Positions 1-64,000 of a stretch of 64,000 nt of DNA are shown here, one piece after another. Each line of letters starts with the position of its first letter. Positions within the stretch are counted from its first letter, which is position 1. Below the pieces are notes generated by a model. The model ran no database searches. It saw only the letters and a list, made by a program, of their open reading frames with translations, and was not told the origin of the DNA. The translations under genes and the position numbers were made by a program. The DNA is from Candidatus Abyssobacteria bacterium SURF_5. Its GTDB lineage: Bacteria; Abyssobacteria; SURF-5. Where the stretch lies: NCBI GenBank assembly GCA_003598085.1, contig QZKU01000143.1, positions 5,729-69,728 on the forward strand. Direction: 5' to 3'.

Positions 1-1
1 C

Positions 2-178
2 GGAACAACCCCTTCCTTCTGGGGGAGTTGTACTGCAATCGCCGGCCCGAAAGAATGGACTATCTGGGGAACGCCCAACTGCGGAAAAGGACAGCCGCAG
101 CAGATCATATCGACGGGCCACGGAGCTTCTCCCGCCCGCTTTGATAATGTCTCCGTCGGAGTCGCCTATGGCCGGTAA
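2..178 (+). CDS. tldD: TldD metalloprotease, C-terminal fragment (gene starts before window)
   Basis: The frame beginning at base 2 is open from the window edge and ends with TAA at 176-178. Its translation shows the conserved TldD tail: a W-G-T-P-N-C-G-K-G-Q-P segment, then G-H-G-A-S-P-A-R-F-D-N-V, ending V-G-V-A-Y-G-R. TldD is the catalytic partner of the TldD/TldE(PmbA) heterodimeric zinc protease, which degrades modified or unfolded peptides in the cytosol. The stop overlaps the next gene's proposed ATG (168) by 11 bp, which supports both calls and implies translational coupling. The catalytic HExxxH part lies upstream of the window and cannot be checked. Confidence 0.85.
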   Translation, partial: GTTPSFWGSCTAIAGPKEWTIWGTPNCGKGQPQQIISTGHGASPARFDNVSVGVAYGR

Positions 179-1517
179 AAGAGAGCTCGACGCCCATCGG
201 AAGGAATCCGCCATCGAGTTCCTCGAAGACGTCTTGAGTCTTTCTGAAGCGGCTCAAACAGAAGTTTTGCTCGAGGCCGATCAGGGGGCGCTCACTCGCT
301 TTGCCGGAAACCAGATTCACCAGAACATGTGCAGCAATGACTGCCGCTTGACAATCCGCGCCATCGAGGGCGAGGGAGCCGGCCACACTTCGACAAACCG
401 GTTCGACTCGGATTCGGTTAAACAGGCGCTCGAATGGGCGCGACAAGCAGCCCGCTCCGGCAGGGTTCCCGCTCGCCCGGCCGATCTGCCCGGTTCTCAA
501 CAATACGCGCAGATCAAGAACCATTTCGAAAAGACAGCCCGATTGTCGCCGGACGAGCGAGCGGAGATGGCTCTGCGCGTGATTAAAAAAGCGTCCGCAG
601 CCGGCGCAGAGGCGGCGGGGGCGGTCTCGAATTCACAGGAAACCATCGCCATCGCAAATTCCAGCGGTCTCCGCGCATTTCATAGCTTTACCAACTCCAA
701 TTTTACCGCCACGATCTCGGCGGACGGCTTCACCGGCTGGTGCGATTGCACGTCGGCCGATGTGACAACTCTCGATGTCGACGAGCGCGGCAAACGCGCG
801 CTCGAGAGGGCGCTGGCCGCGCGGAATACTCGAAAACTCGAGCCGGGACGCTACACCGTCATCCTTGAGGAAGCTGCCGTAAAGGAATTCCTCGATTTTC
901 TCGCATGGCTCGGCTTCGGCGCCCAGGCCTTCGAGGAAGGCCGCAGCTTCATGTGCGGAAAAATCGGGACAAGGATCACCGGTGAAAATATAACGATCGT
1001 CGACGACGCCTTCCATGAAGAGGGCTCAGGCATCCCGTTCGATTTTGAAGGCGTGCCAAGACAGCGGGTGGTTCTCATTGAGAACGGGATCGCGCGCGCG
1101 GTGGTGCACGATCGAGCCTCTGCCTCCAGAACGGGAACCTCCTCAACCGGCCACGCCCTGCCCCTCGAGTTCACGTATGGGCCGCTCCCCCTGAACCTCG
1201 TAATGAAGGCGGGAGACAGCGATCTCGAGCAGATGATCCGCTCGGTTGACCGCGGCCTGCTGATCACCCGATTCTGGTATTGCCGCGTCGTTGACCCCGC
1301 ACGAACTCTTCTTACCGGCCAGACGCGCGACGGCACATTCCTTGTCGAGAACGGCGAGATCGCCTGCGGCGTCAACGATATGCGCTTCAACGAGAGCGTC
1401 CTCGAAGCCTTCGCGCGCGCCGACATGATCTCCCGAAGCCTTCGCCGCGTCAACTCGACCCTCGCTCCCATCATGAAAATCTCCGATTTCCGATTTACCG
1501 AAACAGTCGGAGAATAA
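168..1517 (+). CDS. pmbA: TldE/PmbA-type subunit of TldD/TldE protease
   Basis: The product is a 449-residue PmbA_TldD family protein. The N-terminus shows the family pattern of sensitivity to self-induced cleavage (VLLEADQGALTRFAGNQIHQN), and the C-terminus has the R-F-W-Y-C-R-V-V-D and GVNDMRFNES blocks. No HExxxH zinc motif is visible, which fits the non-catalytic TldE subunit rather than TldD. A longer frame starts with TTG at 141, but ATG 168 has a GGAG at 158-161 and overlaps the tldD stop, so I prefer 168. The stop codon TAA runs straight into a perfect 10-bp inverted repeat. Confidence 0.88.
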   Translation: MAGKRELDAHRKESAIEFLEDVLSLSEAAQTEVLLEADQGALTRFAGNQIHQNMCSNDCRLTIRAIEGEGAGHTSTNRFDSDSVKQALEWARQAARSGRVPARPADLPGSQQYAQIKNHFEKTARLSPDERAEMALRVIKKASAAGAEAAGAVSNSQETIAIANSSGLRAFHSFTNSNFTATISADGFTGWCDCTSADVTTLDVDERGKRALERALAARNTRKLEPGRYTVILEEAAVKEFLDFLAWLGFGAQAFEEGRSFMCGKIGTRITGENITIVDDAFHEEGSGIPFDFEGVPRQRVVLIENGIARAVVHDRASASRTGTSSTGHALPLEFTYGPLPLNLVMKAGDSDLEQMIRSVDRGLLITRFWYCRVVDPARTLLTGQTRDGTFLVENGEIACGVNDMRFNESVLEAFARADMISRSLRRVNSTLAPIMKISDFRFTETVGE

Positions 1518-1545
1518 AAAATATGGGGACAGAGACCATATTTTT
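1517..1545 (+). terminator. Perfect inverted repeat, possible terminator after pmbA
   Basis: The arms AAAAATATGG (1517-1526) and CCATATTTTT (1536-1545) are perfectly complementary around a 9-nt loop, and the 3' arm ends in a T run. It sits directly on the pmbA stop codon. The core GGGGACAGAGACC resembles short palindromes that, from memory, are scattered through many bacterial genomes with REP-associated Y1 transposases. I see only one copy here, so a terminator role is the simpler reading. Confidence 0.5.
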
Positions 1546-1625
1546 ATCGTTTATTTTCTTTATTTACAATAAGTCACTGTTGCTGAATGGCCTGATTGGA
1601 TCGGGGCAGGATCTCCTCTGACCAA

Positions 1626-2357
1626 ATGCTGCGCGTGAAACAACTCCACAAGTGGAAGGTCACTTACCGGGAAGCTGCAGCAATCCAGAATTCACTGCGC
1701 GAGAGAATCGATTTTTCTCCCCTTCGCCGGTCGCCGAAAACAGTAGCGGGGGCGGACGTTGCGTATGACAAGAAGACGGATGTGCTGTTTGCCGCAATCG
1801 TGGTCATTCGCCTGCCTTCACTTGAAGTGATCGAGGAGACGGTGGTCGAAGGGAAAACGTCATTTCCTTATATCCCGGGACTGCTCAGTTTCAGGGAAGC
1901 CCCGATTGTGGCGAAGGCATTCAAGCAACTGACTGTTTCACCGGATGCCCTTATCTGCGATGGCCAGGGGATCGCTCACCCTCGCGGTTTTGGCCTCGCG
2001 TCGCACCTCGGCGTGCTGCTTGATATCCCTAGTGTCGGTTGCGCAAAGAGCCGCCTCATCGGAACGTACCGGGAGCCGGGCCCAAACAGGGGCAATTTCA
2101 CCTTGCTTAAGCGTGAGAAATCCGTCTCAACCGATGAGATTACGAATTCAGTTTACCAGCCCCCGGAAACCATCGGCGCCGTTGTCCGCACGAGAGCCGG
2201 CGTCAAACCGGTCTTCGTCTCCGTCGGTCACCGTATCGATCTGCGCGGCGCAATACGCCTCGTCCTGCGCTGCTGTAACGGCTGCCGCATACCCGAACCC
2301 ACCCGCCGCGCGCATATCCTCGTCAACACCGCCAAAAGAACCGCCCGTCCATTCTAG
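1626..2357 (+). CDS. nfi: Endonuclease V (deoxyinosine 3'-endonuclease)
   Basis: This enzyme nicks DNA one base 3' of deoxyinosine and acts in repair of deaminated adenine. From ATG 1626 the protein has 243 residues. The three acidic metal ligands fall where the family has them: Asp44 in AGADVAYD, Glu91 in YIPGLLSFREAP, and Asp112 in CDGQGIAHPRG, followed by the FGLASHLGV helix. A TTG at 1596 would add ten residues that do not look like family sequence. Compared with typical members there is an insertion of roughly 15-17 residues around positions 162-178, before the GAVVRTR strand. No strong ribosome-binding site is visible. Confidence 0.92.
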   Translation: MLRVKQLHKWKVTYREAAAIQNSLRERIDFSPLRRSPKTVAGADVAYDKKTDVLFAAIVVIRLPSLEVIEETVVEGKTSFPYIPGLLSFREAPIVAKAFKQLTVSPDALICDGQGIAHPRGFGLASHLGVLLDIPSVGCAKSRLIGTYREPGPNRGNFTLLKREKSVSTDEITNSVYQPPETIGAVVRTRAGVKPVFVSVGHRIDLRGAIRLVLRCCNGCRIPEPTRRAHILVNTAKRTARPF

Positions 2358-2415
2358 AAGAGTGCAGATTCCGCCGGGGAAGAATTAATTTGAAACTAGG
2401 CGCTAAAAGTAATGC

Positions 2416-2445
2416 TTGTCAAGTCGCGGTGATAGTCTCTAAAAT
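2416..2445 (+). promoter_or_regulatory. Sigma70-like promoter upstream of hyuA
   Basis: The -35 TTGTCA (2416-2421) and -10 TAAAAT (2440-2445) are separated by 18 bp. The ATG of hyuA lies at 2452, so transcription would begin at or next to the start codon. No Shine-Dalgarno sequence is visible before that ATG. Confidence 0.45.
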
Positions 2446-2451
2446 AGATTC

Positions 2452-4443
2452 ATGCGAGTGGTTGGGATTGATACCGGTGGGACGTTTACCGATCTGGTGC
2501 TGGCGGAGGGCGGGACTCTTAAGACGAAGAAAGTCCCGTCGACTCCGCGCGATCCTGCCGAGGCCCTTCTGACCGGACTGCGGTTACTATGCGAAGAGGA
2601 CGGGGGAGCGGCTCTCTTCACGCTCACCCACGGCTCCACCGTTGCCACTAACTCCCTGTTGGAACGGAAGGGGGCGACTGTCGCTCTTATCACGACTGCC
2701 GGCTTCGAGGACGTTCTCCTCATCGGCAGGCAGCAGCGCCCGTCGCTTTATGATTTGAACGTCGAAAAACCCGCGCCTCTCATTCGGCGTGAGAACATTT
2801 TCGGAGTGCGCGAGCGCATTCTGCATGATGGAACAGTTGAAAGCCGGCCCGATGAAAGGGAGATTCAGGAAATCGCACAGAGGATTATGGCGAATAGGTG
2901 CGATTCAATTGCCGTCTGTTTTCTTCACGCGTACCGGAATTTTGAAAACGAGGAGTTTGTAGAGCGGCGCCTGGAAAACCTGAAAATTCCCATTTGCTCA
3001 TCGCACCGGGTGCTCCCCGAGTATCGGGAATACGAACGTATCAGCACAACGTCGGTCAATGCGTTTGTCGCTCCCAAAATGGATGTATACATCCGGCATA
3101 TCGAAGAGAACATTTCAACCTCTTCGCGCCTGCGGATCATGCAGTCCAACGGCGGCGCGATTTCGGCCTCCCGCGCGCGTGCAGAGGCGGTTCAAACCAT
3201 ACTTTCCGGGCCCGCCGCCGGTGTGGTCGGCGCTTTCGAAGCAGCCCGAGCAGCGGGATTCGATAAGGTGATCACTTTCGACATGGGCGGCACATCAACC
3301 GATGTAAGCTTATGTGATAAAAGGATTTCCACCCGGACAAGCTCCAATATCTCAGGAGTCCCGATAGCCACCCCCGTTGTCGATATCCATACCGTAGGCG
3401 CCGGAGGCGGCTCGATAGCGTGGTTGGATTCGGCCGGTTCGCTCAGGGTTGGTCCGAAAAGCGCGGGCGCCGAGCCCGGCCCCGTTTGCTATGGAGTCGG
3501 CTCCGAACTGACCGTTACCGATGCGAATCTCTTTTTGGGGAGAATGGCGGCGGAGCGTTTTCTCGGCGGCGAGATGAGTCTCGATCTTGACAGGGTTCAA
3601 TATCATATGTTAAAATTTTCCAACGACTTAGGAATGTCCGCCGAACAGGCCGCCGAGGGTGTTCTCGCAGTGGCGAACGCGACAATGGAGCGGGCCATCC
3701 GCGTCATCTCGGTCGAGCGCGGACACGATCCTCGACATTTCACGCTGATTGCCTTTGGAGGAGCGGGGCCAATGCACGCATGCTCCCTAGCCTGCGCCCT
3801 GGGTATTCCTCAAATTATTATTCCTCATAATGCGGGCGTTCTCTCGGCTCTCGGATTACTTATGGCCGATGTGAAGAAGGACCTCTCACAGACTGTCCTC
3901 ATTCGTGCGGAACAAGTCGACATCCCGCGCCTCAATCAACTTTTTGCCCCTCTGGAAAAAGAAGCGCAAGAAATTATGGCCGGGGAGGGCTTCGCGCCCA
4001 ACCAGTTCAGGCTGGATGGATTTCTTGATATGCGCTACGCCGGCCAGGCCTACGAGGTGACCGTGCCGGTGGCCGAGGATTTTGTGGCGATCTTCCACCA
4101 GGAACATTTCCGCCTTTACGGGCACTCCGATGCCTCTCGCGCCGTTGAATTGGTGAACATTCGATTAACGGCCAGTGGAATCGTCGAGCCGCCGCCGTTC
4201 ATTCGGGGGGAAGAGACCGACATCATCGCAGAGGCGGCTTTCTTGGGTGATCGTCAGGCTGTTTTCGCCTCTGGAGTTAGCGCCACGCCGGTGTATGACC
4301 GGGCAGAACTTCGGCCGGGGAATCAGTTGGCGGGGCCGGCCATTGTCGCCGAAGCCCACGCAACCACGGTCATCACACCTGGTTTCACTGCAAGAATGGA
4401 TGTTCTTGGGAATATCTTGATTAAACCCGCGGTGTCCGCTTGA
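2452..4443 (+). CDS. hyuA: Hydantoinase/oxoprolinase family protein, subunit A (copy 1)
   Basis: The protein of 663 residues belongs to the ATP-dependent hydantoinase A / acetone carboxylase beta family. The N-terminus GIDTGGTFTDLVLAEGG is the phosphate-binding strand of the Hydant_A_N fold. T-H-G-S-T-V-A-T-N-S follows near residue 64. The ASKHA-like core shows FDMGGTSTDVSL and HTVGAGGGSIAW, then AEPGPVCYG and FGGAGPMHA. The family hydrolyses or carboxylates cyclic amides or ketones at ATP expense together with a B subunit. That B subunit is encoded downstream at 5060, with an HD-domain gene between them. The substrate cannot be read from sequence. Confidence 0.93.
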   Translation: MRVVGIDTGGTFTDLVLAEGGTLKTKKVPSTPRDPAEALLTGLRLLCEEDGGAALFTLTHGSTVATNSLLERKGATVALITTAGFEDVLLIGRQQRPSLYDLNVEKPAPLIRRENIFGVRERILHDGTVESRPDEREIQEIAQRIMANRCDSIAVCFLHAYRNFENEEFVERRLENLKIPICSSHRVLPEYREYERISTTSVNAFVAPKMDVYIRHIEENISTSSRLRIMQSNGGAISASRARAEAVQTILSGPAAGVVGAFEAARAAGFDKVITFDMGGTSTDVSLCDKRISTRTSSNISGVPIATPVVDIHTVGAGGGSIAWLDSAGSLRVGPKSAGAEPGPVCYGVGSELTVTDANLFLGRMAAERFLGGEMSLDLDRVQYHMLKFSNDLGMSAEQAAEGVLAVANATMERAIRVISVERGHDPRHFTLIAFGGAGPMHACSLACALGIPQIIIPHNAGVLSALGLLMADVKKDLSQTVLIRAEQVDIPRLNQLFAPLEKEAQEIMAGEGFAPNQFRLDGFLDMRYAGQAYEVTVPVAEDFVAIFHQEHFRLYGHSDASRAVELVNIRLTASGIVEPPPFIRGEETDIIAEAAFLGDRQAVFASGVSATPVYDRAELRPGNQLAGPAIVAEAHATTVITPGFTARMDVLGNILIKPAVSA

Positions 4444-4509
4444 GGTGCGGAGGCGGGCCGCTCAGCTACAACTTTAAGAATTGAAAAGAATCGAAAGGAT
4501 AATGCGCTC

Positions 4510-5055
4510 ATGACCAGGGAAGAGGCGCTCGCGCTCGTCAACGGAAAGGTTAGAACGAAAAACTTGCGCAAGCATATGTTTGCGACGGAGGCGTGCATGC
4601 GCGCCCTTGCGGGCCGGCTTGGCGGCGACCGGGAGCGATGGGCGATGGCGGGGCTTCTTCACGACCTGGACTACGATGAGACGGTAAACGATTTCTCGCG
4701 CCACGGATATGCCACCTGCGAATATCTGCGGGGCACAGACGTGCCCGCCGATATTCTCGATGCCATCATGGCTCATACCGGCCACACTCCGGCTCGAACC
4801 CAGATGGATATGGTTCTCTATGCGGTCGATCCGCTGACCGGATTTCTCGTGGCGGCGGCGCTGATGCATCCTTCAAAAAAGATCGCGGATGTCGATGTCG
4901 CTTTTGCCATGAACCGATTCAAAGAGAAACGCTTTGCTGCCGGGGCAAATCGGGATCAGATGAAGAAGTGCGAAGAATTTGGCCTTCGGCTCGAAGAATT
5001 CATCCGGATTTGTCTTGAAGCTATGCAGAAGGTTTCGCAGGAGCTGGGCCTGTAG
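4510..5055 (+). CDS. HD-domain phosphohydrolase-like protein
   Basis: This 181-residue protein has the HD superfamily metal-binding signature: H22 in the first helix (LRKHMFATEA), H-D in GLLHDLDYDE near residues 55-60, and a later IMAHTGH with VDPLTGF, as in HDIG proteins. Proteins of this shape are usually small metal-dependent phosphohydrolases. It lies between hyuA and hyuB with only 4 bp before the hyuB ATG, so it is almost certainly co-translated with the hydantoinase. It might act on a nucleotide-like substrate or phosphate released by that system, but this is inference. Confidence 0.85.
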   Translation: MTREEALALVNGKVRTKNLRKHMFATEACMRALAGRLGGDRERWAMAGLLHDLDYDETVNDFSRHGYATCEYLRGTDVPADILDAIMAHTGHTPARTQMDMVLYAVDPLTGFLVAAALMHPSKKIADVDVAFAMNRFKEKRFAAGANRDQMKKCEEFGLRLEEFIRICLEAMQKVSQELGL

Positions 5056-5059
5056 AGGG

Positions 5060-6619
5060 ATGAACTTGTTCGATCCGATAAAGCTCGAGATTTTCAAGAA
5101 CCTCTTCAGCTCGGTTGCCGACGAAATGGGCGTTGTGCTGCAGAGAACAGGTTTCTCGCCGAACATAAAAGAGCGCCTGGATTTTTCGTGTGCGGTTTTT
5201 GATGGAGCCGGCGAGATGGTCGCTCAGGCCGCCCATATCCCTGTCCATCTCGGCTCGATGCCGCTCTCAGTGAAAAGCGCAATCGAGTCGCTGGAGATGG
5301 AACCGGGCGACGTGGTCATCTTGAACGACCCGTTCCGAGGCGGGACGCATTTACCCGATGTGACCATGGTCGCGCCGGTTTTCCTGGACCAAAACCGCCC
5401 TCAATTCTACGTGGCCAACCGTGCTCACCATGCCGATATCGGCGGGCTGATGCCGAGTTCGATGCCGCTCTCCACCTCAATCTATCAGGAGGGCTTGATC
5501 ATTCCGCCCGTCAAGCTGGTGTCACGCGGGAAAATTCAGAAGGACCTGCTTTCGGTCATACTGGCCAACGTGAGGACGCCGGTTGAGCGGGAGGGCGATA
5601 TATCGGCTCAGCTTGCGGCCTGCGAGACGGGCTCGCGCAGGCTGTTCGAACTGCACGCGCGTTACGGGCTGACCGAGTTGCGGACAGCGGCCTCCGCATT
5701 GATGGATTATGCGGAAACCCTGATGCGACACACAATCGGGGGTATTCCGGACGGAGTCTATTCTTTCGAGGATTTCCTGGATGACGACGGCCTTGGCGCC
5801 GAAAGAATTCCCATTCGAGTCGCCGTTACCATACAGCGAGATACGGCTTCGGTCGATTTCACCGGAAGCGCTCCTCAGGTCGCCGGCTGCGTGAACGCGG
5901 TATTCGCCATTACTGTCTCGTGCGTCTTTTACGTGTTCCGCTGTCTGACGGACGAAATGGTTCCGTCCAATGCCGGCTGCCTCAGACCGATTCGCGTCAG
6001 CGTTCCGGAACATTCCGTCGTAAACGCGGCGCCTCCCGCAGCCGTCGTTGGAGGCAATGTGGAAACGTCACAACGTATCGTGGATGTCCTTCTCGGAGCG
6101 CTGTCGGCGGCGATGCCCGAAAAAATTCCCGCGGCAAGTTGCGGCAGCATGAATAACGTCTCCATCGGCGGCTACGACTGCATCCGCAATCGGATGTTCA
6201 CATATTACGAGACGCTGGCAGGAGGCATGGGCGCGCGTCCGCAGAAAGACGGTCTGGATGCAGTCCATACACATATGACCAATACGATGAACACCCCGGT
6301 TGAAGTTATCGAAACCACCTACCCACTCAAGGTGGTGCAATATGCGATCAGGCCCGGATCGGGCGGACGCGGTAGGCGCAACGGCGGCAACGGCCTGGTC
6401 AGGGAATACGAACTTCTGTGCGCATCGGAGGTTTCGGTTCTGTCTGAGAGACGTCTGTTCGCTCCGTATGGAATCGCAGGCGGCGAGGCCGGTCGAAAGG
6501 GCGAAAATCTGATTTTTAAAGACGGTCATTGGCAATCTCTTCCGCCCAAGATCAACATGCAATGCAGCGCGGGGTCCCGCCTGCGGATTATGACGCCTGG
6601 AGGAGGCGGGTATGGCTAG
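5060..6619 (+). CDS. hyuB: Hydantoinase B / acetone carboxylase alpha family protein (copy 1)
   Basis: The longest frame begins at 4979, inside the HD gene. The family N-terminus (DPIKLEIFKNLFSSVADEMG) begins at ATG 5060, giving 519 residues. Characteristic blocks are FSCAVFDGAGEMVAQAAHIPVHLG, the metal-site region ILNDPFRGGTHLPDVT, ANRAHHADIGG, and the glycine-rich terminus RIMTPGGGGYG. It pairs with HyuA (2452) as the B subunit. It ends at the typical glycine-rich point without extra domains, unlike the second copy in this window. The stop overlaps the following gene by 8 bp. Confidence 0.93.
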   Translation: MNLFDPIKLEIFKNLFSSVADEMGVVLQRTGFSPNIKERLDFSCAVFDGAGEMVAQAAHIPVHLGSMPLSVKSAIESLEMEPGDVVILNDPFRGGTHLPDVTMVAPVFLDQNRPQFYVANRAHHADIGGLMPSSMPLSTSIYQEGLIIPPVKLVSRGKIQKDLLSVILANVRTPVEREGDISAQLAACETGSRRLFELHARYGLTELRTAASALMDYAETLMRHTIGGIPDGVYSFEDFLDDDGLGAERIPIRVAVTIQRDTASVDFTGSAPQVAGCVNAVFAITVSCVFYVFRCLTDEMVPSNAGCLRPIRVSVPEHSVVNAAPPAAVVGGNVETSQRIVDVLLGALSAAMPEKIPAASCGSMNNVSIGGYDCIRNRMFTYYETLAGGMGARPQKDGLDAVHTHMTNTMNTPVEVIETTYPLKVVQYAIRPGSGGRGRRNGGNGLVREYELLCASEVSVLSERRLFAPYGIAGGEAGRKGENLIFKDGHWQSLPPKINMQCSAGSRLRIMTPGGGGYG

Positions 6620-9068
6620 GAAATTCAACATCCGAAAATACTTCCGGACGGCTGCGCTTGGATTCTTCTGGTTGATCTTGTGCTCGGTAAACGAGGCGGG
6701 CGCGACGGCCAATCATTCCTTGATCTTTGTCGTCGATTCCTCCAAAAATATGGCCGCGCATATAGGTGACGTTAAAGACATCATTTTAAGCTATACCGAT
6801 CAATCCCAGCACGGAGATTATTTGGGGGTAGTTTCCTTCTCGCAGACGGCAAAACTGCTGACCATGAAGAAAATCGCCGCTCCGACCGACCGCAAATCGC
6901 TCGCTGTCATGCTGGACGTGTTGGCAGCGGAAGGCGATACCGCGGATATTGATCAGGGGGTTGTTCGCGCCCTTGAAGAAGTGGCCGTGCTGAAGAGAAG
7001 AGGAGACAAGAACATCAAGGGGATTTTCATTGTTGCCGCATCCAGGCTCCCGGACGATCGATCCACGGAGCACTTGGACAGGATTATGCAAGACGTTTCG
7101 AAATGGGTATCGCAGGACGAATGGTACATACAATATTGCTTTCTTGGGGGTATTAAGGATGAAACGATGGCGGCTTTTGTCGCAAATAATAATGGCATTT
7201 CTTACGATATCGATGCATTAAAAGACGCAAACGAAACGGAAACTCTTGCGGAAATATATAAGATCGCCATTCTGCCCCAGGAAGTCTGCCATTCAACTGC
7301 GACAGATGTACAAGGCGCTGTTCTTAAAAAACCGTCATCTTCAGATGAATGGCTGAACCTGAAAGCGGGGGAGGCGGTCGGGGAAGACACCCAGATAACT
7401 GTCGCGGAAGGATCGCGTTTGGTCCTTGCAATAGATAAGTTTGGCAAAGTTGGTTTTGCGCCCGGCTCGAACGTTATCATAAGCCATTCAAGAAGAGATC
7501 CGACCTCTAACAGGGCCGACGTACATATCGGCATCGAATCCGGCTCCATGTGGATGAAAACGGATGCAAACTCGTTTCTCCATGTACATCTGAAAGAGAA
7601 AGCAGCCGAATTATCCGGTGGAGGCGGATTTTCGGTGAGCGCGAACGACTTGGGTGAACTGGAGGTCGTCTCCTTTTTCGACCGCCTGTCAATGAAAGCC
7701 GATGGTGCGTCCCAGGAGCCGGTCGTCCTCGGACGCAATCAAATGGCGTGGGTGAAAGCGGCACATCTGGCGACTCCCGCCGTTGCCGCCGAAGCCGACC
7801 TGATCGAGGAATGGAAGAACTGGAGCAAGGTAATTGTGGGCGGAGAGGGATTGGCGTCTGTCGCCTTTACTATTCCTGAGGTGGTTTTTCCTGCGGAAGA
7901 GGTGACTGTCGGCCCTCTTGAATCCGGCAATATTCACACAGAGAAGTTCCTGCTGAGGCTGGTCAATATTCCAGATATGTCCAAGCTGAAGCTTGCGATT
8001 GAGGTAGCGGTGGCTTTGCCCGAGGGCATCTCGATAACCACGGCCTTGCTCGATGGTGAAGAACCGGACAGTAAGGAATTGGTTCTCAAGCTGGATGGCA
8101 GTGAAGGGTTTTCCTCGGACCGAAAGGAAGAACACAAAGGCTTTCTCAAGATCGCACCGGAAGTGAATTCAGCGGTAACTTTCCAAAAAATTTCCGTCCC
8201 CATTACCATTATCACCAGCGGCGGCGACCTTATCAAGAACGCCCTGCTCTTCGGTATCGTGGCCGTGGGTATAGGGCTTATTGGATTTACCGCCATGCGC
8301 ATGTACCGCAAAAAGGAGATCATACATGCGAGACCCCATCGAGTTATCGGGAGACTGATTATCATTGACGACCCCACAAGAGGTCGAACCGGTTCGATCA
8401 ATCTTGAGGAGATCGGCACAAAATCAAGCCGCCTTTCGCTTATTATTGGGCGAGATCGAAACTCCGAAATCCGGTTAAAACATGCTTCAGTACAGCCCAG
8501 CCACTGCCTGATCGAGGCGAACCTGGTGGAAGGCCATCTCGTTACTCTGATGGAACCGATAGCCTCCGCCGTAGTGCGCGTAAACAATGAACAGATCACT
8601 TCCAAAATACAGCTCAATGATGGTGACAAGATAAGTATTGGCGACTTCTCTTTCCAATTCGAGGATACGCAATATTACAAGAAAGTGGAAGTCGTCTATT
8701 CCAACGGAAGGCGGATTGCCGGCATTCTGGACGTTGCGGGGATGGATGCCGAAGGATTCAAGATCAGCCCGACGGACGCGGTCTCTCCGAGCGAGCGGGC
8801 GCGGGTAAAATTCTCCGATATCCGCACCATTACTTTTTACCGGCGGACGGTGGATATCCTTGCGCAGAAGCCTCGTCCTCAGGCCAAACATGGGTTGAAG
8901 CGGGTGGAGTTAATGTTCAAGCGCGGCGATACGATCGGCGGCTACTTGCAGCGGGAGTACAGCGAAGGACGGCGCCGCTTTATCGAGTTGCTCCCACTGG
9001 ATCACAACAGCGACATTGATTATATCGTTGTCGATTACTCATCGGTAGTGGAGAAAAAGACCCTGTAG
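6612..9068 (+). CDS. Membrane protein with vWA, FecR-like and cytoplasmic FHA domains
   Basis: The 818-residue protein has a signal/anchor helix (about 12-30), a von Willebrand A domain (about 33-218) and a FecR-like beta domain (about 240-395). An extracytoplasmic beta region follows (about 400-535), then one transmembrane helix (541-563), an FHA domain (about 605-690) and a C-terminal region (700-818) I do not recognise confidently. The vWA metal site is altered: D-S-S-K-N replaces DxSxS, and the usual Asp strand reads IVAASRLPDD. The FHA domain keeps GRD, a Ser/His pair and VNNEQI, so phosphothreonine binding is plausible. ATG 6612 has GGAGG upstream and overlaps the hyuB stop by 8 bp. It may link an outside ligand to inside phospho-signalling; this is inference. 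Confidence 0.8.
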   Translation: MARKFNIRKYFRTAALGFFWLILCSVNEAGATANHSLIFVVDSSKNMAAHIGDVKDIILSYTDQSQHGDYLGVVSFSQTAKLLTMKKIAAPTDRKSLAVMLDVLAAEGDTADIDQGVVRALEEVAVLKRRGDKNIKGIFIVAASRLPDDRSTEHLDRIMQDVSKWVSQDEWYIQYCFLGGIKDETMAAFVANNNGISYDIDALKDANETETLAEIYKIAILPQEVCHSTATDVQGAVLKKPSSSDEWLNLKAGEAVGEDTQITVAEGSRLVLAIDKFGKVGFAPGSNVIISHSRRDPTSNRADVHIGIESGSMWMKTDANSFLHVHLKEKAAELSGGGGFSVSANDLGELEVVSFFDRLSMKADGASQEPVVLGRNQMAWVKAAHLATPAVAAEADLIEEWKNWSKVIVGGEGLASVAFTIPEVVFPAEEVTVGPLESGNIHTEKFLLRLVNIPDMSKLKLAIEVAVALPEGISITTALLDGEEPDSKELVLKLDGSEGFSSDRKEEHKGFLKIAPEVNSAVTFQKISVPITIITSGGDLIKNALLFGIVAVGIGLIGFTAMRMYRKKEIIHARPHRVIGRLIIIDDPTRGRTGSINLEEIGTKSSRLSLIIGRDRNSEIRLKHASVQPSHCLIEANLVEGHLVTLMEPIASAVVRVNNEQITSKIQLNDGDKISIGDFSFQFEDTQYYKKVEVVYSNGRRIAGILDVAGMDAEGFKISPTDAVSPSERARVKFSDIRTITFYRRTVDILAQKPRPQAKHGLKRVELMFKRGDTIGGYLQREYSEGRRRFIELLPLDHNSDIDYIVVDYSSVVEKKTL

Positions 9069-9165
9069 ACGATGAATTGGCCTGTCTATTCCTTCTGAGA
9101 CCGGCGGTCATCATTCCGCGTGAAAATTGAATTCCGCCATCACCCATTTTTTAGAGCGTCATCAA

Positions 9166-10332
9166 ATGGAGAAAATCGAGAGATTCCTTTTTACGCAATT
9201 CGCGGAGCGGTTCGGGCATCGACCACAAGCCCAAGTCTGGGCGCCGGGAAGAATCAATCTGATCGGCGAGCATACCGATTACAACGATGGATTTGTTCTG
9301 CCGATAGCAATCGGCAAGCGGATTTACGCGGCCGCCTCTATCGAAAAAGGTAAAACGATGACATTATGTTCGGCAAATATACGAGGCGAGGTGACGTTCA
9401 ATCTGTCCGAAATAGAGCCCGGCGGTGACTGGGGGGATTACCCGAAGGGCGTCGTGGCCGAGCTTCTGAAGAGAGAGTATCCGCTGCAAGGCCTGAACGC
9501 ATTTTTTCTTAGCGATCTGCCGATCGGAGCGGGGGTAAGCAGTTCGGCCGCAATGGAAGTGGTAACATGCTATCTGATGCAGCGTCTGTTCGGGTTCAGC
9601 CTTCCACCGGAAGAAGCAGCATACCTTTGCCAGCGGGCCGAGCATTCATTTTCCGGCACCCGATGCGGCATCATGGATCAATTTGCCTCCATCATGGGTG
9701 TGAAGGATAATGCGCTTTTCCTCGATTGCCGAACCCTTGACTATCGCCGGATTCCGTGCCAGTTGGATGACTATGTTCTTGTTGCCTGCGACTCGCGTGT
9801 CGAGAGGGAACTCGCAGCGTCGGAGTATAACCGGAGAAGGGCCGAATGCGAAGAAGGTGTAAGGGTTCTTGCGGAGAATTATGAGGGGATACGGGCCCTC
9901 CGGGATGCAAACCTGTCACAGCTCGAGGCAGTTTCGGCGCTCTTAAATGAACAGGTATCCCGCCGGTGCCGCCACGTGATCACGGAAAATGAGCGAGTCC
10001 TGAAGGCGATTCAATCAATGGAAGCGCGTGATTGGTCCCGGCTCGGGATTCTCATGAATGAGTCGCATGAAAGCCTCCGCTTTGACTACGAAGTCAGTTG
10101 CAACCAGCTTGATTTCCTGGTTGAGACATCTCGTGAAATAGAGGGGGTGCTCGGCGCACGGCTGACGGGTGCCGGTTTCGGCGGTTCAACGATCAATCTC
10201 GTTCATATGTCGGCAGTGGAAGAATTTCAGGCGAGCGTCTCGGAAGAATACCTCAAAAGATTCGAGATCGTTCCTCGAATTTTTGCCTGTATCGCCTCCG
10301 ACGGCGCTGAACAGGATCGGCTACGTTCTTGA
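9166..10332 (+). CDS. galK: Galactokinase
   Basis: This GHMP kinase phosphorylates galactose to galactose-1-phosphate in the Leloir pathway. From ATG 9166 it has 388 residues, the usual size; a TTG at 9127 adds 13 atypical residues. Motif 1 is APGRINLIGEHTDYNDGFVLP, with the galactokinase signature. Motif 2 is PIGAGVSSSAAMEV, the ATP loop. The catalytic Asp lies in TRCGIMDQFAS, and motif 3 is TGAGFGGSTINLV. No galT or galE accompanies it here. The stop overlaps the start of the following lipoprotein gene by 4 bp. Confidence 0.93.
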   Translation: MEKIERFLFTQFAERFGHRPQAQVWAPGRINLIGEHTDYNDGFVLPIAIGKRIYAAASIEKGKTMTLCSANIRGEVTFNLSEIEPGGDWGDYPKGVVAELLKREYPLQGLNAFFLSDLPIGAGVSSSAAMEVVTCYLMQRLFGFSLPPEEAAYLCQRAEHSFSGTRCGIMDQFASIMGVKDNALFLDCRTLDYRRIPCQLDDYVLVACDSRVERELAASEYNRRRAECEEGVRVLAENYEGIRALRDANLSQLEAVSALLNEQVSRRCRHVITENERVLKAIQSMEARDWSRLGILMNESHESLRFDYEVSCNQLDFLVETSREIEGVLGARLTGAGFGGSTINLVHMSAVEEFQASVSEEYLKRFEIVPRIFACIASDGAEQDRLRS

Positions 10333-11165
10333 TCGTGGAGAGACGATTCCGTATATATCTTTTTTGGGCGGCCCTCTTTTTTTTGATTCTTGCCGCGTCC
10401 GCATGCGCGGCGCGAAGGCCGCCCTTCAGGCCCGATATCTCAGTCCCGCCACTGGAGACACCGGAAAACGTGCTTTCGCTCCTGACCCGCAATTACGGCG
10501 GACTCGAATCGATAAAAGCAAGCGGCACCCTCGAGTTCCGCCCAACAGGCGAAAGAAGATGGAAGGGAGCATCGGTCATCCTGCTGGCTCAAAGGCCCGA
10601 CAATGTCCGACTCCGGGCATATCGGCTTCTTGCGCCGACTCTTTTCGAATTCGTCTCCGGCGAAAACAGATGCTGGCTTTTTCTTCCAGCGGAACAGGCG
10701 GCGTATCTGGACGACGATTGCAGGATGATTGAGGCCGGGGAGGATAACCTTGTGCTTTCCGCGGAGACCATAGTGGCTGCCCTGCTCGTGGTTTCCGACT
10801 TCGACTCACTCCGCATTTCGCCGGAACTCGGTCTGGAGCCAAACAACATCCTGCGGGTGCTGCTCATTAACGAGACGCAGCTCCGGCGACAACTGTGGAT
10901 TGATACGATTACCGGTCTCGCCACAAAGCAGGTGTTTCTGACGGATGATGGAGAGGTTGAGGTCGAGGTCGATTATCTCGAGCATATCGCAAAGAGGGAG
11001 AACGTTGCCCCTGCCGAGGTCGAAGTTCATATTCCAAAGGCACACGCCGAGATGCGCCTGCGTCTTGATGACGTCGAGCTGCAGCCTTCGCTTCAACCCG
11101 CAACGTTTCAATTCGTTCCACCGCCAAACGTCCGCATAATCAAACTAAACCAATCACAACAATAA
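10329..11165 (+). CDS. Lipoprotein, LolA/LolB-like or DUF4292-type
   Basis: The 278-residue product has a basic start, a hydrophobic helix (residues 9-24) and a lipobox-like A-A-S-A-C ending at Cys26. It should therefore be lipid-anchored in the envelope. The following region (LLTRNYGGLESIKASGTLEF... VRLRAYRLLAPTLFEFVSGENRCWLFLP) is typical of the LolA/LolB/DUF4292 beta-barrel fold that binds lipids or lipoproteins. The start is TTG 10329 in a TTGA overlap with the galK stop; GTG 10335 is an alternative. The exact family is uncertain. No partner lol genes are adjacent. Confidence 0.7.
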   Translation: MIVERRFRIYLFWAALFFLILAASACAARRPPFRPDISVPPLETPENVLSLLTRNYGGLESIKASGTLEFRPTGERRWKGASVILLAQRPDNVRLRAYRLLAPTLFEFVSGENRCWLFLPAEQAAYLDDDCRMIEAGEDNLVLSAETIVAALLVVSDFDSLRISPELGLEPNNILRVLLINETQLRRQLWIDTITGLATKQVFLTDDGEVEVEVDYLEHIAKRENVAPAEVEVHIPKAHAEMRLRLDDVELQPSLQPATFQFVPPPNVRIIKLNQSQQ

Positions 11166-11221
11166 TCGGTCTCAAGCGTCGCCTATCATAATCTGGGGTG
11201 AATTGAGCGGGAAAAATTATG

Positions 11222-11250
11222 TTGCGTTTGAAGACGACATCAAATATGAT
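11222..11250 (+). promoter_or_regulatory. Sigma70-like promoter before the Gfo/Idh/MocA gene
   Basis: The -35 TTGCGT (11222-11227) and -10 TATGAT (11245-11250) are spaced by 17 bp. They lie 74 bp before the ATG at 11324 in the 158-bp gap after the lipoprotein gene. Confidence 0.5.
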
Positions 11251-11323
11251 AAACTGAAATTGCATGTTCCCGGAGAACGAATGGCCGCGGGGCATGGGAG
11301 ATTCATGATGCATGGAGGAAGCA

Positions 11324-12481
11324 ATGAAGAAGATGGGTGTGGGAGTAATTGGCACGGGGTTTGTCGGACCTGCTCACGTGGAGGCTGTCAATAGATGTGG
11401 TATCGCTGAAGTAGTCGCCATTGCCGGCTCTTCCGCCCAAAAGGCACAGGAAACGGCCGCTCGGTTGGGGGTGGATCGCGTCTACGGCAATTATGCGGAA
11501 CTGATCAAGGATCCGGATATAAGCGTCATCCATAATTGCACGCCCAACCATCTGCATTTTGCCATTAACAAAGCCGTGATCGCTGCCGGAAAGCACGTGA
11601 TCTCGGAGAAACCGCTTGCGATGGATTCGCGCGAAGCGAAATTGCTGTTGAGCGCAACGGAAAGAAGCAAAGTCGTCCATGCAGTTGTTTATAATTATCG
11701 CCATTATCCGATGGTGGCGCAACTGCGGGCAATGATTCAGGAGGGTGAACTGGGCGAGATCTATGCGGTTCATGGAAGTTATCTGCAGGACTGGTTGCTG
11801 CACGAAACGGACTATAACTGGCGAGTGGACCCGAGGCTGGGAGGCGTCAGCCGCGCAATCGCCGACATCGGCTCCCATTGGCTTGATCTGGTGCAGTTTC
11901 TTCTCAATCAACCGGTGGTCGAACTGATCGCGGATTTGCGCACGTTCCTGCCGGTGCGAAAGAGAAGCACGTCCGCCGTCGGAACGTTTGGCCGCTCGAC
12001 GACTCCCCATCACATTGCCGTCGATGTGAAAACCGAGGATTATGCATCCGTGCTCTTCTCATTGAAAAACGAAATTCCGGGAGCTTTAACCGTGTCCCAA
12101 ATGAGCGCCGGCCGCAAAAACCGCCTTTTCCTGCAGGTCGACGGATCGCTTCAATCGGCGGCATGGGACCAGGAGCAGCCGGAGATCCTGTGGCTCGGCC
12201 GGCGTGATCAACCGAATGAGACTCTGCTCAAAGACCCGCATCTTTTGAAGGAGAAAGCGCGCGCATACGCGCATTATCCCGCTGGTCACGGGGAAGCATG
12301 GGCGGATGCGCTCAAAAATTTCATGCTCGAAGTTTATCAGCACATCAGCAGCAGGAAAAAAGGCGGGAAAAATTCGCCCGGCTTTGCCACATTCTACAAT
12401 GGATGCGATGCTGCCGTTCTCGTGGACAAGATCTGTGTCAGCAGCCGCCAGAGGCGATGGGTGAAAACAGGGTTGAAGTAG
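11324..12481 (+). CDS. Gfo/Idh/MocA family NAD(P)-dependent oxidoreductase
   Basis: The 385-residue protein starts with a Rossmann dinucleotide loop, GVIGTGFVGPAH, close to the N-terminus. It contains the family catalytic E-K-P motif (HVISEKPLAM, about residues 98-107) and a C-terminal domain with GSHWLDLVQFLL. Members oxidise or reduce sugars, inositols or related polyols. ATG 11324 is preceded by GGAGGA at 11314-11319, so it is preferred over ATG 11312. It is followed 20 bp later by a xylose-isomerase-like TIM barrel, a common pairing for inositol or rare-sugar catabolism. The substrate is unknown. Confidence 0.9.
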   Translation: MKKMGVGVIGTGFVGPAHVEAVNRCGIAEVVAIAGSSAQKAQETAARLGVDRVYGNYAELIKDPDISVIHNCTPNHLHFAINKAVIAAGKHVISEKPLAMDSREAKLLLSATERSKVVHAVVYNYRHYPMVAQLRAMIQEGELGEIYAVHGSYLQDWLLHETDYNWRVDPRLGGVSRAIADIGSHWLDLVQFLLNQPVVELIADLRTFLPVRKRSTSAVGTFGRSTTPHHIAVDVKTEDYASVLFSLKNEIPGALTVSQMSAGRKNRLFLQVDGSLQSAAWDQEQPEILWLGRRDQPNETLLKDPHLLKEKARAYAHYPAGHGEAWADALKNFMLEVYQHISSRKKGGKNSPGFATFYNGCDAAVLVDKICVSSRQRRWVKTGLK

Positions 12482-12501
12482 AGCAGGCGGAGGGACAGCG
12501 T

Positions 12502-13470
12502 ATGAAGCTCGGAGTTTTTACCCCACTCTTTTTTGATCTTTCAGTTGATGAGACGCTCGATAAAATCGCAGCGCTGGGCATTGAGATGGTCGAAATCGGA
12601 ACCGGCAATTATCCCGGCCAGGCCCACTGCGACATCGACGAGCTGCTCGCCAACGAAAAGAAGCTCAAAGAATACCATGATAAATTCGCCGAGCGCTCCC
12701 TTCAGATCAGCGGGCTGAGCTGCCAGGGCAATCCGTTGCATCCAGACACCGAATTCGCAAGGAACAACCACATCACGTGGCGAAAAACGGTTCAACTCGC
12801 CCAGAAATTGGGGGTGGAGGTCGTCAACTGTTTCTCCGGTTGTCCCGGCGATTCCGATGCCGCTCGCTACCCGAACTGGATCACGTGCTCCTGGCCGCGC
12901 GAATGCCTGAAAATACTGGAGTGGCAGTGGAATGAAAAAGTCATCCCCTATTGGAAAGAAGAGGCGAAATTCGCCAAGTCACACGGGATCATGAAGATCG
13001 CTTTCGAGATGCATCCCGCCATGGTCGTATACAATCCGGAAACGCTGCTGAAACTCAGAGATGCAGCCGGCGAAAATATCGGCGCTAACTTTGACCCCAG
13101 CCATCTGTTCTGGCAGGGAATCGACCCGGTCGCCGCAATCCGCAAATTGACCGGCGCCATTTTCCATGTGCATGCAAAGGATACCTATATAGACCGGATC
13201 AATTGTTCTGAGAACGGCGTGCTTGATACAAAACATTATGGGGAAATCGGAAAACGTTCCTGGATATTCCGCACCGTTGGCTATGGTCACGACCAGAAAG
13301 TCTGGAAAGATATCGTCAGCGCGCTCAGAACGATCGGCTACGATTATGTCCTGAGCATCGAACATGAGGATGTCCTCGCCTCGCCCGAGGAGGGGCTCAA
13401 GAAGGCCGTTGCTTTCCTGAGCGGAATCCTCTTTAGGGACGAACTTCCGGGCGGCATGTGGTGGGCGTAG
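12502..13470 (+). CDS. Sugar phosphate isomerase/epimerase (xylose isomerase-like TIM barrel)
   Basis: This 322-residue protein matches the AP-endonuclease-2/IolE-like TIM-barrel family. It begins MKLGVFTPLFFDLSVDETLDKIAALGIEMVEIGTG, with metal-ligand strands at FEMHPAMVVYN, GANFDPSHLFWQGID, HVHAKD and LSIEHED. The long frame starting at 12298 lies inside the upstream oxidoreductase gene. ATG 12502 has AGGCGGAGG upstream and the family N-terminus. Together with the dehydrogenase before it, this suggests isomerisation or dehydration of an oxidised sugar. The specific reaction cannot be assigned. Confidence 0.9.
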   Translation: MKLGVFTPLFFDLSVDETLDKIAALGIEMVEIGTGNYPGQAHCDIDELLANEKKLKEYHDKFAERSLQISGLSCQGNPLHPDTEFARNNHITWRKTVQLAQKLGVEVVNCFSGCPGDSDAARYPNWITCSWPRECLKILEWQWNEKVIPYWKEEAKFAKSHGIMKIAFEMHPAMVVYNPETLLKLRDAAGENIGANFDPSHLFWQGIDPVAAIRKLTGAIFHVHAKDTYIDRINCSENGVLDTKHYGEIGKRSWIFRTVGYGHDQKVWKDIVSALRTIGYDYVLSIEHEDVLASPEEGLKKAVAFLSGILFRDELPGGMWWA

Positions 13471-13538
13471 TCGCGTTTGGTGATGCCCTGCCTTTCGCCG
13501 AAGCAGACCTGCGGCTAAAATCCTGAGGCAGAGAAAAA

Positions 13539-14174
13539 ATGAGTGCGGATACTTTTTTCGAGCAGGATGACAAGATAGACGACATCCATTGGGAGGAATT
13601 GAAATCCCTCGATCCGCTGGACGTCTGCAGGCGAAGTCTCGCCCTTTATAATATGACAAAGAAGGCCTATGAACTGAGATTGCTCGATGAGGACCTGCGC
13701 ATTTACCCTGCGGAAAAGAAGGTTAGACGCATCGGGGAGCCGATCAACGAGCATGATGCCTCTCCCGGATTCAATGCCACCCTCGTTTCGGTGCATTACC
13801 TGCTTCGGGCAAAGGATATACCGATGGCCTGCGAATATGTTACCGGTCATCAGCTTATCGACGGCGACTTTTTTTTCAAAGGGCCGCATGCCCTTCCCGA
13901 TTGGAAAATCCAGAGGCGCTACGCGAACGATGCCGCTAGCTTCCTCGAACGGGGAAAACTTCTGGGAGGCACTCCCATCCAATTCGGAGACGCGGGACTC
14001 GAATTCCTCGTTCTCCCGCGCATCAGGATAAGCTATGTTCTTTGGACGGCTGACGAAGAATTCCCGGCCCGCGCCCAGATCCTGTTTGACGCCGCTGCCG
14101 ACCAGCACTTCGCCCTTGACGTCGTGTGGGCGATGTGTAATCTGGTTACGAATAAGCTGCTCGAAAGTTCATAG
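13539..14174 (+). CDS. DUF3786 domain protein
   Basis: The 211-residue soluble protein carries the DUF3786 hallmarks: LGGTPIQFGDAGLEFLVLPRI, then Y-V-L-W-T-A-D-E-E-F-P-A-R-A-Q-I-L-F-D. As I recall, this family is common in anaerobic bacteria and archaea and often linked to corrinoid or iron-sulfur proteins, but no biochemical function is established to my knowledge. There are few cysteines here and no CxxC cluster motif. It sits 17 bp before aroE, so it may be co-transcribed with the shikimate genes. Confidence 0.78.
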   Translation: MSADTFFEQDDKIDDIHWEELKSLDPLDVCRRSLALYNMTKKAYELRLLDEDLRIYPAEKKVRRIGEPINEHDASPGFNATLVSVHYLLRAKDIPMACEYVTGHQLIDGDFFFKGPHALPDWKIQRRYANDAASFLERGKLLGGTPIQFGDAGLEFLVLPRIRISYVLWTADEEFPARAQILFDAAADQHFALDVVWAMCNLVTNKLLESS

Positions 14175-14191
14175 GGGAGCCGCAAAGACAA

Positions 14192-15049
14192 ATGAAGCAC
14201 ATTGATGCCGGAACAAAAGTATGCGCGGTCATTGGGAACCCGGTAGAACATTCACTCTCTCCCGCAATTCACAATGCCGCCTTCGATGCGCTCGGCTTGA
14301 ACTATGCGTATGTGGCTTTTCGCGTCGAAAACATAGCGGGCGCAGTCGCCGGCCTGCGGGCGCTTGGCAACTTCAGGGGCCTCAGCGTTACCATTCCGCA
14401 TAAGGTCTCAATCATGCAATACCTTGACGAGATAGACGAGATTACCAGGAGTATCGGATCGGTTAATACCGTTGTCAAGGAGGACGGCATCCTGCGGGGA
14501 ACAAGCACGGACGGCCCCGGCGCGGCAAAAGCCCTGGCGGACGCGGGCATCGAGATCGAAGGGCGGCGAATTCTCATGCTGGGATCGGGCGGGGCCGCAC
14601 GCTCGATAGCGTTTGCGCTGGCGACGCGAAAGTGTCCCCGGGATCTGACGATACTCGGTGTGATTCCCGCGGAACTTGAAAAACTGGTGAACGATCTGCG
14701 CGAAAAAACGGCCGCTCAGGTCGAGGGCGCCTTGCTTGACGATTCCTCTTTACGCCGCAATATCGGCCCCGCTGATATCGTCATCCATTGCACACCGGTA
14801 GGGATGAATCCGAGGACGGAGGCATCGCTGGTGCCGAAGGAAGTCTTGCGCGCCGGCCAGGTCGTCTTCGACATCGTCTATACTCCGCGAAAAACGCGCC
14901 TTCTTCGCGATGCCGAGACAGCCGGCTGCACCATCGTTCCGGGACTGGAAATGTTCGTGAATCAGGCAGTCCTCCAGTTTGAATTGTGGACTGGCAAGCA
15001 GGCGCCGGTCGAGATCATGCGTAAGGTAGTCGAACGGCATTTGGGCTAG
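14192..15049 (+). CDS. aroE: Shikimate dehydrogenase
   Basis: The enzyme reduces 3-dehydroshikimate to shikimate with NADPH. The 285-residue protein has the substrate-binding SLSPAIHN (21-28), catalytic Lys71 in SVTIPHK, S-T-D-G-P-G for the partner Asp, and the NADP loop MLGSGGAARSIAFAL. The C-terminal GLEMFVNQAVLQFELWTG is typical. It is followed after 24 bp by shikimate kinase, the next-but-none enzyme of the same pathway. Confidence 0.96.
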   Translation: MKHIDAGTKVCAVIGNPVEHSLSPAIHNAAFDALGLNYAYVAFRVENIAGAVAGLRALGNFRGLSVTIPHKVSIMQYLDEIDEITRSIGSVNTVVKEDGILRGTSTDGPGAAKALADAGIEIEGRRILMLGSGGAARSIAFALATRKCPRDLTILGVIPAELEKLVNDLREKTAAQVEGALLDDSSLRRNIGPADIVIHCTPVGMNPRTEASLVPKEVLRAGQVVFDIVYTPRKTRLLRDAETAGCTIVPGLEMFVNQAVLQFELWTGKQAPVEIMRKVVERHLG

Positions 15050-15073
15050 GTTCAGGCCATACGGGAAGTTCTC

Positions 15074-15595
15074 ATGAATATCGTGCTGATCGGATATCGG
15101 GGTACCGGCAAAACCGCAATTGCAGAGCGGCTTGGCAGTCGTTTGTCGATGAAGGTCGTGGGGATGGACGAGGAAATCGTGAAACGGACGGGCAAGTCAA
15201 TTCCCGAGATCGTACAAGAACACGGATGGGATCATTTTCGCGATATCGAGTCGCGGGTGGCCGCCGAACTCGAAAATGAGGATGGATTGATCATCGATGC
15301 GGGTGGGGGAATAGTGGTGCGTCCGCAGAATATCGCCGTCTTGAAAAAGAACGGGATGATTTTCTGGTTGGTCGCCGACGAGGAAACAATAGTCAGTCGG
15401 ATTGTGACCGATCACCAGAGGCCTTCACTCAGTGGAACAAAATCTTTCACTGAAGAAGTTGCGGAAGTGCTGGCGCAGCGCCGCCCTTTATATGAGGCCG
15501 CCGCCGATCATATCATAGACACCGCGAAGCTGCCGCTCGCCGAGTCGGTCGAGCTGATTGCCAATATTTTTCTAAGCCACAAAAGTGGCAAGTGA
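15074..15595 (+). CDS. aroK: Shikimate kinase
   Basis: The enzyme phosphorylates shikimate with ATP. The 173-residue protein starts NIVLIGYRGTGKTAIAERLG, with a Walker A at residues 7-14. It has the shikimate-binding D-E-E of GMDEEIVKR, R-D-I-E-S-R in the lid-side helix, and the GGGIV glycine motif. The lid region (DHQRPSLSG) is present. The order aroE-aroK with 24 bp spacing indicates one transcript. Confidence 0.95.
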   Translation: MNIVLIGYRGTGKTAIAERLGSRLSMKVVGMDEEIVKRTGKSIPEIVQEHGWDHFRDIESRVAAELENEDGLIIDAGGGIVVRPQNIAVLKKNGMIFWLVADEETIVSRIVTDHQRPSLSGTKSFTEEVAEVLAQRRPLYEAAADHIIDTAKLPLAESVELIANIFLSHKSGK

Positions 15596-15616
15596 ATGCG
15601 ACCGGTTGCAAACTCT

Positions 15617-15892
15617 TCAATTTTCTGCCGCCTCGTCAAATGAATATTGTTCCCATACAATATTCTCCAGCGGCTTGGACATCATAAGCCTGACGATGTC
15701 GGGACGTCCATAGAATTGCGGGACCTCTCCCGTTTCAGCGGCCATGAATACAATGGCCATATCAGGAAAAAAGCTTTGGAATGAAATCATTCTGTCTCTG
15801 GCTCTGCCGGGGACTTCAAAGATATCCTTTCCGACTTTGACAATTGCGAATTTGATTCCTTGTTCCTCGATGATGGCGCCTTCAAATTTCAT
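15617..15892 (-). CDS. Small conserved-looking protein of unknown function
   Basis: This 91-residue acidic protein starts MKFEGAIIEEQGIKFAIVKVGKDIFEV and ends in SFDEAAEN. The alternating hydrophobic pattern and the AGAAAGAGATGA stretch just before the ATG argue that it is real. I recognise no catalytic motif. It converges with aroK (21 bp between stops) and lies downstream of recA on the same strand, about 170 bp away. Confidence 0.6.
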   Translation of the reverse strand: MKFEGAIIEEQGIKFAIVKVGKDIFEVPGRARDRMISFQSFFPDMAIVFMAAETGEVPQFYGRPDIVRLMMSKPLENIVWEQYSFDEAAEN

Positions 15893-16063
15893 CTCTTTCT
15901 CCTCATCGTATTGTGGGCGAAGTAGTCCTTATAGTAATAAGATGTTCACCAGATGCGGCATGCGCTAACAGATACGAGGTCATTTCCCGATTTCTTCGAC
16001 GAAGAGAAGATCGAAAAGAGGGACAGCTGAAAGAACAGGGACATCACAGTGTAAGGGGGGTGC

Positions 16064-17092
16064 CTATATCTCGGTTCCCGGTTCGTCCGGCGTCATTCCT
16101 AATTGCCGCACGGTTTCCTGAAAGATTTCGGTAAAGATCTCCGGATTTTCTTTCAAAAAGCGACGGGCATTTTCACGCCCCTGTCCGATGTGCTCATTCT
16201 TGAAGGAAAACCATGCGCCGCTCTTAGTGATAATTTTTTGTTCGACGGCCACATCAATAAGGCTGCTCTCCTTCGAGATCCCTTCAGTAAAAAGAATATC
16301 GAATTCGGCCTCCTTGAAGGGCGGGGCGACCTTGTTCTTTACCACTTTGACTCTGGTGCGGGCGCCGGTGGTATCCTGCCCCTCTTTTATTGTTCCGAGA
16401 CGCCGCACGTCAAGGCGCACCGATGCGTAAAACTTTAATGCCCGACCGCCGGGGGTCGTCTCCGGATTCCCGAACATCACGCCGATTTTCTCTCGAATTT
16501 GATTGATGAAAATGACCGTCGTCTTCGATTTGTTTATTGACGAGGTCAATTTGCGCATGGCCTGCGACATCAGGCGCGCCTGAAGCCCCATCTGCTGGTT
16601 CCCCATCTCGCCTTCGATTTCCGCTCGCGGCACAAGCGCGGCCACCGAATCGATCACCACGACGTCCACCGCCGCACTGCGCACCAGCATGTCCGTTATC
16701 TCGAGCGCTTGCTCGCCATTGTCCGGCTGCGAGATGAACAGGTCATCTATATTTACCCCGATTTTTTTTGAATAATCCGGATCGAGCGCGTGTTCTGCGT
16801 CGATGAAAGCGGCAAGCCCCCCATGCTTCTGAGTCTGCGCGACAATGTGGAGAGAAAGAGTTGTCTTCCCCGAAGATTCGGGTCCGAAAATCTCGATTAC
16901 CCTGCCCCGCGGAATTCCGCCTACTCCAAGCGCACGGTCCAGGGTAATAATCCCGGTCGGAATCGCCGGCACACGCTGAGCTTTCGCGGCGTCACCCAGC
17001 CTCATGATGGCGCCCTTGCCGAATTGTTTCTCGATCTGAGTGATAGTTAATCCGAGAACTTTCTCCTTGTTTTCCTGTTCTTTCGCCGTCAT
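16064..17092 (-). CDS. recA: Recombinase RecA
   Basis: RecA drives homologous strand exchange and the SOS co-protease response. From the ATG at 17092 the protein has 342 residues, close to the family norm. It has Walker A GPESSGKT (70-77), [23 protein letters not shown] (Walker B), the L2 loop [29 protein letters not shown] and a short acidic C-terminus. A longer frame starts at 17143, but GGGAGAGG lies just before 17092. I found no recognisable LexA box upstream, so SOS control is not shown by the sequence. Confidence 0.97.
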
Positions 17093-17197
17093 AGCCTCTC
17101 CCTTTCCCTCGGTACCGGCCATTAAAAAGCGCTGAATATGCAAAAATATCTCGCCGCTCGCACATTAAGACGAAACGAATTCGCCCGGCCAACCTCC

Positions 17198-17227
17198 ATA
17201 TTAGCCTATGCCGCAGCCGTTTTTCAA
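17198..17227 (-). promoter_or_regulatory. Sigma70-like promoter of recA
   Basis: Read on the minus strand, the -35 TTGAAA (17222-17227) and -10 TAATAT (17198-17203) are 18 bp apart. They lie about 105 bp before the recA ATG, in the gap between thpR and recA. Confidence 0.5.
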
Positions 17228-17321
17228 GTTGGCCGCGCTGGACGTCGGCCGGCAATGGCTGAGAAGATCAACACGCCCGGCCGAAGGATAAGGCGGTGGA
17301 GGAAGACACGTGAGACCGCTC

Positions 17322-17888
17322 CTAAAGAAGCGGGATAGCTCTCAGCTCAGTATAAACAGGGCCTGCCGGAAGCGTCTTGCTTTTCATCACGGAGATTTTT
17401 TCGGCGCGCATCGATCCAAGGAAAATGTTCCTCTCCTCCTCGAGAAGACGGCAGAGCCGGGAGATTCCCTGTTTTCCTTTAACGCGTCCGATGGTAAGGT
17501 GAGCGCGAAATGGCTTTTCTTCCTTGGAAAACCCGATTGCCTGCAGTTCTCTCTCCACTTTTTCCTGAAGGCGAGTGACTGCCTCCACTCCTCGCTGGAT
17601 TCCCAGCCAGACGATGCGCGGGCTTTTATTGTTTGGAAAACAACCGAGCGCTCTCATCTCGAGATCGATTGGGCCGAATCCTTCCGCCGCACGCCCGCAG
17701 GCCGCAAATATTTCAGGGAGGCGCTCCTCCTCAACGTTCCCGAGGAACTTCAGCGTGAGATGGACATTCTCAGGCTCGACCCATTTCACCTTTGCTCCTG
17801 ATGATGAAAGTTTCCCGATGATCTCGCCGAGTGTGGTATGCAGCGAACCGTGAAGAGTTATCGCAACAAACATGCGGACAGCTGCCAT
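17322..17888 (-). CDS. thpR: RNA 2',3'-cyclic phosphodiesterase (LigT/ThpR, 2H family)
   Basis: The 188-residue 2H phosphoesterase has both HxTx motifs: H43-L-T-L in NVHLTLKFLGNV and H130-L-T-I in FRAHLTIGRVK. It starts MAAVRMFVAITL, as in bacterial ThpR. These enzymes open 2',3'-cyclic phosphates at RNA ends. It lies 14 bp downstream of nnrE on the same strand. An RtcB ligase that consumes 2',3'-cyclic phosphates is encoded about 20 kb away; any link is inference. Confidence 0.92.
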   Translation of the reverse strand: MAAVRMFVAITLHGSLHTTLGEIIGKLSSSGAKVKWVEPENVHLTLKFLGNVEEERLPEIFAACGRAAEGFGPIDLEMRALGCFPNNKSPRIVWLGIQRGVEAVTRLQEKVERELQAIGFSKEEKPFRAHLTIGRVKGKQGISRLCRLLEEERNIFLGSMRAEKISVMKSKTLPAGPVYTELRAIPLL

Positions 17889-17902
17889 AAGGCGGTTCTC
17901 TC

Positions 17903-18586
17903 CTATAAGGGCTCCGGATAAAGATGGACCGGAATCCCGATATCGATTACTCTCAACTGCCCTGTATAATTTCGCGCCTTCGGATTCTCAAAAGCTTTCT
18001 TGGGGAACTGAAAGGTTACCGTCGTGTTTGCAATCACAGAAATTCCCAGCGGATTTCCGGTGAGGCCGTCCAGTCCCGACGGAATATCCACCGAAAGAAC
18101 CGGGCAGCCGGCCTCGTTGATCAAGCCGATCACATCTCGATACAGGCCGGTTACTTCGCCTGAGAGGCCCGTCCCCAGCAGGGCGTCAATAATGATACCG
18201 CACCGCTTCATTCGCACCCGCAGTTCCGGCAACAGACCGGCTGAAACCTTCTGAACCTGTGCACCCATTTTCCGAAGAATTCGCAGGTTGATTGCAGCGT
18301 CTCCCCTTATTTTTGATAACGCTCCCACGACAAAGATCGAGGTTTCGATCCCGTTATTTATCAAATGGCGAGCGGCGACAAAACCATCGCCGCCATTGTT
18401 GCCCCGCCCGCAGAAGACGACCGCCGGTTGGCCGTTATTGCCAAGTGCGGCATATGCCGACTCGAATACGGAGCGGCCGGCATTTTCCATCAGGACGACG
18501 CCTGGAATGCCGATCGTGTCGATTGCGAAACGATCCAAACGCCGCATCAACTCCGGGGTGACATACTTTAGTTCCGATCGCTCCAT
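17903..18586 (-). CDS. nnrE: NAD(P)H-hydrate epimerase (YjeF N-terminal domain only)
   Basis: The enzyme epimerises damaged R-NAD(P)HX for repair by the ADP/ATP-dependent dehydratase. The 227-residue protein has the YjeF_N signatures: ENAG, V-F-C-G-R-G-N-N-G-G-D-G-F-V-A-A-R-H-L, IIDALLGTGL and VDIPSGLDG. It stops at the end of the N domain, so the C-terminal kinase-like dehydratase usually fused in bacteria is missing and must be encoded elsewhere or be absent. The ATG at 18586 has AAGGGA upstream and is preferred over 18640. Confidence 0.9.
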   Translation of the reverse strand: MERSELKYVTPELMRRLDRFAIDTIGIPGVVLMENAGRSVFESAYAALGNNGQPAVVFCGRGNNGGDGFVAARHLINNGIETSIFVVGALSKIRGDAAINLRILRKMGAQVQKVSAGLLPELRVRMKRCGIIIDALLGTGLSGEVTGLYRDVIGLINEAGCPVLSVDIPSGLDGLTGNPLGISVIANTTVTFQFPKKAFENPKARNYTGQLRVIDIGIPVHLYPEPL

Positions 18587-18646
18587 CGGCTTTTCCCTTT
18601 CGGGGGTGGCACTGTCGGCGGAAACGCATGAGATGCGCAAGGCTTC

Positions 18647-18675
18647 ATGATAGCACAGGGTAAGCGCTTTTTCAA
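18647..18675 (-). promoter_or_regulatory. Sigma70-like promoter of nnrE-thpR
   Basis: On the minus strand, TTGAAA (18670-18675) and TATCAT (18647-18652) are separated by 17 bp. They lie about 60 bp before the chosen nnrE start, and the 14-bp nnrE-thpR gap makes a two-gene transcript likely. Confidence 0.5.
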
Positions 18676-19155
18676 TTGATTGAAGACGAATCGAAGAGAA
18701 GGCGGATTGATAGGCAAAGACGGAGGCTTACATCCTGGCTCTCTGCCTTCTACCAAGCTGCCGCTGAAAAACGTGTTCCCGATGGGGGCTTTCAGAACGA
18801 AGAAGGAGCACCGGTGCGGGCGGAACAATAAAACGCGCCGCGCTCCCAGCCTATCATCTTGTCCTGTCTTTATCCCCTCAAATAATTAAATTTTTGGGAG
18901 GCGGCGCGTTCTATAATCTGATGTAGTTATACTATGCCTAAGTGCATCTTCCATGCCAGAAGACTTTTTGGGGGCGACATCATCAAAATCTTGTTGATAT
19001 GCGCTGGAAATCGACGCATTTTATCCTTTTTGAGCGTACAGAATCGTGGGAGTGATCACCTGAATTAAGCGGGGCAAGCTTGTCTTTCTGACAATTCGAT
19101 TATATTTTTCACAAGAAAAACGCGGCTCAATCTCCTCGCCGGCGGGGGATACACT
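18676..19155. other. Intergenic region without a supported gene
   Basis: These 480 bp separate nnrE (leftward, starting at 18586) from the cstA stop. The only frames are short and lack ribosome-binding sites. A small hairpin (ATGCG at 18999-19003 with CGCAT at 19015-19019) followed by T-rich sequence could be a weak plus-strand terminator. I could not pair it with a convincing promoter, so a small RNA is possible but unsupported. Confidence 0.4.
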
Positions 19156-20937
19156 TTACTTTTGCGCGAACTCGATCTCCTGAGCCGCACCCATTTTCTT
19201 CATCTCCAGCCATTTTGAACGAAATGTTTTGGCCGCCACGATGACCACTCCGAGCGACAATGCGAGCAGTAAGAGATCCATAACGAGCAGGGTGTATGCG
19301 TGTTTCTCGAGGTAGAGGCGGGGGAGGAGCAGGAGAGACGCTATTGTTGTCACCATCATGAAGATGCCTGGAATGATGATCATCCAGGCGATTTTGCCGC
19401 GGCTCATGAACCAGACGGCGATGGAGAACAGGGTCAGCGCGGCGAGCAATTGGTTGGCGGAACCAAAAGCCAGCCAGTTGGTGACAAAGGCATTGTAATA
19501 GGCCATCACCAGCATCAGCACGGCCGACAGGCCGGAGTTGAACCAATAGGAGCGCATGGCCTTCGGCGGCGACGCGAGGATGATCGACCACAGCTCCTCG
19601 AACAGGTACCGGTTAATACGAACAGCCGAATCGAGTGTTGTCACTACGAAACCTTCCACCATCAGGATTCCGAAAATAGTCCCGATCGCGGTCGGAATCC
19701 CAAGCGATGAATTCAGCAAATGCCCGACGGCGAGCGAGAATGCCAGGACGGGATTGGCTTTTCCGCCCGCCAAGGTGGGCCAGACAAGACTCTTATAATC
19801 GGAAAAATTCAGGCTGCTTGCCAGCGCTAGCACTACTCCGACTGCAAGAGCCGATTCCAGCAGCATCGCATTGAATCCGATGCTCTTGGTCGCCCGCTCG
19901 TCGCGCACCTGTTTTGAGGTTGTCCCTCCTGCAGCAAGTGCGTGGAAACCGGAAACGGCGCCGCAGGCTATCGTAATGCACAACATCGGCCAAATGAATC
20001 CGATATGACCCGTGCCCTCTGCTATGTTTGAGGCGGGCGCGCTAAAATGCAGGCTCCCCGAGAATCCACCCGCCACAAGCCCCGCCGTCAAGAGGCAGAT
20101 ACCCGCGTACAGGAGTTGAACGTTCGTGAAATCGCGCGGCTGCAGGATGATCCAAACGGGGATGCCGGCCGCCAGCGTCACATAAACGGCGAGAATAATC
20201 ATCCACGTCGTAGGTTGGAGCGTAATCGGAACCTGAAATCCTATGACGACGGAGATAATGCAAAGCAGGGCGGCCAGAAGAAACACATACGCCACCCGTA
20301 CATTCTTCTTGTAGAGCAGATACCCCAGGAGCGGAGCCATACCGGTGATAATAATCACAGAAGTCGACGCAATCCCGCCAATCCGCCCGAGCAACACTCC
20401 ATCGTTGTTCACCCTTGTCTTCAGAAGGGTCTGGTCGGCCGTCAGCCCGAGTTTCTCAATGGGCCATTCGGAGGTAAGTGATACCGCCGTCGCTTTTAAA
20501 AATGATGATGTTACCAGGAGGATCATGATGATGGTGAAAATAATGAAAAGAGTAAATCCGGTCTTTCCCATCGCCCGTCGGGCGATCTCGGATATCGAGC
20601 GCCCTTCCTCGCGCACGCTCGCAAAAAGCGCCGAAAAATCGTGGACTGCTCCGATAAAAATACCCCCAAAGACAATCCATATCCATGCGGGCAAATATCC
20701 GTATAGAAGGGCGAGTGTCGGCCCGAGGATCGGACCGGCCCCGGCAATCGTGGCGAAATGATGCCCGAAGACCACGGAGGTCTTGGTGGGAACGAAATCG
20801 CGGCCATCATTAACTACAACGGCGGGCGTCGGGCGTTCCGCGTTCAACCCGAAAAATCTTCCGATGTAATTGCCGTAAATCCTGCCGGCCAGTACGTAGA
20901 GAATAACCGCAACGAACAGATAGACAAGCACCTGCAC
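19156..20937 (-). CDS. cstA: Carbon starvation protein CstA family transporter
   Basis: The 593-residue, strongly hydrophobic protein has many transmembrane helices. It carries the CstA signatures: GHHFATIAGAGPILGPTLA near the N-terminus, PAWIWIVFGGIFIGAVHDF, and GFHALAAGGTTSKQV. Family members import pyruvate or peptides, induced on carbon limitation in E. coli. The start is GTG 20937 with GGGGAGG eight bases upstream. No LytS/LytTR-type regulator lies nearby. No convincing intrinsic terminator follows the stop. Confidence 0.95.
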   Translation of the reverse strand: MQVLVYLFVAVILYVLAGRIYGNYIGRFFGLNAERPTPAVVVNDGRDFVPTKTSVVFGHHFATIAGAGPILGPTLALLYGYLPAWIWIVFGGIFIGAVHDFSALFASVREEGRSISEIARRAMGKTGFTLFIIFTIIMILLVTSSFLKATAVSLTSEWPIEKLGLTADQTLLKTRVNNDGVLLGRIGGIASTSVIIITGMAPLLGYLLYKKNVRVAYVFLLAALLCIISVVIGFQVPITLQPTTWMIILAVYVTLAAGIPVWIILQPRDFTNVQLLYAGICLLTAGLVAGGFSGSLHFSAPASNIAEGTGHIGFIWPMLCITIACGAVSGFHALAAGGTTSKQVRDERATKSIGFNAMLLESALAVGVVLALASSLNFSDYKSLVWPTLAGGKANPVLAFSLAVGHLLNSSLGIPTAIGTIFGILMVEGFVVTTLDSAVRINRYLFEELWSIILASPPKAMRSYWFNSGLSAVLMLVMAYYNAFVTNWLAFGSANQLLAALTLFSIAVWFMSRGKIAWMIIIPGIFMMVTTIASLLLLPRLYLEKHAYTLLVMDLLLLALSLGVVIVAAKTFRSKWLEMKKMGAAQEIEFAQK

Positions 20938-20991
20938 CGCATTATCCTCCCCGATGTTAATAAGAAACGGCGGACGGACCGAGACAAAAAA

Positions 20992-21020
20992 ATCATATCA
21001 GAAGTGATTTACGAGGTCAA
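20992..21020 (-). promoter_or_regulatory. Sigma70 promoter of cstA
   Basis: On the minus strand, TTGACC (21015-21020) and TATGAT (20992-20997) are spaced by exactly 17 bp, about 55 bp before the GTG start. This is one of the better promoters in the window. Confidence 0.65.
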
Positions 21021-21143
21021 GCAGACTGGCTGAGCCGCGGCACTCAACGGTACGTGCCGCACAGGGAAGCGACAGGGGCGCGAGATTCAGCGTTTATTCG
21101 CGCCCCTCCTATGGCCGTCAACGAGAATCGCAAGCAAGCAAAA

Positions 21144-21167
21144 AGGCAAGACTTGCTGCGCTTGCCT
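21144..21167 (-). terminator. Intrinsic terminator after the first DUF3568 lipoprotein gene
   Basis: Read on the minus strand, AGGCAAG pairs with CTTGCCT across a 10-nt loop and is followed by TTTTGC. It lies about 35 bp past the stop at 21204. Confidence 0.55.
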
Positions 21168-21203
21168 CTCGGTTTGTGAGAAGCTGTTATTGTCTCCTCA
21201 AGA

Positions 21204-21599
21204 TCAAAGGTTGCGTCTGATCGCATCTGCAATTTTTTGGGATTTGGCCTGGTCGCCGAAGAAGCCGACGCGGACATCCACCTTGGTTACATTGTCCGCT
21301 TGAGGCTCCAGATCAATCGTCACATCTTCGCCGGTATCAGGGACTGAGCCCTTTATGGTACCGCCAAGTTGACTTGTCTCATCCTGTACTACCGTGATGT
21401 TCAATTCGTCAAAGGCTTCGAGAACCGCATCGTGAGTCGGCGCTACGGCGTTCGGAGTGGTGAAGCTGAGTTTCCCCGCCTGCCATGCGTACGTGCCCGC
21501 GCCGGCCGCCGCGCCGGCCGCAGCCGCGCAACCATATACCGCAACTGAAAGGCCTACCAGTACCACGAGTGCGACTGAAACACGTGAGTTCGGCGTCAT
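21204..21599 (-). CDS. DUF3568-family lipoprotein (paralogue A)
   Basis: The 131-residue product begins at the ATG at 21599, which has AGGAGG eight bases upstream; the frame could extend to 21650. It has a signal peptide and lipobox ending V-Y-G-C, then an alanine/glycine helix (A-A-A-A-G-A-A-A-G-A-G-T-Y-A-W) and the DUF3568 body. That body ends with V-D-V-R-V-G-F-F-G-D and a short amphipathic tail, IADAIRRNL. Function is unknown. It should be anchored in the periplasm or outer membrane. A paralogue with the same plan is encoded about 320 bp upstream on the same strand. Confidence 0.82.
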   Translation of the reverse strand: MTPNSRVSVALVVLVGLSVAVYGCAAAAGAAAGAGTYAWQAGKLSFTTPNAVAPTHDAVLEAFDELNITVVQDETSQLGGTIKGSVPDTGEDVTIDLEPQADNVTKVDVRVGFFGDQAKSQKIADAIRRNL

Positions 21600-21923
21600 C
21601 GGAATATCCTCCTTTTTGGAAAATGCTCTCTTTTCACAAATATGCGCCATCTCGAAGCGGCACGCTATAGAACCGGAAGTTCAATAAGATCATATCCTTA
21701 CACATGGTTGATTCGCAGGATCGAATTTCAGCCTTCGTCTGACTGATTTCGCTATTCCCGCAATACGTTCTACTATATACTCTGATGCAGCATTATTTGC
21801 TTCATAATGGAACGGAAAATTTGTAAAACTATATAAAGATGCCGTTCCATAGAGATCCGTGTTTCAGCATGATGCGGATTCGATGGAAGGGTTTCTACGG
21901 GAAGAATTGGAGAATTTTAGAAG
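21600..21923. other. Intergenic region between DUF3568 paralogues
   Basis: This 324-bp stretch is AT-rich around 21760-21850 and probably carries the promoter of paralogue A. I cannot pick a confident -35/-10 pair. No open frame with a ribosome-binding site is seen. Confidence 0.4.
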
Positions 21924-22316
21924 CTATCGAAGGTGCCGTTGAATAGCGTCGGCGATCTTGGCTTCCTGGTACTGGTTTCCCCAAAAGCCCACCCGAATAT
22001 CGATTTTGGTGATATCTGTGGCCACCGGCTCGAGATCGACCGTCACCTGTTCGTCGGTAGTGGTCAGCCCAGTGAGTTTGCCGCCAAGCGTGCTGGTTCG
22101 ATCCCCTGTGACATCGATCTCAAGGTCTTTGAAGGCGGAAAGAGCCGCGGCATGGACTTCGGCTACTCGATGAGCCGTCGTGAAGGTGAGTTTCCCACTT
22201 GCCCATGCGTATCCGCCCGCCCCGGCCGCAGCACCCGCCGCCGCGGCAGCGACACAACCCGATACCATTACGGTTATTAAAATTGCCAACGTAAAAAATG
22301 CATTCCCACGACGCAT
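21924..22316 (-). CDS. DUF3568-family lipoprotein (paralogue B)
   Basis: The 130-residue lipoprotein has a signal helix and lipobox V-S-G-C, then an A/G-rich helix ending G-G-Y-A-W. The body includes KLTFTTAHRVAEVHAAALSAF and IDIRVGFWGN, followed by KIADAIQRHLR. It aligns by eye along its whole length with paralogue A, so this is a local duplication. The ATG at 22316 is seven bases after AAGGGAG; the ATG at 22322 would be too close to that site. The M48 gene stop is about 90 bp upstream. Function is unknown. Confidence 0.82.
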   Translation of the reverse strand: MRRGNAFFTLAILITVMVSGCVAAAAAGAAAGAGGYAWASGKLTFTTAHRVAEVHAAALSAFKDLEIDVTGDRTSTLGGKLTGLTTTDEQVTVDLEPVATDITKIDIRVGFWGNQYQEAKIADAIQRHLR

Positions 22317-22408
22317 GCTCATGCTCCCTTCGTTACCGCCGATATTCGGATGCTAAATATATACATACAAATCGCTCTTACCACCAAAAGTACTGAAGTT
22401 GGAGGAAA

Positions 22409-23197
22409 TTACCGCAATTCTCGCTCCAGAATGGCCGTGTAACGCTCCGGATAATATTGCACAGGTCTTCCCGGTGGAAGCTTGGCGATCTCTCTGGCCA
22501 CGGTATCTACCCTGTCCTCAGACATGGGATGCGTGCTGAACCAGCTCATCACTCGTGAAGGGTTCGACTCCCTCATTGCCGCAAGCTTTCGATGGAAATC
22601 AACCATTGCTGTCGGATTGTATCCCGCCTCGAACATGTATCGCACACCCAGCCGATCAGCCTCCAACTCGTCATTGCGCGAGAATTTGAGCATACCCAGA
22701 GATGTGGCAATGTTTGTTGCCAGCGCTGTTGCGGCTGCAGGATTCTCGCCCAGAAGTATCTGGGTCAGTATTTGTGCGCCAACCGACGTTGTCAACTGCT
22801 CGGTCGCGTGGCGGGCAGTGATATGACCGATCTCATGCGCAAGCACGCTGGCCAGTTCAGCCTCATTATCCGCATATTTCAGCAAACCGGTATTCACATA
22901 CACCGGACCACCCGGCAGCGCGAACGCATTGACTTCGTCGCTCTCAATGATTTTGAACGTATAAGGCAGATCGGGTTTTTCCGTTTTACTGGCAATCCTA
23001 TTTCCAATGTCGCTGATGTAATCCTGAAGCACCGGATTGTCCAGCACCGGCTGTTCTCTCTCAATTTCCTGAGAAAGCTGTTGTCCGAGACGGATTTCCT
23101 CCTGGGGAGGAACAAGGTTGAAGCCGCCAGTCGTCGCGCAGGAAGAAGCAAACAGCAACGACACGAGGACAGATATGTATTTCAATGAACGTTTCAT
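22409..23197 (-). CDS. M48-family metallopeptidase lipoprotein (BepA/LoiP-like)
   Basis: The 262-residue protein has a lipoprotein signal (LLFASSCATTGG). The zinc motif is H-E-I-G-H in LAHEIGHITARHA, with the third ligand in the downstream E-L-E-A-D-R-L-G block. Relatives such as BepA and LoiP degrade misassembled outer-membrane proteins in the periplasm. It lacks the TPR domain of full BepA, being closer in size to LoiP. The ATG at 23197 has AAGGAGGAG upstream; a TTG at 23212 would precede it. It lies 11 bp after an inactive-looking M28-like gene, so the two are likely one operon. Confidence 0.92.
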   Translation of the reverse strand: MKRSLKYISVLVSLLFASSCATTGGFNLVPPQEEIRLGQQLSQEIEREQPVLDNPVLQDYISDIGNRIASKTEKPDLPYTFKIIESDEVNAFALPGGPVYVNTGLLKYADNEAELASVLAHEIGHITARHATEQLTTSVGAQILTQILLGENPAAATALATNIATSLGMLKFSRNDELEADRLGVRYMFEAGYNPTAMVDFHRKLAAMRESNPSRVMSWFSTHPMSEDRVDTVAREIAKLPPGRPVQYYPERYTAILERELR

Positions 23198-23208
23198 GAA
23201 CTCCTCCT

Positions 23209-24396
23209 TCAATTAGTTCGACTGACAGGTTCGTTTTCCGTTGGGGGAGGCGAATGCTCGTTCAAATGTTCCGCATCCAACTGCACAAGCATCTTCTCGA
23301 GCACGTGCAGTGCCGGCTCCAACTGGTTCGGTTGTATGTCGGATTCGTCGGCAGCACCGCCTTCAGGCGGAAGAGACGTGAAAATAACATACGGAAACTC
23401 CTTTCCGGCAAATCCTCTAAACTGATCTGGCTCAACAGGCAGGATCTCCGGCGTTCGTTCGCCGGCGGCGGCAGCATCTGATGACAATATCCTGAGCAGG
23501 CGCCGCTCCGAGAGCGGGTTTTTACTCCGCTCTTCAAGGGGGAACAGGAACGCGAGTCTCTCCCCCCTCCCGATCCTCCGGCAACCGATAAATATGGTCT
23601 CGATCGAATGTTCCGGGCTCCGAGAAAGCTTTTTCGCAAATGTTTTGGCGCCTTGCCCGTCGTCCCCGCCAAAGAAAACAACGGATACCCATGTGTTCTC
23701 GAGCCCCAAATCTTCGTTCCTCAGATTCAACGCAAGCTGCGAGAGCATAGCCATTGAACCAACATCCTGCGAGGAACTCGATGCTTCCCTCTTTGCATCT
23801 CCTTCATCCCATACGACAAAAGAATACCATGCAAAATACGCCAGACATGCTCCTCCCATTACCAGCAGGATCGTCCGCGCGTCTTCTGAATCAAATTTAC
23901 CAAAGTGGATTGCCAGTTGCCATAAGCCCATCGAGAGAAACGCAAGCGCCGCGGGCAAAAGAAAGGCCGAAGCCGCCGTCTCGGCAGGCGATAGGGCTTG
24001 CTCCTCTTCTTGATATTGTTCATATGGAGCGCCAAGCGCCACCTTGCCGGATGGATTCTGCACCGGGAATTGGACGATGATATTCTCGCCTTTCTTCAAT
24101 AAAGGCCAACTGACCAGTGGAATACCGAGTGAAAACTCAAAAAAAAGGATACACGGAACAGCAAACGCCGCACCGATTATCACCAACTGCTTCCGCCTGA
24201 ATACGCCAAAAAGAAAGATTGCGGCTAGAATAAAAGCGGCCCCGCCTGCAAGAGCGGCGCTGTTCCTGGAATAGAAAAACGTCTCGCGCTGAACGTGGAA
24301 ACCGGCCGTTTGAAAGATCGAATAAAGGTAATCTGCCACATGCCGGTCCGAAAACTGTTCGCGCAGTTTCAGAATGTCCTCAACGTACTTTCCCAT
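23209..24396 (-). CDS. Membrane protein with a degenerate M28-peptidase-like fold
   Basis: The 395-residue protein opens like an M28 aminopeptidase (FSDRHVADYLYSIFQTAGFHV). It later shows V-A-L-G-A-P-Y-E-Q, where M28 enzymes have the zinc-binding G-A-H-Y-D. A second block, VSVVFFGGDDGQGAKTFAKKL, matches the usual FFGGEExGLLGS strand, with the catalytic Glu pair replaced. The His and Asp ligands therefore appear lost. Two hydrophobic segments (about residues 42-80) and two more around 145-190 interrupt the fold. It precedes the M48 gene by 11 bp. I infer a membrane pseudo-peptidase, perhaps an adaptor; family assignment is moderate. A longer start at 24483 is possible. Confidence 0.6.
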   Translation of the reverse strand: MGKYVEDILKLREQFSDRHVADYLYSIFQTAGFHVQRETFFYSRNSAALAGGAAFILAAIFLFGVFRRKQLVIIGAAFAVPCILFFEFSLGIPLVSWPLLKKGENIIVQFPVQNPSGKVALGAPYEQYQEEEQALSPAETAASAFLLPAALAFLSMGLWQLAIHFGKFDSEDARTILLVMGGACLAYFAWYSFVVWDEGDAKREASSSSQDVGSMAMLSQLALNLRNEDLGLENTWVSVVFFGGDDGQGAKTFAKKLSRSPEHSIETIFIGCRRIGRGERLAFLFPLEERSKNPLSERRLLRILSSDAAAAGERTPEILPVEPDQFRGFAGKEFPYVIFTSLPPEGGAADESDIQPNQLEPALHVLEKMLVQLDAEHLNEHSPPPTENEPVSRTN

Positions 24397-24623
24397 ATCC
24401 GTAAGAGTTCTCAAGAGATTATTCAAGCCGGGAAAACGAAGCGTGTACAAGGCATAATAGCACCTGCATTTTTTCACTGTCAAGGAAAGGCGGCCTCGCG
24501 CTCCGCCCGGTTTGCGCCGAAACGCCCTGTCGCATAACTTGCGCCTCTATAATCTGTGTGCTATCATAAGGATGCGTCATCCAGAAAAAGAACTTGGCGG
24601 CTGAGGACACCATAGCCTTTATC

Positions 24624-27600
24624 ATGCAAATAGACGCAATAAGAGAGCAATTCTCTCAACCTCCTGCCGAATACTCCCCCACTCCTTTCTGGTTTCTCAA
24701 TGATAATCTCCAGGAAGATCGCATCGCGCAAAACCTTGAAGAACTCAAAGCAAAGGGTATCTCAAGCGTCATCATCCACCCTCGAACCGGCCTTGAAATC
24801 GAATATCTTTCCCCGCTCTATTGGGAGCGAATAACCTTTATCTGTGAGTCACTGAAGCGGCTGCGCATGACCGGATGGCTCTACGACGAATACAATTGGC
24901 CCAGCGGTCCGGTCGGCGGCAAATTATTGCGCGAACATCCTGAGTACAAGCAGATAACCCTCGACTACCTGATATTTCCGCCTTCACGACTGATAAAAGG
25001 ATTGCAGCATCTGAACGCGCACGTATATGCGGCGTTCGAGCTTTCATCCGATACCGTAGTCGAGAAAACCGAAAGTATTCTTAAGCGCCGGTTTAACGAC
25101 TTGTCCGGGGATGTGCTCCTCTTCTTAAGAAGGACCGTGCAGGTTCTTACCCATGCCTCAACCTGCGCCCCCTGGACCCGAGGCGAAGCCGGCTATCTCG
25201 ACGTGCTGAACCCCGCCGCCACTGACGAATTCATGAGAATGACGCATGTCGAATACGATCGGCACATCCGCCGCTACTACGGCGACCCTATCATAGGAAT
25301 TTTCACCGATGAACCCGGGAATTACGGAGCGCTGCCTTTCAGTTCCATTCTTCCTGCCGAATACGAAAGACGTTATCATGACAAGTTTCTCGATTGTCTC
25401 CCGAGTCTGGCCGGTCGAATCCCCGGCATTCCTATCGAGCAACAGGTTTTGAATCGCACCAGGTATTTCGAACTCGCGCGAGACATGTTCGCCGGCAATT
25501 TTTTTGGGAAAATTGCGGCTTGGGCCTCGGAACGGGGCCTCTTTTTGACCGGCCATCTCAATGAAGATGATAAGATCAACCGCCTGCCAGGCATCAGCGC
25601 CAGCTTTTTTCAGCCATTGAGCCGGATGTCGATGCCCGGAATCGACGTGCTCGAAGATAGGCACGGGTTCGATCGTGGTTGCCGCCTGATGGCGCACCCG
25701 AATTTCTTGCCGAAAGCAGCCAGCAGCGTTTCGCATCATTGCGGGCTGATGCGAACCTTATGCGAGATATGGGGCGGCAACGGGTGGGAGACCTCGCCGG
25801 AGCGGCTCAAAGGCGTCCTGAATTGGACCCAGGCGTGCGGAGTGAACTTCATTAATCCTCACGCCGCCTTCATGTCGTTGCGGGGACTGCGAAAACGAGA
25901 TTTTCCCGCATCTCATTTTCCGCCGCAGCCATGGTGGCGGTTCTACAAGAAATTCTCCGACTATATCGCACGGCTCAGCTATCTCAACTCCCAAGGGGCG
26001 CACGTGGCGGCCACTCTGCTCGCTTTTCCGATGAAGAGCTTGTGGGCCGAGTTCGACCTGAAGGCCGAAGACAGCAAGTTTGCTGATTTGATTGAGCGGG
26101 TATCGGAAACCCTGCTCAGGAATCAATTGGATTTCGATTTCCTGTTTGATGAGTTTCTGGACGACCACGAGCCAACGCTCCAGGACGGGCGGATCAAGAT
26201 AGGAGAAGAGGTTTATTCGATACTGCTACTTCCAATAAATTCAGTGATTCCGGAAAAATTGCTGCAACTGGCAGAACGTTTTGCGGCGGCCGGCGGAAAG
26301 GTCTTTGCCTTCGGATATCAACTGCCGGCGCATAACGAATTCGGGCACGAGATATCGAAACGGATCGAGGCGCTTTTCGGAGGATCAAAGCCGGAAAACG
26401 TGGAATATCATCACGTGGGAACAGAGAATGATTCCACCTTTTCATGGCTCCTGAAAAAACTTGATCAGTGGCTGCGCCGCGACTTCCAGATCGAGGGGCT
26501 GACCGCCAGGAACTTTGCCTACCTGCACCGGAAAACCGACGGGGCGGATATTTATTTCGTCGCCAATCTCTCTGAACAGGAAGGCGCGGTCGATCTGAAA
26601 TTCCGCTGCGCCGGCCGGCCACAGCTCTGGAACCCTGAAGACGGCTTGATTCAAGACGTGCTCGCATATAGAACCGACAACGTGCATACGACGATTAATC
26701 GGCATTTCCATCCGAATGAAGCGGCATTCTTCGTTTTTCTTGATGAGCCTCCCGTCGATCATGTTGATTCCACTAATTTCGTGCTCACCGCCGTCACGCC
26801 GGATTTTGTCGAAGGATATGCGAGCGCGCTCGAGGTGAGAGTCGTCCAAAACAATAAACGATATATCCGAACCGTCGAGCAGGCATATCAGCCTCTCCTC
26901 CTGCCGAGGCGATGGCAGATTGAGTACCCCTTGCGCAATATCCTGCTGCTTGACCAATGGAAAGTCGAAATGCTTTCGGAGGTCGAGCGACCCAAATGGG
27001 ATCCCCATGAAGACCCTCGGCTCGGCATTCGCACCCGCCTGATCCTGCAAGCACTCCGCAAGACGATGTCCTTCGCAAAGACATTAACCGGGCGCGATGG
27101 CGGTGGAGGGAAACGAGAGACCGCAAAATATCGGCGGCTTTCGCATGCAGTGACATCTGCGGCTAAATGGAGTAAAATACTTGGCATCGACCCTCAGAAC
27201 TTTGAAGAGGCCGAAGGGATCCTTTTAAAAATGGCCGAATATGCCGGAGTCCCCGTCGGGCATGACTATCCCCCTCCCGCAAGTGCATATGCCATGATAA
27301 CTTCCTTCGTGATTGAACATGTGCCAGAGGATCTCGCTCTGGTGTACGAGGAGAGCGATGGAAACCCCGTATCGATCCAATTGAACGGCCACGAGATCGA
27401 CAGAAAACCCGAACCCATTTTCATATGGGACGACTCCAATCGCTTGATCCCTCTCTCCACCCTCGTAAGAAAGGGAGCAAACCGCCTGCGGCTGGAGTGG
27501 CGGCAACCAGAATTCCCGACTCTTTTTCCCAGCGTTCATGGTATCGAACCCGTCTGCCTCATCGGCCGCTTCTGGGTGAAAAAGAAAAGGATCGTCGAAC

Positions 27601-27959
27601 AGCTCTACGGCGCGCCGGCCATCCCCTGGGCGGATATCGGTCTTCCCAACTTCATTGGCACGATGACATACAAAGCATCATTCAAGTTGCCGCTCAAATA
27701 CATCGGCCAGCAACTGCTCCTCAAGTTTTACCGGATACATGAAGCAGCCGAGGTCAAAATAAACGATAAATATGCCGGACAATTGTTGTGGAGGCCGTAC
27801 GTACTCGACGTAACGCATTTGCTGAAACAGGGAGAGAACAGCATCGAAGTCACCGTCGCCAATACAGCAGCAAACCTGTTGGGCGAGCCGGTCCCTGCGG
27901 GAATGATCGGAAGACCATACATCGTGCCCTACTGGCGCCATCGAATCCGCTTCCGCTGA
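24624..27959 (+). CDS. Large glycoside hydrolase-like protein, GH106/alpha-L-rhamnosidase related
   Basis: This 1111-residue cytoplasmic-looking protein (no signal peptide) begins with the GH106-like pattern. That comprises P-F-W-F-L-N-D, then I-I-H-P-R-T-G-L-E, Y-W-E-R-I, and the highly typical G-W-L-Y-D-E-Y-N-W-P-S-G-P-V-G-G-K. F-T-D-E-P-G around residue 228 and G-H-L-N-E-D may supply carboxylates of the active site. The C-terminus (about 1010-1110) is a GH2-type sugar-binding beta sandwich. GH106 enzymes remove terminal alpha-L-rhamnose. The relation is by eye and the true substrate is unknown. ATG 24624 is chosen over TTG 24594. Confidence 0.75.
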   Translation: MQIDAIREQFSQPPAEYSPTPFWFLNDNLQEDRIAQNLEELKAKGISSVIIHPRTGLEIEYLSPLYWERITFICESLKRLRMTGWLYDEYNWPSGPVGGKLLREHPEYKQITLDYLIFPPSRLIKGLQHLNAHVYAAFELSSDTVVEKTESILKRRFNDLSGDVLLFLRRTVQVLTHASTCAPWTRGEAGYLDVLNPAATDEFMRMTHVEYDRHIRRYYGDPIIGIFTDEPGNYGALPFSSILPAEYERRYHDKFLDCLPSLAGRIPGIPIEQQVLNRTRYFELARDMFAGNFFGKIAAWASERGLFLTGHLNEDDKINRLPGISASFFQPLSRMSMPGIDVLEDRHGFDRGCRLMAHPNFLPKAASSVSHHCGLMRTLCEIWGGNGWETSPERLKGVLNWTQACGVNFINPHAAFMSLRGLRKRDFPASHFPPQPWWRFYKKFSDYIARLSYLNSQGAHVAATLLAFPMKSLWAEFDLKAEDSKFADLIERVSETLLRNQLDFDFLFDEFLDDHEPTLQDGRIKIGEEVYSILLLPINSVIPEKLLQLAERFAAAGGKVFAFGYQLPAHNEFGHEISKRIEALFGGSKPENVEYHHVGTENDSTFSWLLKKLDQWLRRDFQIEGLTARNFAYLHRKTDGADIYFVANLSEQEGAVDLKFRCAGRPQLWNPEDGLIQDVLAYRTDNVHTTINRHFHPNEAAFFVFLDEPPVDHVDSTNFVLTAVTPDFVEGYASALEVRVVQNNKRYIRTVEQAYQPLLLPRRWQIEYPLRNILLLDQWKVEMLSEVERPKWDPHEDPRLGIRTRLILQALRKTMSFAKTLTGRDGGGGKRETAKYRRLSHAVTSAAKWSKILGIDPQNFEEAEGILLKMAEYAGVPVGHDYPPPASAYAMITSFVIEHVPEDLALVYEESDGNPVSIQLNGHEIDRKPEPIFIWDDSNRLIPLSTLVRKGANRLRLEWRQPEFPTLFPSVHGIEPVCLIGRFWVKKKRIVEQLYGAPAIPWADIGLPNFIGTMTYKASFKLPLKYIGQQLLLKFYRIHEAAEVKINDKYAGQLLWRPYVLDVTHLLKQGENSIEVTVANTAANLLGEPVPAGMIGRPYIVPYWRHRIRFR

Positions 27960-28012
27960 TACTGCTGAGACCGTTTGGGAGAGCATTCATTGGGCAAAGG
28001 AGGCATTGCAGA

Positions 28013-28534
28013 ATGCATCAAATTGAATTCGATGTCAAGGAGCGTGAAGACGGCTCAATCGAAGTTCGGTTTACTTGGACCCATGATGTCGGCCTTCCCA
28101 CTGAAAGTGTAGTCAAGAATCAGTACCGCCACTACATGAACAAGGAGGACCTGGCGAATGAGGTGATTTATTTTCTTAATGTCGAGGAAAATTACGGGGA
28201 AGAGGCAAGCAAGGATCTCCGCAGTGCGCTCGTTCAGATTCCAACCCGCGCTTTGAAGCTGCTCTCCTTCATGGTCATCGATCTCTGGAGCGAGACCCAG
28301 ATCGAATACAAACGCCGAAAAATATCCAATCGGCGCAGGTTTCTCGAACTCTCCCGCTCCCTTCACGGGATTCTCTTCGACTTCGCAAAGAAAAAGCCAA
28401 ACCTGACCTATGGAGAGGTGTTGGCGGCCCTCGAAAAAGAATACAGCGTGATCCGCTCGGGCGCCCAAACCGGGGCGACATTGGGCGAAACCCTGAATCG
28501 CCGCTCCAAGCGCTCGCGAAAATCAAAAAAATGA
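28013..28534 (+). CDS. Hypothetical protein, basic C-terminus
   Basis: The longer frame overlaps the preceding gene. ATG 28013 has a clear AAGGAGG nine bases upstream and gives 173 residues. The N-terminal third is a beta-rich acidic segment (EFDVKEREDGSIEVRFTWTHD). The middle is helical, and the end is very basic (R-R-S-K-R-S-R-K-S-K-K), suggesting nucleic-acid contact. I do not recognise the family. It lies between the GH106-like gene and a 65-residue orphan, all on the plus strand. Confidence 0.6.
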   Translation: MHQIEFDVKEREDGSIEVRFTWTHDVGLPTESVVKNQYRHYMNKEDLANEVIYFLNVEENYGEEASKDLRSALVQIPTRALKLLSFMVIDLWSETQIEYKRRKISNRRRFLELSRSLHGILFDFAKKKPNLTYGEVLAALEKEYSVIRSGAQTGATLGETLNRRSKRSRKSKK

Positions 28535-28567
28535 TTCACAACACCACCGTCAGATAGAGGAGAGGGT

Positions 28568-28765
28568 ATGTGCGCTGAATGTGATGAACTGACCCCGGAC
28601 TTCATGAGAAGACAGTTGAATCTCATGGCGGATGTGGAGATGGGCCCCGAGATTGATGCAAATTTTTACCTTTTCGCCGGCCTCATCTCCATGATGAAGA
28701 TGCTCCAGCCTGAGGGATACCAGCAGTCGATCCCCGCATTTATTTTCCATACCATAAAGGAGTGA
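28568..28765 (+). CDS. Small orphan protein, 65 residues
   Basis: ATG 28568 follows AGAGGAGAGGG, a plausible ribosome-binding site. The protein has two cysteines (C-A-E-C) at residues 2 and 5, then a helical body. Its stop overlaps the AAGGAG used by the next gene. The short length and lack of recognised homology leave it tentative, but the spacing fits a translated operon member. Confidence 0.5.
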   Translation: MCAECDELTPDFMRRQLNLMADVEMGPEIDANFYLFAGLISMMKMLQPEGYQQSIPAFIFHTIKE

Positions 28766-28770
28766 CTTCC

Positions 28771-30180
28771 ATGCCCAACGAGCTCTGCGATCTGACCATT
28801 TCCGAATTGGGTCCAATGATCAAATCACGTAAAATCTCTCCCGTCGAGCTTCTCCGCTCCGTGTTGCATCGAATAGAGAAATTGGAGCCCCGGCTCAAGG
28901 CCTATATAACCGTCGATCACGATGCCGCTCTCCAGGCTGCGCGCAAAGCGGAACGTCAGATAAAACAGAATAGATATCTCGGCCCGTTGCACGGTATCCC
29001 GATTTCGCTGAAGGATCTGTATCAGACGAAGGGCCTGCGGACGTCAGGCGGATCAAAAATTCTGCAGGAGTGGGTGCCGGACGAGGATGCCACATCCGTC
29101 GCCAAACTTCGCGAAGCAGGCGCGGTTATCGCGGGGAAGACCAACCTGCATGAATTCGCGTTTGGCGGGACAACTCAGAACCCTCACTTTGGGGGCGCTA
29201 GGAATCCCTACAACCTGGCGCGCATTCCCGGCGGTTCGAGCGGCGGTTCAGCCGCGGCGGTCGCGGCCGGAATGTGCATCGCGGCAACCGGCAGCGATAC
29301 CGGCGGCTCCATACGCACTCCATCAGCTCTTTGCGGGATCGTCGGTCTGAAGCCCACCTATGGCCGGGTCAGCCTGCACGGGATCATCCCGCTGGCCTGG
29401 TCGCTCGACCACATTGGCCCGATGACGAAATGCGTGCGTGATGCCGCCGTGATGCTCTCGGCCATGGCAGGATACGACCCCAAAGATCCTTCGAGCGCCT
29501 GCGAGAAAGTTCCTCGATTCGAACGCGCGCTCAAAGACGACGTGAAGAAATTGAAAATTGGAATCGAACCGGCCTTCTGTTTTAATGGAGCCGACGACGA
29601 GGTCGAGCAGGCGGTGAGGCGCGCGCTTTCCCTGTTCGAAAGGCTGGGCGCAAAAATCGTGGAGGTCAACCTGCCCAATATCGAGCTGACCAGCCCTATT
29701 GAATCCGTCATTATCACCGCCGAAGCAGCCTCCTATCACGAGGAGAATCTGAGGAATCGTCCCCTCGATTTCGGCGAAGACGTGCGCGTGCTTCTCGAGG
29801 CCGGAGCGGCTTTCACCGCTGTGCATTACCTCAAGGCGCAGCGCATACGCAGTCTGATCCGAAAAGAGTTTGCGGATGCCTTCAGAAAAATTGACGTCTT
29901 TGCGCTTCCCGCCGCGGCGGTTCCTGCTCCCAAAATCGGGGCGCAGACGGTTTCGATCAAGGGAATGGAGACCGACGCGCAGATGGCGCTCCTGCGATAT
30001 ACGTGCCCGTCCAACCTGACCGGCCTCCCGGCAATCTCGATTCCGTGCGGCATGAGCGGCGACGGCCTGCCAATCGGCCTGCAGTTGGTGGGGAAAGCTT
30101 TCGACGAAGCGACTCTCCTGCGGGCCGCATTCGCCTTCGAAGCGCACGTCGAACCACTGCCGAAACCGGCGCTCACCTGA
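28771..30180 (+). CDS. Amidase-signature family hydrolase
   Basis: The 469-residue enzyme carries the Ser-cisSer-Lys triad expected from GatA alignment: Lys81 in PISLKDLY, Ser156 in GGSSGGS and Ser180 in GSDTGGSIR. All three are offset by two residues from S. aureus GatA numbering. The region FGGTTQNPHFGGARNPYN is more like free amidases than GatA, and no gatB/gatC is nearby, so I call a general amide hydrolase. ATG 28771 follows AAGGAG; the GTG at 28762 is less likely. A terminator-like hairpin follows the gene. Confidence 0.9.
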   Translation: MPNELCDLTISELGPMIKSRKISPVELLRSVLHRIEKLEPRLKAYITVDHDAALQAARKAERQIKQNRYLGPLHGIPISLKDLYQTKGLRTSGGSKILQEWVPDEDATSVAKLREAGAVIAGKTNLHEFAFGGTTQNPHFGGARNPYNLARIPGGSSGGSAAAVAAGMCIAATGSDTGGSIRTPSALCGIVGLKPTYGRVSLHGIIPLAWSLDHIGPMTKCVRDAAVMLSAMAGYDPKDPSSACEKVPRFERALKDDVKKLKIGIEPAFCFNGADDEVEQAVRRALSLFERLGAKIVEVNLPNIELTSPIESVIITAEAASYHEENLRNRPLDFGEDVRVLLEAGAAFTAVHYLKAQRIRSLIRKEFADAFRKIDVFALPAAAVPAPKIGAQTVSIKGMETDAQMALLRYTCPSNLTGLPAISIPCGMSGDGLPIGLQLVGKAFDEATLLRAAFAFEAHVEPLPKPALT

Positions 30181-30187
30181 ACGCTCA

Positions 30188-30225
30188 CGCCCTCATCTCG
30201 TTGAGTTGCTCGTGAGATGGGGGCG
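30188..30225 (+). terminator. Terminator-like hairpin after the amidase gene
   Basis: CGCCCTCATCTC (30188-30199) pairs with GAGATGGGGGCG (30214-30225) over 12 bp with one mismatch, around a 14-nt loop. The tail ATTTGTCT is only partly U-rich, so termination efficiency is uncertain. Confidence 0.5.
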
Positions 30226-30271
30226 ATTTGTCTGAATATCATGATGAAACCGGTAGGCGGTGAGCATCTTT

Positions 30272-30301
30272 TTGGAAACTCTTCGAAAGGTGCGATATAA
30301 T
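30272..30301 (+). promoter_or_regulatory. Sigma70-like promoter of the MaoC-type gene
   Basis: TTGGAA (30272-30277) and a consensus TATAAT (30296-30301) are separated by 18 bp, about 55 bp before the start codon at 30356. Confidence 0.55.
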
Positions 30302-30355
30302 TGCTTCGCTTGAAGAGCCGGTCTTTTGCCTTTCCATCTTTAATGGAGGAAGAGA

Positions 30356-30796
30356 ATGTTCAATAAGTATTTCGACGACATCGCCATCGGGGACAAAGTT
30401 GTCAGCCGGGGGAGAACCGTGACGGAGGCCGACCTGGTTAACTTCTCGATGTTTTCCGCCGATTGGTTCCCGCTTCACAGCGACGTTGAATATGCCCGCG
30501 CCACGATGTTCGGAGGCCGGATCGCTCATGGGCTGCTGGTCCTCTCCATCGCTTCAGGACTTGTCCCGCTTCAACCCTACTTCACCATCGCATTCTATGG
30601 AATGGATCGGGTGCGTTTCATCAATGCCACCCGCATCGGCGATACCATTCACGTTGAGGGCGAGGTGATCGAGAAAGAAGAGCGAAACGACCAGAGCGGC
30701 ATAATCACCTATCGGCAGACAGTGAAGAATCAGCGGGGCGAGGATGTCGTGGTCGGCATCATGAAAGTTTTGATGGCGCGGGCGAAGCGGAAATGA
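30356..30796 (+). CDS. MaoC-like (R)-enoyl-CoA hydratase
   Basis: The 146-residue hot-dog-fold protein has the MaoC hydratase motif: D-W-F-P-L-H-S-D followed by GGRIAHGLLVLSI. The Asp/His pair protonates and hydrates enoyl-CoA thioesters. AGGAAGAGA precedes the ATG. Downstream strands (VRFINATRIGDTIHVEGEVIEK) are typical. The gene has its own promoter and convergent neighbours, so it is probably monocistronic; the pathway (fatty acid or amino-acid CoA degradation) is not evident. Confidence 0.9.
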   Translation: MFNKYFDDIAIGDKVVSRGRTVTEADLVNFSMFSADWFPLHSDVEYARATMFGGRIAHGLLVLSIASGLVPLQPYFTIAFYGMDRVRFINATRIGDTIHVEGEVIEKEERNDQSGIITYRQTVKNQRGEDVVVGIMKVLMARAKRK

Positions 30797-30821
30797 TCGC
30801 AAAGGAAACGTCGGCCGGGCG

Positions 30822-32507
30822 CTATTGAAAATAGAATTCCAACCATTCGCTCCAACAGCGGGGCTGTGTGTCCGGCGAGATACGCACCCTCCACGGATTC
30901 CGGACACCGAGCGCAAGCCATATCTCCTTCGAATACGGCCCGAAATCGCGCTGATTTCCGTAATTGAGGAATGAACCGGTGAGGTGATGAATTCCGTCGC
31001 CTATGTCATATTCGATGATGTACGTCATCACAGGACTTCCGGTCCATGAGGCGCGCACCATCCCGTGCCTCTCGTTGAAGCGAAGAACCACTCCGTCATA
31101 CGGAAAAATGAGTTGCGGGCAAAGCCCTTCGCTTCCGCTGTCCACCAAAGCAGATTGGTGCGCGGCAAGCGCGTTCCGGCGGAGAACGTTTTCCCGCTTC
31201 CACTCGTCTAAGAGCGTCAGAAGAATATTGGCAGGCTCGGGGTTTTTGTCGTAGACGTTTCGGTGCTCCTTGATGTCTATCAGCAAATCAAAGAGTTGAT
31301 AGTTTTTTCCTGCCGGGCCTTCTGTCTCGATCAGCTTCCAGGAGTCGGTCCGCACGCATCTCAACCGCGTCTCCTCCATTTCGCCGCTCGCCTGGTATCC
31401 GCCGTAAATAGTCTCGGCGAAGGCAGGAATACTCGACTCGCTTCGCTTGCCGGCATCGAAAATGAGGGGCGCCAGAGAGCGTCCTTGTATCCCCGACGGC
31501 ATCGGGATTCCCGTCAGCTCGAGAAGCGTCGGCATGATATCTATCTGCTGCACTTGCTCCCGTATTTGCACTCCCTCCGGAAGATAACCGGACAAAGACA
31601 TGATCAGCGGGATTCGCAGCACCTCGTCATACACGGTCGCTGAACGCGATGTCGATGCGTGCCCCACAAAACCATGATCAAACAGCTCCTCTCCATGGTC
31701 CGCCGTAATGACAAGCAGCGTCTTCTCAAGCAGGCCGTATTTGTGCAGGCGCGCGCACAGACGGCCCACAAAGAAATCCAACTCGATCACTTCTCCGTCG
31801 TAGAGATCGTGTATGATGGCCCGATCCGATTGCTGGAACTTGACCGTGTCGACAAATACGCTGGCGGAATCTGAAAGAACGGCCTTCACGCCCGGTGACA
31901 CCTGATTTTCATTCGGATGCCCCGAAAGAAAAACTGAGTGAGTGCTTTCCCGCGGCCTGTACGGAAGGTGTACGTTTCGGTAGTGATACCAGAGGAAGAA
32001 CTTGGAGTCATGATTCTCGTCGATCCAGCGAAAGATCTCCTCGCCATCCTCTTCAGAGAAATACCGTTCTTCGACCGGCCCAATGCGTATGCCCAAAAAT
32101 TCCGGCAACGTGAGAACAAAACAGATGTTCGGAACTTCATATTCGGCCTCCGCAAAACAGTCGAAAATGGTCGTAATCTCGGAGTCCAGCAGCTGCCCCC
32201 GCTTGTCAACCTGATGTACCGGCGGCTGAAGAGAGGTCAAAACGGAAATCAGACCGGGTACGGTCCATGCCGATTGACTGAACACCCGGCGAAAAAGCAC
32301 TCCCCGCTCGGCAAGCGCATCGATATTCGGACTCGTTGCTCTGTTGTGTCCATAACAGCTCAAATGATCGGCACGAAGCGAGTCCACAGTCAGAAGAATG
32401 ACGTTGATATCCTCAGGCGCCCGTCTGGGGGATGGTCGCTCCGTCACGAGAAAGAGAACGCCGGCTAAAACAGCAAAAATAAATATCTTTCCTGTACTTC
32501 TTCCCAT
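30822..32507 (-). CDS. Sulfatase-superfamily hydrolase with Thr at the formylglycine position
   Basis: The 561-residue protein has an N-terminal hydrophobic anchor (residues 8-22). The alkaline-phosphatase/sulfatase core starts NVILLTVDSLRADHLSCYGH, with a metal site in TADHGEELFDHGF and an IDIMPTLLELTGI strand. The canonical CxPxR sulfatase motif is replaced by T82-V-P-G-L in SAWTVPGLISVLTS. A formylglycine cannot form, and Thr may act as nucleophile, as in phosphoethanolamine or phosphoglycerol transferases. The C-terminal 150 residues are beta-rich. It is the last gene of a three-gene unit, starting 1 bp after vanZ. Confidence 0.85.
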   Translation of the reverse strand: MGRSTGKIFIFAVLAGVLFLVTERPSPRRAPEDINVILLTVDSLRADHLSCYGHNRATSPNIDALAERGVLFRRVFSQSAWTVPGLISVLTSLQPPVHQVDKRGQLLDSEITTIFDCFAEAEYEVPNICFVLTLPEFLGIRIGPVEERYFSEEDGEEIFRWIDENHDSKFFLWYHYRNVHLPYRPRESTHSVFLSGHPNENQVSPGVKAVLSDSASVFVDTVKFQQSDRAIIHDLYDGEVIELDFFVGRLCARLHKYGLLEKTLLVITADHGEELFDHGFVGHASTSRSATVYDEVLRIPLIMSLSGYLPEGVQIREQVQQIDIMPTLLELTGIPMPSGIQGRSLAPLIFDAGKRSESSIPAFAETIYGGYQASGEMEETRLRCVRTDSWKLIETEGPAGKNYQLFDLLIDIKEHRNVYDKNPEPANILLTLLDEWKRENVLRRNALAAHQSALVDSGSEGLCPQLIFPYDGVVLRFNERHGMVRASWTGSPVMTYIIEYDIGDGIHHLTGSFLNYGNQRDFGPYSKEIWLALGVRNPWRVRISPDTQPRCWSEWLEFYFQ

Positions 32508-32508
32508 A

Positions 32509-33096
32509 TTATTTCAGCCGCTCCAAAGGCATCTTCCCACGGCTCCGTTTCGTTAACAACGCAATCAGCGCCAGCCCGAAAGCGGATGCAAGACCATTGG
32601 TGACGATGTCTCGTGTTTCAAATGTGCGGTTCGGAAGAAAATATTGTATGCTTTCATCGATAGACCCGAAAACCAGTCCGAAAAGGAATGCGAGTGCGTA
32701 GGAAAACCTGGTCGAAAAATCAAAAGAGAAAGCTCTCAACGCAAGGAAAACCAGAGCTCCGTACTCCACAAGGTGCAATTTTTCCGCCGGAAATTTGCAG
32801 TAGTATTTCAATACGTAACCGTAGCCCATTGACAGCGCCGCCAATGCAATGATCCTGAAAGGGCCGTAGTCTCTCCATGAACCAACCATGATATAGAAAA
32901 AAAAGAGCAGCAGCGCAACAGAAAACATATAAGGGAAATTGCTGAAGCCCGCCCCAAAAGTAAGAACCGCTCTCTCCCACACATACGGCGTCAGCGGCAG
33001 CGAAATCAATATCACCAACTGCATCAAAATTACGAAACCCCAGGCTCGCAGCCTCAGAGCCTGTTGTGTTTCCGCCGTGACATGCACTTCCGACAC
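32509..33096 (-). CDS. VanZ-like membrane protein
   Basis: The 195-residue protein has about five transmembrane helices. It ends with the VanZ signature DESIQYFLPNRTFETRDIVTNGLASAFG: an acidic D-E, Q-Y-F-L-P-N-R, D-x-x-x-N and a final glycine helix. VanZ relatives sit in the inner membrane; in enterococci one confers low teicoplanin resistance, but most have no known role. It is flanked by a secreted fusion protein gene and a sulfatase-like gene with 1-bp gaps on both sides, so tight co-expression is expected. Confidence 0.88.
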   Translation of the reverse strand: MSEVHVTAETQQALRLRAWGFVILMQLVILISLPLTPYVWERAVLTFGAGFSNFPYMFSVALLLFFFYIMVGSWRDYGPFRIIALAALSMGYGYVLKYYCKFPAEKLHLVEYGALVFLALRAFSFDFSTRFSYALAFLFGLVFGSIDESIQYFLPNRTFETRDIVTNGLASAFGLALIALLTKRSRGKMPLERLK

Positions 33097-33097
33097 A

Positions 33098-36000
33098 TCA
33101 GTCCTTTTCGATTACCCTGATTATATTCTTAGTCATCGCTCCATTCTTGAACACGATGGAAAAGCTGTTGACTCCCTCCTCAAGCGGAAGGTTCATCGAG
33201 AAGGCGCCGCTCGAGGCTGCCGATAAAGAATGGGAATTGATCTCGATCGCGCAGTCTGGTTCCGTAACCCCATAAATGCGAACTGTCGCGGCATCAGTGT
33301 ACCGCCTCTCCTCCGGATCCGTCAATACCAGCGCGTACGGACGGTCTATCATGGACGCGATCTCCGTGATTACTTCGCTGCGCGCCTGTTCGATTTTGCC
33401 GGGCTCGCGCGCAAACGACATGAGCGGCAATATACCTGCAGGATCGGTATGCAGCGAATCCCGGGAAACGAGGCGCCGGCACAGTTCTCCGATTCTTATT
33501 GTTGCCACATCTCCCAGATATTCGGCGGAAAGTATCTTCTGCACCGTCTCAATGTTTCGGCGCAGCAAGAATAGGTATTCCATATCCTCGAGCCCCTCGC
33601 GAAGCAGTTCCAATCGTATCGAGGGCGCCGGTCTCCCCCCCTGCGAATAAATCAGCACCCCCTCTCCGTTTCCAAAAAGCGGAATAAACGCTTCATCGAA
33701 CGGCTGCGTCCAATTGGCTGCTTCCCAATGCAGAAAACCATCGATTCCATACAACTGCTGCATCCACGGGATTACCCTGAAGGCCGAGGGATCATCTTCT
33801 ATATGAAGTGTCGGGAACGGCTTTACCGGCCCCGCTGTGTACCACCATACCGCTTCTTGCGGCAATCGCCCGTTCACCCGGGCAAGATATTCCGATCGAT
33901 CGGAAAAAAGATGTGGTATCCCAACCGGCAAAAATGAGATGTGAATGCCCCAGATATCGACCGAGCCCACCAGCATCTCATCAGGCATACATGTGACCAG
34001 GAACTTTGGGCGCTTCCCGCGAGAATGGATTTCTCGACCCGTTTCCACGACCGCAGAATATTGATGGTACGTCGGCTCATCGATAAAGTAGACAAATATC
34101 TTGTCCAGCCACCCTTCTTTCTCCCCCAACTCCACCAGAGGAGCATACCATTCGTTGACCGGCGGCAGAGGAAACCGGCACGCGGAGACGCGCTCGTCCC
34201 TTAAGTACTCGCCAATCCTGTCCGAGTTCAGCGACACTGGGGGCTGGTATGGCGTCAGCCTTCGCTCAACAAGAAACCAGTAAAATGAATCGAGCACCTC
34301 CCGACCATCCGCCGAATTTTTATCCACTCCCAGATGACGGGCGACCAGATCGTAATTCAGGCCGACTACGGCTGGCTGTGACGGCGAAGCCGGAATCTCC
34401 CACGGGAGCACTTGAATTTTTATGGGAATCCGACACCATGCCTTCTCCGGATTCTCCAGAATTATCGCCAGCGTCCGCTCTCCAGCGGGAACACCTCTTC
34501 CCACAAAAATCTCCACCCAAAGCCTGACAGGTGCACCGGGTGAAAGATCAAATGAATCAACCGGCTCCAAGATATTGGGATATGCCCCCGCCTCGTTCGC
34601 AACCAGCGGCAGCGGCACGGTAGTGTCCCTTTCTCCATATACCTCAATGCGAAAATGTGAAGCATCTTCATTTCGGGGTGGCGATTCAACTTTCCACGTG
34701 ACCCGTTCCGCCTCCTTCTCACTGCTGATCAGGAGTTGGAAAGACTCGTTTTCATTTCGGGCACACGTGACGGTGACGGGCAGATTCTTCAACCCCCTTC
34801 GTTCGCCAGCGAAAATGCGCCGAGTGCTTTCCGCCCACGACACTGATATTGCGTCTGAAGCAGCACCTTTGCCATGATTTTCCGCGTCAAATGAGCGCGT
34901 TATCTCCCGCAGCGCCTCTTCCGGCGACAGCAGCCCTGCATCCAGTTGGGCTACAGCCCGCGAAATCTTTGAAAATGCGCCACCGCCCAAAGACAGATCC
35001 AGCGGTTTCCCCGCCCGGGCCGATACCAGAACCTGTCGATATAATGGGTCATCTTCTTCGATTTCCATTCCCCCCGCAGTGCTTGTGAAGGGATTGACGT
35101 AGAAACATTTTTCCTGGAACATCCGATAGTACGACGGATTGAAGAATAATTCCAGGAAGGCCGATGCAGCTTGCAGATTGTCGGTCCGACACAGCACAAA
35201 AACCAGGCTGTCGGACAAAGCGGTCACACGGTTTTCCGAGACCGAAGGCATCGGCGCAATGACGAGTGGAATTTCAGTCGAATCCTGCATTGCCGAAACC
35301 AGGTTGGCATCTTCGATTTGGAAGAGGACTTTTCTATCCGTCACTTCAAGAAAATTTGGATCCCAGAACTTATAGTACGGAGGAAAAACATTTTGCTTTC
35401 GGAATTTGTGCAGCAGTTCCAGGATGTCAGCGAGGACTTCATCTTGCTTTTCTGCCCCCGAAAGCCCTTTCTGGACAGCGAGAATCGAGAATATCGAATC
35501 AAGAGAACGAGTGTTTAGCGTCCATATTTCTTCGGCGCCCGCAGGCCTGTGCTTGGCAACGTGCTTCTGCAATTGCAGGATGTCATCCCAATCCGACGGC
35601 AGCTCGGCCCCAATTTCCGCCAGCAAGGCGGGATTGCAGATAAAAACATACGGGTTCAGAGACGCAGGGATACCGTATAGAAGGTCTCTATACCGCACGT
35701 ATTCCCTGGCGGGGGGAACAAGAACTTTATTTTTCAATATTCCGTGATTCTCGAGGAAGCGGTCAACCGGAAAAATGATGCCCTTATCCGCCAGCGCCGG
35801 GAGCGCCTCGCGCTCGACCAGCGCAAGGTGCGGCCGTTCCTCCGGCTTGATCGAACGAAGCTTCTCCGCTACCGCTCCTCGCGCAGGACCAAAAACCACA
35901 TCCTCGACTCTTGCAGTCTGATCTCGGCAATTGATCTCTTTTATTATTGATTGCAGAATCTTCCGCCTCTGGCCGGTCTCCTGGTGCCAGAGAAGAAGAC

Positions 36001-36121
36001 GTTCCTCAGAAGGTGCGCCGTCAGCATGGACAAATGCGCATGCGAAGACGGCGGCTGCAAGGGCGCCGAAGGCGAGACGAGTAAATTTGAGCACGGCCGT
36101 TCCACTGGCAAAAGCCGCCAA
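33098..36121 (-). CDS. Secreted fusion: solute-binding protein plus GH123-like (DUF4091) hydrolase
   Basis: The protein has 1007 residues. A signal peptide (about 1-33) is followed by an extracellular solute-binding-protein type 1 module (about 40-410; LLLWHQETGQRRKILQSIIK, FPVDRFLENHG, YGIPASLNPYVFICN, FNPSYY). A beta linker (425-575) leads to a DUF4091/GH123-like catalytic region (580-860) with the acidic pair in F-I-D681-E682-P-T-Y. That region also has VDIWGIH, VWWYTAGP, WMQQLYGIDGFLHWEAANW and SIRLELLREGLEDMEYL. The last 80 residues form an Ig-like stalk. GH123 relatives are beta-N-acetylgalactosaminidases. The start is TTG 36121, which is uncertain. The SBP half has no permease genes nearby. 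Confidence 0.8.
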   Translation of the reverse strand: MAAFASGTAVLKFTRLAFGALAAAVFACAFVHADGAPSEERLLLWHQETGQRRKILQSIIKEINCRDQTARVEDVVFGPARGAVAEKLRSIKPEERPHLALVEREALPALADKGIIFPVDRFLENHGILKNKVLVPPAREYVRYRDLLYGIPASLNPYVFICNPALLAEIGAELPSDWDDILQLQKHVAKHRPAGAEEIWTLNTRSLDSIFSILAVQKGLSGAEKQDEVLADILELLHKFRKQNVFPPYYKFWDPNFLEVTDRKVLFQIEDANLVSAMQDSTEIPLVIAPMPSVSENRVTALSDSLVFVLCRTDNLQAASAFLELFFNPSYYRMFQEKCFYVNPFTSTAGGMEIEEDDPLYRQVLVSARAGKPLDLSLGGGAFSKISRAVAQLDAGLLSPEEALREITRSFDAENHGKGAASDAISVSWAESTRRIFAGERRGLKNLPVTVTCARNENESFQLLISSEKEAERVTWKVESPPRNEDASHFRIEVYGERDTTVPLPLVANEAGAYPNILEPVDSFDLSPGAPVRLWVEIFVGRGVPAGERTLAIILENPEKAWCRIPIKIQVLPWEIPASPSQPAVVGLNYDLVARHLGVDKNSADGREVLDSFYWFLVERRLTPYQPPVSLNSDRIGEYLRDERVSACRFPLPPVNEWYAPLVELGEKEGWLDKIFVYFIDEPTYHQYSAVVETGREIHSRGKRPKFLVTCMPDEMLVGSVDIWGIHISFLPVGIPHLFSDRSEYLARVNGRLPQEAVWWYTAGPVKPFPTLHIEDDPSAFRVIPWMQQLYGIDGFLHWEAANWTQPFDEAFIPLFGNGEGVLIYSQGGRPAPSIRLELLREGLEDMEYLFLLRRNIETVQKILSAEYLGDVATIRIGELCRRLVSRDSLHTDPAGILPLMSFAREPGKIEQARSEVITEIASMIDRPYALVLTDPEERRYTDAATVRIYGVTEPDCAIEINSHSLSAASSGAFSMNLPLEEGVNSFSIVFKNGAMTKNIIRVIEKD

Positions 36122-36150
36122 AGAGGCGGCGCCCGAGAATTATTAATGCA

Positions 36151-36669
36151 TTACTGTTCTCGTGCGAGAACCCGATCAAAGACTTGCTTGTCAGCCTCTT
36201 TGAAAAGAGCAAAGATAATCTTTTGTATTGTCGAATCGTTTTGCTGGAGATGTTGTCGCGCCAAACCAATCATTATTTCCGCGCAGCGCTCAATCGGGAA
36301 ACCGCCAATCCCCGTCCCGATCGCAGGAAATGCAATGGATCGAACGCCGGCTTCCTCTCCCCTGAGCAGGCTGTTCCTGACGGAGTCGCGCAATGATCGT
36401 TCGGAAACCGGTTCATCCCCCATGCTGGCGGCATGTATCACGTATTTTGCGGGAAGCCTGCCGGCGCCGGTAATCGCCGCTTCCCCTATCTCGATGCGGC
36501 CGATTTTATCGCATTCCTCCTGAATGGTGGGACCCCCTTTTGAACGTATCGCGCCGGCTACACCGGCTCCGAGGATCAAATGATTATTGGCGGCGTTAAC
36601 GATGGCATCCACCTCGAGTTCGGTGATATCGCCGCGCACAATGGAAATCTCACCACTTCCTGCTTTCAT
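36151..36669 (-). CDS. Macro domain protein (ADP-ribose / O-acetyl-ADP-ribose hydrolase type)
   Basis: The 172-residue single macro domain resembles YmdB. It shows VRGDITELEVDAIVNAANN, then GAGVAGAIRSKGG for the diphosphate, and the FPAIGTGIGGFP loop near residue 115. Such enzymes deacetylate O-acetyl-ADP-ribose or remove mono-ADP-ribose. It lies upstream of the 1007-residue fusion gene, with 29 bp between its stop and the next start, so it may head that transcript by position only. Confidence 0.93.
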   Translation of the reverse strand: MKAGSGEISIVRGDITELEVDAIVNAANNHLILGAGVAGAIRSKGGPTIQEECDKIGRIEIGEAAITGAGRLPAKYVIHAASMGDEPVSERSLRDSVRNSLLRGEEAGVRSIAFPAIGTGIGGFPIERCAEIMIGLARQHLQQNDSTIQKIIFALFKEADKQVFDRVLAREQ

Positions 36670-36836
36670 TTGGCTTCACCTCCATGGGATCGATGCCGCC
36701 TTCAACCCGATTTTCCGGAGCGGGTCTTAAAAGCATTTTGCGTCCGCGCTTCGACCGCAATCTCGATCCTTTGAAGAGCGTCCCTCAATCTTGTGGAAAA
36801 TGCCTTCTCCAGCATCAATCCTTTTGAGATACCGTT

Positions 36837-37184
36837 CTAGCAGGTCAGGTGAAGCGCGGCGATAACCTTTTTCCCCTGTTCGACCAGCCTGTTAAATTCC
36901 TCGCATGCTTTTTTGGTGGGAGCGGCAAGAACCCTCACGTTCAATTGCTTCAGCGCCTCGGTGACGCGAGGGTCTATTTGCATTCGTCCGGGATCCCCCT
37001 GTCCAATCACCAAAATCTCCGGAGGGTCTGCAAGGACATCCGGAATATCCTCTGTTTGAAGCCTGTGGCCTTCCTTACGCCACCACTCTTCTTGGATTTT
37101 GTCCGGATAGATGATCAGGTCAGACGCATATGAGCGCCCGCCGATGGTGACGGAACCAAAGGAATACCGATCAATAAGAGCCAT
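36837..37184 (-). CDS. MTH938/NDUFAF3-like small protein
   Basis: The 115-residue protein matches the DUF498/MTH938 fold: FGSVTIGGRSYASDLIIYPDKI at the start, EILVIGQGDPGRMQIDPRVTEALKQLNVRV in the middle and TKKACEEFNRLVEQGKKVIAALHLTC at the end. The mitochondrial homologue NDUFAF3 helps assemble complex I; the bacterial role is unknown. It lies 33 bp downstream of rtcB. Confidence 0.88.
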   Translation of the reverse strand: MALIDRYSFGSVTIGGRSYASDLIIYPDKIQEEWWRKEGHRLQTEDIPDVLADPPEILVIGQGDPGRMQIDPRVTEALKQLNVRVLAAPTKKACEEFNRLVEQGKKVIAALHLTC

Positions 37185-37217
37185 AGTCTCTCCCTTTCCG
37201 GTGTAAACCCGGCGTAA

Positions 37218-38666
37218 TCATCCTTTGATTACGCCGAGGGGGCGCAACTTTGCCACGCGCAGGCTTATTCCCGCCTGATGCATCACGTTCACAACGGCGT
37301 TCACATCTTTGTAGGCCTCGGAAACTTCCTCGGCGAGTGTGCTTCTGCCATGGGCCATCACAATAATGTTCTTCTCTTCCAATTCTTTCTTGATCGAGCG
37401 TCCCTTCGTCGCCTTGATTGCGGCGGAGCGGCTCATCACCCGGCCGGCGCCGTGACAGGTCGACCCGAACGTCTCCTCCATCGCCGCATTGGTGCCCACG
37501 CACAGGTACGATGCCCTCCCCATGTCGCCCGGAATCAGCACCGGCTGACCAACGTGCCGGTAATCGGCTGGGATATGGGGATGCGCTGGTGGAAAAGCGC
37601 GCGTCGCCCCCTTTCGATGAACCCACAACATGCGCTCCCGCCCGTCTACCGTATGCTTCTCATACTTGGCAATGTTGTGACACACATCATAGATCAGGCG
37701 CATGCCTAAATCGCGTGGATTCATGTTCAATGTGCGTTCAAATGCGGCCCGCGCCAGATGCATGATTACCTGCCGGTTTGCCCACGCATAATTTGCCGCA
37801 GCCGCCATGGCCGAAATGTAGTCCGCCCCCTCCTGCGATTCCGCCGGGGCGCAGGCAAGCTGCCTGTCCGGCAGCTCGATGTGATACTTCTGGATCGCCC
37901 GCGCCATCACTTTCAAATAATCGTCGCAGATTTGGTGGCCGAATCCGCGTGACCCGCAATGAACCATGACCGTGATCGAATCCTTCTCGATACCGAACAC
38001 GCGGGCGGCCTCGGGATCATATACTTCCTCGACTTTTTCAATCTCGAGAAAATGATTGCCCGAACCAAGCGTTCCCACTTGAGCGGCTCCGCGTTCCACG
38101 GCATGGTCACTCACCTTGTCCGGATCAGCCCCTTGCAGGCACCCCTTCTCCTCGGTATGTTCGAGATCGGCGGCGTCGCCGTATCCATTTTCAACCGCCC
38201 ACTTCGCTCCTTTCACAAACAGCTTTCTCTGCTCGTTTCGGGTCAGCTTCTCGATGCCGCCCTTGGCGCCGACGCCCGTCGGGATCGCCTGGAACAGCGC
38301 CATCACCAAATCGCGAAGGCGCGGCTGGATATCCTGCACCATTAAGTTAGTCCGGATCAGACGGACTCCGCAATTTATATCATAACCCACTCCGCCGGGT
38401 GAGATGACGCCGCCCTCTGCCGGGTCCATGGCCGCAACTCCCCCAATCGGGAATCCATAGCCCCAATGAATATCCGGCATCGCCAGCGAATATCTCACGA
38501 TTCCCGGAAGCGTGGCCACATTGGCGGCTTGCTCGGGACTCTTGTCCTTCTGAATATCGCGCATCAGGCCCTCGTCAGCGTAAATCCTGGCGGGAACCCT
38601 CATCTGGCCGGTCTTGGCGATCTCGTAAATGAAATCGCCGATTTTTTTCATCGCCACTTGCGGCAT
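37218..38666 (-). CDS. rtcB: RNA-splicing ligase RtcB
   Basis: RtcB joins 2',3'-cyclic-phosphate or 3'-phosphate RNA ends to 5'-OH ends with GTP and Mn2+. The 482-residue protein has the family core: GGVGYDINCGVRLIRTNL (metal Cys), GSGNHFLEIEKV, MVHCGSRGFGHQ, and HGAGRVMSRSAA with the guanylylated His. The last residues (KLRPLGVIKG) are the conserved tail. An archease gene, its activator, lies 13 bp upstream, so this is a functional ligase-activator pair. Confidence 0.97.
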   Translation of the reverse strand: MPQVAMKKIGDFIYEIAKTGQMRVPARIYADEGLMRDIQKDKSPEQAANVATLPGIVRYSLAMPDIHWGYGFPIGGVAAMDPAEGGVISPGGVGYDINCGVRLIRTNLMVQDIQPRLRDLVMALFQAIPTGVGAKGGIEKLTRNEQRKLFVKGAKWAVENGYGDAADLEHTEEKGCLQGADPDKVSDHAVERGAAQVGTLGSGNHFLEIEKVEEVYDPEAARVFGIEKDSITVMVHCGSRGFGHQICDDYLKVMARAIQKYHIELPDRQLACAPAESQEGADYISAMAAAANYAWANRQVIMHLARAAFERTLNMNPRDLGMRLIYDVCHNIAKYEKHTVDGRERMLWVHRKGATRAFPPAHPHIPADYRHVGQPVLIPGDMGRASYLCVGTNAAMEETFGSTCHGAGRVMSRSAAIKATKGRSIKKELEEKNIIVMAHGRSTLAEEVSEAYKDVNAVVNVMHQAGISLRVAKLRPLGVIKG

Positions 38667-38679
38667 TTCTCTTACTCAC

Positions 38680-39126
38680 CTAAATGTCAAAAATCACCCG
38701 CGCGAGCCACTGCCCTTCTCTTCTGGCAACCTCGAGTTCGTGATATGTGGCCGCTTTGATGCTTTGTCCTATCGGATGCCTTTTCTGATCGTATGGCTCG
38801 CCCTTGATCGAAGCTTTCATCTTGTTATCCCTGACGGAGACCACTTCAAACCTGCTGAAGAACATCCCGCTCACCTCCGCCCGGAAAAGCAGTTCGTTCA
38901 GCCACGTCACCAGCAGCTCCTCGAGTGACTCCGCTTCCAGGCTGAGCTTCGCTTCTTCTTCTGGTTTCACCTTTCTCACATCGACCATCAGATCAAACAT
39001 CGCACATCCGGCAAGCGCAAATAACTCTTCAAGCGTCTTCCCTCTTACCGAAATGCCGGTATCGGCGGTGTGCTCAATCACTTCGTACTTTTTCTTGATG
39101 TTTTCAGGCCCGGCGACTGCTTTCAC
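38680..39126 (-). CDS. Archease (RtcB activator)
   Basis: The 148-residue protein has archease features: Y-E-V-I-E-H-T-A-D-T-G-I at the N-terminus with the metal Asp, LEELFALAGCAMFDLM, ELLVTWLNELLF and the terminal WLARVIFDI. Archease promotes multiple-turnover guanylylation of RtcB. Its position 13 bp upstream of rtcB fits. A small gap separates it from the upstream zinc-ribbon gene. Confidence 0.95.
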   Translation of the reverse strand: MKAVAGPENIKKKYEVIEHTADTGISVRGKTLEELFALAGCAMFDLMVDVRKVKPEEEAKLSLEAESLEELLVTWLNELLFRAEVSGMFFSRFEVVSVRDNKMKASIKGEPYDQKRHPIGQSIKAATYHELEVARREGQWLARVIFDI

Positions 39127-39147
39127 AATCCCACCACCACGGTCGGC

Positions 39148-39750
39148 CTATTGTTGAATGAATGTAACTATCTCTCCCAAAACCAGTATAATGTAGCCTG
39201 CCACAAGAAGCAATGACCACAGAATCGAGAACCAGGAAGAGGAAAACCGGCGGGATATCACCAGCAGAATCAGCGCGACAAGGTCCAGCGCGACGAGGGG
39301 GCGGAAAAATGTCTCGCCGCGCAAAAGCCGGCCCGCAAGCAGGAAATCCAAAAAGAACAACAGATGAGAAACCATGATCGAAACAACCAACAGATATTCC
39401 AGCGGGGTTGCGGCGCGGCCAGTATCCGACTTCTCATCCGGATTCTGCTCACCGGCAACTGATTCAGATGCGGGCTTGGACGGTGAGTCCGAGCAGGATA
39501 AACAGTAAATCACCCCAAACTGGTTCAAACGATAACCGTTAATAAGCGATTTGCCGCATTTTGAGCATCGGCCCTTCACATAAATGAGCGCCGCACGCTC
39601 CCGAACTTTTTCCTGCACGGTCCCGTCAAAGCAGTCTTTGCAGAATCGAAGTCCCAGCGGGCTTTCTCGGTAGTCATCGGTCAGGGGCGCCGCACACCGC
39701 GCGCATACCGCGTGTTCCGGCCATTGCTCCTGATTATTCTTGGAAGGCAT
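39148..39750 (-). CDS. Zinc-ribbon membrane protein of unknown function
   Basis: The 200-residue protein (ATG 39750; an extended frame starts at 39771) has two treble-clef/zinc-ribbon segments: C-A-R-C with C-K-D-C, and C-S-K-C with C-L-S-C. A proline/serine linker leads to about three C-terminal transmembrane helices (about residues 115-200). The soluble part should be cytoplasmic. It is co-directional with archease and rtcB, 21 bp upstream, so it may belong to the RNA-ligation operon, although I know of no such partner. Confidence 0.75.
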   Translation of the reverse strand: MPSKNNQEQWPEHAVCARCAAPLTDDYRESPLGLRFCKDCFDGTVQEKVRERAALIYVKGRCSKCGKSLINGYRLNQFGVIYCLSCSDSPSKPASESVAGEQNPDEKSDTGRAATPLEYLLVVSIMVSHLLFFLDFLLAGRLLRGETFFRPLVALDLVALILLVISRRFSSSWFSILWSLLLVAGYIILVLGEIVTFIQQ

Positions 39751-39832
39751 AACCGCGTCGTCTCTGAGCAAAATGCCATTATCTTTCTGACAGGCAAAAT
39801 CTCACAACAGGGGCGGATCGTGTTTCTTGAGA

Positions 39833-40261
39833 TCAGACGCGAGGTTCTTTATCCGGTTTGGACGCCGGTTGCCGGGAATCTTTTTCGGAATTGACGAGAA
39901 GTTTAACTTTTTTGATGAGATCGCGCGTGTTAAACGGTTTGATCAGGAGGTCGTTCGCCAGCTTGAGCGTCCCTTCCTCCTCCATTCGCTTCGTCTCAAG
40001 GACGTTACCCGTTATCAGCATCGCCGGAGTCTTTCTGAACTTGCTGCTCCGGCGCATCAGTTGGAGCAGCTTGGTCCCCGGAACCCTCGGCATCGATACA
40101 TCCAGAATGACGGCGTTGAAGGCATGTTTTCGCAGCAGCTTGAAAGCTTGCTCGCCGTCGCGCGCCGTGTTCACCTGGAGACCTTCATGCTCCAGAATTG
40201 CCTTGATTACCTCCAGCACATCAACATCGTCATCGGCAACCAAGACGCGCTTCTTTCCCAT
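39833..40261 (-). CDS. Stand-alone response-regulator receiver
   Basis: The 142-residue CheY-like protein starts at the ATG at 40261 (M-G-K-K-R-V-L-V-A-D-D-D). The phospho-acceptor is Asp54 in VILDVSMPR, the conserved Thr is in ITGN, and the Lys is in L-I-K-P-F. No output domain follows, only a charged tail. It faces away from a HEAT-repeat gene and a sensor-less histidine kinase at 42118, which may be a signalling partner. Confidence 0.9.
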   Translation of the reverse strand: MGKKRVLVADDDVDVLEVIKAILEHEGLQVNTARDGEQAFKLLRKHAFNAVILDVSMPRVPGTKLLQLMRRSSKFRKTPAMLITGNVLETKRMEEEGTLKLANDLLIKPFNTRDLIKKVKLLVNSEKDSRQPASKPDKEPRV

Positions 40262-40738
40262 ATCGATTCTCCCCCAATTCACCTGCATCTACTGATAACC
40301 CTATGATACCAAAGCCTCGGGGGACTTGTTTGTCTTGAACGGATATGGGAGCAGACATATATAGGTAATCGCTTGCGGATGGAACGTGAATATGAAGCAG
40401 AAAATTGAAATGAAACGAATCTTCAATGCCCCTTCCCGACAAGCAGTGCGATTCTATCATGCGCCCTTTCTTTTTGCAAGTCTTAATTTTCAATATGCAT
40501 GGAAATCAACCATTCGCGGCCAAAATTGACTTTTTCGAAGCGGCCTCTGCGTCTTCGCCTCCGTACCTCAAGAGCGTCTTCCACTCTTTCTCACTTTGGC
40601 AACAGTCAATAGCGGCGCGCCATGCACGGTTCCGCTCCGCGAACAGATGAGTTAACGGAATTGGACAAAACCGGACTTTCGGCATTTTTTTTGCTTATAA
40701 TACAATTTAAGGTGGTCTTGCGCGTTTTTCTGCTCTAT
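40262..40738. other. Divergent intergenic region
   Basis: About 480 bp separate the receiver gene (minus) from the HEAT-repeat promoter (plus). Frames here are short and unsupported. The segment 40670-40720 is strongly AT-rich. I see no RNA gene or repeat. Confidence 0.4.
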
Positions 40739-40767
40739 TTGGCTTTTTCCCCAACGTGATGTATAAT
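40739..40767 (+). promoter_or_regulatory. Sigma70 promoter of the HEAT-repeat gene
   Basis: TTGGCT (40739-40744) and a perfect TATAAT (40762-40767) are spaced by 17 bp, about 60 bp before the ATG at 40830. Confidence 0.6.
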
Positions 40768-40829
40768 TGAGGGGACCAAGAGGGGTTAAGTGGGCGTTCC
40801 GGCTGCCTGCTTTGTGCCGCAGGGGGGAA

Positions 40830-42092
40830 ATGAAGAACAGTTTGAAAACGTTCATCGCAGGCCTTACCATATTGGTGGCGCCGGTTACGATTCTGGCGGA
40901 GGCCGCTTTTTTCGAGTCCCCCGCTTCACAACGAGAAATCCTTTTAGCCCAGAAGGAAGCTAACTCCTTAATCCTTGTCGATACGTCCTCATCGACTTCA
41001 GACCTTGTCCAGGCACTGCAGCAATCGACACTGAAGTATCAACGCCGATATGCCGCTCAGCTTCTCGGAGAACGAAAGGAACCGGGAACTGCCCCATATC
41101 TTGTGCAGGCACTTGATGATCCCGAGGATATAGTTCAAAAGGCCGCTGCGGAAGCCTTGGTTAACCAGCGCGATAAGAGCATCTTTCCCCAACTCATCGA
41201 CACTCTGAGCGCACCCCGTCCTTCGGCGCGAGAATATTCCGCCTACGTTCTGGGGAAATTGGCGAATAAGGGCGACACTGCTGCTATCCAGGCACTGGAG
41301 ACTGCCGCAGGCGATGAGAAAAGCAATGTCCGCGTCGAGGTGATTTATGCCCTTTATGAAATAGGATCGCCCAGCAGCAAAGGAATTTTTGTCAACGGAT
41401 TAAATGACGAAGAAGCAAGAATCCGCAGTTATTGTGCAAATGCGCTCGGAAGCTTGAAAACGGCCGGCGCCGGAGCCGAACTTTCCGCCGCGCTTGATCG
41501 GGAGACCGATGAGAGTGTCAGGCGGACGATCATTTCCGCAATGGGGAAAATCGGTGGAAGCTCTTCCGCGAAAACGCTGGCCCAGGCCGTAACCAATGAG
41601 AATGCTTCCCTGCGGGGCGACATCGCCGACGCGCTCGGCGAAATAAAGACGCCCGAGGCGATTCGAGCACTCGTCGAACTGCTTGCCGATTCAAATCCCA
41701 CGGTTCGGGCGCGAGCGGCTTCGGCGTTGGCGAATGCAAGAGACCCTTCATCGGCCGGAGCGCTTGCGAACGCGCTGAAAGATCGCTCGCCACTCGTTCG
41801 ACGAGCGGCCTCCCGCGCGCTTATTTATATAGCTGATTCGACGACCATCAAGGAACTGGTGGACGCTTTGGGCGATTCGGATTCTGAAGTCGCCGAAAAT
41901 GCAAAAGAAGCCCTAATTCACGTTAATGATCTCAACGCCGTGCATTCGCTTATTGACGCGCTCGACTCGGGCAACCCCAACAAACAGACACGTGCTTTGA
42001 TGGTACTCGAAGAAATCACCCATCGGCCGTACGGGTCGGACGTCGTCAAATGGGTTCAGTGGTACGAGGAAAACTTCAAGACCAGCGAATAG
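40830..42092 (+). CDS. Secreted HEAT-repeat protein
   Basis: The 420-residue protein begins at ATG 40830, four bases after a purine-rich AGGGGGGAA. It has a signal peptide (K-N-S-L-K-T-F-I-A-G-L-T-I-L-V-A-P, cleaved near A-E-A). The rest is at least nine PBS/HEAT-like helical repeats of about 31 residues, each with a recurring V/L-R-x-x-A-A-x-A-L pattern, for example VRARAASALANARD and VRRAASRALIYIAD. Such repeats make protein-protein scaffolds. It lies 25 bp before the histidine kinase gene and is likely co-transcribed. Confidence 0.85.
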   Translation: MKNSLKTFIAGLTILVAPVTILAEAAFFESPASQREILLAQKEANSLILVDTSSSTSDLVQALQQSTLKYQRRYAAQLLGERKEPGTAPYLVQALDDPEDIVQKAAAEALVNQRDKSIFPQLIDTLSAPRPSAREYSAYVLGKLANKGDTAAIQALETAAGDEKSNVRVEVIYALYEIGSPSSKGIFVNGLNDEEARIRSYCANALGSLKTAGAGAELSAALDRETDESVRRTIISAMGKIGGSSSAKTLAQAVTNENASLRGDIADALGEIKTPEAIRALVELLADSNPTVRARAASALANARDPSSAGALANALKDRSPLVRRAASRALIYIADSTTIKELVDALGDSDSEVAENAKEALIHVNDLNAVHSLIDALDSGNPNKQTRALMVLEEITHRPYGSDVVKWVQWYEENFKTSE

Positions 42093-42117
42093 TTGACGGC
42101 CACACGGAGCGCGCGCC

Positions 42118-42843
42118 GTGGAGCAACTTCTTCCCCAGGACGAGATAACGAAACGATTCCTCGAAAAATTGGTGGTGTGCCAGCGGCTCACCTTGCTGGG
42201 AAAGCTCTCTTCAGACCTCACTCACGAAATCAATAATCAACTCACCGGCGTCAGCGGATACGCACAACTGCTGCTCGGACAGGAACGGGCGCTGCTCATC
42301 GCCAGAGAACTGGAAAAAATCAGTTCCTCCGCCGACGAATGCAAGAAGCTGATCTTCAACTACAAGCGCCTCGCCAGGTTCACGAATCAGGAGAAAGAAT
42401 ACTGCAGCTTGAATATCATCATCCGCCAGGCGTTGGATCTATTTCGGCGCCAGTTCGCAAAAAAGAACCTCGAGATAACCGAAGACTATTCGGACGATCT
42501 TCCGGTGATCGAAACCAACGCCGGCGCGTTGGAGCATGCATTTGCGAATATCATCCAGAACGCGCTTGAAGCGCTGCAGGAAAGCGGCAGCCGGCTCTCC
42601 ATTCGGACAGCGATCGAAGATCAGCAGTTGCTGGCTGTCTTTGAAGACGATGGCCCCGGAATTTCACAAGAGGCACATCAGCGCCTCTTCGCTCCCTTCT
42701 TCTCCACCAAGAGTCACCTGCATTGCATGGGCCTCGGATTGGCCGCGACCAAAGCGGTAGTGGAAGAATGCGGAGGGAAAATCCGGGTTGACTCACTGTC
42801 TGAATCGGGAACAAGTGTAAGAATTCTCTTGCCATTGGAATGA
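42118..42843 (+). CDS. Cytosolic sensor-less histidine kinase
   Basis: The 241-residue GTG-started protein has no transmembrane helix or recognised sensor. It has a HisKA-type helix with His36 in SSDLTHEINNQLTGVSGY, then HATPase: IIQNALEAL (N box), EDDGPGIS (G1), F-F-S-T-K-S (F box) and MGLGLAATKAV (G2). It probably phosphorylates a separate receiver, of which the one at 39833 is the nearest. Its position after a secreted HEAT protein may be fortuitous. Confidence 0.9.
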   Translation: MEQLLPQDEITKRFLEKLVVCQRLTLLGKLSSDLTHEINNQLTGVSGYAQLLLGQERALLIARELEKISSSADECKKLIFNYKRLARFTNQEKEYCSLNIIIRQALDLFRRQFAKKNLEITEDYSDDLPVIETNAGALEHAFANIIQNALEALQESGSRLSIRTAIEDQQLLAVFEDDGPGISQEAHQRLFAPFFSTKSHLHCMGLGLAATKAVVEECGGKIRVDSLSESGTSVRILLPLE

Positions 42844-42870
42844 GATCGCGAACAGGAAGAATTCAGGACG

Positions 42871-43095
42871 ATGAAAATTACGAATGAAATGGTCGAGAGT
42901 TTCCTCAGAAGTCTGGAATGCCGTTACGAGCGCGAGAAAATGTCGCTTGCCGGAGTGGAGAACGTCGAAATCCGGCTCTTTAACCATACCACCGGCGAAC
43001 AAGCCGCCAGGCTCGAATTCATCAACAGCATCCTGACGAAGATAGATTATTGGGACCAGGAAAAAAAGACGATCGAAACGATCAAGTGGGACTAG
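42871..43095 (+). CDS. Small protein of unknown function
   Basis: The 74-residue protein has an amphipathic helix start (M-K-I-T-N-E-M-V-E-S-F-L-R-S-L) and a basic/acidic body ending in W-D. A purine-rich AGGACG precedes ATG. Its 3' end overlaps the convergent YdjC gene by 14 bp. The 27-bp spacing from the kinase gene suggests one transcript. Confidence 0.6.
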   Translation: MKITNEMVESFLRSLECRYEREKMSLAGVENVEIRLFNHTTGEQAARLEFINSILTKIDYWDQEKKTIETIKWD

Positions 43096-43963
43096 CTGCT
43101 TCCTCGTCCCATCCCGCATAATTTACCAGCCGAATCCCCAGTCTCTTCACCGTCGCCGCTGTCTCCTGAGAACATAAAGCGGCCAGCTCTTCCCGCCAGC
43201 AGTAACCCCATGGGTGATCCCGATTCAATGCCGCGTTGTCCGCGCCCGGATGACAGGAAAGTTCCACGACTGCATCGGGAAGCTCCTGAAGCACTCTCAG
43301 CAACGCATCCTCCCGCAGACAGCCGGCATGTTCTATTCCCACGTGATAATCCGCCCAACGGAGCTTCGTCCCCCTCAACGTGCGCAGGTTCCATGCCGCC
43401 AATCGCCTCAGCAGCGCCTTTTTCATTTTCCCCCCAATATCGCCATTGCACCCGACGGTCCTGACGGGCGCAAAGGGCATCCTCACCCAGCTTATCCCAA
43501 ATTCAAGCGCGAGGCCGATCACAATGGCAAAGATCGGCGGCGCCAAATGGATGTGCTGATGACTGTCTATATGCGTGATCGGAATGCCGGCCGAAGTTAT
43601 TCTCTCTAATTGCGCCCGAAACTCTTTCTCCAGTTCTCCCGCATCAACCAGACGCAGAGCCGCCCGCATGGCAAAGATGATAGGACTCTTCGAAAAACGC
43701 CCTGTTCCGCCTGTCACGGAAGATGTTTCCGAACCGATGAGCGGTTTCCCCTTCAGGGACGGCCCGCGTGTCAACGCAAGATGCGCTCCGACCCCGAGGC
43801 GCGGATGCTTCTTGGCAAGCTCCACCGCATGTTCGAAGGCATCCCCGACCGCCAAAAGCGACGCGCTGGTGACAATGCCCTCCTCGTGAGCTCGAATGAC
43901 GGCCGTGTTTATTTCCTTCTCGAGCCCGAAATCGTCGGCATTCACTATGAGCAACGTGGCCAT
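43082..43963 (-). CDS. YdjC/ChbG/HpnK-family carbohydrate deacetylase
   Basis: The 293-residue enzyme shows the YdjC-fold motifs: IVNADDFGL near residue 6 (Asp pair), GVGAHLALT and ITHIDSHQHIHL (zinc His/Asp), plus VELSCHPG near residue 240. The family removes acetyl groups from N-acetylated sugars, or acts in hopanoid head-group synthesis (HpnK). It lies 1 bp after a GT39-type gene and downstream of a GT2 gene, so modification of a lipid-linked sugar is plausible. Confidence 0.9.
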   Translation of the reverse strand: MATLLIVNADDFGLEKEINTAVIRAHEEGIVTSASLLAVGDAFEHAVELAKKHPRLGVGAHLALTRGPSLKGKPLIGSETSSVTGGTGRFSKSPIIFAMRAALRLVDAGELEKEFRAQLERITSAGIPITHIDSHQHIHLAPPIFAIVIGLALEFGISWVRMPFAPVRTVGCNGDIGGKMKKALLRRLAAWNLRTLRGTKLRWADYHVGIEHAGCLREDALLRVLQELPDAVVELSCHPGADNAALNRDHPWGYCWREELAALCSQETAATVKRLGIRLVNYAGWDEEAASPT

Positions 43964-43964
43964 T

Positions 43965-45482
43965 TCAACCGCTCCCTGAAAGCCGGTCGCTCGCGATCCG
44001 CAGCTCTGTCAGCCGGAAAAGACGCAACGCCCGAATATTTCGATTCAGCTTCCGGAACCGATATTCAAAAACCGGCTCGCACTGCGCGTCCACCTGCACG
44101 AACCGGAAATGGGGAATGATCTCCTGTGTCAAAAACACCGGTCGGCCTTCCCTCAATCGTTGCTGCGCCAAACGAAGCATATCCACTTTCATCACTACTT
44201 TGCCGGGACTATATTCGGTTACCAGATATACAGTCTCCGGCGGATTCTCCCGGTTGTAGTAGAGGATCATCGGTTCTGCGGCCGTCGTGAAAAGAAGGTT
44301 CCGCCCGACCGCCCGACCCACCTCGGTCGCGGCCTGCTTATCGTCGTCGTTGTGCCGGGCGTACAGTAGCTCGGACAAGTTCGGACCCAGCGCCGCCACG
44401 GCGACAATCAAAAGGGCCGCCGCCTTGGCGGGATGCACCGATTTCCATTTCGCCGGAAGCACTTCATCCAATTCATCACCCGCGGAGAACACCAGCAGAA
44501 GCGCCGGCGGCAGGAGCACCAGAAAATACCGGTTCATCGAATACATGCCCGAATAGAACACGTACGCGCTCGCAATCCAGGAACCGGCGAGAAAAACCAA
44601 AAGATACTTGCGCCTGAACAAGAGAACAGCCAGGCCCAATACCCCAAGCGCAAGAAGCGCCGGGGTCAAAGCCGAAAGAGCGATAAAGAAGCTGCTCTTG
44701 TAGTACCTGCCCAGCTCATAATAGGTGAACAGAAAATCACTCGAATATGAGGCCAGATGCTGCACCAGGGCGGGGCGGTAGACCGCCGCCAGACACACGA
44801 CCGCTCCGCCGGCGGCAAAGATCGACAGGCGCGCCAACGGCCTCCACGCGCCGGTCCCCCTGACGTGAAACAGGAACAGAATCAGCAACGGCATGCTGAT
44901 GAAAAACACGCCGCTCGGCCGGGCGCACCACGTTGCAGCAAAAAAACACCCGAACAGAATAGCCGCCGCACGACCTCCATGATCCAGCACACGCTGGAAG
45001 AAATACACCGCCCACAGCGCGAAGGCAAATCCAATAATCTCGTGCGAAAGATATGCCGAAAACTCGAGGAACGTGGGCGAGATTATCAGGGCGATTGAAG
45101 CAAATAGAGCAGCTTTCCGGTTCACCAGCCACGCGACGAGTTGGAAAAAGGGCCAGATGCTGGCGGCCCCGAATAAGACCGCTAGAGTATTGAGAACCGT
45201 CGCCTGCTCGGCGCTGATTGCACGGGCGACTCTCGTCCCGACCACGAAAAAATACATGGTCAACGGGTGATCCCAATAGGAAGAATAGGTGCTTTCGTCG
45301 AGGTACTTCAGCGCCGAGAGCGCCTCCCGGTACGAATCGGGTTCTCCCATATTCGGGCGCATGAAGAAGAAGCCGATCAGGAGGGACCCAACCACAAGAG
45401 CGGCGGGTAGGGCGGCGGGATTATGCTTAAACCTCATGTTCGCCCATGAGGGAACTTCGGGTTCGGTTGCTTTCATTACCAT
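43965..45482 (-). CDS. GT39-type (PMT/ArnT-like) membrane glycosyltransferase
   Basis: The 505-residue protein has about ten transmembrane segments. Its first periplasmic loop carries N-M-G-E-P-D-S-Y (near residues 44-51), a candidate acidic pair for sugar transfer. The next loop (YSSYWDHPLTMYF) fits the PMT_2 family. These enzymes use polyprenyl-phosphate sugars made by GT2 proteins such as the one encoded 34 bp upstream. The acceptor is unknown. Confidence 0.85.
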   Translation of the reverse strand: MVMKATEPEVPSWANMRFKHNPAALPAALVVGSLLIGFFFMRPNMGEPDSYREALSALKYLDESTYSSYWDHPLTMYFFVVGTRVARAISAEQATVLNTLAVLFGAASIWPFFQLVAWLVNRKAALFASIALIISPTFLEFSAYLSHEIIGFAFALWAVYFFQRVLDHGGRAAAILFGCFFAATWCARPSGVFFISMPLLILFLFHVRGTGAWRPLARLSIFAAGGAVVCLAAVYRPALVQHLASYSSDFLFTYYELGRYYKSSFFIALSALTPALLALGVLGLAVLLFRRKYLLVFLAGSWIASAYVFYSGMYSMNRYFLVLLPPALLLVFSAGDELDEVLPAKWKSVHPAKAAALLIVAVAALGPNLSELLYARHNDDDKQAATEVGRAVGRNLLFTTAAEPMILYYNRENPPETVYLVTEYSPGKVVMKVDMLRLAQQRLREGRPVFLTQEIIPHFRFVQVDAQCEPVFEYRFRKLNRNIRALRLFRLTELRIASDRLSGSG

Positions 45483-45516
45483 CGGCCCCGAACGGAGATG
45501 AAGAAGAAGGAGAGGC

Positions 45517-46248
45517 TCATGATCTCCTGGAATCGTGGGAATTGAAGAGACGTCGAAGCATGTATCTGGACATCTCGTACAGGATCCTTGCGATCACGGA
45601 AGGGCTCGCCAGAGTAGATTCGCCGAGCGTGCGCGGATAGTACATGATCGGAATCTCCCGAATCCGGCCGCCCAGTCTCTTCGCCTCAAGCAGCATTTCG
45701 GCATCGATGAACGAACCCTCCGATTTCAGGTCGAGCTTCTGCAGAAGCTCGCGCTTGACCATCTTATAAGAAAAATTTACGTCCTGGGTGTCCAGCCCAA
45801 ACAACATCCGGATCATCTTATTGTACACAGCCGTGTACAGAATCCGTTTCAGCGATGGCTCGCGCGCCAGTCGCCGGCCATTCACAAAATCGTACTCCTC
45901 CATCAACGGAATTGCCTTCTTCATATCTTCCATATCGATGGGGTTATCTGAATCCGTAAGGAAAATCAGGTTCTTGCGCGCTGCCGCAATCCCGTCCCGC
46001 AACGTCCGCCCAAAACGGTAATTCTTGTCGTGATGGATCACCCGGAGTGCGGCGTGTTCCTGCGCCATCTTGTCAAGCAATTCGGCCGTGCCGTCGAGGC
46101 TGCCGTCATCAACAACGACCACTTCATAATCATCGCAGGCGCTCCGAAGAACCGCGAGAGATGATAGCACCGCTTTCTCGATGTTTTCCCTTTCATTGTA
46201 AGCGGGCATTACAATCGAAATGCTCGGCCGGTCGGGGTTTTCTCCCAA
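45517..46248 (-). CDS. GT2 glycosyltransferase, polyprenol-phosphate sugar synthase type
   Basis: The 243-residue GT-A protein begins SISIVMPAYNERENIEKAVLSSL. It has EVVVVDDGSLDGT (nucleotide/metal) and FLTDSDNPIDMEDM (DxD-like), without C-terminal membrane helices. It matches DPM/Dol-P-mannose-synthase-like enzymes that charge a polyprenyl phosphate with a sugar, which the GT39-type protein encoded next would use. Confidence 0.92.
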   Translation of the reverse strand: MGENPDRPSISIVMPAYNERENIEKAVLSSLAVLRSACDDYEVVVVDDGSLDGTAELLDKMAQEHAALRVIHHDKNYRFGRTLRDGIAAARKNLIFLTDSDNPIDMEDMKKAIPLMEEYDFVNGRRLAREPSLKRILYTAVYNKMIRMLFGLDTQDVNFSYKMVKRELLQKLDLKSEGSFIDAEMLLEAKRLGGRIREIPIMYYPRTLGESTLASPSVIARILYEMSRYMLRRLFNSHDSRRS

Positions 46249-46427
46249 GCCACGTCTCCCGAATGAAGAAAAAGACCATAATTTTTTTAACGTATCACAG
46301 AATAAACCGCTTCATCGCACATTTCCTGAAGCGCTGCAACTCCTTAAAAATGATACATCCCCATCATCCGCTAAGTCAAGCGCCGCCAATCGCTCGCAAC
46401 TCGTTCAACGGGGCCATTTCTTGGCGC

Positions 46428-46457
46428 TTGACAAACGAACCGCGTTTGATTTAGAAT
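46428..46457 (+). promoter_or_regulatory. Sigma70-like promoter of the double-MerR regulator gene
   Basis: A perfect TTGACA (46428-46433) and TAGAAT (46452-46457) are spaced by 18 bp, in the 250-bp divergent gap between the GT2 gene and the regulator. Confidence 0.55.
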
Positions 46458-46502
46458 CTGAGCCATTAGGAAGTCGCACTGTCTAGTTTGAGCGCTCCGC
46501 CG

Positions 46503-47972
46503 ATGAGAAAACAGCCGATACAGCCGCCGGGATTGAGAATAAGTCAGCTCGCCGCTCTGGCGGGTGTGCCGGTCCCTACCGTCAAGCACTACCTGCATGA
46601 GGGGCTCCTCCCGCGACCCATCAAAACGGGTCGCACCATGTCCTACTACGACGCCGCCTGCGTGGACAAAATCAGGTTGATCAAGCGCCTGCAAAGCAAG
46701 CGATTCTTTCCGCTGAACGTGATCAAGCGGATAATTGACAATGGCGCCATCGCTGCCGGTGAACTGGCGCTGGGGGAAGCGCTCCTCGATATCCCCGCTG
46801 AGCCGGAGGACGTACAAACTGTTTCAAGAAAACGAGTCGCCGGACACACCCGTTACTCGCTGAAGAAGATCGACCGGATGGAGTCGCTCGGTCTTCTCCG
46901 ACCAGTTATCACCTCTCGAGGAAAAGAGTACGATGCGTCCGACTGCCGCGTTATTGCGCTCATGCGCCAGCGTGAGGAGGCTGGCTTCCCGTTCGACTAT
47001 TCCCTGGAAATGATGTCGGTGTACCGCCGCCATATCCAGGAAATTGTGAAGGAGGATGCAAGGCTGTTCCTTAAGAGACTCTTGCCTTCTTCTTCTCCTG
47101 CCAGCGCCGCGCAGTACATAAGAGAAGGCGACAAGGCGCTCGGCGCCTTTATGCCGTTGATGAAGGCGAAGCTTGTGCGGGCGCATGCAGAAAAGGTCAT
47201 TGAGACGGTGAATTCGGCGCCCGAGCACCTGAAGGAAATACTTCGCTTCCGCCGGGCGCAATCATTTTCTTCCACAGACTTGTCATTCAGCGAAATTCCG
47301 CGGGAAAATGTGAAAAGGACGCTGATTGCGGCACTCGGCAAGCGGCGCGATTTTCCCGCCGCCCCTCATTTCAGAACGCTCGGCCAGGCGGTGTTGTCGG
47401 CCGCCGCCGGTAATTTTCGGCTGACCCTGGCTCATCTGGAGGAACTGAAAGCCCCGCCTGAATTGTTTCCACTTGTTGCCGCACTGAAAGGGTTGGCCTT
47501 GTATGGCAGTGTGCCTGAGACGCGGGGCGTTTTTTCAACCATCCAACCGATCCTCGATGCAGTCGCGGCATTTCGAGATTCCCGCATTCGGGTGGATCCT
47601 TATGAGGTCTGCCTCATCTCATCCTATATCCGGGGGGCGGTCCTTTCCGTGATCCCCGACGTCTTCGATACGCATTCGGAGGCGGCAATGGACCTGAAGG
47701 CGGTCGCTGAAGCGCACGAGGTCGGCGAAGAATCTGCGTGGAGAACGATTGCCGAAGAGCTTAAACTCAAGGCTCTGTTCCACCTTTCGCAAATGCTGAT
47801 CTCAGACGAAGCCCTCGAGTCGGCTCGACACGTGCTCACTCTGTTAAAGGAGAAAGCGGGAGGAACCTTCTACGGAAAATGGGCTTCAAAACAATTGGCG
47901 GCCTTGGCTGAAGAAGGCGATGCGTCTGATCCAGTCACACATTCACGTGCCGGACCGGAGCATAAACGGTAA
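46503..47972 (+). CDS. Regulator with two MerR-type winged-helix segments
   Basis: The 489-residue protein starts with a MerR HTH (residues 11-80: LRISQLAALAGVPVPTVKHYLHEGLLP, then R-T-M-S-Y-Y-D). It then shows a second MerR-like segment (about 108-180: K-R-V-A-G-H-T-R-Y-S-L-K-K-I-D-R-M-E-S-L-G-L-L-R-P, then K-E-Y-D-A-S-D). A helical effector region of about 300 residues follows, with no recognised ligand domain. Start choice between TTG 46488 and ATG 46503 is open. The hyuA gene at 48012 follows 39 bp later on the same strand, so I infer local control of the hydantoinase operon. Confidence 0.82.
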   Translation: MRKQPIQPPGLRISQLAALAGVPVPTVKHYLHEGLLPRPIKTGRTMSYYDAACVDKIRLIKRLQSKRFFPLNVIKRIIDNGAIAAGELALGEALLDIPAEPEDVQTVSRKRVAGHTRYSLKKIDRMESLGLLRPVITSRGKEYDASDCRVIALMRQREEAGFPFDYSLEMMSVYRRHIQEIVKEDARLFLKRLLPSSSPASAAQYIREGDKALGAFMPLMKAKLVRAHAEKVIETVNSAPEHLKEILRFRRAQSFSSTDLSFSEIPRENVKRTLIAALGKRRDFPAAPHFRTLGQAVLSAAAGNFRLTLAHLEELKAPPELFPLVAALKGLALYGSVPETRGVFSTIQPILDAVAAFRDSRIRVDPYEVCLISSYIRGAVLSVIPDVFDTHSEAAMDLKAVAEAHEVGEESAWRTIAEELKLKALFHLSQMLISDEALESARHVLTLLKEKAGGTFYGKWASKQLAALAEEGDASDPVTHSRAGPEHKR

Positions 47973-48011
47973 AGAACAAAACGCTGAGGATGCCCAAAAG
48001 GAGCGAAGACC

Positions 48012-50099
48012 GTGGGATATAAAATAGGAATCGATGTTGGCGGCACCTTTACCGATCTGGTCTACACGGACCTGACGGCTTCAATCGGGGTGGTCAAAAC
48101 ACTGACTACTCCTGAAAATCAGGCGTTGGGGGTGATGGCCGGTATTAAAAAAATCGCCGTACGCGAAGGGATGACGCCCGCGGAGCTTCTGGCGCAAACG
48201 GAACTGCTCATCCATGGGACGACCGTCGCGACCAACACCATGCTCGAATTCGATGGCGCGTTAACCGGTCTCATTACAACCGACGGTTTCCGGGATGACA
48301 TCGAAATCAGGCGCGGCTACAAGGAACGCATCTTCAACCCGCGGCATGAAGCGCCGGTGCCCATCGCGCGCCGCCGGCACCGCCTCACGGTGGCTGAACG
48401 AGTGGACCGTGAGGGGAAAGTTCTGATCGCGCTCAACGAGGATGAGGCCGTCGAGCGGGTTCGAAAGCTGAAGAACGCCGGCGTCGAGTCAATCGGAGTA
48501 TGCCTCTTCTTCGGGTTCCTGAATCCGGCTCACGAGAAGAAAATCGCTGAGATCATTCGGCGCGAGCACCCGGCTGCTTTCGTCTCGCTCTCCCACGAGG
48601 TGCTCCCGCAGATACGCGAGTTCGAGCGTGTCAGCACCACGCTGGTCAACGCCTACACTGGCCCAAAACTCAAACATTATCTCGAACGTCTCGAAACCGA
48701 ATTGAAAAGAAACGGCCTCGAGAGCGAATTCTTCGTGATGCTCTCAAACGGCGGAATCATGAACGCCGCCTACGCCGGAAACTTCGCCGTCTACAGCCTG
48801 CTCTCCGGCCCGGCCGGCGGGGTGGTCGCCTGCGCCCAACTCATTGGAACCCTTTGCAACGAGCCGAATCTGATCACCGTCGACATGGGCGGCACCAGCT
48901 ATGATGTCTCGCTCATTCGCGGCGGAAAGCCGGCAGTCACTACTGAGTATTGGGTCAGCCGCTACCGGGTGGCGGCGCCCATGCTGGATATCCATACCAT
49001 CGGCGCGGGCGGCGGCAGCATTGCCTGGGTCGACGCGGGCGGCGCTCTGCAGGTAGGTCCCAGAAGCGCGGGCGCGCTGCCGGGGCCGGCATGCTACGGG
49101 AGGGGCGGCGCGGAGCCGGCGGTAACCGACGCGAACCTTCTGCTGGGATACCTCGATCCGGATAATTTTCTCGGCGGCGAAATGAAACTGGATCGCAATG
49201 CGGCCGAACGCGCCATCGAGGAAAAGGTCGCGCGCCCGCTCGGACTCGACGTCCTCCATGCGGCCCACGGGATATTTCGCATCGTCAACAACAATATGAC
49301 CAACGGCATTCGCGTCGTATCCGTCCGCAAGGGATATGATCCGCGCGACTTCACCCTCGTCGCGTTCGGAGGAAACGGGGCTCTTCACGCCGGTGTGCAG
49401 GCAAAAGAACTGGGCATCGGGAAAGTCATTGTCCCTCGCATTGCGACCGCATTCTCCGCGCGCGGTCTCCTCGCCTCGAACATCGTTGTGAACAAGATGC
49501 GAACCTATATCGGCCGCTCGGATGCCCACGAACTCCCCCAGATCAATGCGCTTATCCATTCGATGAAAGAGGGGGCGGAACAGGATTTGCCCGCTGCCGT
49601 GAGAAAGCGCGCCGGTTTGGTGGAGACCGTAAAGTGGAACTATCAGATTGACATGCATTATAAGGGAGAGACACACGAGATCACCGTCCCGCTTGGGGCG
49701 GAGGATGGGGCCGTCACCGACCAAACTCTGGGCGCGGCGGTGGAATCATTTCATGCCGCCCATGAGATGCTCCATACTTTTTCCAATCCGGGCGACCCGG
49801 TCTTCTTCATGAATCTGCGGGTGGAAATGATTATCGAGACCGAAAAACCGCCTGTTCAACGGCTTGCCTTTCAGGGAGAGGACCCTTCTGCGGCCCTGCG
49901 ATCAACGCGAAATGTCTTTTTTAATGAGCAGGGCGGCTTCATCCAGACCCCGATATACGACGGCGCGCGTGTCCGATGCGGAAATGTCTTTGTCGGCCCT
50001 TGCATCATCGAGGAGCCCGCGACAACCATAGTCGTTTACCCGAAGCAGAGGGCGCGCCTGACAGAGTACGACAGTTATGAGATGGTGATAGCAGGATAA
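48012..50099 (+). CDS. hyuA: Hydantoinase/oxoprolinase family protein, subunit A (copy 2)
   Basis: The 695-residue protein has GIDVGGTFTDLVY at the N-terminus, L-I-H-G-T-T-V-A-T-N-T, VDMGGTSYDVSLI, HTIGAGGGSIAW, G-P-A-C-Y-G and FGGNGALHAG. It starts with GTG 48012 after AAAGGAG. The sequence is clearly diverged from copy 1 (2452), so the two systems likely have different substrates. It lies between the double-MerR regulator gene and hyuB-SCP2, 26 bp before the latter. Confidence 0.93.
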   Translation: MGYKIGIDVGGTFTDLVYTDLTASIGVVKTLTTPENQALGVMAGIKKIAVREGMTPAELLAQTELLIHGTTVATNTMLEFDGALTGLITTDGFRDDIEIRRGYKERIFNPRHEAPVPIARRRHRLTVAERVDREGKVLIALNEDEAVERVRKLKNAGVESIGVCLFFGFLNPAHEKKIAEIIRREHPAAFVSLSHEVLPQIREFERVSTTLVNAYTGPKLKHYLERLETELKRNGLESEFFVMLSNGGIMNAAYAGNFAVYSLLSGPAGGVVACAQLIGTLCNEPNLITVDMGGTSYDVSLIRGGKPAVTTEYWVSRYRVAAPMLDIHTIGAGGGSIAWVDAGGALQVGPRSAGALPGPACYGRGGAEPAVTDANLLLGYLDPDNFLGGEMKLDRNAAERAIEEKVARPLGLDVLHAAHGIFRIVNNNMTNGIRVVSVRKGYDPRDFTLVAFGGNGALHAGVQAKELGIGKVIVPRIATAFSARGLLASNIVVNKMRTYIGRSDAHELPQINALIHSMKEGAEQDLPAAVRKRAGLVETVKWNYQIDMHYKGETHEITVPLGAEDGAVTDQTLGAAVESFHAAHEMLHTFSNPGDPVFFMNLRVEMIIETEKPPVQRLAFQGEDPSAALRSTRNVFFNEQGGFIQTPIYDGARVRCGNVFVGPCIIEEPATTIVVYPKQRARLTEYDSYEMVIAG

Positions 50100-50125
50100 C
50101 CGGGCTTTTATTCAGGAGAATACGC

Positions 50126-52291
50126 ATGAATACTTTGGACCCGATAACGACCGAGGTGATCCGCTGCGGCCTCGAAACCATAGCCAACGAAATGGGCGAC
50201 ACCATGATTCGAACGGCAACCACTCCGACTTTCAGCGAGTCCCATGATTTCTCCACCGCCATCTTCGACGGCGCCGCCAGAATCATCGCGCTCGCCGACG
50301 CTTTGCCCATTCATATGGGCGCATCCAAATTCTCCGTAATGGCGGCTCTTGAAGCTTTTCAGGACGATCTCCATACCGGCGACCTCATTGTTGTCAACGA
50401 TCCGTATCACGGCGGTTCTCATCTTCCTGATTGGACCATGATGACCCCGATATTCTTCGAAGGACGCCTCGTTTTCTTCCCGGTGACACGCGCCCATCAG
50501 GGCGATACCGGCGGCGCTGTTCCCGGCGGCTACAATCCCGGCGCGGTCGATATCTGGCAGGAGGGCCTGCGTCTGCCCCCGATAAAGATTTACGAACGCG
50601 GCCGCCCCAGAAACGATATCATCAAACTGCTCCAGATCAACAACCGCGAGCCGACGTTCCTCGGCGATTTGAAGGCGATGATCGGCTCGGTGAGAGTGGC
50701 CGAGCGGCGCCTCCTGGAAATGCTGAAAAAATACGGCGTGCAGGTGGTCACCGATTGCCTGGACGAGATCATCCGCTATACCGAACGCAGGTTCAGGGCT
50801 GAGATCGAGGAGTGGCCCGACGGTATCTACACCGGTGAGGCTTACCTCGAGCACGACTGCCAGGGAACACGCGACGTAACCGTTCGCGCCACAGTTACGG
50901 TTGCCGGCGACTCCCTGAAAATCGATTTCGCCGGCAGCGATCCCCAGACCCGCGGTTTCATCAACAGCTCCGTCCCCAACTCCTATTCATATATCTTCCT
51001 GACGCTGTCCAGCATGATCGACGACTCCATCCCGCGTAACGAGGGGTTGCTTCTTCCCGTTAAGATACTCCTTCCGGAAGGGACCGTAGTCAATCCGCGC
51101 CCGCCCGCTCCATGCACGGCCTGCACCCTGCACGCCGGCGGCGAGATAGGGGAGGCGGTCGCTGTCGCGCTGGCAACCGCGATACCGGAAAAAGCGTATC
51201 CTCAAAATATCAAGCTGGGAATGCCCCTCGTTACCTACGGTGCGAACCCCTATTCCGGCGAGTTTTACGTCGATCAGAATGTCACCATGGCGGCAGGCTG
51301 GTGCAACGCCGCCTGCGGAACCGACGGCTGGGGCGCAATGTCCCCCTTCTTCGGCGCAATGACGATGGCCACCGGTGAATTGCACGACATGTACTATCCT
51401 GTATTGACGGTGGCGCGGCAGTATCTGACCGACTCCGGCGGGGCCGGCACATGGCGGGGCGGCCTCGGAACCCTGCTGAGGATGAAGGCGCTGGCGCCCA
51501 TGTTCATGCATACGTACGTCATCGGCACCAGGTATCCTATGCGCGGATTCAACGGCGGTCTGGATGGCTCGCCGAACAGCATCATCTTGCGCGAAGGGAG
51601 CCCTGCGGAGATCGAAATCGAGGCAACGGCTTTCGAAGAACCTCTCTCGGCCGGACACATGGTTACCGCGAAACTCGGCGGCGGCGGCGGGTGGGGCGAC
51701 CCCCTCACACGCCCTCCACAGGCGGTCCTCGATGACGTCCTCGATGAATATGTATCGCTCGAAGCCGCCCGGCGCGATTATGGCGTCGCGATCGATGAGC
51801 GCCAGATGCGGATCGACCTCGAAGAAACCGGGCGACTTCGCCAACAATTGGCAAAAGAACGCGCCGAAAAACAGCACGAAAAAATGGTTGCCGTACGGTA
51901 CCTCTCCCCTGAGTGGCAGCACATGTGCCAGGCGGCCGTTAACGAGGACCCGGATTTCATCAACCTGGCTGCCGGCATGACAATCGAGCTCAACAACATC
52001 ATTGAAAACTGCCCGGACGGCAGCACTCGCTTCCTCTATTGGAAATTCGAAAAAGGGAAACTCGTCGAGACGCGGGTGGGGCTGGCGGAAGAATTCAGGC
52101 AAACCTCTCTCTTCACAACGATCGCATCCTATGACACTTTCATGAGGATCAATACTGCCAAAATAAGTGTCGAAGCGGCAGTCGTCGAGGGATTGGTTCG
52201 ATTTGAAGGCGACCTTGCCGAAATGATGCGCTTCGTGGAGCCGCTCAATAGATTCACAGAGGTGCGAAGGAGGATTCCAACACAATATTGA
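50126..52291 (+). CDS. hyuB: Hydantoinase B-type protein fused to a C-terminal SCP2-like domain
   Basis: The protein has 721 residues against about 520 for copy 1. The HyuB portion (about 1-570) has FSTAIFDGAARIIALADALPIHMG, VNDPYHGGSHLPDWT, TRAHQGDTGG and the glycine-rich GGGGGWGDPL. Residues 587-721 look like a sterol-carrier-protein-2 domain: Y-L-S-P-E-W, D-P-D-F-I-N-L-A-A-G, F-L-Y-W-K-F-E-K-G-K-L-V-E, S-Y-D-T-F-M-R-I and V-R-F-E-G-D-L-A-E-M-M. SCP2 domains bind lipids or acyl-CoA, so a hydrophobic substrate is suggested. The stop is 3 bp from a convergent kinase gene. Confidence 0.88.
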   Translation: MNTLDPITTEVIRCGLETIANEMGDTMIRTATTPTFSESHDFSTAIFDGAARIIALADALPIHMGASKFSVMAALEAFQDDLHTGDLIVVNDPYHGGSHLPDWTMMTPIFFEGRLVFFPVTRAHQGDTGGAVPGGYNPGAVDIWQEGLRLPPIKIYERGRPRNDIIKLLQINNREPTFLGDLKAMIGSVRVAERRLLEMLKKYGVQVVTDCLDEIIRYTERRFRAEIEEWPDGIYTGEAYLEHDCQGTRDVTVRATVTVAGDSLKIDFAGSDPQTRGFINSSVPNSYSYIFLTLSSMIDDSIPRNEGLLLPVKILLPEGTVVNPRPPAPCTACTLHAGGEIGEAVAVALATAIPEKAYPQNIKLGMPLVTYGANPYSGEFYVDQNVTMAAGWCNAACGTDGWGAMSPFFGAMTMATGELHDMYYPVLTVARQYLTDSGGAGTWRGGLGTLLRMKALAPMFMHTYVIGTRYPMRGFNGGLDGSPNSIILREGSPAEIEIEATAFEEPLSAGHMVTAKLGGGGGWGDPLTRPPQAVLDDVLDEYVSLEAARRDYGVAIDERQMRIDLEETGRLRQQLAKERAEKQHEKMVAVRYLSPEWQHMCQAAVNEDPDFINLAAGMTIELNNIIENCPDGSTRFLYWKFEKGKLVETRVGLAEEFRQTSLFTTIASYDTFMRINTAKISVEAAVVEGLVRFEGDLAEMMRFVEPLNRFTEVRRRIPTQY

Positions 52292-52294
52292 AGC

Positions 52295-54580
52295 TCAAGA
52301 AGGATCCTTTGGCAGGAGCGGGCGCAGTGTCTTGCTGATTACCTGACGGAGGTCTTTCATCGAAAACGGTTTTAGCAGGAAGGGGCGGCCGCTTTCCTCC
52401 AGGAAACGGGATGTCTCGCTTTCCATAATATCGCCGCTGATAAAGACGAAATGATTCGCCATCTCCGGCTTCTCTTTCGTGAAGATATGAAACAGGCGGC
52501 GGCCGTCCAGTCGGCCCGGCATCTTGATGTCGCTGATAATCAGGTCGAACGATTTCTCCTTCAGCCGCTCGAATGCCTCATCGCCGGTCGACGCGCATTC
52601 GACTGCGAATCCTTCTGCGCGGAGAGCCGTTTCTAAAAAATCGAGGACCACCTCCTCATCGTCGACTATGAGAACCCTTCCCTTTTGTGCGGCCGCCTCA
52701 CTGCCGTCCAATTGCTGCTCGCCGCCGTCGGAGTAACTTTGCTCGTCGGTCACCGGAAGACAGACGACAAATCTCGCGCCCCTCTGATAGCGTTCGTCCA
52801 GAAAGAGCATGCCGCCGTGTTCCTGAATGATGCCATAGCTGATGCTTAATCCCAGCCCGGTTCCCTTGCCGATCTCCTTTGTGGTGAAGAATGGTTCAAA
52901 GATTTTCTGTACGTTGCCTTCCGGCACGCCCGGCCCCGTATCGGCGAATGCGATTTCAATCGCAGCGCCGTCATTTACAAGCCGCGTCGTGATAGTAAGG
53001 TCCCCGCTTTCCCTTCCCGTCATCGAATCGTAGGCGTTGTTGATCAGGTTCAGGAAAACCTGCTCGATCTGATTCATGTCCACCAGCGCGATGGGCTCGC
53101 CTCTCACGAATTCCCTTGTAATCGTAAAACTGCGGAGCCTGAAATCATGCTCGCGGTGTTCGATCGCTCTCTCTATCAGTTCGTGAACTTTCGCCGGCGC
53201 TTTCTGCAACTCCGTCTTCCGCGCAAATGAAAGCAATCCCTGCACGATCTTCCGCGTCCGATCCACGCAAAGAACTATCTTGTCCAGCATCTTCTTTTGC
53301 TTCGCTGTAACTGATTGGTCGGATCGCAGAAGGTCTGAATATCCCTGGATCGCCGCCAGCGGATTATTTACCTCATGAGCGACGCTCGAAAGCATCTCTC
53401 CTAACAGCGCCAGCTTATCCGATTGAATCAATTTGCGCCGGGTCTCCCGCAATTCCAGGATGTTCTCGCGAAGGTGCGATATCAGCCGGCAGTTGTGGAT
53501 GGCCATCCCGATCTGGTTGCCAAACGAGATCAGTAGTTTCTCCTCCTCTTTCGCCATAGGACCGCTCCGGCAGTCCACCGTCATCAGGATGCCCATGCAC
53601 TGCTCGCCTGAGAAAAGCGGTATCCCCGCAATATTAATCTCGTCCGGAAGCGGACATCCGTTTCCAATCAATTCGCCGGAAGCGCCGCTCCGATGGAAAA
53701 TGCCCGCGCTCGCCATGATCTCGCTCCCGAAACTCCTGTTGAGAATAGCGAAGACAGAAGACAAATCTTTCAGGCTGCGCGCCGTTGATGACTTCAATGC
53801 TACAGTGGCGTCCCCCTCGACAATAAAAATTGCAGCGCCGGATACGTCGATTGCTTCCAGTATCCTCTGCAGCGACTCGTCAAGCACCTCGTCCAATTCG
53901 AGGTTGGCGTGCAACAGCTCCGATAAAGCTACGACCGCCCCCAATTCCTTGTTCCGTCCGTGTAACTCCGAATTTACCCGCTTCAATTGCTCGACCGCCA
54001 ACGCATAACTCATCGCTACCGAGGCGGTGGACGCTATAATCGAAAGCGCATGCTCCTTGCGATGGGTAAACGCGCCGGGCTCGGAATTGCTGATGTTTAA
54101 CACCCCGTGAACACGGTACTCGTGGATCAGGGGAATACTCAGGATCGACCGGATGCTTACTTTTTGCGTCCCATCCCGCACAAACCGCGGATCGCGCAGA
54201 GTATCATTTATGAGGATGCTCTTCCTTTCCGCTACCGCCTTGCCCGCAATACCCTCGCCCACCTTGAACGTCTTGCCCGACCATCGGCTGTCGGCGTACA
54301 GCGTGCCGCTGTCATCTAATAAACCCTTCGCCACCAGCAGCTTCAGCTCTCCTTTGTCCTCATCTAACACCATTACCGATGCATTCTCGACATTCATCAT
54401 CTCGGTAATGAACTGCACGAGTTTCTGGCAGATTTCGGTAAATCCGAGACCGATCTGGATCGAGTCATTGAGGAGGCGGAGGATCGAGAACTCTCGAATG
54501 AGTTCCTCGTAATCATGTGAGGCCTTCCGGAGAGCCTCAGCATAAATTTGCTTTTCAGTATTCTCGGGATGATTTTTCAT
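52295..54580 (-). CDS. GAF-GAF hybrid histidine kinase with C-terminal receiver
   Basis: The 761-residue soluble protein is numbered from the ATG at 54580; the frame extends to 54712 with unlikely sequence. GAF 1 lies at about 45-195 (MMNVENASVMVLDED, VSIRSILSIPLIHE) and GAF 2 at about 225-375. HisKA has the phospho-His in SSVAHEVNNPLAAIQGY. The HATPase has LINNAYDSMTG, FADTGPGV, FFTTKEIGKGTGLGLSISYG. The receiver has VLIVDDEEVV and D in LIISDIKMPG. It is a phosphorelay sensor of cytosolic or diffusible signals. It converges with hyuB and lies near an HDOD gene. Confidence 0.92.
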   Translation of the reverse strand: MKNHPENTEKQIYAEALRKASHDYEELIREFSILRLLNDSIQIGLGFTEICQKLVQFITEMMNVENASVMVLDEDKGELKLLVAKGLLDDSGTLYADSRWSGKTFKVGEGIAGKAVAERKSILINDTLRDPRFVRDGTQKVSIRSILSIPLIHEYRVHGVLNISNSEPGAFTHRKEHALSIIASTASVAMSYALAVEQLKRVNSELHGRNKELGAVVALSELLHANLELDEVLDESLQRILEAIDVSGAAIFIVEGDATVALKSSTARSLKDLSSVFAILNRSFGSEIMASAGIFHRSGASGELIGNGCPLPDEINIAGIPLFSGEQCMGILMTVDCRSGPMAKEEEKLLISFGNQIGMAIHNCRLISHLRENILELRETRRKLIQSDKLALLGEMLSSVAHEVNNPLAAIQGYSDLLRSDQSVTAKQKKMLDKIVLCVDRTRKIVQGLLSFARKTELQKAPAKVHELIERAIEHREHDFRLRSFTITREFVRGEPIALVDMNQIEQVFLNLINNAYDSMTGRESGDLTITTRLVNDGAAIEIAFADTGPGVPEGNVQKIFEPFFTTKEIGKGTGLGLSISYGIIQEHGGMLFLDERYQRGARFVVCLPVTDEQSYSDGGEQQLDGSEAAAQKGRVLIVDDEEVVLDFLETALRAEGFAVECASTGDEAFERLKEKSFDLIISDIKMPGRLDGRRLFHIFTKEKPEMANHFVFISGDIMESETSRFLEESGRPFLLKPFSMKDLRQVISKTLRPLLPKDPS

Positions 54581-55003
54581 GAGTCCCGCGCAATGAGAAA
54601 AAGAAAACAAAACAGACCTTGATAAGGGGCGTATATCATCGTCAGAACTATGGCAAACATCATGCCATCCAAGCTTCGCTCCTTTTCTTTTCATGAAAAT
54701 AGTCGCACCCATGAGTAAAATTAGCCCTTATTTTGGCCTGCCTCGGTCCCCCAGATTGTAGCTCGACTGCTTCCAGGAAATGATTGCTGAACCAAACTGC
54801 ACCGCTTTGCACAAATTTGTAAATGTTACAAGAGTAGGCAAAAGAAGGAGCAATCTGCCTGCTGACGCGAATTGTGATCATTTCATAACGGCGGATTTAA
54901 ATCGCCAAATTCAAGCAAGTGCCCCCAATGGAGGAAACCGTTTTTGCTACCAGGAATGGAAACGCGTAAGAGGATCTGGGAGAGTAAATTTACCGAATAG
55001 TTG
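54581..55003. other. Upstream region of the hybrid kinase gene
   Basis: About 420 bp lie between the HDOD stop and the chosen kinase start. It is AT-rich around 54780-54840 and contains the 10-bp palindrome ACAAATTTGT (54811-54820), a possible operator. I see no supported gene. Confidence 0.35.
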
Positions 55004-55897
55004 CTATATCAGCATGATGTAATTAACCGACTCATAATAGGCCTGAAATGTCTCGGATAAAATACGGCTGATATTTTCTGCGGAGTTCTCATCCTGATTC
55101 GAAAATACAAGCTCCCACGCCCTCGGTTCTTCGATCCTTGAACAACTGGCGTCTCCGTCCCACCCTATCCTGTGGTGGCCGCAGAAGCTCTCCGCCAGAA
55201 ATGCCAGCGCAGCCAACTGCTGGTCCTTGACATCGGCGGCTTTTTCCATGGAGGGAAGAGAATGATGGTATAAAATCGCATCCTTGAGAGAATCGGGCAA
55301 CCGCCATTTGTCCACGAGCCATTCTCCAACCCGTTCGTGAGATTCCCCTAAAATCTGCCGCTCCGCCTCGATCATCGGCACATCAGATCGAGTAACCTCA
55401 TCGTAAATCAAAGAGAATTCCTCCCCGAAATACTCATCTATCACTATCTTTCCCATGTCATGCAGCAGACCCGCAATGAAATCATTCCCCTTGGCCCGCA
55501 TCCCCACTTTACAGCTCAAAATGTGCGCCACCATCGCACAACTTGCGCTGTGCAACCAGAATTGCCTCCGATTATACAACGCGTGCGAGTTCATCTTCTT
55601 AAACGCTTCAAAGAGAGAAAGACCCAGTGCAATGTTGCGCACCTCGTTCAGGCCAAGAACCACAATTGCCAAATGAAGCGAATCCACCTGGCGTGTCATC
55701 CCATAAAAAGGAGAGTTTGCTATCTTCAATATCCGGCCGGCAAATGAGGGGTCTTGATGAATGGCCTTGCTAAGATCTGCGATCGAAACATCGGGATCCG
55801 ATGCAAGCTCAAGGATCTTTATCCCCAGATCGGCTATCGTCGGCAGCTCTTGCACCCGCTCGACAAGCAGCTTCAGGTCTGCCTTGCTATGGGTCAT
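55004..55897 (-). CDS. HDOD-domain signalling protein
   Basis: The 297-residue protein is a single HDOD domain. It has VQELPTIADLGIKILELASDPDVSIADLSKAIHQDPSFAGRILKIANSPFYG, then IVVLGLNEVRNIALG and LLHDMGKIVIDEYF. HDOD proteins bind signals or partners in bacterial stress and cell-cycle pathways, often without catalysis. The GTG/ATG start at 55897 is in a 330-bp gap. The adjacent hybrid kinase suggests a shared signalling function, by position only. Confidence 0.92.
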   Translation of the reverse strand: MTHSKADLKLLVERVQELPTIADLGIKILELASDPDVSIADLSKAIHQDPSFAGRILKIANSPFYGMTRQVDSLHLAIVVLGLNEVRNIALGLSLFEAFKKMNSHALYNRRQFWLHSASCAMVAHILSCKVGMRAKGNDFIAGLLHDMGKIVIDEYFGEEFSLIYDEVTRSDVPMIEAERQILGESHERVGEWLVDKWRLPDSLKDAILYHHSLPSMEKAADVKDQQLAALAFLAESFCGHHRIGWDGDASCSRIEEPRAWELVFSNQDENSAENISRILSETFQAYYESVNYIMLI

Positions 55898-56230
55898 CAG
55901 GCTACGCTCTCCCCAGTTATTAACAAGTAATCGCCTTGAGAAAGGTGCAAATCTTGTACCAGACGGAGGAACAGAAAAACCGGCAAATCCCCGAAATAAA
56001 CATCTGCTCGCTTCTTTCTGGAATAAAAAAACATAAAAAAGTAGAAAAGTTGCCCATACTTAAAATCAATGTTTCACGCTGCTCAATTTAGGGACAAGGA
56101 TGATCGACAAAAATTGCCGGGAAACCGACGGGATTTGCCGGCCTCGGCTTCGAAAAGGCGCGAATCCTCCGGCCGCCGACACAACATTGCCATTCTACAG
56201 CAACGTGAAATAATAGGAAGTAAATGAGAT
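55898..56230. other. Divergent region between HDOD and treZ genes
   Basis: This 333-bp gap must hold promoters for both genes. The stretch 56025-56050 is AT-rich. No pair of -35/-10 boxes is convincing on either strand, and no small gene is supported. Confidence 0.4.
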
Positions 56231-58210
56231 ATGCCTTTCCCTCTCGTTAACTCGAAATTCAACCAGATGAAACGGCCCAGCTCTGCGAAACAAAGGAAGA
56301 CCGAATCAATTTCGGAAAGAGATCGCCGAAAGCTGCCAATCGGCGCGGAAATCATTCCCGGAAGAGGCGTGCATTTCCGGGTGTGGGCCCCCCGAAGAGA
56401 GAACGTATCCGTGGTGGTCGAAAACGCCGGGGGAAAGAAGGCAAAAAAAGCGTACCCCCTCGTCGCCGAAAAGAGGGGTTACTTTTCAGGACTCGTCCCC
56501 GACCTCAACGCCGGAGCGCTTTATCGTTTCCAGTTGAACGACGATCTGTTTCTTCCCGATCCCGCCTCTCGATTCCAGCCATTCGGGCCCGACGGGCCGT
56601 CACAAGTCGTTGACCCAACCGAGTATCAGTGGAACGATCAGAACTGGAAGGGGAGAGATTTAATGGGCCAGGTGTTCTATGAAATGCATATCGGCGCCTT
56701 CACGAAAAGAGGCACGTGGAGGGCGGCCGTTGAACATCTGCAGTACCTTGCCGAAACTGGCGTCACGATTCTTGAAGTCATGCCCGTTCATGAATTTCCG
56801 GGAAAATTCGGCTGGGGATACGATGGGGTGAACCTGTATGCGCCTTACCATCATTATGGAACCCCGAACGATTTTCGATCTTTTGTGGACAAGGCCCATG
56901 CCGCGGGACTCGGAGTTGTCCTGGACGTGGTATACAACCATTTTGGGCCTGTCTCGAATTACCTGAGCGAATTTTCCTTCGACTACTTCACCGACCGGTA
57001 TGAAACCGAATGGGGGTATGCGATAAACTTCGACGGCAACAACTCTTTGCCCGTCCGCGAGTTTTACATCGAGAACGCCGGTTACTGGATAGATGAATTC
57101 CATCTCGACGGCCTGCGATTAGACGCTACACAGGCCATTCACGATCAGTCGGCAAAGCATATCATCGTACCGATTATTCAGCGCGCGCGCGCAAAAGCCG
57201 GTCGCCGCTCCATTGTCGTCGTGGCTGAAAACGAGCCGCAAAATTTCCGTCTTCTCAAGGAGATTGAGCGGGGAGGCTTTGGCGTTGATGCCGTCTGGAA
57301 CGATGACTTCCACCATAGCGCGATTGTGGCGTTGACACGTCAGAACGAGGGCTATTATGCCGATTACCTGGGGTGGCCGCAGGAACTCATATCCGCCGCC
57401 AAGTGGGGATACCTTTACCAGGGCCAATTCTATTCCTGGCAAAACAAGTGCAGGGGCAGTCCGGTTCTTGAGGTCCAGCCTTCTCGCTTCATCAACTTTC
57501 TTCAGAACCACGATCAGGCGGCGAATACTCTTCGAGGAGAACCAATCCATCTCCGGGCCCACCCTGGAAAGGTGCGAGCCCTGACGGCGTTCTTCCTTTT
57601 GATTCCCGGCACCCCGCTGCTCTTTCAAGGGCAGGAGTTCCATTCGTCAAAGCCTTTCGTTTATTTCGCCGACCATAAGGAATCGTTGGCGAAGATAGTC
57701 CGGGAAGGACGCATGCAGTTCCTGAAACAATTCAACAGTTTCAGGGATCCCGAAGCGCAGGCCGTTCTCCCTGAACCCTCCGATCCCGCGACCTTCAACA
57801 TGTGCAAACTGGAGCATGACGAGCGACGAACCAACTCTGCCGCTACCGCTCTGTACCGCGACCTCCTCTGGTTCAGGCGAATGGACCCGGTCTTTGCCGC
57901 CCAACGGACCGACTGGATGCATGGCGCCGTGATTGGTAGGGACATCTTTATCCTCCGGTTCCTGGGAGAGGATAAAGGGGACAGATTGATCATCGTCAAT
58001 CTCGGGATCAGCCGGCTGATCGTGCCCTCGCCGGAACCGCTCCTGGCGCCATCCGCAAACACGCACTGGGAACTGCTCTGGTCGAGTGAATCCGTCAAGT
58101 ATGGAGGCAGCGGCACGAATTCGATGGAGAAGGAAGGAAGATGGTCCATCCCCGGCAATGCAACGGTCGTCTTTGCGCCAAAAAAGGTCGTCCGTCTCTA
58201 CTATGCATGA
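56231..58210 (+). CDS. treZ: Malto-oligosyltrehalose trehalohydrolase
   Basis: The GH13 enzyme releases trehalose from malto-oligosyltrehalose made by TreY. The 659-residue protein has the N-terminal CBM48-like domain (IIPGRGVHFRVWAPRRENVSVV), YEMHIGAFTKRGTW, and the catalytic triad nucleophile D298 in DGLRLDATQAI, acid E333 in VVAENEP and D428 in FLQNHDQAAN. A non-canonical first 35 residues (basic, no signal) may shorten if ATG 56267 is used. It overlaps the next gene by 8 bp. No treY is visible here. Confidence 0.94.
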   Translation: MPFPLVNSKFNQMKRPSSAKQRKTESISERDRRKLPIGAEIIPGRGVHFRVWAPRRENVSVVVENAGGKKAKKAYPLVAEKRGYFSGLVPDLNAGALYRFQLNDDLFLPDPASRFQPFGPDGPSQVVDPTEYQWNDQNWKGRDLMGQVFYEMHIGAFTKRGTWRAAVEHLQYLAETGVTILEVMPVHEFPGKFGWGYDGVNLYAPYHHYGTPNDFRSFVDKAHAAGLGVVLDVVYNHFGPVSNYLSEFSFDYFTDRYETEWGYAINFDGNNSLPVREFYIENAGYWIDEFHLDGLRLDATQAIHDQSAKHIIVPIIQRARAKAGRRSIVVVAENEPQNFRLLKEIERGGFGVDAVWNDDFHHSAIVALTRQNEGYYADYLGWPQELISAAKWGYLYQGQFYSWQNKCRGSPVLEVQPSRFINFLQNHDQAANTLRGEPIHLRAHPGKVRALTAFFLLIPGTPLLFQGQEFHSSKPFVYFADHKESLAKIVREGRMQFLKQFNSFRDPEAQAVLPEPSDPATFNMCKLEHDERRTNSAATALYRDLLWFRRMDPVFAAQRTDWMHGAVIGRDIFILRFLGEDKGDRLIIVNLGISRLIVPSPEPLLAPSANTHWELLWSSESVKYGGSGTNSMEKEGRWSIPGNATVVFAPKKVVRLYYA

Positions 58211-60260
58211 AACCCTCGAATCCAAAATCCTGAAGCCCATTATCCGGCGCATCCCCCTGAATTTCCCGGAGCCGGACGCATCCGTCCTCCTGGAACGAGA
58301 ATGGCTCGTTACCAACGGACTCGGAGGATACGCTTCATCGACCATCTCAGGCATCGGCACGCGCAAATATCACGGAATCCTGGTGGCCGCCATGCCCGCC
58401 CCGTTCGGACGCATGATGATGCTGAACGACGTGCGCGAGGATATCCTCTTTGCTGACGGCGCCGAAGCGGAGTTGGGCGGCGAATTGCTCAGCCGCGGCG
58501 ACCTCCTGTTCCCCGGCGGATATCACCTCCAGGAATTCATTCTCGAGTACGGCCTGCCTCTGTGGCGATACCGCATAAATGATACCCTCATAGAAAAACG
58601 AATCGTGCTTCCACATTTCCAGAATACGGTCTTTATCAACTATCGTCTTGTGAGCGGGACCGAAGCCACGCTTCGGCTGCGCCCGTTCATGCAGTTTCGA
58701 AGCCTGCATTCGGAATTGAGCGCCCGGCAGGAAAAGCCCTACACCGTTCATGCCCTCGGCGATCGATTCGAGATCGTAAAAAATCCCGAGACACCCTCCC
58801 TGCGATTCTACGTCTTTGGCGATCAGAGCGGTCTCAATCTCACCGGCGGATATGCCTTCGAAAGATTCTATCGCTCCGAAGAACGACGCGGCTATCCCGC
58901 GCGCGGTTGGTCGTGGAATCCCGGCTTCTTTCACACGACACTTTCACAAAACAATTCCGCCACCCTAATCGCATCTGCTGAGCCGTGGGAGGTATTGCTC
59001 GCGCTGTCTCCCGATGAGGTGATCCGTGAGGAGATAGCAAGACGCCGCCGCCTTCTCTTTTTGGCGCGCGAAATACCAACCAATGTCCACGCCGAGCTCA
59101 TTCTTGCGGCGGATCAATTCATCATCACGCCCATAGCTCGCACCGCAGATGCCACCCGCGCACGAGCCCGTGGGGATGAGAGCCGCACCGTCATCGCCGG
59201 TTACCACTGGTTCACCGACTGGGGACGCGATACGATGATCAGTCTGGAAGGACTCTGCCTCGCCACCGGCAGGCGCGCCGAAGCCGGATATATCCTGCGC
59301 ACATTCGCTCATTATGTGAAAGACGGCTTGATTCCAAACATGTTTCCCGAGGGCGAAACCGAGGGACGCTACAATACGGCCGACGCCACCTTGTGGTTCT
59401 TCCATGCCATCGACAGATACTTCCGCTACAGCAATGACTTCATCACCATGCGCGAACTCCTGCCCGTTCTCCTCGACATCATCAACCACCACATCCGGGG
59501 AACCCGTTTCGGCATCCATATGGACCCCGTTGATGGACTGCTCCGACAAGGACACGACAGCTTCGCGCTCACCTGGATGGACGCCAAGGCAGGGGATTGG
59601 ATCGTCACGCCACGGCGCGGAAAGACCGTGGAAATAAACGCGCTCTGGTACAACGCCCTCCGCTTGATGCGGCAATGGCTGCAAGAGACCGACAATTCTA
59701 ATGAAGCCGGCAAACTGTCCGAACTCGGCGACCAGGTCCAAGAATCGTTCAACGAAAAGTTTTGGTACGAAAACGGCGGCTATTTATATGACATCATAGA
59801 AGGAGAGAACGGGAAGGACCATTCTCTTCGGCCCAACCAGATTTTCTCGATCTCGCTTTCTCATCCCGTCCTCGATAGCGCGCGATGGAAAGCCGTCCTC
59901 TCCACCGTTGAACAACATCTGCTCACACCTGTGGGGCTGCGTTCACTTGATCCCTGTCATCCCCACTACAAGGGCGAATACCGGGGCGACCTCCTCGCCA
60001 GAGACGGCGCGTACCACCAGGGAAGCGTTTGGAGCTGGCTCATCGGGCCCTTCATCGACGCCTGGCTCAAAGTCTATCCGGACGAACGGGAAAAGGCGAG
60101 GCGATTCATCGATGGACTTGTCGCCCACCTGGATGACGCTTGCGTCGGGAATGTCAGCGAGATATTCGACGGGGAGCCGCCGTTCCGATACGAGGGCTGC
60201 GTCGCGCAGGCCTGGAGCGTGGCCGAGCTCTTGCGATCACTCATTCAGGTTGCACAATAG
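58203..60260 (+). CDS. Glycogen-debranching amylo-alpha-1,6-glucosidase (GH133-like)
   Basis: The 685-residue enzyme begins at ATG 58203 (M-H-E-T-L-E), overlapping the treZ stop by 8 bp; a longer frame at 58086 lies wholly inside treZ. It has the GDE_N signature REWLVTNGLGGYASSTISGIGTRKYHGILVA, then GYHWFTDWGRDTMISLEG and Y-N-T-A-D-A-T-L-W-F-F-H-A. The C-terminal GH15-like barrel has LDPCHPHYKGEYRGD. It trims alpha-1,6 branches of glycogen and would feed TreZ/TreY with linear chains, which fits the overlap. Confidence 0.93.
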   Translation: MHETLESKILKPIIRRIPLNFPEPDASVLLEREWLVTNGLGGYASSTISGIGTRKYHGILVAAMPAPFGRMMMLNDVREDILFADGAEAELGGELLSRGDLLFPGGYHLQEFILEYGLPLWRYRINDTLIEKRIVLPHFQNTVFINYRLVSGTEATLRLRPFMQFRSLHSELSARQEKPYTVHALGDRFEIVKNPETPSLRFYVFGDQSGLNLTGGYAFERFYRSEERRGYPARGWSWNPGFFHTTLSQNNSATLIASAEPWEVLLALSPDEVIREEIARRRRLLFLAREIPTNVHAELILAADQFIITPIARTADATRARARGDESRTVIAGYHWFTDWGRDTMISLEGLCLATGRRAEAGYILRTFAHYVKDGLIPNMFPEGETEGRYNTADATLWFFHAIDRYFRYSNDFITMRELLPVLLDIINHHIRGTRFGIHMDPVDGLLRQGHDSFALTWMDAKAGDWIVTPRRGKTVEINALWYNALRLMRQWLQETDNSNEAGKLSELGDQVQESFNEKFWYENGGYLYDIIEGENGKDHSLRPNQIFSISLSHPVLDSARWKAVLSTVEQHLLTPVGLRSLDPCHPHYKGEYRGDLLARDGAYHQGSVWSWLIGPFIDAWLKVYPDEREKARRFIDGLVAHLDDACVGNVSEIFDGEPPFRYEGCVAQAWSVAELLRSLIQVAQ

Positions 60261-60266
60261 ATACCG

Positions 60267-60314
60267 AAAAGGCGCGTTGGGGAATCATACGATTGAGCCC
60301 TGCCGGCGCCTTTT
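60267..60314. terminator. Weak bidirectional terminator-like inverted repeat
   Basis: AAAAGGCGC (60267-60275) pairs with GCGCCTTTT (60306-60314) across a long 30-nt loop between two convergent genes. The long loop makes this low confidence. Confidence 0.35.
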
Positions 60315-60328
60315 ATCCCAAAGCGAAA

Positions 60329-61216
60329 TCAAAAAGAGCGCCCGTGGGTATGGCGGGTGATGGCATCGATGATTTGCGGCCATGCGCCGGCCGGAAGATT
60401 GTGTCCCATCCCCTCGATAACGAGAAGTGATGAGCCGGGTATCGCCCTGGCTGTGGCTCTTCCGCATTCGACCGGAACCAGCGGATCCTCGCTCCCATGG
60501 ATCGCCAGCGCCGGCACGTTCACCGACTTGAGCGCCGGCGTTCGATCTCCATGAGCGACAATCGCGGCGATCTGGCGCGCGGCTCCCTGCGGATAAAATG
60601 ATCGGTCATATGATTCAGCCAGCTTCTTGCGGATAAAGTCTTCATCAAACGGAAACCTCGATCCGCTGATGGTTCGCCACAATTTGACGCTGTATTCGAT
60701 ATTCTCGGTGCGCTCGCGAGGCGGCGGCGTTATCAGAAGAGCCATGACATCCGCGCCGGCCTGAGGGAGGGAAGGATCGCCGGTGGTGGACATGATTGAG
60801 GTAAGGCTTCTCATGCGTTTCGGATGCCGGATTGCTATCGTCTGCGCTATCATTCCGCCCATCGACGCGCCGCAAACATGGGCGCTGTCGATGCCGAGCG
60901 CGTCCAACAGGCCGATCGAGTCGTCAGCCATATCGTCTAAAGTATATGGAGCCTGAACTTTCTTCCCTTGTATCCGCGCGCTTATTACCTCCACAAGGTC
61001 CGGTATGCCCGCGTCATCAAACTTCGTTGAAAGACCGACATCTCTATTGTCGAAGCGGATCACGAAATGCCCTTTCGCGGCGAGCTGCTCGCAGAACTCC
61101 TCATCCCACCAGATCATTTGAGCGGCGAGCCCCATGATCAACAGGAGCGGCGACGCCGAGGTGTCCCCAAAGGTGTCGTACTCGATCTCTATACCATTTG
61201 CGCTTGCCTTCGCCAA
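60329..61216 (-). CDS. Alpha/beta-fold hydrolase
   Basis: The 295-residue protein has the alpha/beta hydrolase pattern. The oxyanion region is LLLIMGLAAQMIWWDE, and FDNRDVGLSTK follows. The nucleophile is Ser118 in V-C-G-A-S-M-G-G-M, the acid is in I-H-G-S-E-D-P-L-V-P, and the His is in I-E-G-M-G-H-N-L-P. The family includes esterases and haloperoxidase-like enzymes; this one looks like a standard ester or lactone hydrolase with unknown substrate. No neighbour clarifies its role. Confidence 0.92.
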   Translation of the reverse strand: MAKASANGIEIEYDTFGDTSASPLLLIMGLAAQMIWWDEEFCEQLAAKGHFVIRFDNRDVGLSTKFDDAGIPDLVEVISARIQGKKVQAPYTLDDMADDSIGLLDALGIDSAHVCGASMGGMIAQTIAIRHPKRMRSLTSIMSTTGDPSLPQAGADVMALLITPPPRERTENIEYSVKLWRTISGSRFPFDEDFIRKKLAESYDRSFYPQGAARQIAAIVAHGDRTPALKSVNVPALAIHGSEDPLVPVECGRATARAIPGSSLLVIEGMGHNLPAGAWPQIIDAITRHTHGRSF

Positions 61217-61401
61217 TCAACAGTCTCCTTTCATTCCCCGACAGTAAACCGACGAGTCCGCCCCTGATTCAAAACGCTGTTCGAGATCGTAACAAAGAGG
61301 GCAGGAATTTTCAAGTCTTGGATAATTTGTGTATCGCAGAAGATGAAGGCTGGATCAGGGCAAGCAGGACAAAGCGATTCGAGTCGCAGCCGGACTGTCC
61401 T

Positions 61402-61437
61402 CGGGGAAAAACAAAAGCCGCTGATCTCTCAGCGGCT
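61402..61437 (-). terminator. Strong intrinsic terminator after the tRNA gene
   Basis: On the minus strand, AGCCGCTGA (arm at 61429-61437) pairs perfectly with TCAGCGGCT (61416-61424) around GAGA. It is followed by TTTTGTTTTT. It lies 19 bp past the tRNA 3' end. Confidence 0.85.
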
Positions 61438-61455
61438 CATGAATGGACTTTTTTG

Positions 61456-61528
61456 TAGCGGTGCAGGGACTCGAACCCCGGACACAAGGATTATGATTCC
61501 TCTGCTCTACCAGCTGAGCTACACCGCC
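61456..61528 (-). tRNA. tRNA with CAU anticodon, probably elongator tRNA-Met
   Basis: The 73-nt minus-strand cloverleaf has a 7-bp acceptor stem (GGCGGTG with CACCGCT; the first pair is G-U), D arm GCTC-AGCTGGTA-GAGC, and anticodon stem GAGGA/TCCTT. The anticodon loop is ATCATAA (anticodon CAT). The T arm is CGGGG-TTCGAGT-CCCTG and the discriminator is A. The 3' CCA is not encoded. With the G1-U72 end and no initiator features this is an elongator Met or the lysidine-modified Ile2 tRNA; sequence alone does not decide. Confidence 0.95.
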
Positions 61529-61537
61529 GCCGAAAAA

Positions 61538-61567
61538 ATTATAGCAGTGTTTACAGCTTTTTGTCAA
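61538..61567 (-). promoter_or_regulatory. Strong sigma70 promoter of the tRNA gene
   Basis: On the minus strand, consensus TTGACA (61562-61567) and consensus TATAAT (61538-61543) are 18 bp apart, nine bases before the tRNA 5' end. It lies inside the short gap after the protease terminator. Confidence 0.8.
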
Positions 61568-61601
61568 TCGGCATGCGGCTGGCACAACCGCATCAACCTC
61601 T

Positions 61602-61641
61602 CGAAAAAAGCGAGGAGGAGCCCTCTCCTCAAGGGCTCCTC
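61602..61641 (-). terminator. Intrinsic terminator after the subtilisin-like protease gene
   Basis: On the minus strand the 10-bp arms GAGGAGCCCT (61632-61641) and AGGGCTCCTC (61615-61624) pair across TGAGGAG, followed by CTCGCTTTTTT. Confidence 0.85.
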
Positions 61642-61671
61642 CCCGCGCAAATCCCAATCGTTATGCCCCTG

Positions 61672-63231
61672 TCATTTCTGGAACGTGACTGTGTCGTAAC
61701 TGATGACCGAGCCGCCGGCAGACAAGGCCTCCACCCTTAATACGTATGTGCCCAGCGGCAGCGGCTGAGCCGGATCAACCGTGTAGTAGGGTGTGTTTGT
61801 TGTGATGACTTTCTTCGCTCCACTCGGAAGCGTGACGTCCAGCCGGTAACTGACGGCCGAGGTCACCGGATTCCACAGGGCGGCAACCAACGCGCCGGTG
61901 CGGAATCGGCTTCCGTTCGCCGGCGTCAATATCTGAAGGACATCCGGCGACGGCGTCGCAACAGCCAGGAGTTGCTCGCAGTCGGCGCGGCCGTATCCGT
62001 AATATTCATCCCAGCCCGCGACGCCGCGATCTATGACGCCTTGCTGCAGCATCGCGCGAACCTGCCAATTCTCAATCCCCGAGTACATCGAGTACAGCAG
62101 CGCCGCGAGCCCGGCCGCATGCGGCGTCGCCATCGATGTTCCGGACCAGCCGGCGCTTTCATAGCCTCCACCCGGCACCGTCGACAGAACAGTAACGCCC
62201 GGCGCGCTGACTTCCACAAACTCATTGTGCGTGGAAAAGGAAGCTATGTTGTCAATGCTGTCGGTCGCTCCAATCGACATCGGGAAAACATATGCCGCAG
62301 GATACGAAAGGGGATTGCCACTGTCGCCGTCGTTGCCCGCCGCGGCCGCGATAAAGACGTTGCGGTCCCACGCGTATCTCAGTGAGTTGTATTCCGTCAG
62401 ACTCTTCGCCGTGCCGCCAAGGCTCATGTTGATTACGCTCGCGCCGTTGTCGGTGGCATAAATGAGGCCGTCGCAAATATCGCTCGAATACCCCATGCCC
62501 AGAAGACCGCCGAGAACACGCACAGCCATCACTTTCACGCCCGGCGCTTCGCCGGATATGCCGGCCCCGTTATCCTGCGCGGCGGCTATTGTCCCTGATA
62601 CATGTGTGCCGTGGCCGACGTACTGATCTTCAGGAATCGGATCCTCCGCGCCGACGCCCGGAAGCCAGCCGTCGCCCGCAAAATCATAGCCGTTGTAATC
62701 ATCCACATAGCCGTTCCCATCATCGTCGTCGCCGTCTCCCGGCGTCTCATCAGCATTCTGCCAGAGCTGGCTCACAAGGTCGGGATGATCGAGATCGATG
62801 CCCGTGTCCAGAACAGCCACAACCACCGACGGGCTCCCCTTGTCAAGGTCCCACCACAGAGGCAGCTTCATCAGCGTCATGTCCCACTGCGACCCGAACA
62901 ACGGGTCCGTCGGGACATACGTCGGGTATCTCACATAATCGGGCTCGGCGTACTCGACAAGCCCGCTGGCTTCGAGCTGCTTGATCGCAGCCTTGACATC
63001 CACTGCTTTCGGCAACCCGAAAAGAAAAGCCTCCACCTTCGGGATGATCTTCTCAAGCCGCAGTTGGTGCGCCCGCGAAAACTTCTGCAGGTCCGCCGCT
63101 GACGGCGCCTGTTTGAATTTTACCAGCACGCGGTTCGGATGATATTCGCCCGACGCCTCTTGCCCAAATGTGCCGCTCGAAATCGAAAACAAAAAGAACA
63201 ATGCCACTACCACTCCCACAGTCTTTTTCAT
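61672..63231 (-). CDS. Secreted subtilisin-like (S8) serine protease
   Basis: The 519-residue protein starts at the ATG at 63231 (GGAGG six bases upstream; a longer frame begins at 63324). It has a signal peptide (2-23) and a propeptide/inhibitor I9-like region (33-100). The S8 domain has catalytic D142 (AVLDTGIDLDHP), H207 (GHGTHVSG) and S366 (GTSMATPHAAG). A Asp-rich insert, D-G-D-D-D-D-G-N-G-Y-V-D-D-Y-N-G-Y-D-F (168-184), likely binds calcium. A C-terminal 90-residue beta domain follows. It is probably exported and self-processed. Confidence 0.93.
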   Translation of the reverse strand: MKKTVGVVVALFFLFSISSGTFGQEASGEYHPNRVLVKFKQAPSAADLQKFSRAHQLRLEKIIPKVEAFLFGLPKAVDVKAAIKQLEASGLVEYAEPDYVRYPTYVPTDPLFGSQWDMTLMKLPLWWDLDKGSPSVVVAVLDTGIDLDHPDLVSQLWQNADETPGDGDDDDGNGYVDDYNGYDFAGDGWLPGVGAEDPIPEDQYVGHGTHVSGTIAAAQDNGAGISGEAPGVKVMAVRVLGGLLGMGYSSDICDGLIYATDNGASVINMSLGGTAKSLTEYNSLRYAWDRNVFIAAAAGNDGDSGNPLSYPAAYVFPMSIGATDSIDNIASFSTHNEFVEVSAPGVTVLSTVPGGGYESAGWSGTSMATPHAAGLAALLYSMYSGIENWQVRAMLQQGVIDRGVAGWDEYYGYGRADCEQLLAVATPSPDVLQILTPANGSRFRTGALVAALWNPVTSAVSYRLDVTLPSGAKKVITTNTPYYTVDPAQPLPLGTYVLRVEALSAGGSVISYDTVTFQK

Positions 63232-63340
63232 ATTACCCTCCGCAGTTGTTCGGATGACAGGCGCTCTCCTCAGCCCCTCACGATTTAATGACGCTCGAAG
63301 GCTGGCCCGGCCCTCGTTATCCAAGGATTATGTAGCAAGT

Positions 63341-63369
63341 ATTTTAGCGCAAGAAACAAACTTTTGCAA
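63341..63369 (-). promoter_or_regulatory. Promoter of the S8 protease gene
   Basis: On the minus strand, TTGCAA (63364-63369) and TAAAAT (63341-63346) are 17 bp apart, about 110 bp upstream of the chosen start. Confidence 0.5.
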
Positions 63370-63439
63370 CATGAATCGAAGATTATTTGGAACTTTCGTC
63401 TCCGTCCGAAAAAACGCCTCTTCACCGCGCACCCGGGGG

Positions 63440-63468
63440 TTGACAAACCGTCAGAGATGCTCTATACT
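63440..63468 (+). promoter_or_regulatory. rRNA operon promoter P1
   Basis: Consensus TTGACA (63440-63445) and TATACT (63463-63468) with a 17-bp spacer lie about 450 bp upstream of the 16S start. Confidence 0.7.
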
Positions 63469-63542
63469 GATATTGCATCCAGGAAAGCTTCGGCGATCAT
63501 GAATGCCCCCTTCGCCGTGCAAAACAGGCGGAAAAAAGGGGC

Positions 63543-63571
63543 TTGACAAAGATAATCTTCTATGGTAAGAT
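63543..63571 (+). promoter_or_regulatory. rRNA operon promoter P2
   Basis: Consensus TTGACA (63543-63548) and TAAGAT (63566-63571) with a 17-bp spacer lie 103 bp downstream of P1. The two give the tandem arrangement typical of rrn operons. Confidence 0.7.
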
Positions 63572-63910
63572 TATAAATGCCTCAGGAAACGAGGCAATGT
63601 TCTTTGTCCGTTCGTTAAGAAGGGCGGGAGATAGCTCGATTGACTTAGGGTAAACATACAGTGGAGCTAACAGCCCGTAGCGGCTGTCGGGAGGCAGCGT
63701 GCGGCTTAACGAGCGGGCGTCAACGAAAAGTTGATGCCCGTTGTTTTTGAGGATGAAGAAATCGGTTCTTTGAAAATTGAGGAAGATGTATTGCCAATAA
63801 AGCGTGCGTAGGCAGTGGGTATCCCTCAGGGGATATCCGCAGCCCCGAAATTTCTTATGCCAAAAGGACGGGAGAGGCGGTTGGCCGCCTTGCCCGTATC
63901 TACACTTTTT
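63572..63910 (+). other. rRNA leader with several hairpins and a boxA-like element
   Basis: The transcribed leader contains these hairpins: GCCTC/GAGGC (about 63579-63596), CAGCC/GGCTG (63671-63686), and GGGCGTCAAC/GTTGATGCCC (63715-63739) followed by GTTGTTTTT, which looks like an intrinsic terminator. Next come a boxA-like GTTCTTTGAAAAT (63765-63777) and a nested hairpin ACGGG-GGCGG/CCGCC-CCCGT (63868-63897) near the 16S start. A terminator-like structure before boxA fits antitermination control, which is inferred. No known riboswitch was recognised. Confidence 0.55.
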
Positions 63911-64000
63911 TAAGTGGAGAGTTTGATCCTGGCTCAGAACGAACGCTGGCGGCGTGCTTAACACATGCAAGTCGAACGAGAAAGTCCCTTCGGGGGCGAG
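63911..64000 (+). rRNA. rrs: 16S ribosomal RNA, 5' end (truncated by window)
   Basis: The universal AGAGTTTGATCCTGGCTCAG begins at 63918, corresponding to E. coli position 8, and GAACGCTGGCGGCGTGCTTA and ACACATGCAAGTCGAACGAG follow. The mature 5' end is put at 63911 by that offset. The variable V1 loop is AAAGTCCCTTCGGGGGC. Only the first 90 nt are present, so placement beyond Bacteria is not attempted. Confidence 0.97.

Follow-up and report, generated by a model that had tools for sequence, protein, structure and literature searches.

A solute-binding domain fused to a GH123-type glycosidase in Candidatus Abyssobacteria: conservation of the fusion and possible roles of the binding domain

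Gene and domain organization

The window analyzed here, a 64,000-nucleotide stretch of DNA from Candidatus Abyssobacteria bacterium SURF_5 (genome G000, with 5,103,455 bases in 145 contigs), carries a gene on its minus strand (33098..36121) that fuses a solute-binding protein (SBP) domain, a GH123 glycoside hydrolase, and an Ig-like domain. The gene was delineated from the list of open reading frames, Pfam matches, and orthologues. It consists of 1007 codons in one frame without interruption, as had been described from the sequence in an original prediction that gave no strand. A genome profile search identified it as the only GH123 gene in the genome. The listed TTG start at 36121 sits within a G+C-rich hairpin (z -1.95), and this hairpin is absent from the list of the terminator scan. 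An in-frame GTG at 36094 (V10) provides a conventional signal peptide (VLKFTRLAFGALAAAVFACAFVHA-DG) and is probably the likelier start, giving a fusion protein of 998 aa. Residue numbers used here follow the TTG start (1007 aa).

All parts of the protein are encoded on the minus strand. The sequence begins with a Sec-type signal region (residues 1-40, 36002..36121), followed by an SBP_bac_8 solute-binding domain (residues 41-415, 34877..36001) identified by Pfam, PDB profile searches, and alignments. The GH123 part comprises an N-terminal beta-sandwich (residues 423-575, 34397..34855), assigned by profile alignment to the N-domain of 8k2f and 8k2h, and a barrel with the DUF4091 region (residues 576-860, 33542..34396), assigned by Pfam, alignments, and the residue list in PMC11087588. 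A C-terminal Ig-like domain of the Glucodextran_B type (residues 928-1007, 33101..33340) was identified by Pfam and orthologue alignment. The SBP and GH123/DUF4091 identities proposed earlier hold, and the concern that profiles might place only one of them in the frame was not borne out: SBP_bac_8 matches residues 100-355 (E 5.7e-10, 39.9 bits, cut-off 27) and GH123_cat matches residues 667-852 (E 2.1e-12, 47.5 bits, cut-off 23.1). Genome profile searches of three genomes in the phylum gave 43-66 bits for SBP_bac_8 and 49.9-59.7 bits for GH123 (DUF4091, PF13320). The Glucodextran_B match (residues 931-996) has 27.0 bits, exactly the cut-off; the domain is kept in the orthologues, and L076, a GH123 protein from outside the phylum, ends in a similar one. 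The terminal Ig-like domain had been called a stalk, and of that description the fold stands but the stalk is not supported, as the domain is the protein terminus with no anchor behind it. A pattern scan for lipoboxes found none of canonical form in the fusion protein, for which lipoprotein anchoring was rejected; a loose match (LLVC) occurs in just one orthologue. AlphaFold models from a three-sequence input had a pLDDT of 40.7 for the whole protein and 40.5 for the SBP domain and were not used for fold searches.

Conservation and gene neighborhood

In both other Ca. Abyssobacteria genomes compared (QZKI01000060.1, belonging to Ca. Abyssobacteria SURF_17, and JACRIR010000121.1, which is filed under Poribacteria), full-length orthologues are about 43-47% identical to the fusion from end to end. 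Gene order is common to the three genomes across a 15-kb syntenic block, from about 30.8 to 46.3 kb of the window. A sequencing or assembly join of two genes, which the original prediction had named as a way to be wrong, is refuted: two further, independent assemblies carry the identical full-length architecture with the same neighbors, no point in favor of a join was found, and its probability is negligible. The SBP-GH123 fusion is real and stably inherited. Identity among the orthologues is 36-42% for the SBP domain, 34-46% for the GH123 N-domain, 58-64% for the barrel, and 44-51% for the Ig-like domain. The SBP is thus conserved about equally to the GH123 N-domain and below the barrel, and is thereby seen to be maintained.

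Two genes follow closely downstream on the minus strand. One encodes a VanZ-like membrane protein (32509..33096; Pfam and alignment) 1 nt past the fusion stop, and the other, beginning 1 nt after the VanZ stop, encodes a membrane-anchored protein of the sulfatase/alkaline phosphatase superfamily (30822..32507; Pfam and alignments). Each has counterparts in all three genomes, with 37-41% identity for the VanZ-like protein and 63-64% for the "sulfatase"-fold protein, so that the latter is the best-conserved protein of the operon. It also has an extra C-terminal region. Its segment T82-V-P-G-L, in which the Thr is invariant, aligns to S-G-P-S-R of 7p24. The C/S-x-P-x-R formylglycine signature does not occur in this protein, and the label "sulfatase" would be premature for it because Thr82 replaces Cys/Ser and the signature Arg is absent. 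A Thr is the nucleophile in phosphoethanolamine and phosphoglycerol transferases of the same superfamily. By its sequence, a phospho-transferase/hydrolase-type enzyme is more likely than a canonical sulfatase. Given the 1-nt gaps and the conservation of the trio in three genomes, the fusion is probably made together with the VanZ-like protein and the phosphatase/sulfatase-fold enzyme, and the three may act as an envelope-glycan processing unit.

The genes upstream of the fusion are conserved and appear functionally unrelated to it. They encode an RtcB RNA ligase together with the archease that activates it, as well as DUF498 and a macro-domain protein, arranged in a row in all three genomes (36151-39147, minus), and possibly form an RNA-repair/ADP-ribose unit. 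Elsewhere, the window contains two separate hydantoinase/oxoprolinase A+B gene pairs (2452-6619 and 48012-52291, plus) and a gene for a GH106-like alpha-L-rhamnosidase of 1121 residues that includes a GH2-type sugar-binding domain (24594-27959, plus).

Catalytic residues and nearest GH123 enzymes

Nine residues are conserved over all GH123 groups (NgaLy D95, W115, D327, E328, Y392, G427, W431, Y466, and R478; PMC11087588). The fusion has eight of these (W535, D681, E682, Y761, G795, W799, Y825, and R836), including all four substrate-contacting active-site residues (D681, E682, Y761, and W799), and on this basis the enzyme is predicted to be active. The D-E pair reported at 681-682 is found there in TTG-start numbering; it is invariant among the orthologues and aligns with the DE of 8k2h and 8k2j. 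The ninth residue, NgaLy D95, corresponds to N516 in all three orthologues. Residues 423-575 align by profile to the N-terminal beta-sandwich of 8k2f and 8k2h.

The closest solved GH123 structures by profile are 8k2h (1.5e-24), 8k2f (2.3e-23), and 8k2j (1.7e-20), all of which carry PDB names of oligosaccharide-releasing or mixed enzymes. Matching these to NgaAt (8k2h), NgaCa (8k2f), and NgaDssm (8k2j) rests on the PDB names together with PMC11087588. Matches to monosaccharide-releasing enzymes are far weaker (BvGH123 5l7v, 3e-9; 8k2l, 6e-6; CpNga123 5fqe, 1.5e-3). Because the nearest solved enzymes release oligosaccharides or are mixed, oligosaccharide release seems likelier than exo (monosaccharide) action for the GH123 part of the fusion. 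The beta-sandwich, barrel, DUF4091 region, DE motif, and eight of the nine residues are alike in the fusion and in GH123 Groups 1-3 (NgaCa, NgaAt, and NgaDssm) of the 2024 deep-sea metagenome study (PMC11087588), whereas the fusion has Asn at the D95 position and is extended by an N-terminal SBP of ~375 residues and a C-terminal Ig-like domain.

Relatives and landmarks of the solute-binding domain

A PDB profile search with the SBP domains of the three orthologues identified sugar-binding proteins of ABC importers as the nearest solved relatives (4r9f, E 2.7e-18; 7bvt, 7e-16; 4qrz, 4e-12; 2z8d, 8e-11). The fusion SBP is profile-like to importer sugar SBPs of SBP_bac_1 and SBP_bac_8 (4r9f MBP1, 7bvt, and 2z8d GL-BP; E 1e-18 to 1e-10) but differs from them in not being free-standing, in having no adjoining permease, and in lacking two of their landmarks. 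Profile matches are strong over the N-lobe and weak over the C-lobe, where the alignment with transport SBPs revealed that the G-P-W and G-G landmarks are missing. With these C-terminal landmarks lost, ligand binding by the fusion SBP is not assured.

One explanation is that the domain no longer binds anything and persists as a structural spacer or solubility module. The loss of C-lobe landmarks and a conservation under that of the barrel are consistent with this explanation, but the SBP is as well conserved as the GH123 N-domain, and at 36-42% identity many positions are invariant across three genera, including the runs LWHQ, LYG.P, and KFWDPNF. The last of these is a signature that the aligned transport SBPs do not have. 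We consider a spacer improbable.

GH123 architectures outside the phylum

The search for the same fusion elsewhere that had been proposed with the prediction was carried out, and the fusion was present in all three phylum genomes but, among ~800 whole genomes sampled, in none outside the phylum; part of these were scored by their best 2-4 candidates per genome, so that a fusion may have escaped notice. None emerged outside the phylum either when 84,980 species genomes were scanned by pattern, a method that reaches close relatives only. Plasmids gave partial GH123 matches only, and viral contigs searched to deepen the alignment gave two weak GH123 matches or none. A literature search of open-licence papers found no description of an SBP-GH fusion.

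GH123 proteins elsewhere often carry CBM_4_9 modules (L079, L080, L094, and weakly L075), LamG modules (L024 and L084), or a FlgD-type Ig module (L029). Long GH123 frames in other genomes (926-1397 aa) were considered as SBP fusions and rejected, as they contain CBM_4_9, LamG, a GDSL lipase, or unassigned regions and no recognizable SBP. The longest of these lengths belongs to a protein of another phylum that combines a GDSL-type esterase/lipase with GH123 (1397 residues; L093 3600-7790, minus). The modular GH123 enzymes as a set (L079, L080, L094, L024, L084, L027, L029, and L093, with CBM_4_9, LamG, dockerin-like, FlgD_ig, and GDSL modules) are multi-modular like the fusion, but none from another phylum has an SBP. 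A Glucodextran_B-like C-terminal domain, as in the fusion, occurs in L076 and L094. The fusion SBP occupies the slot where related GH123 enzymes bear CBM4/9 or LamG. Overall, the fusion is a real, conserved combination of two known families, and it has the appearance of a rearrangement specific to this lineage and not of a new kind of system.

Importers in the same genomes

In agreement with the original prediction that no permease or ATPase is adjacent, the window genes that were scanned included no permease or ABC ATPase gene. The SURF_5 genome has two other SBP_bac_8 proteins, and both lie within importer loci. One locus (C142) contains an SBP, two permeases, and a MalK-type ATPase; the other (C101), which is flanked by SLT and SpoIID genes, contains an SBP-permease fusion and a second permease. 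In the latter, the SBP-permease fusion (L048 8047-10371) and the second permease lie beside an SLT lytic transglycosylase and SpoIID (L048 6152-13057), and this importer is possibly tied to peptidoglycan turnover. With its counterparts in L049 and L050, the pairing of a second permease with a 740-824 aa SBP frame recurs in all three phylum genomes. SBP-permease fusions also occur in other phyla (L025 9722-12073, 784 aa; L083 1998-4826, 943 aa) and are seemingly widespread. The SBP matches in the Pfam-scanned long frames L025, L083, and L048 were therefore rejected as SBP-GH123 candidates. In these proteins an SBP is covalently joined to its partner, as in the SBP-GH123 fusion, but the partner is the membrane domain of an importer, whereas in the SBP-GH123 fusion it is an enzyme.

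These importers bear on a transport role, in which the SBP would take the sugar freed by its own enzyme and pass it to a permease whose gene lies at a distant locus. Each of the three phylum genomes has 10-13 BPD_transp_1 matches as well as sugar-type importers, and among solved structures the SBP is closest to transport SBPs, both of which favor such a role. However, the sugar importers bring their own SBP, in one case as an SBP-permease fusion; no permease was found near the fusion among the window genes scanned; and the fusion SBP is only remotely similar to the importer-locus SBPs and is without GPW and GG. Transport is accordingly quite unlikely, and both it and a spacer are less likely than a binding module or an allosteric switch.

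Possible roles of the solute-binding domain

The reading we prefer, with confidence evenly balanced between its being right and wrong, is that the protein is a secreted GH123 beta-N-acetylgalactosaminidase/beta-N-acetylhexosaminidase whose SBP has been taken over as a non-catalytic module that binds glycans. A capture role is favored because CBM_4_9 and LamG often fill the slot before GH123 in relatives outside the phylum, and that the phylum genomes have dedicated SBPs for their separate sugar importers is a further point for it. The fusion protein would be exported by Sec, and the SBP cleft would bind a (GalNAc-containing) oligosaccharide or chain end. The bound SBP would then keep the substrate, or the oligosaccharide set free, close to the enzyme, where the GH123 barrel would cut by substrate-assisted catalysis, with Asp681 orienting the 2-acetamido group and Glu682 serving as acid/base. 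The Ig-like domain would be a C-terminal accessory. Points against this reading are that SBPs differ from classical CBMs and close over small ligands, that targeting a polymer would be unusual for an SBP, and that one of the nine GH123 family residues differs (NgaLy D95 = N516).

The main alternative is that the SBP is a sensor, in which a ligand such as a released oligosaccharide closes the cleft and allosterically switches the glycosidase on or off. In Pseudomonas aeruginosa MltF, a lytic transglycosylase, the active site opens when muropeptides occupy the regulatory N-domain (PMC10746161). MltF works as a precedent, having the same order of parts, with a periplasmic binding-protein fold before the glycan-cleaving enzyme, and the invariant KFWDPNF, absent from the aligned transport SBPs, is consistent with a sensing function of its own. 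The SBP-like domain of MltF belongs to SBP_bac_3. The fusion has a different SBP family (SBP_bac_8) and a different catalytic domain, and regulation, known from MltF, would be hypothetical in the fusion. Moreover, the enzyme does not need a switch, as is evident from GH123 relatives that lack an SBP, and models with a pLDDT of about 41 are too poor to reveal an SBP-GH123 interface. By analogy, such a switch is possible although unlikely. Its fuller form is a little more doubtful: a ligand-gated glycosidase in which the SBP would sense a GalNAc-containing oligosaccharide and allosterically control GH123, MltF-like but evolved independently from other parts.

GH123 has lately been widened to a large family with oligosaccharide-releasing members, and little is known of how these find their substrates. 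If the preferred binding-module reading or the sensor reading is true, importer-type SBPs would be reusable as glycan-binding or sensing modules outside transport. The isolated SBP domain would then be a direct handle on the glycan handled by this uncultivated subsurface lineage.
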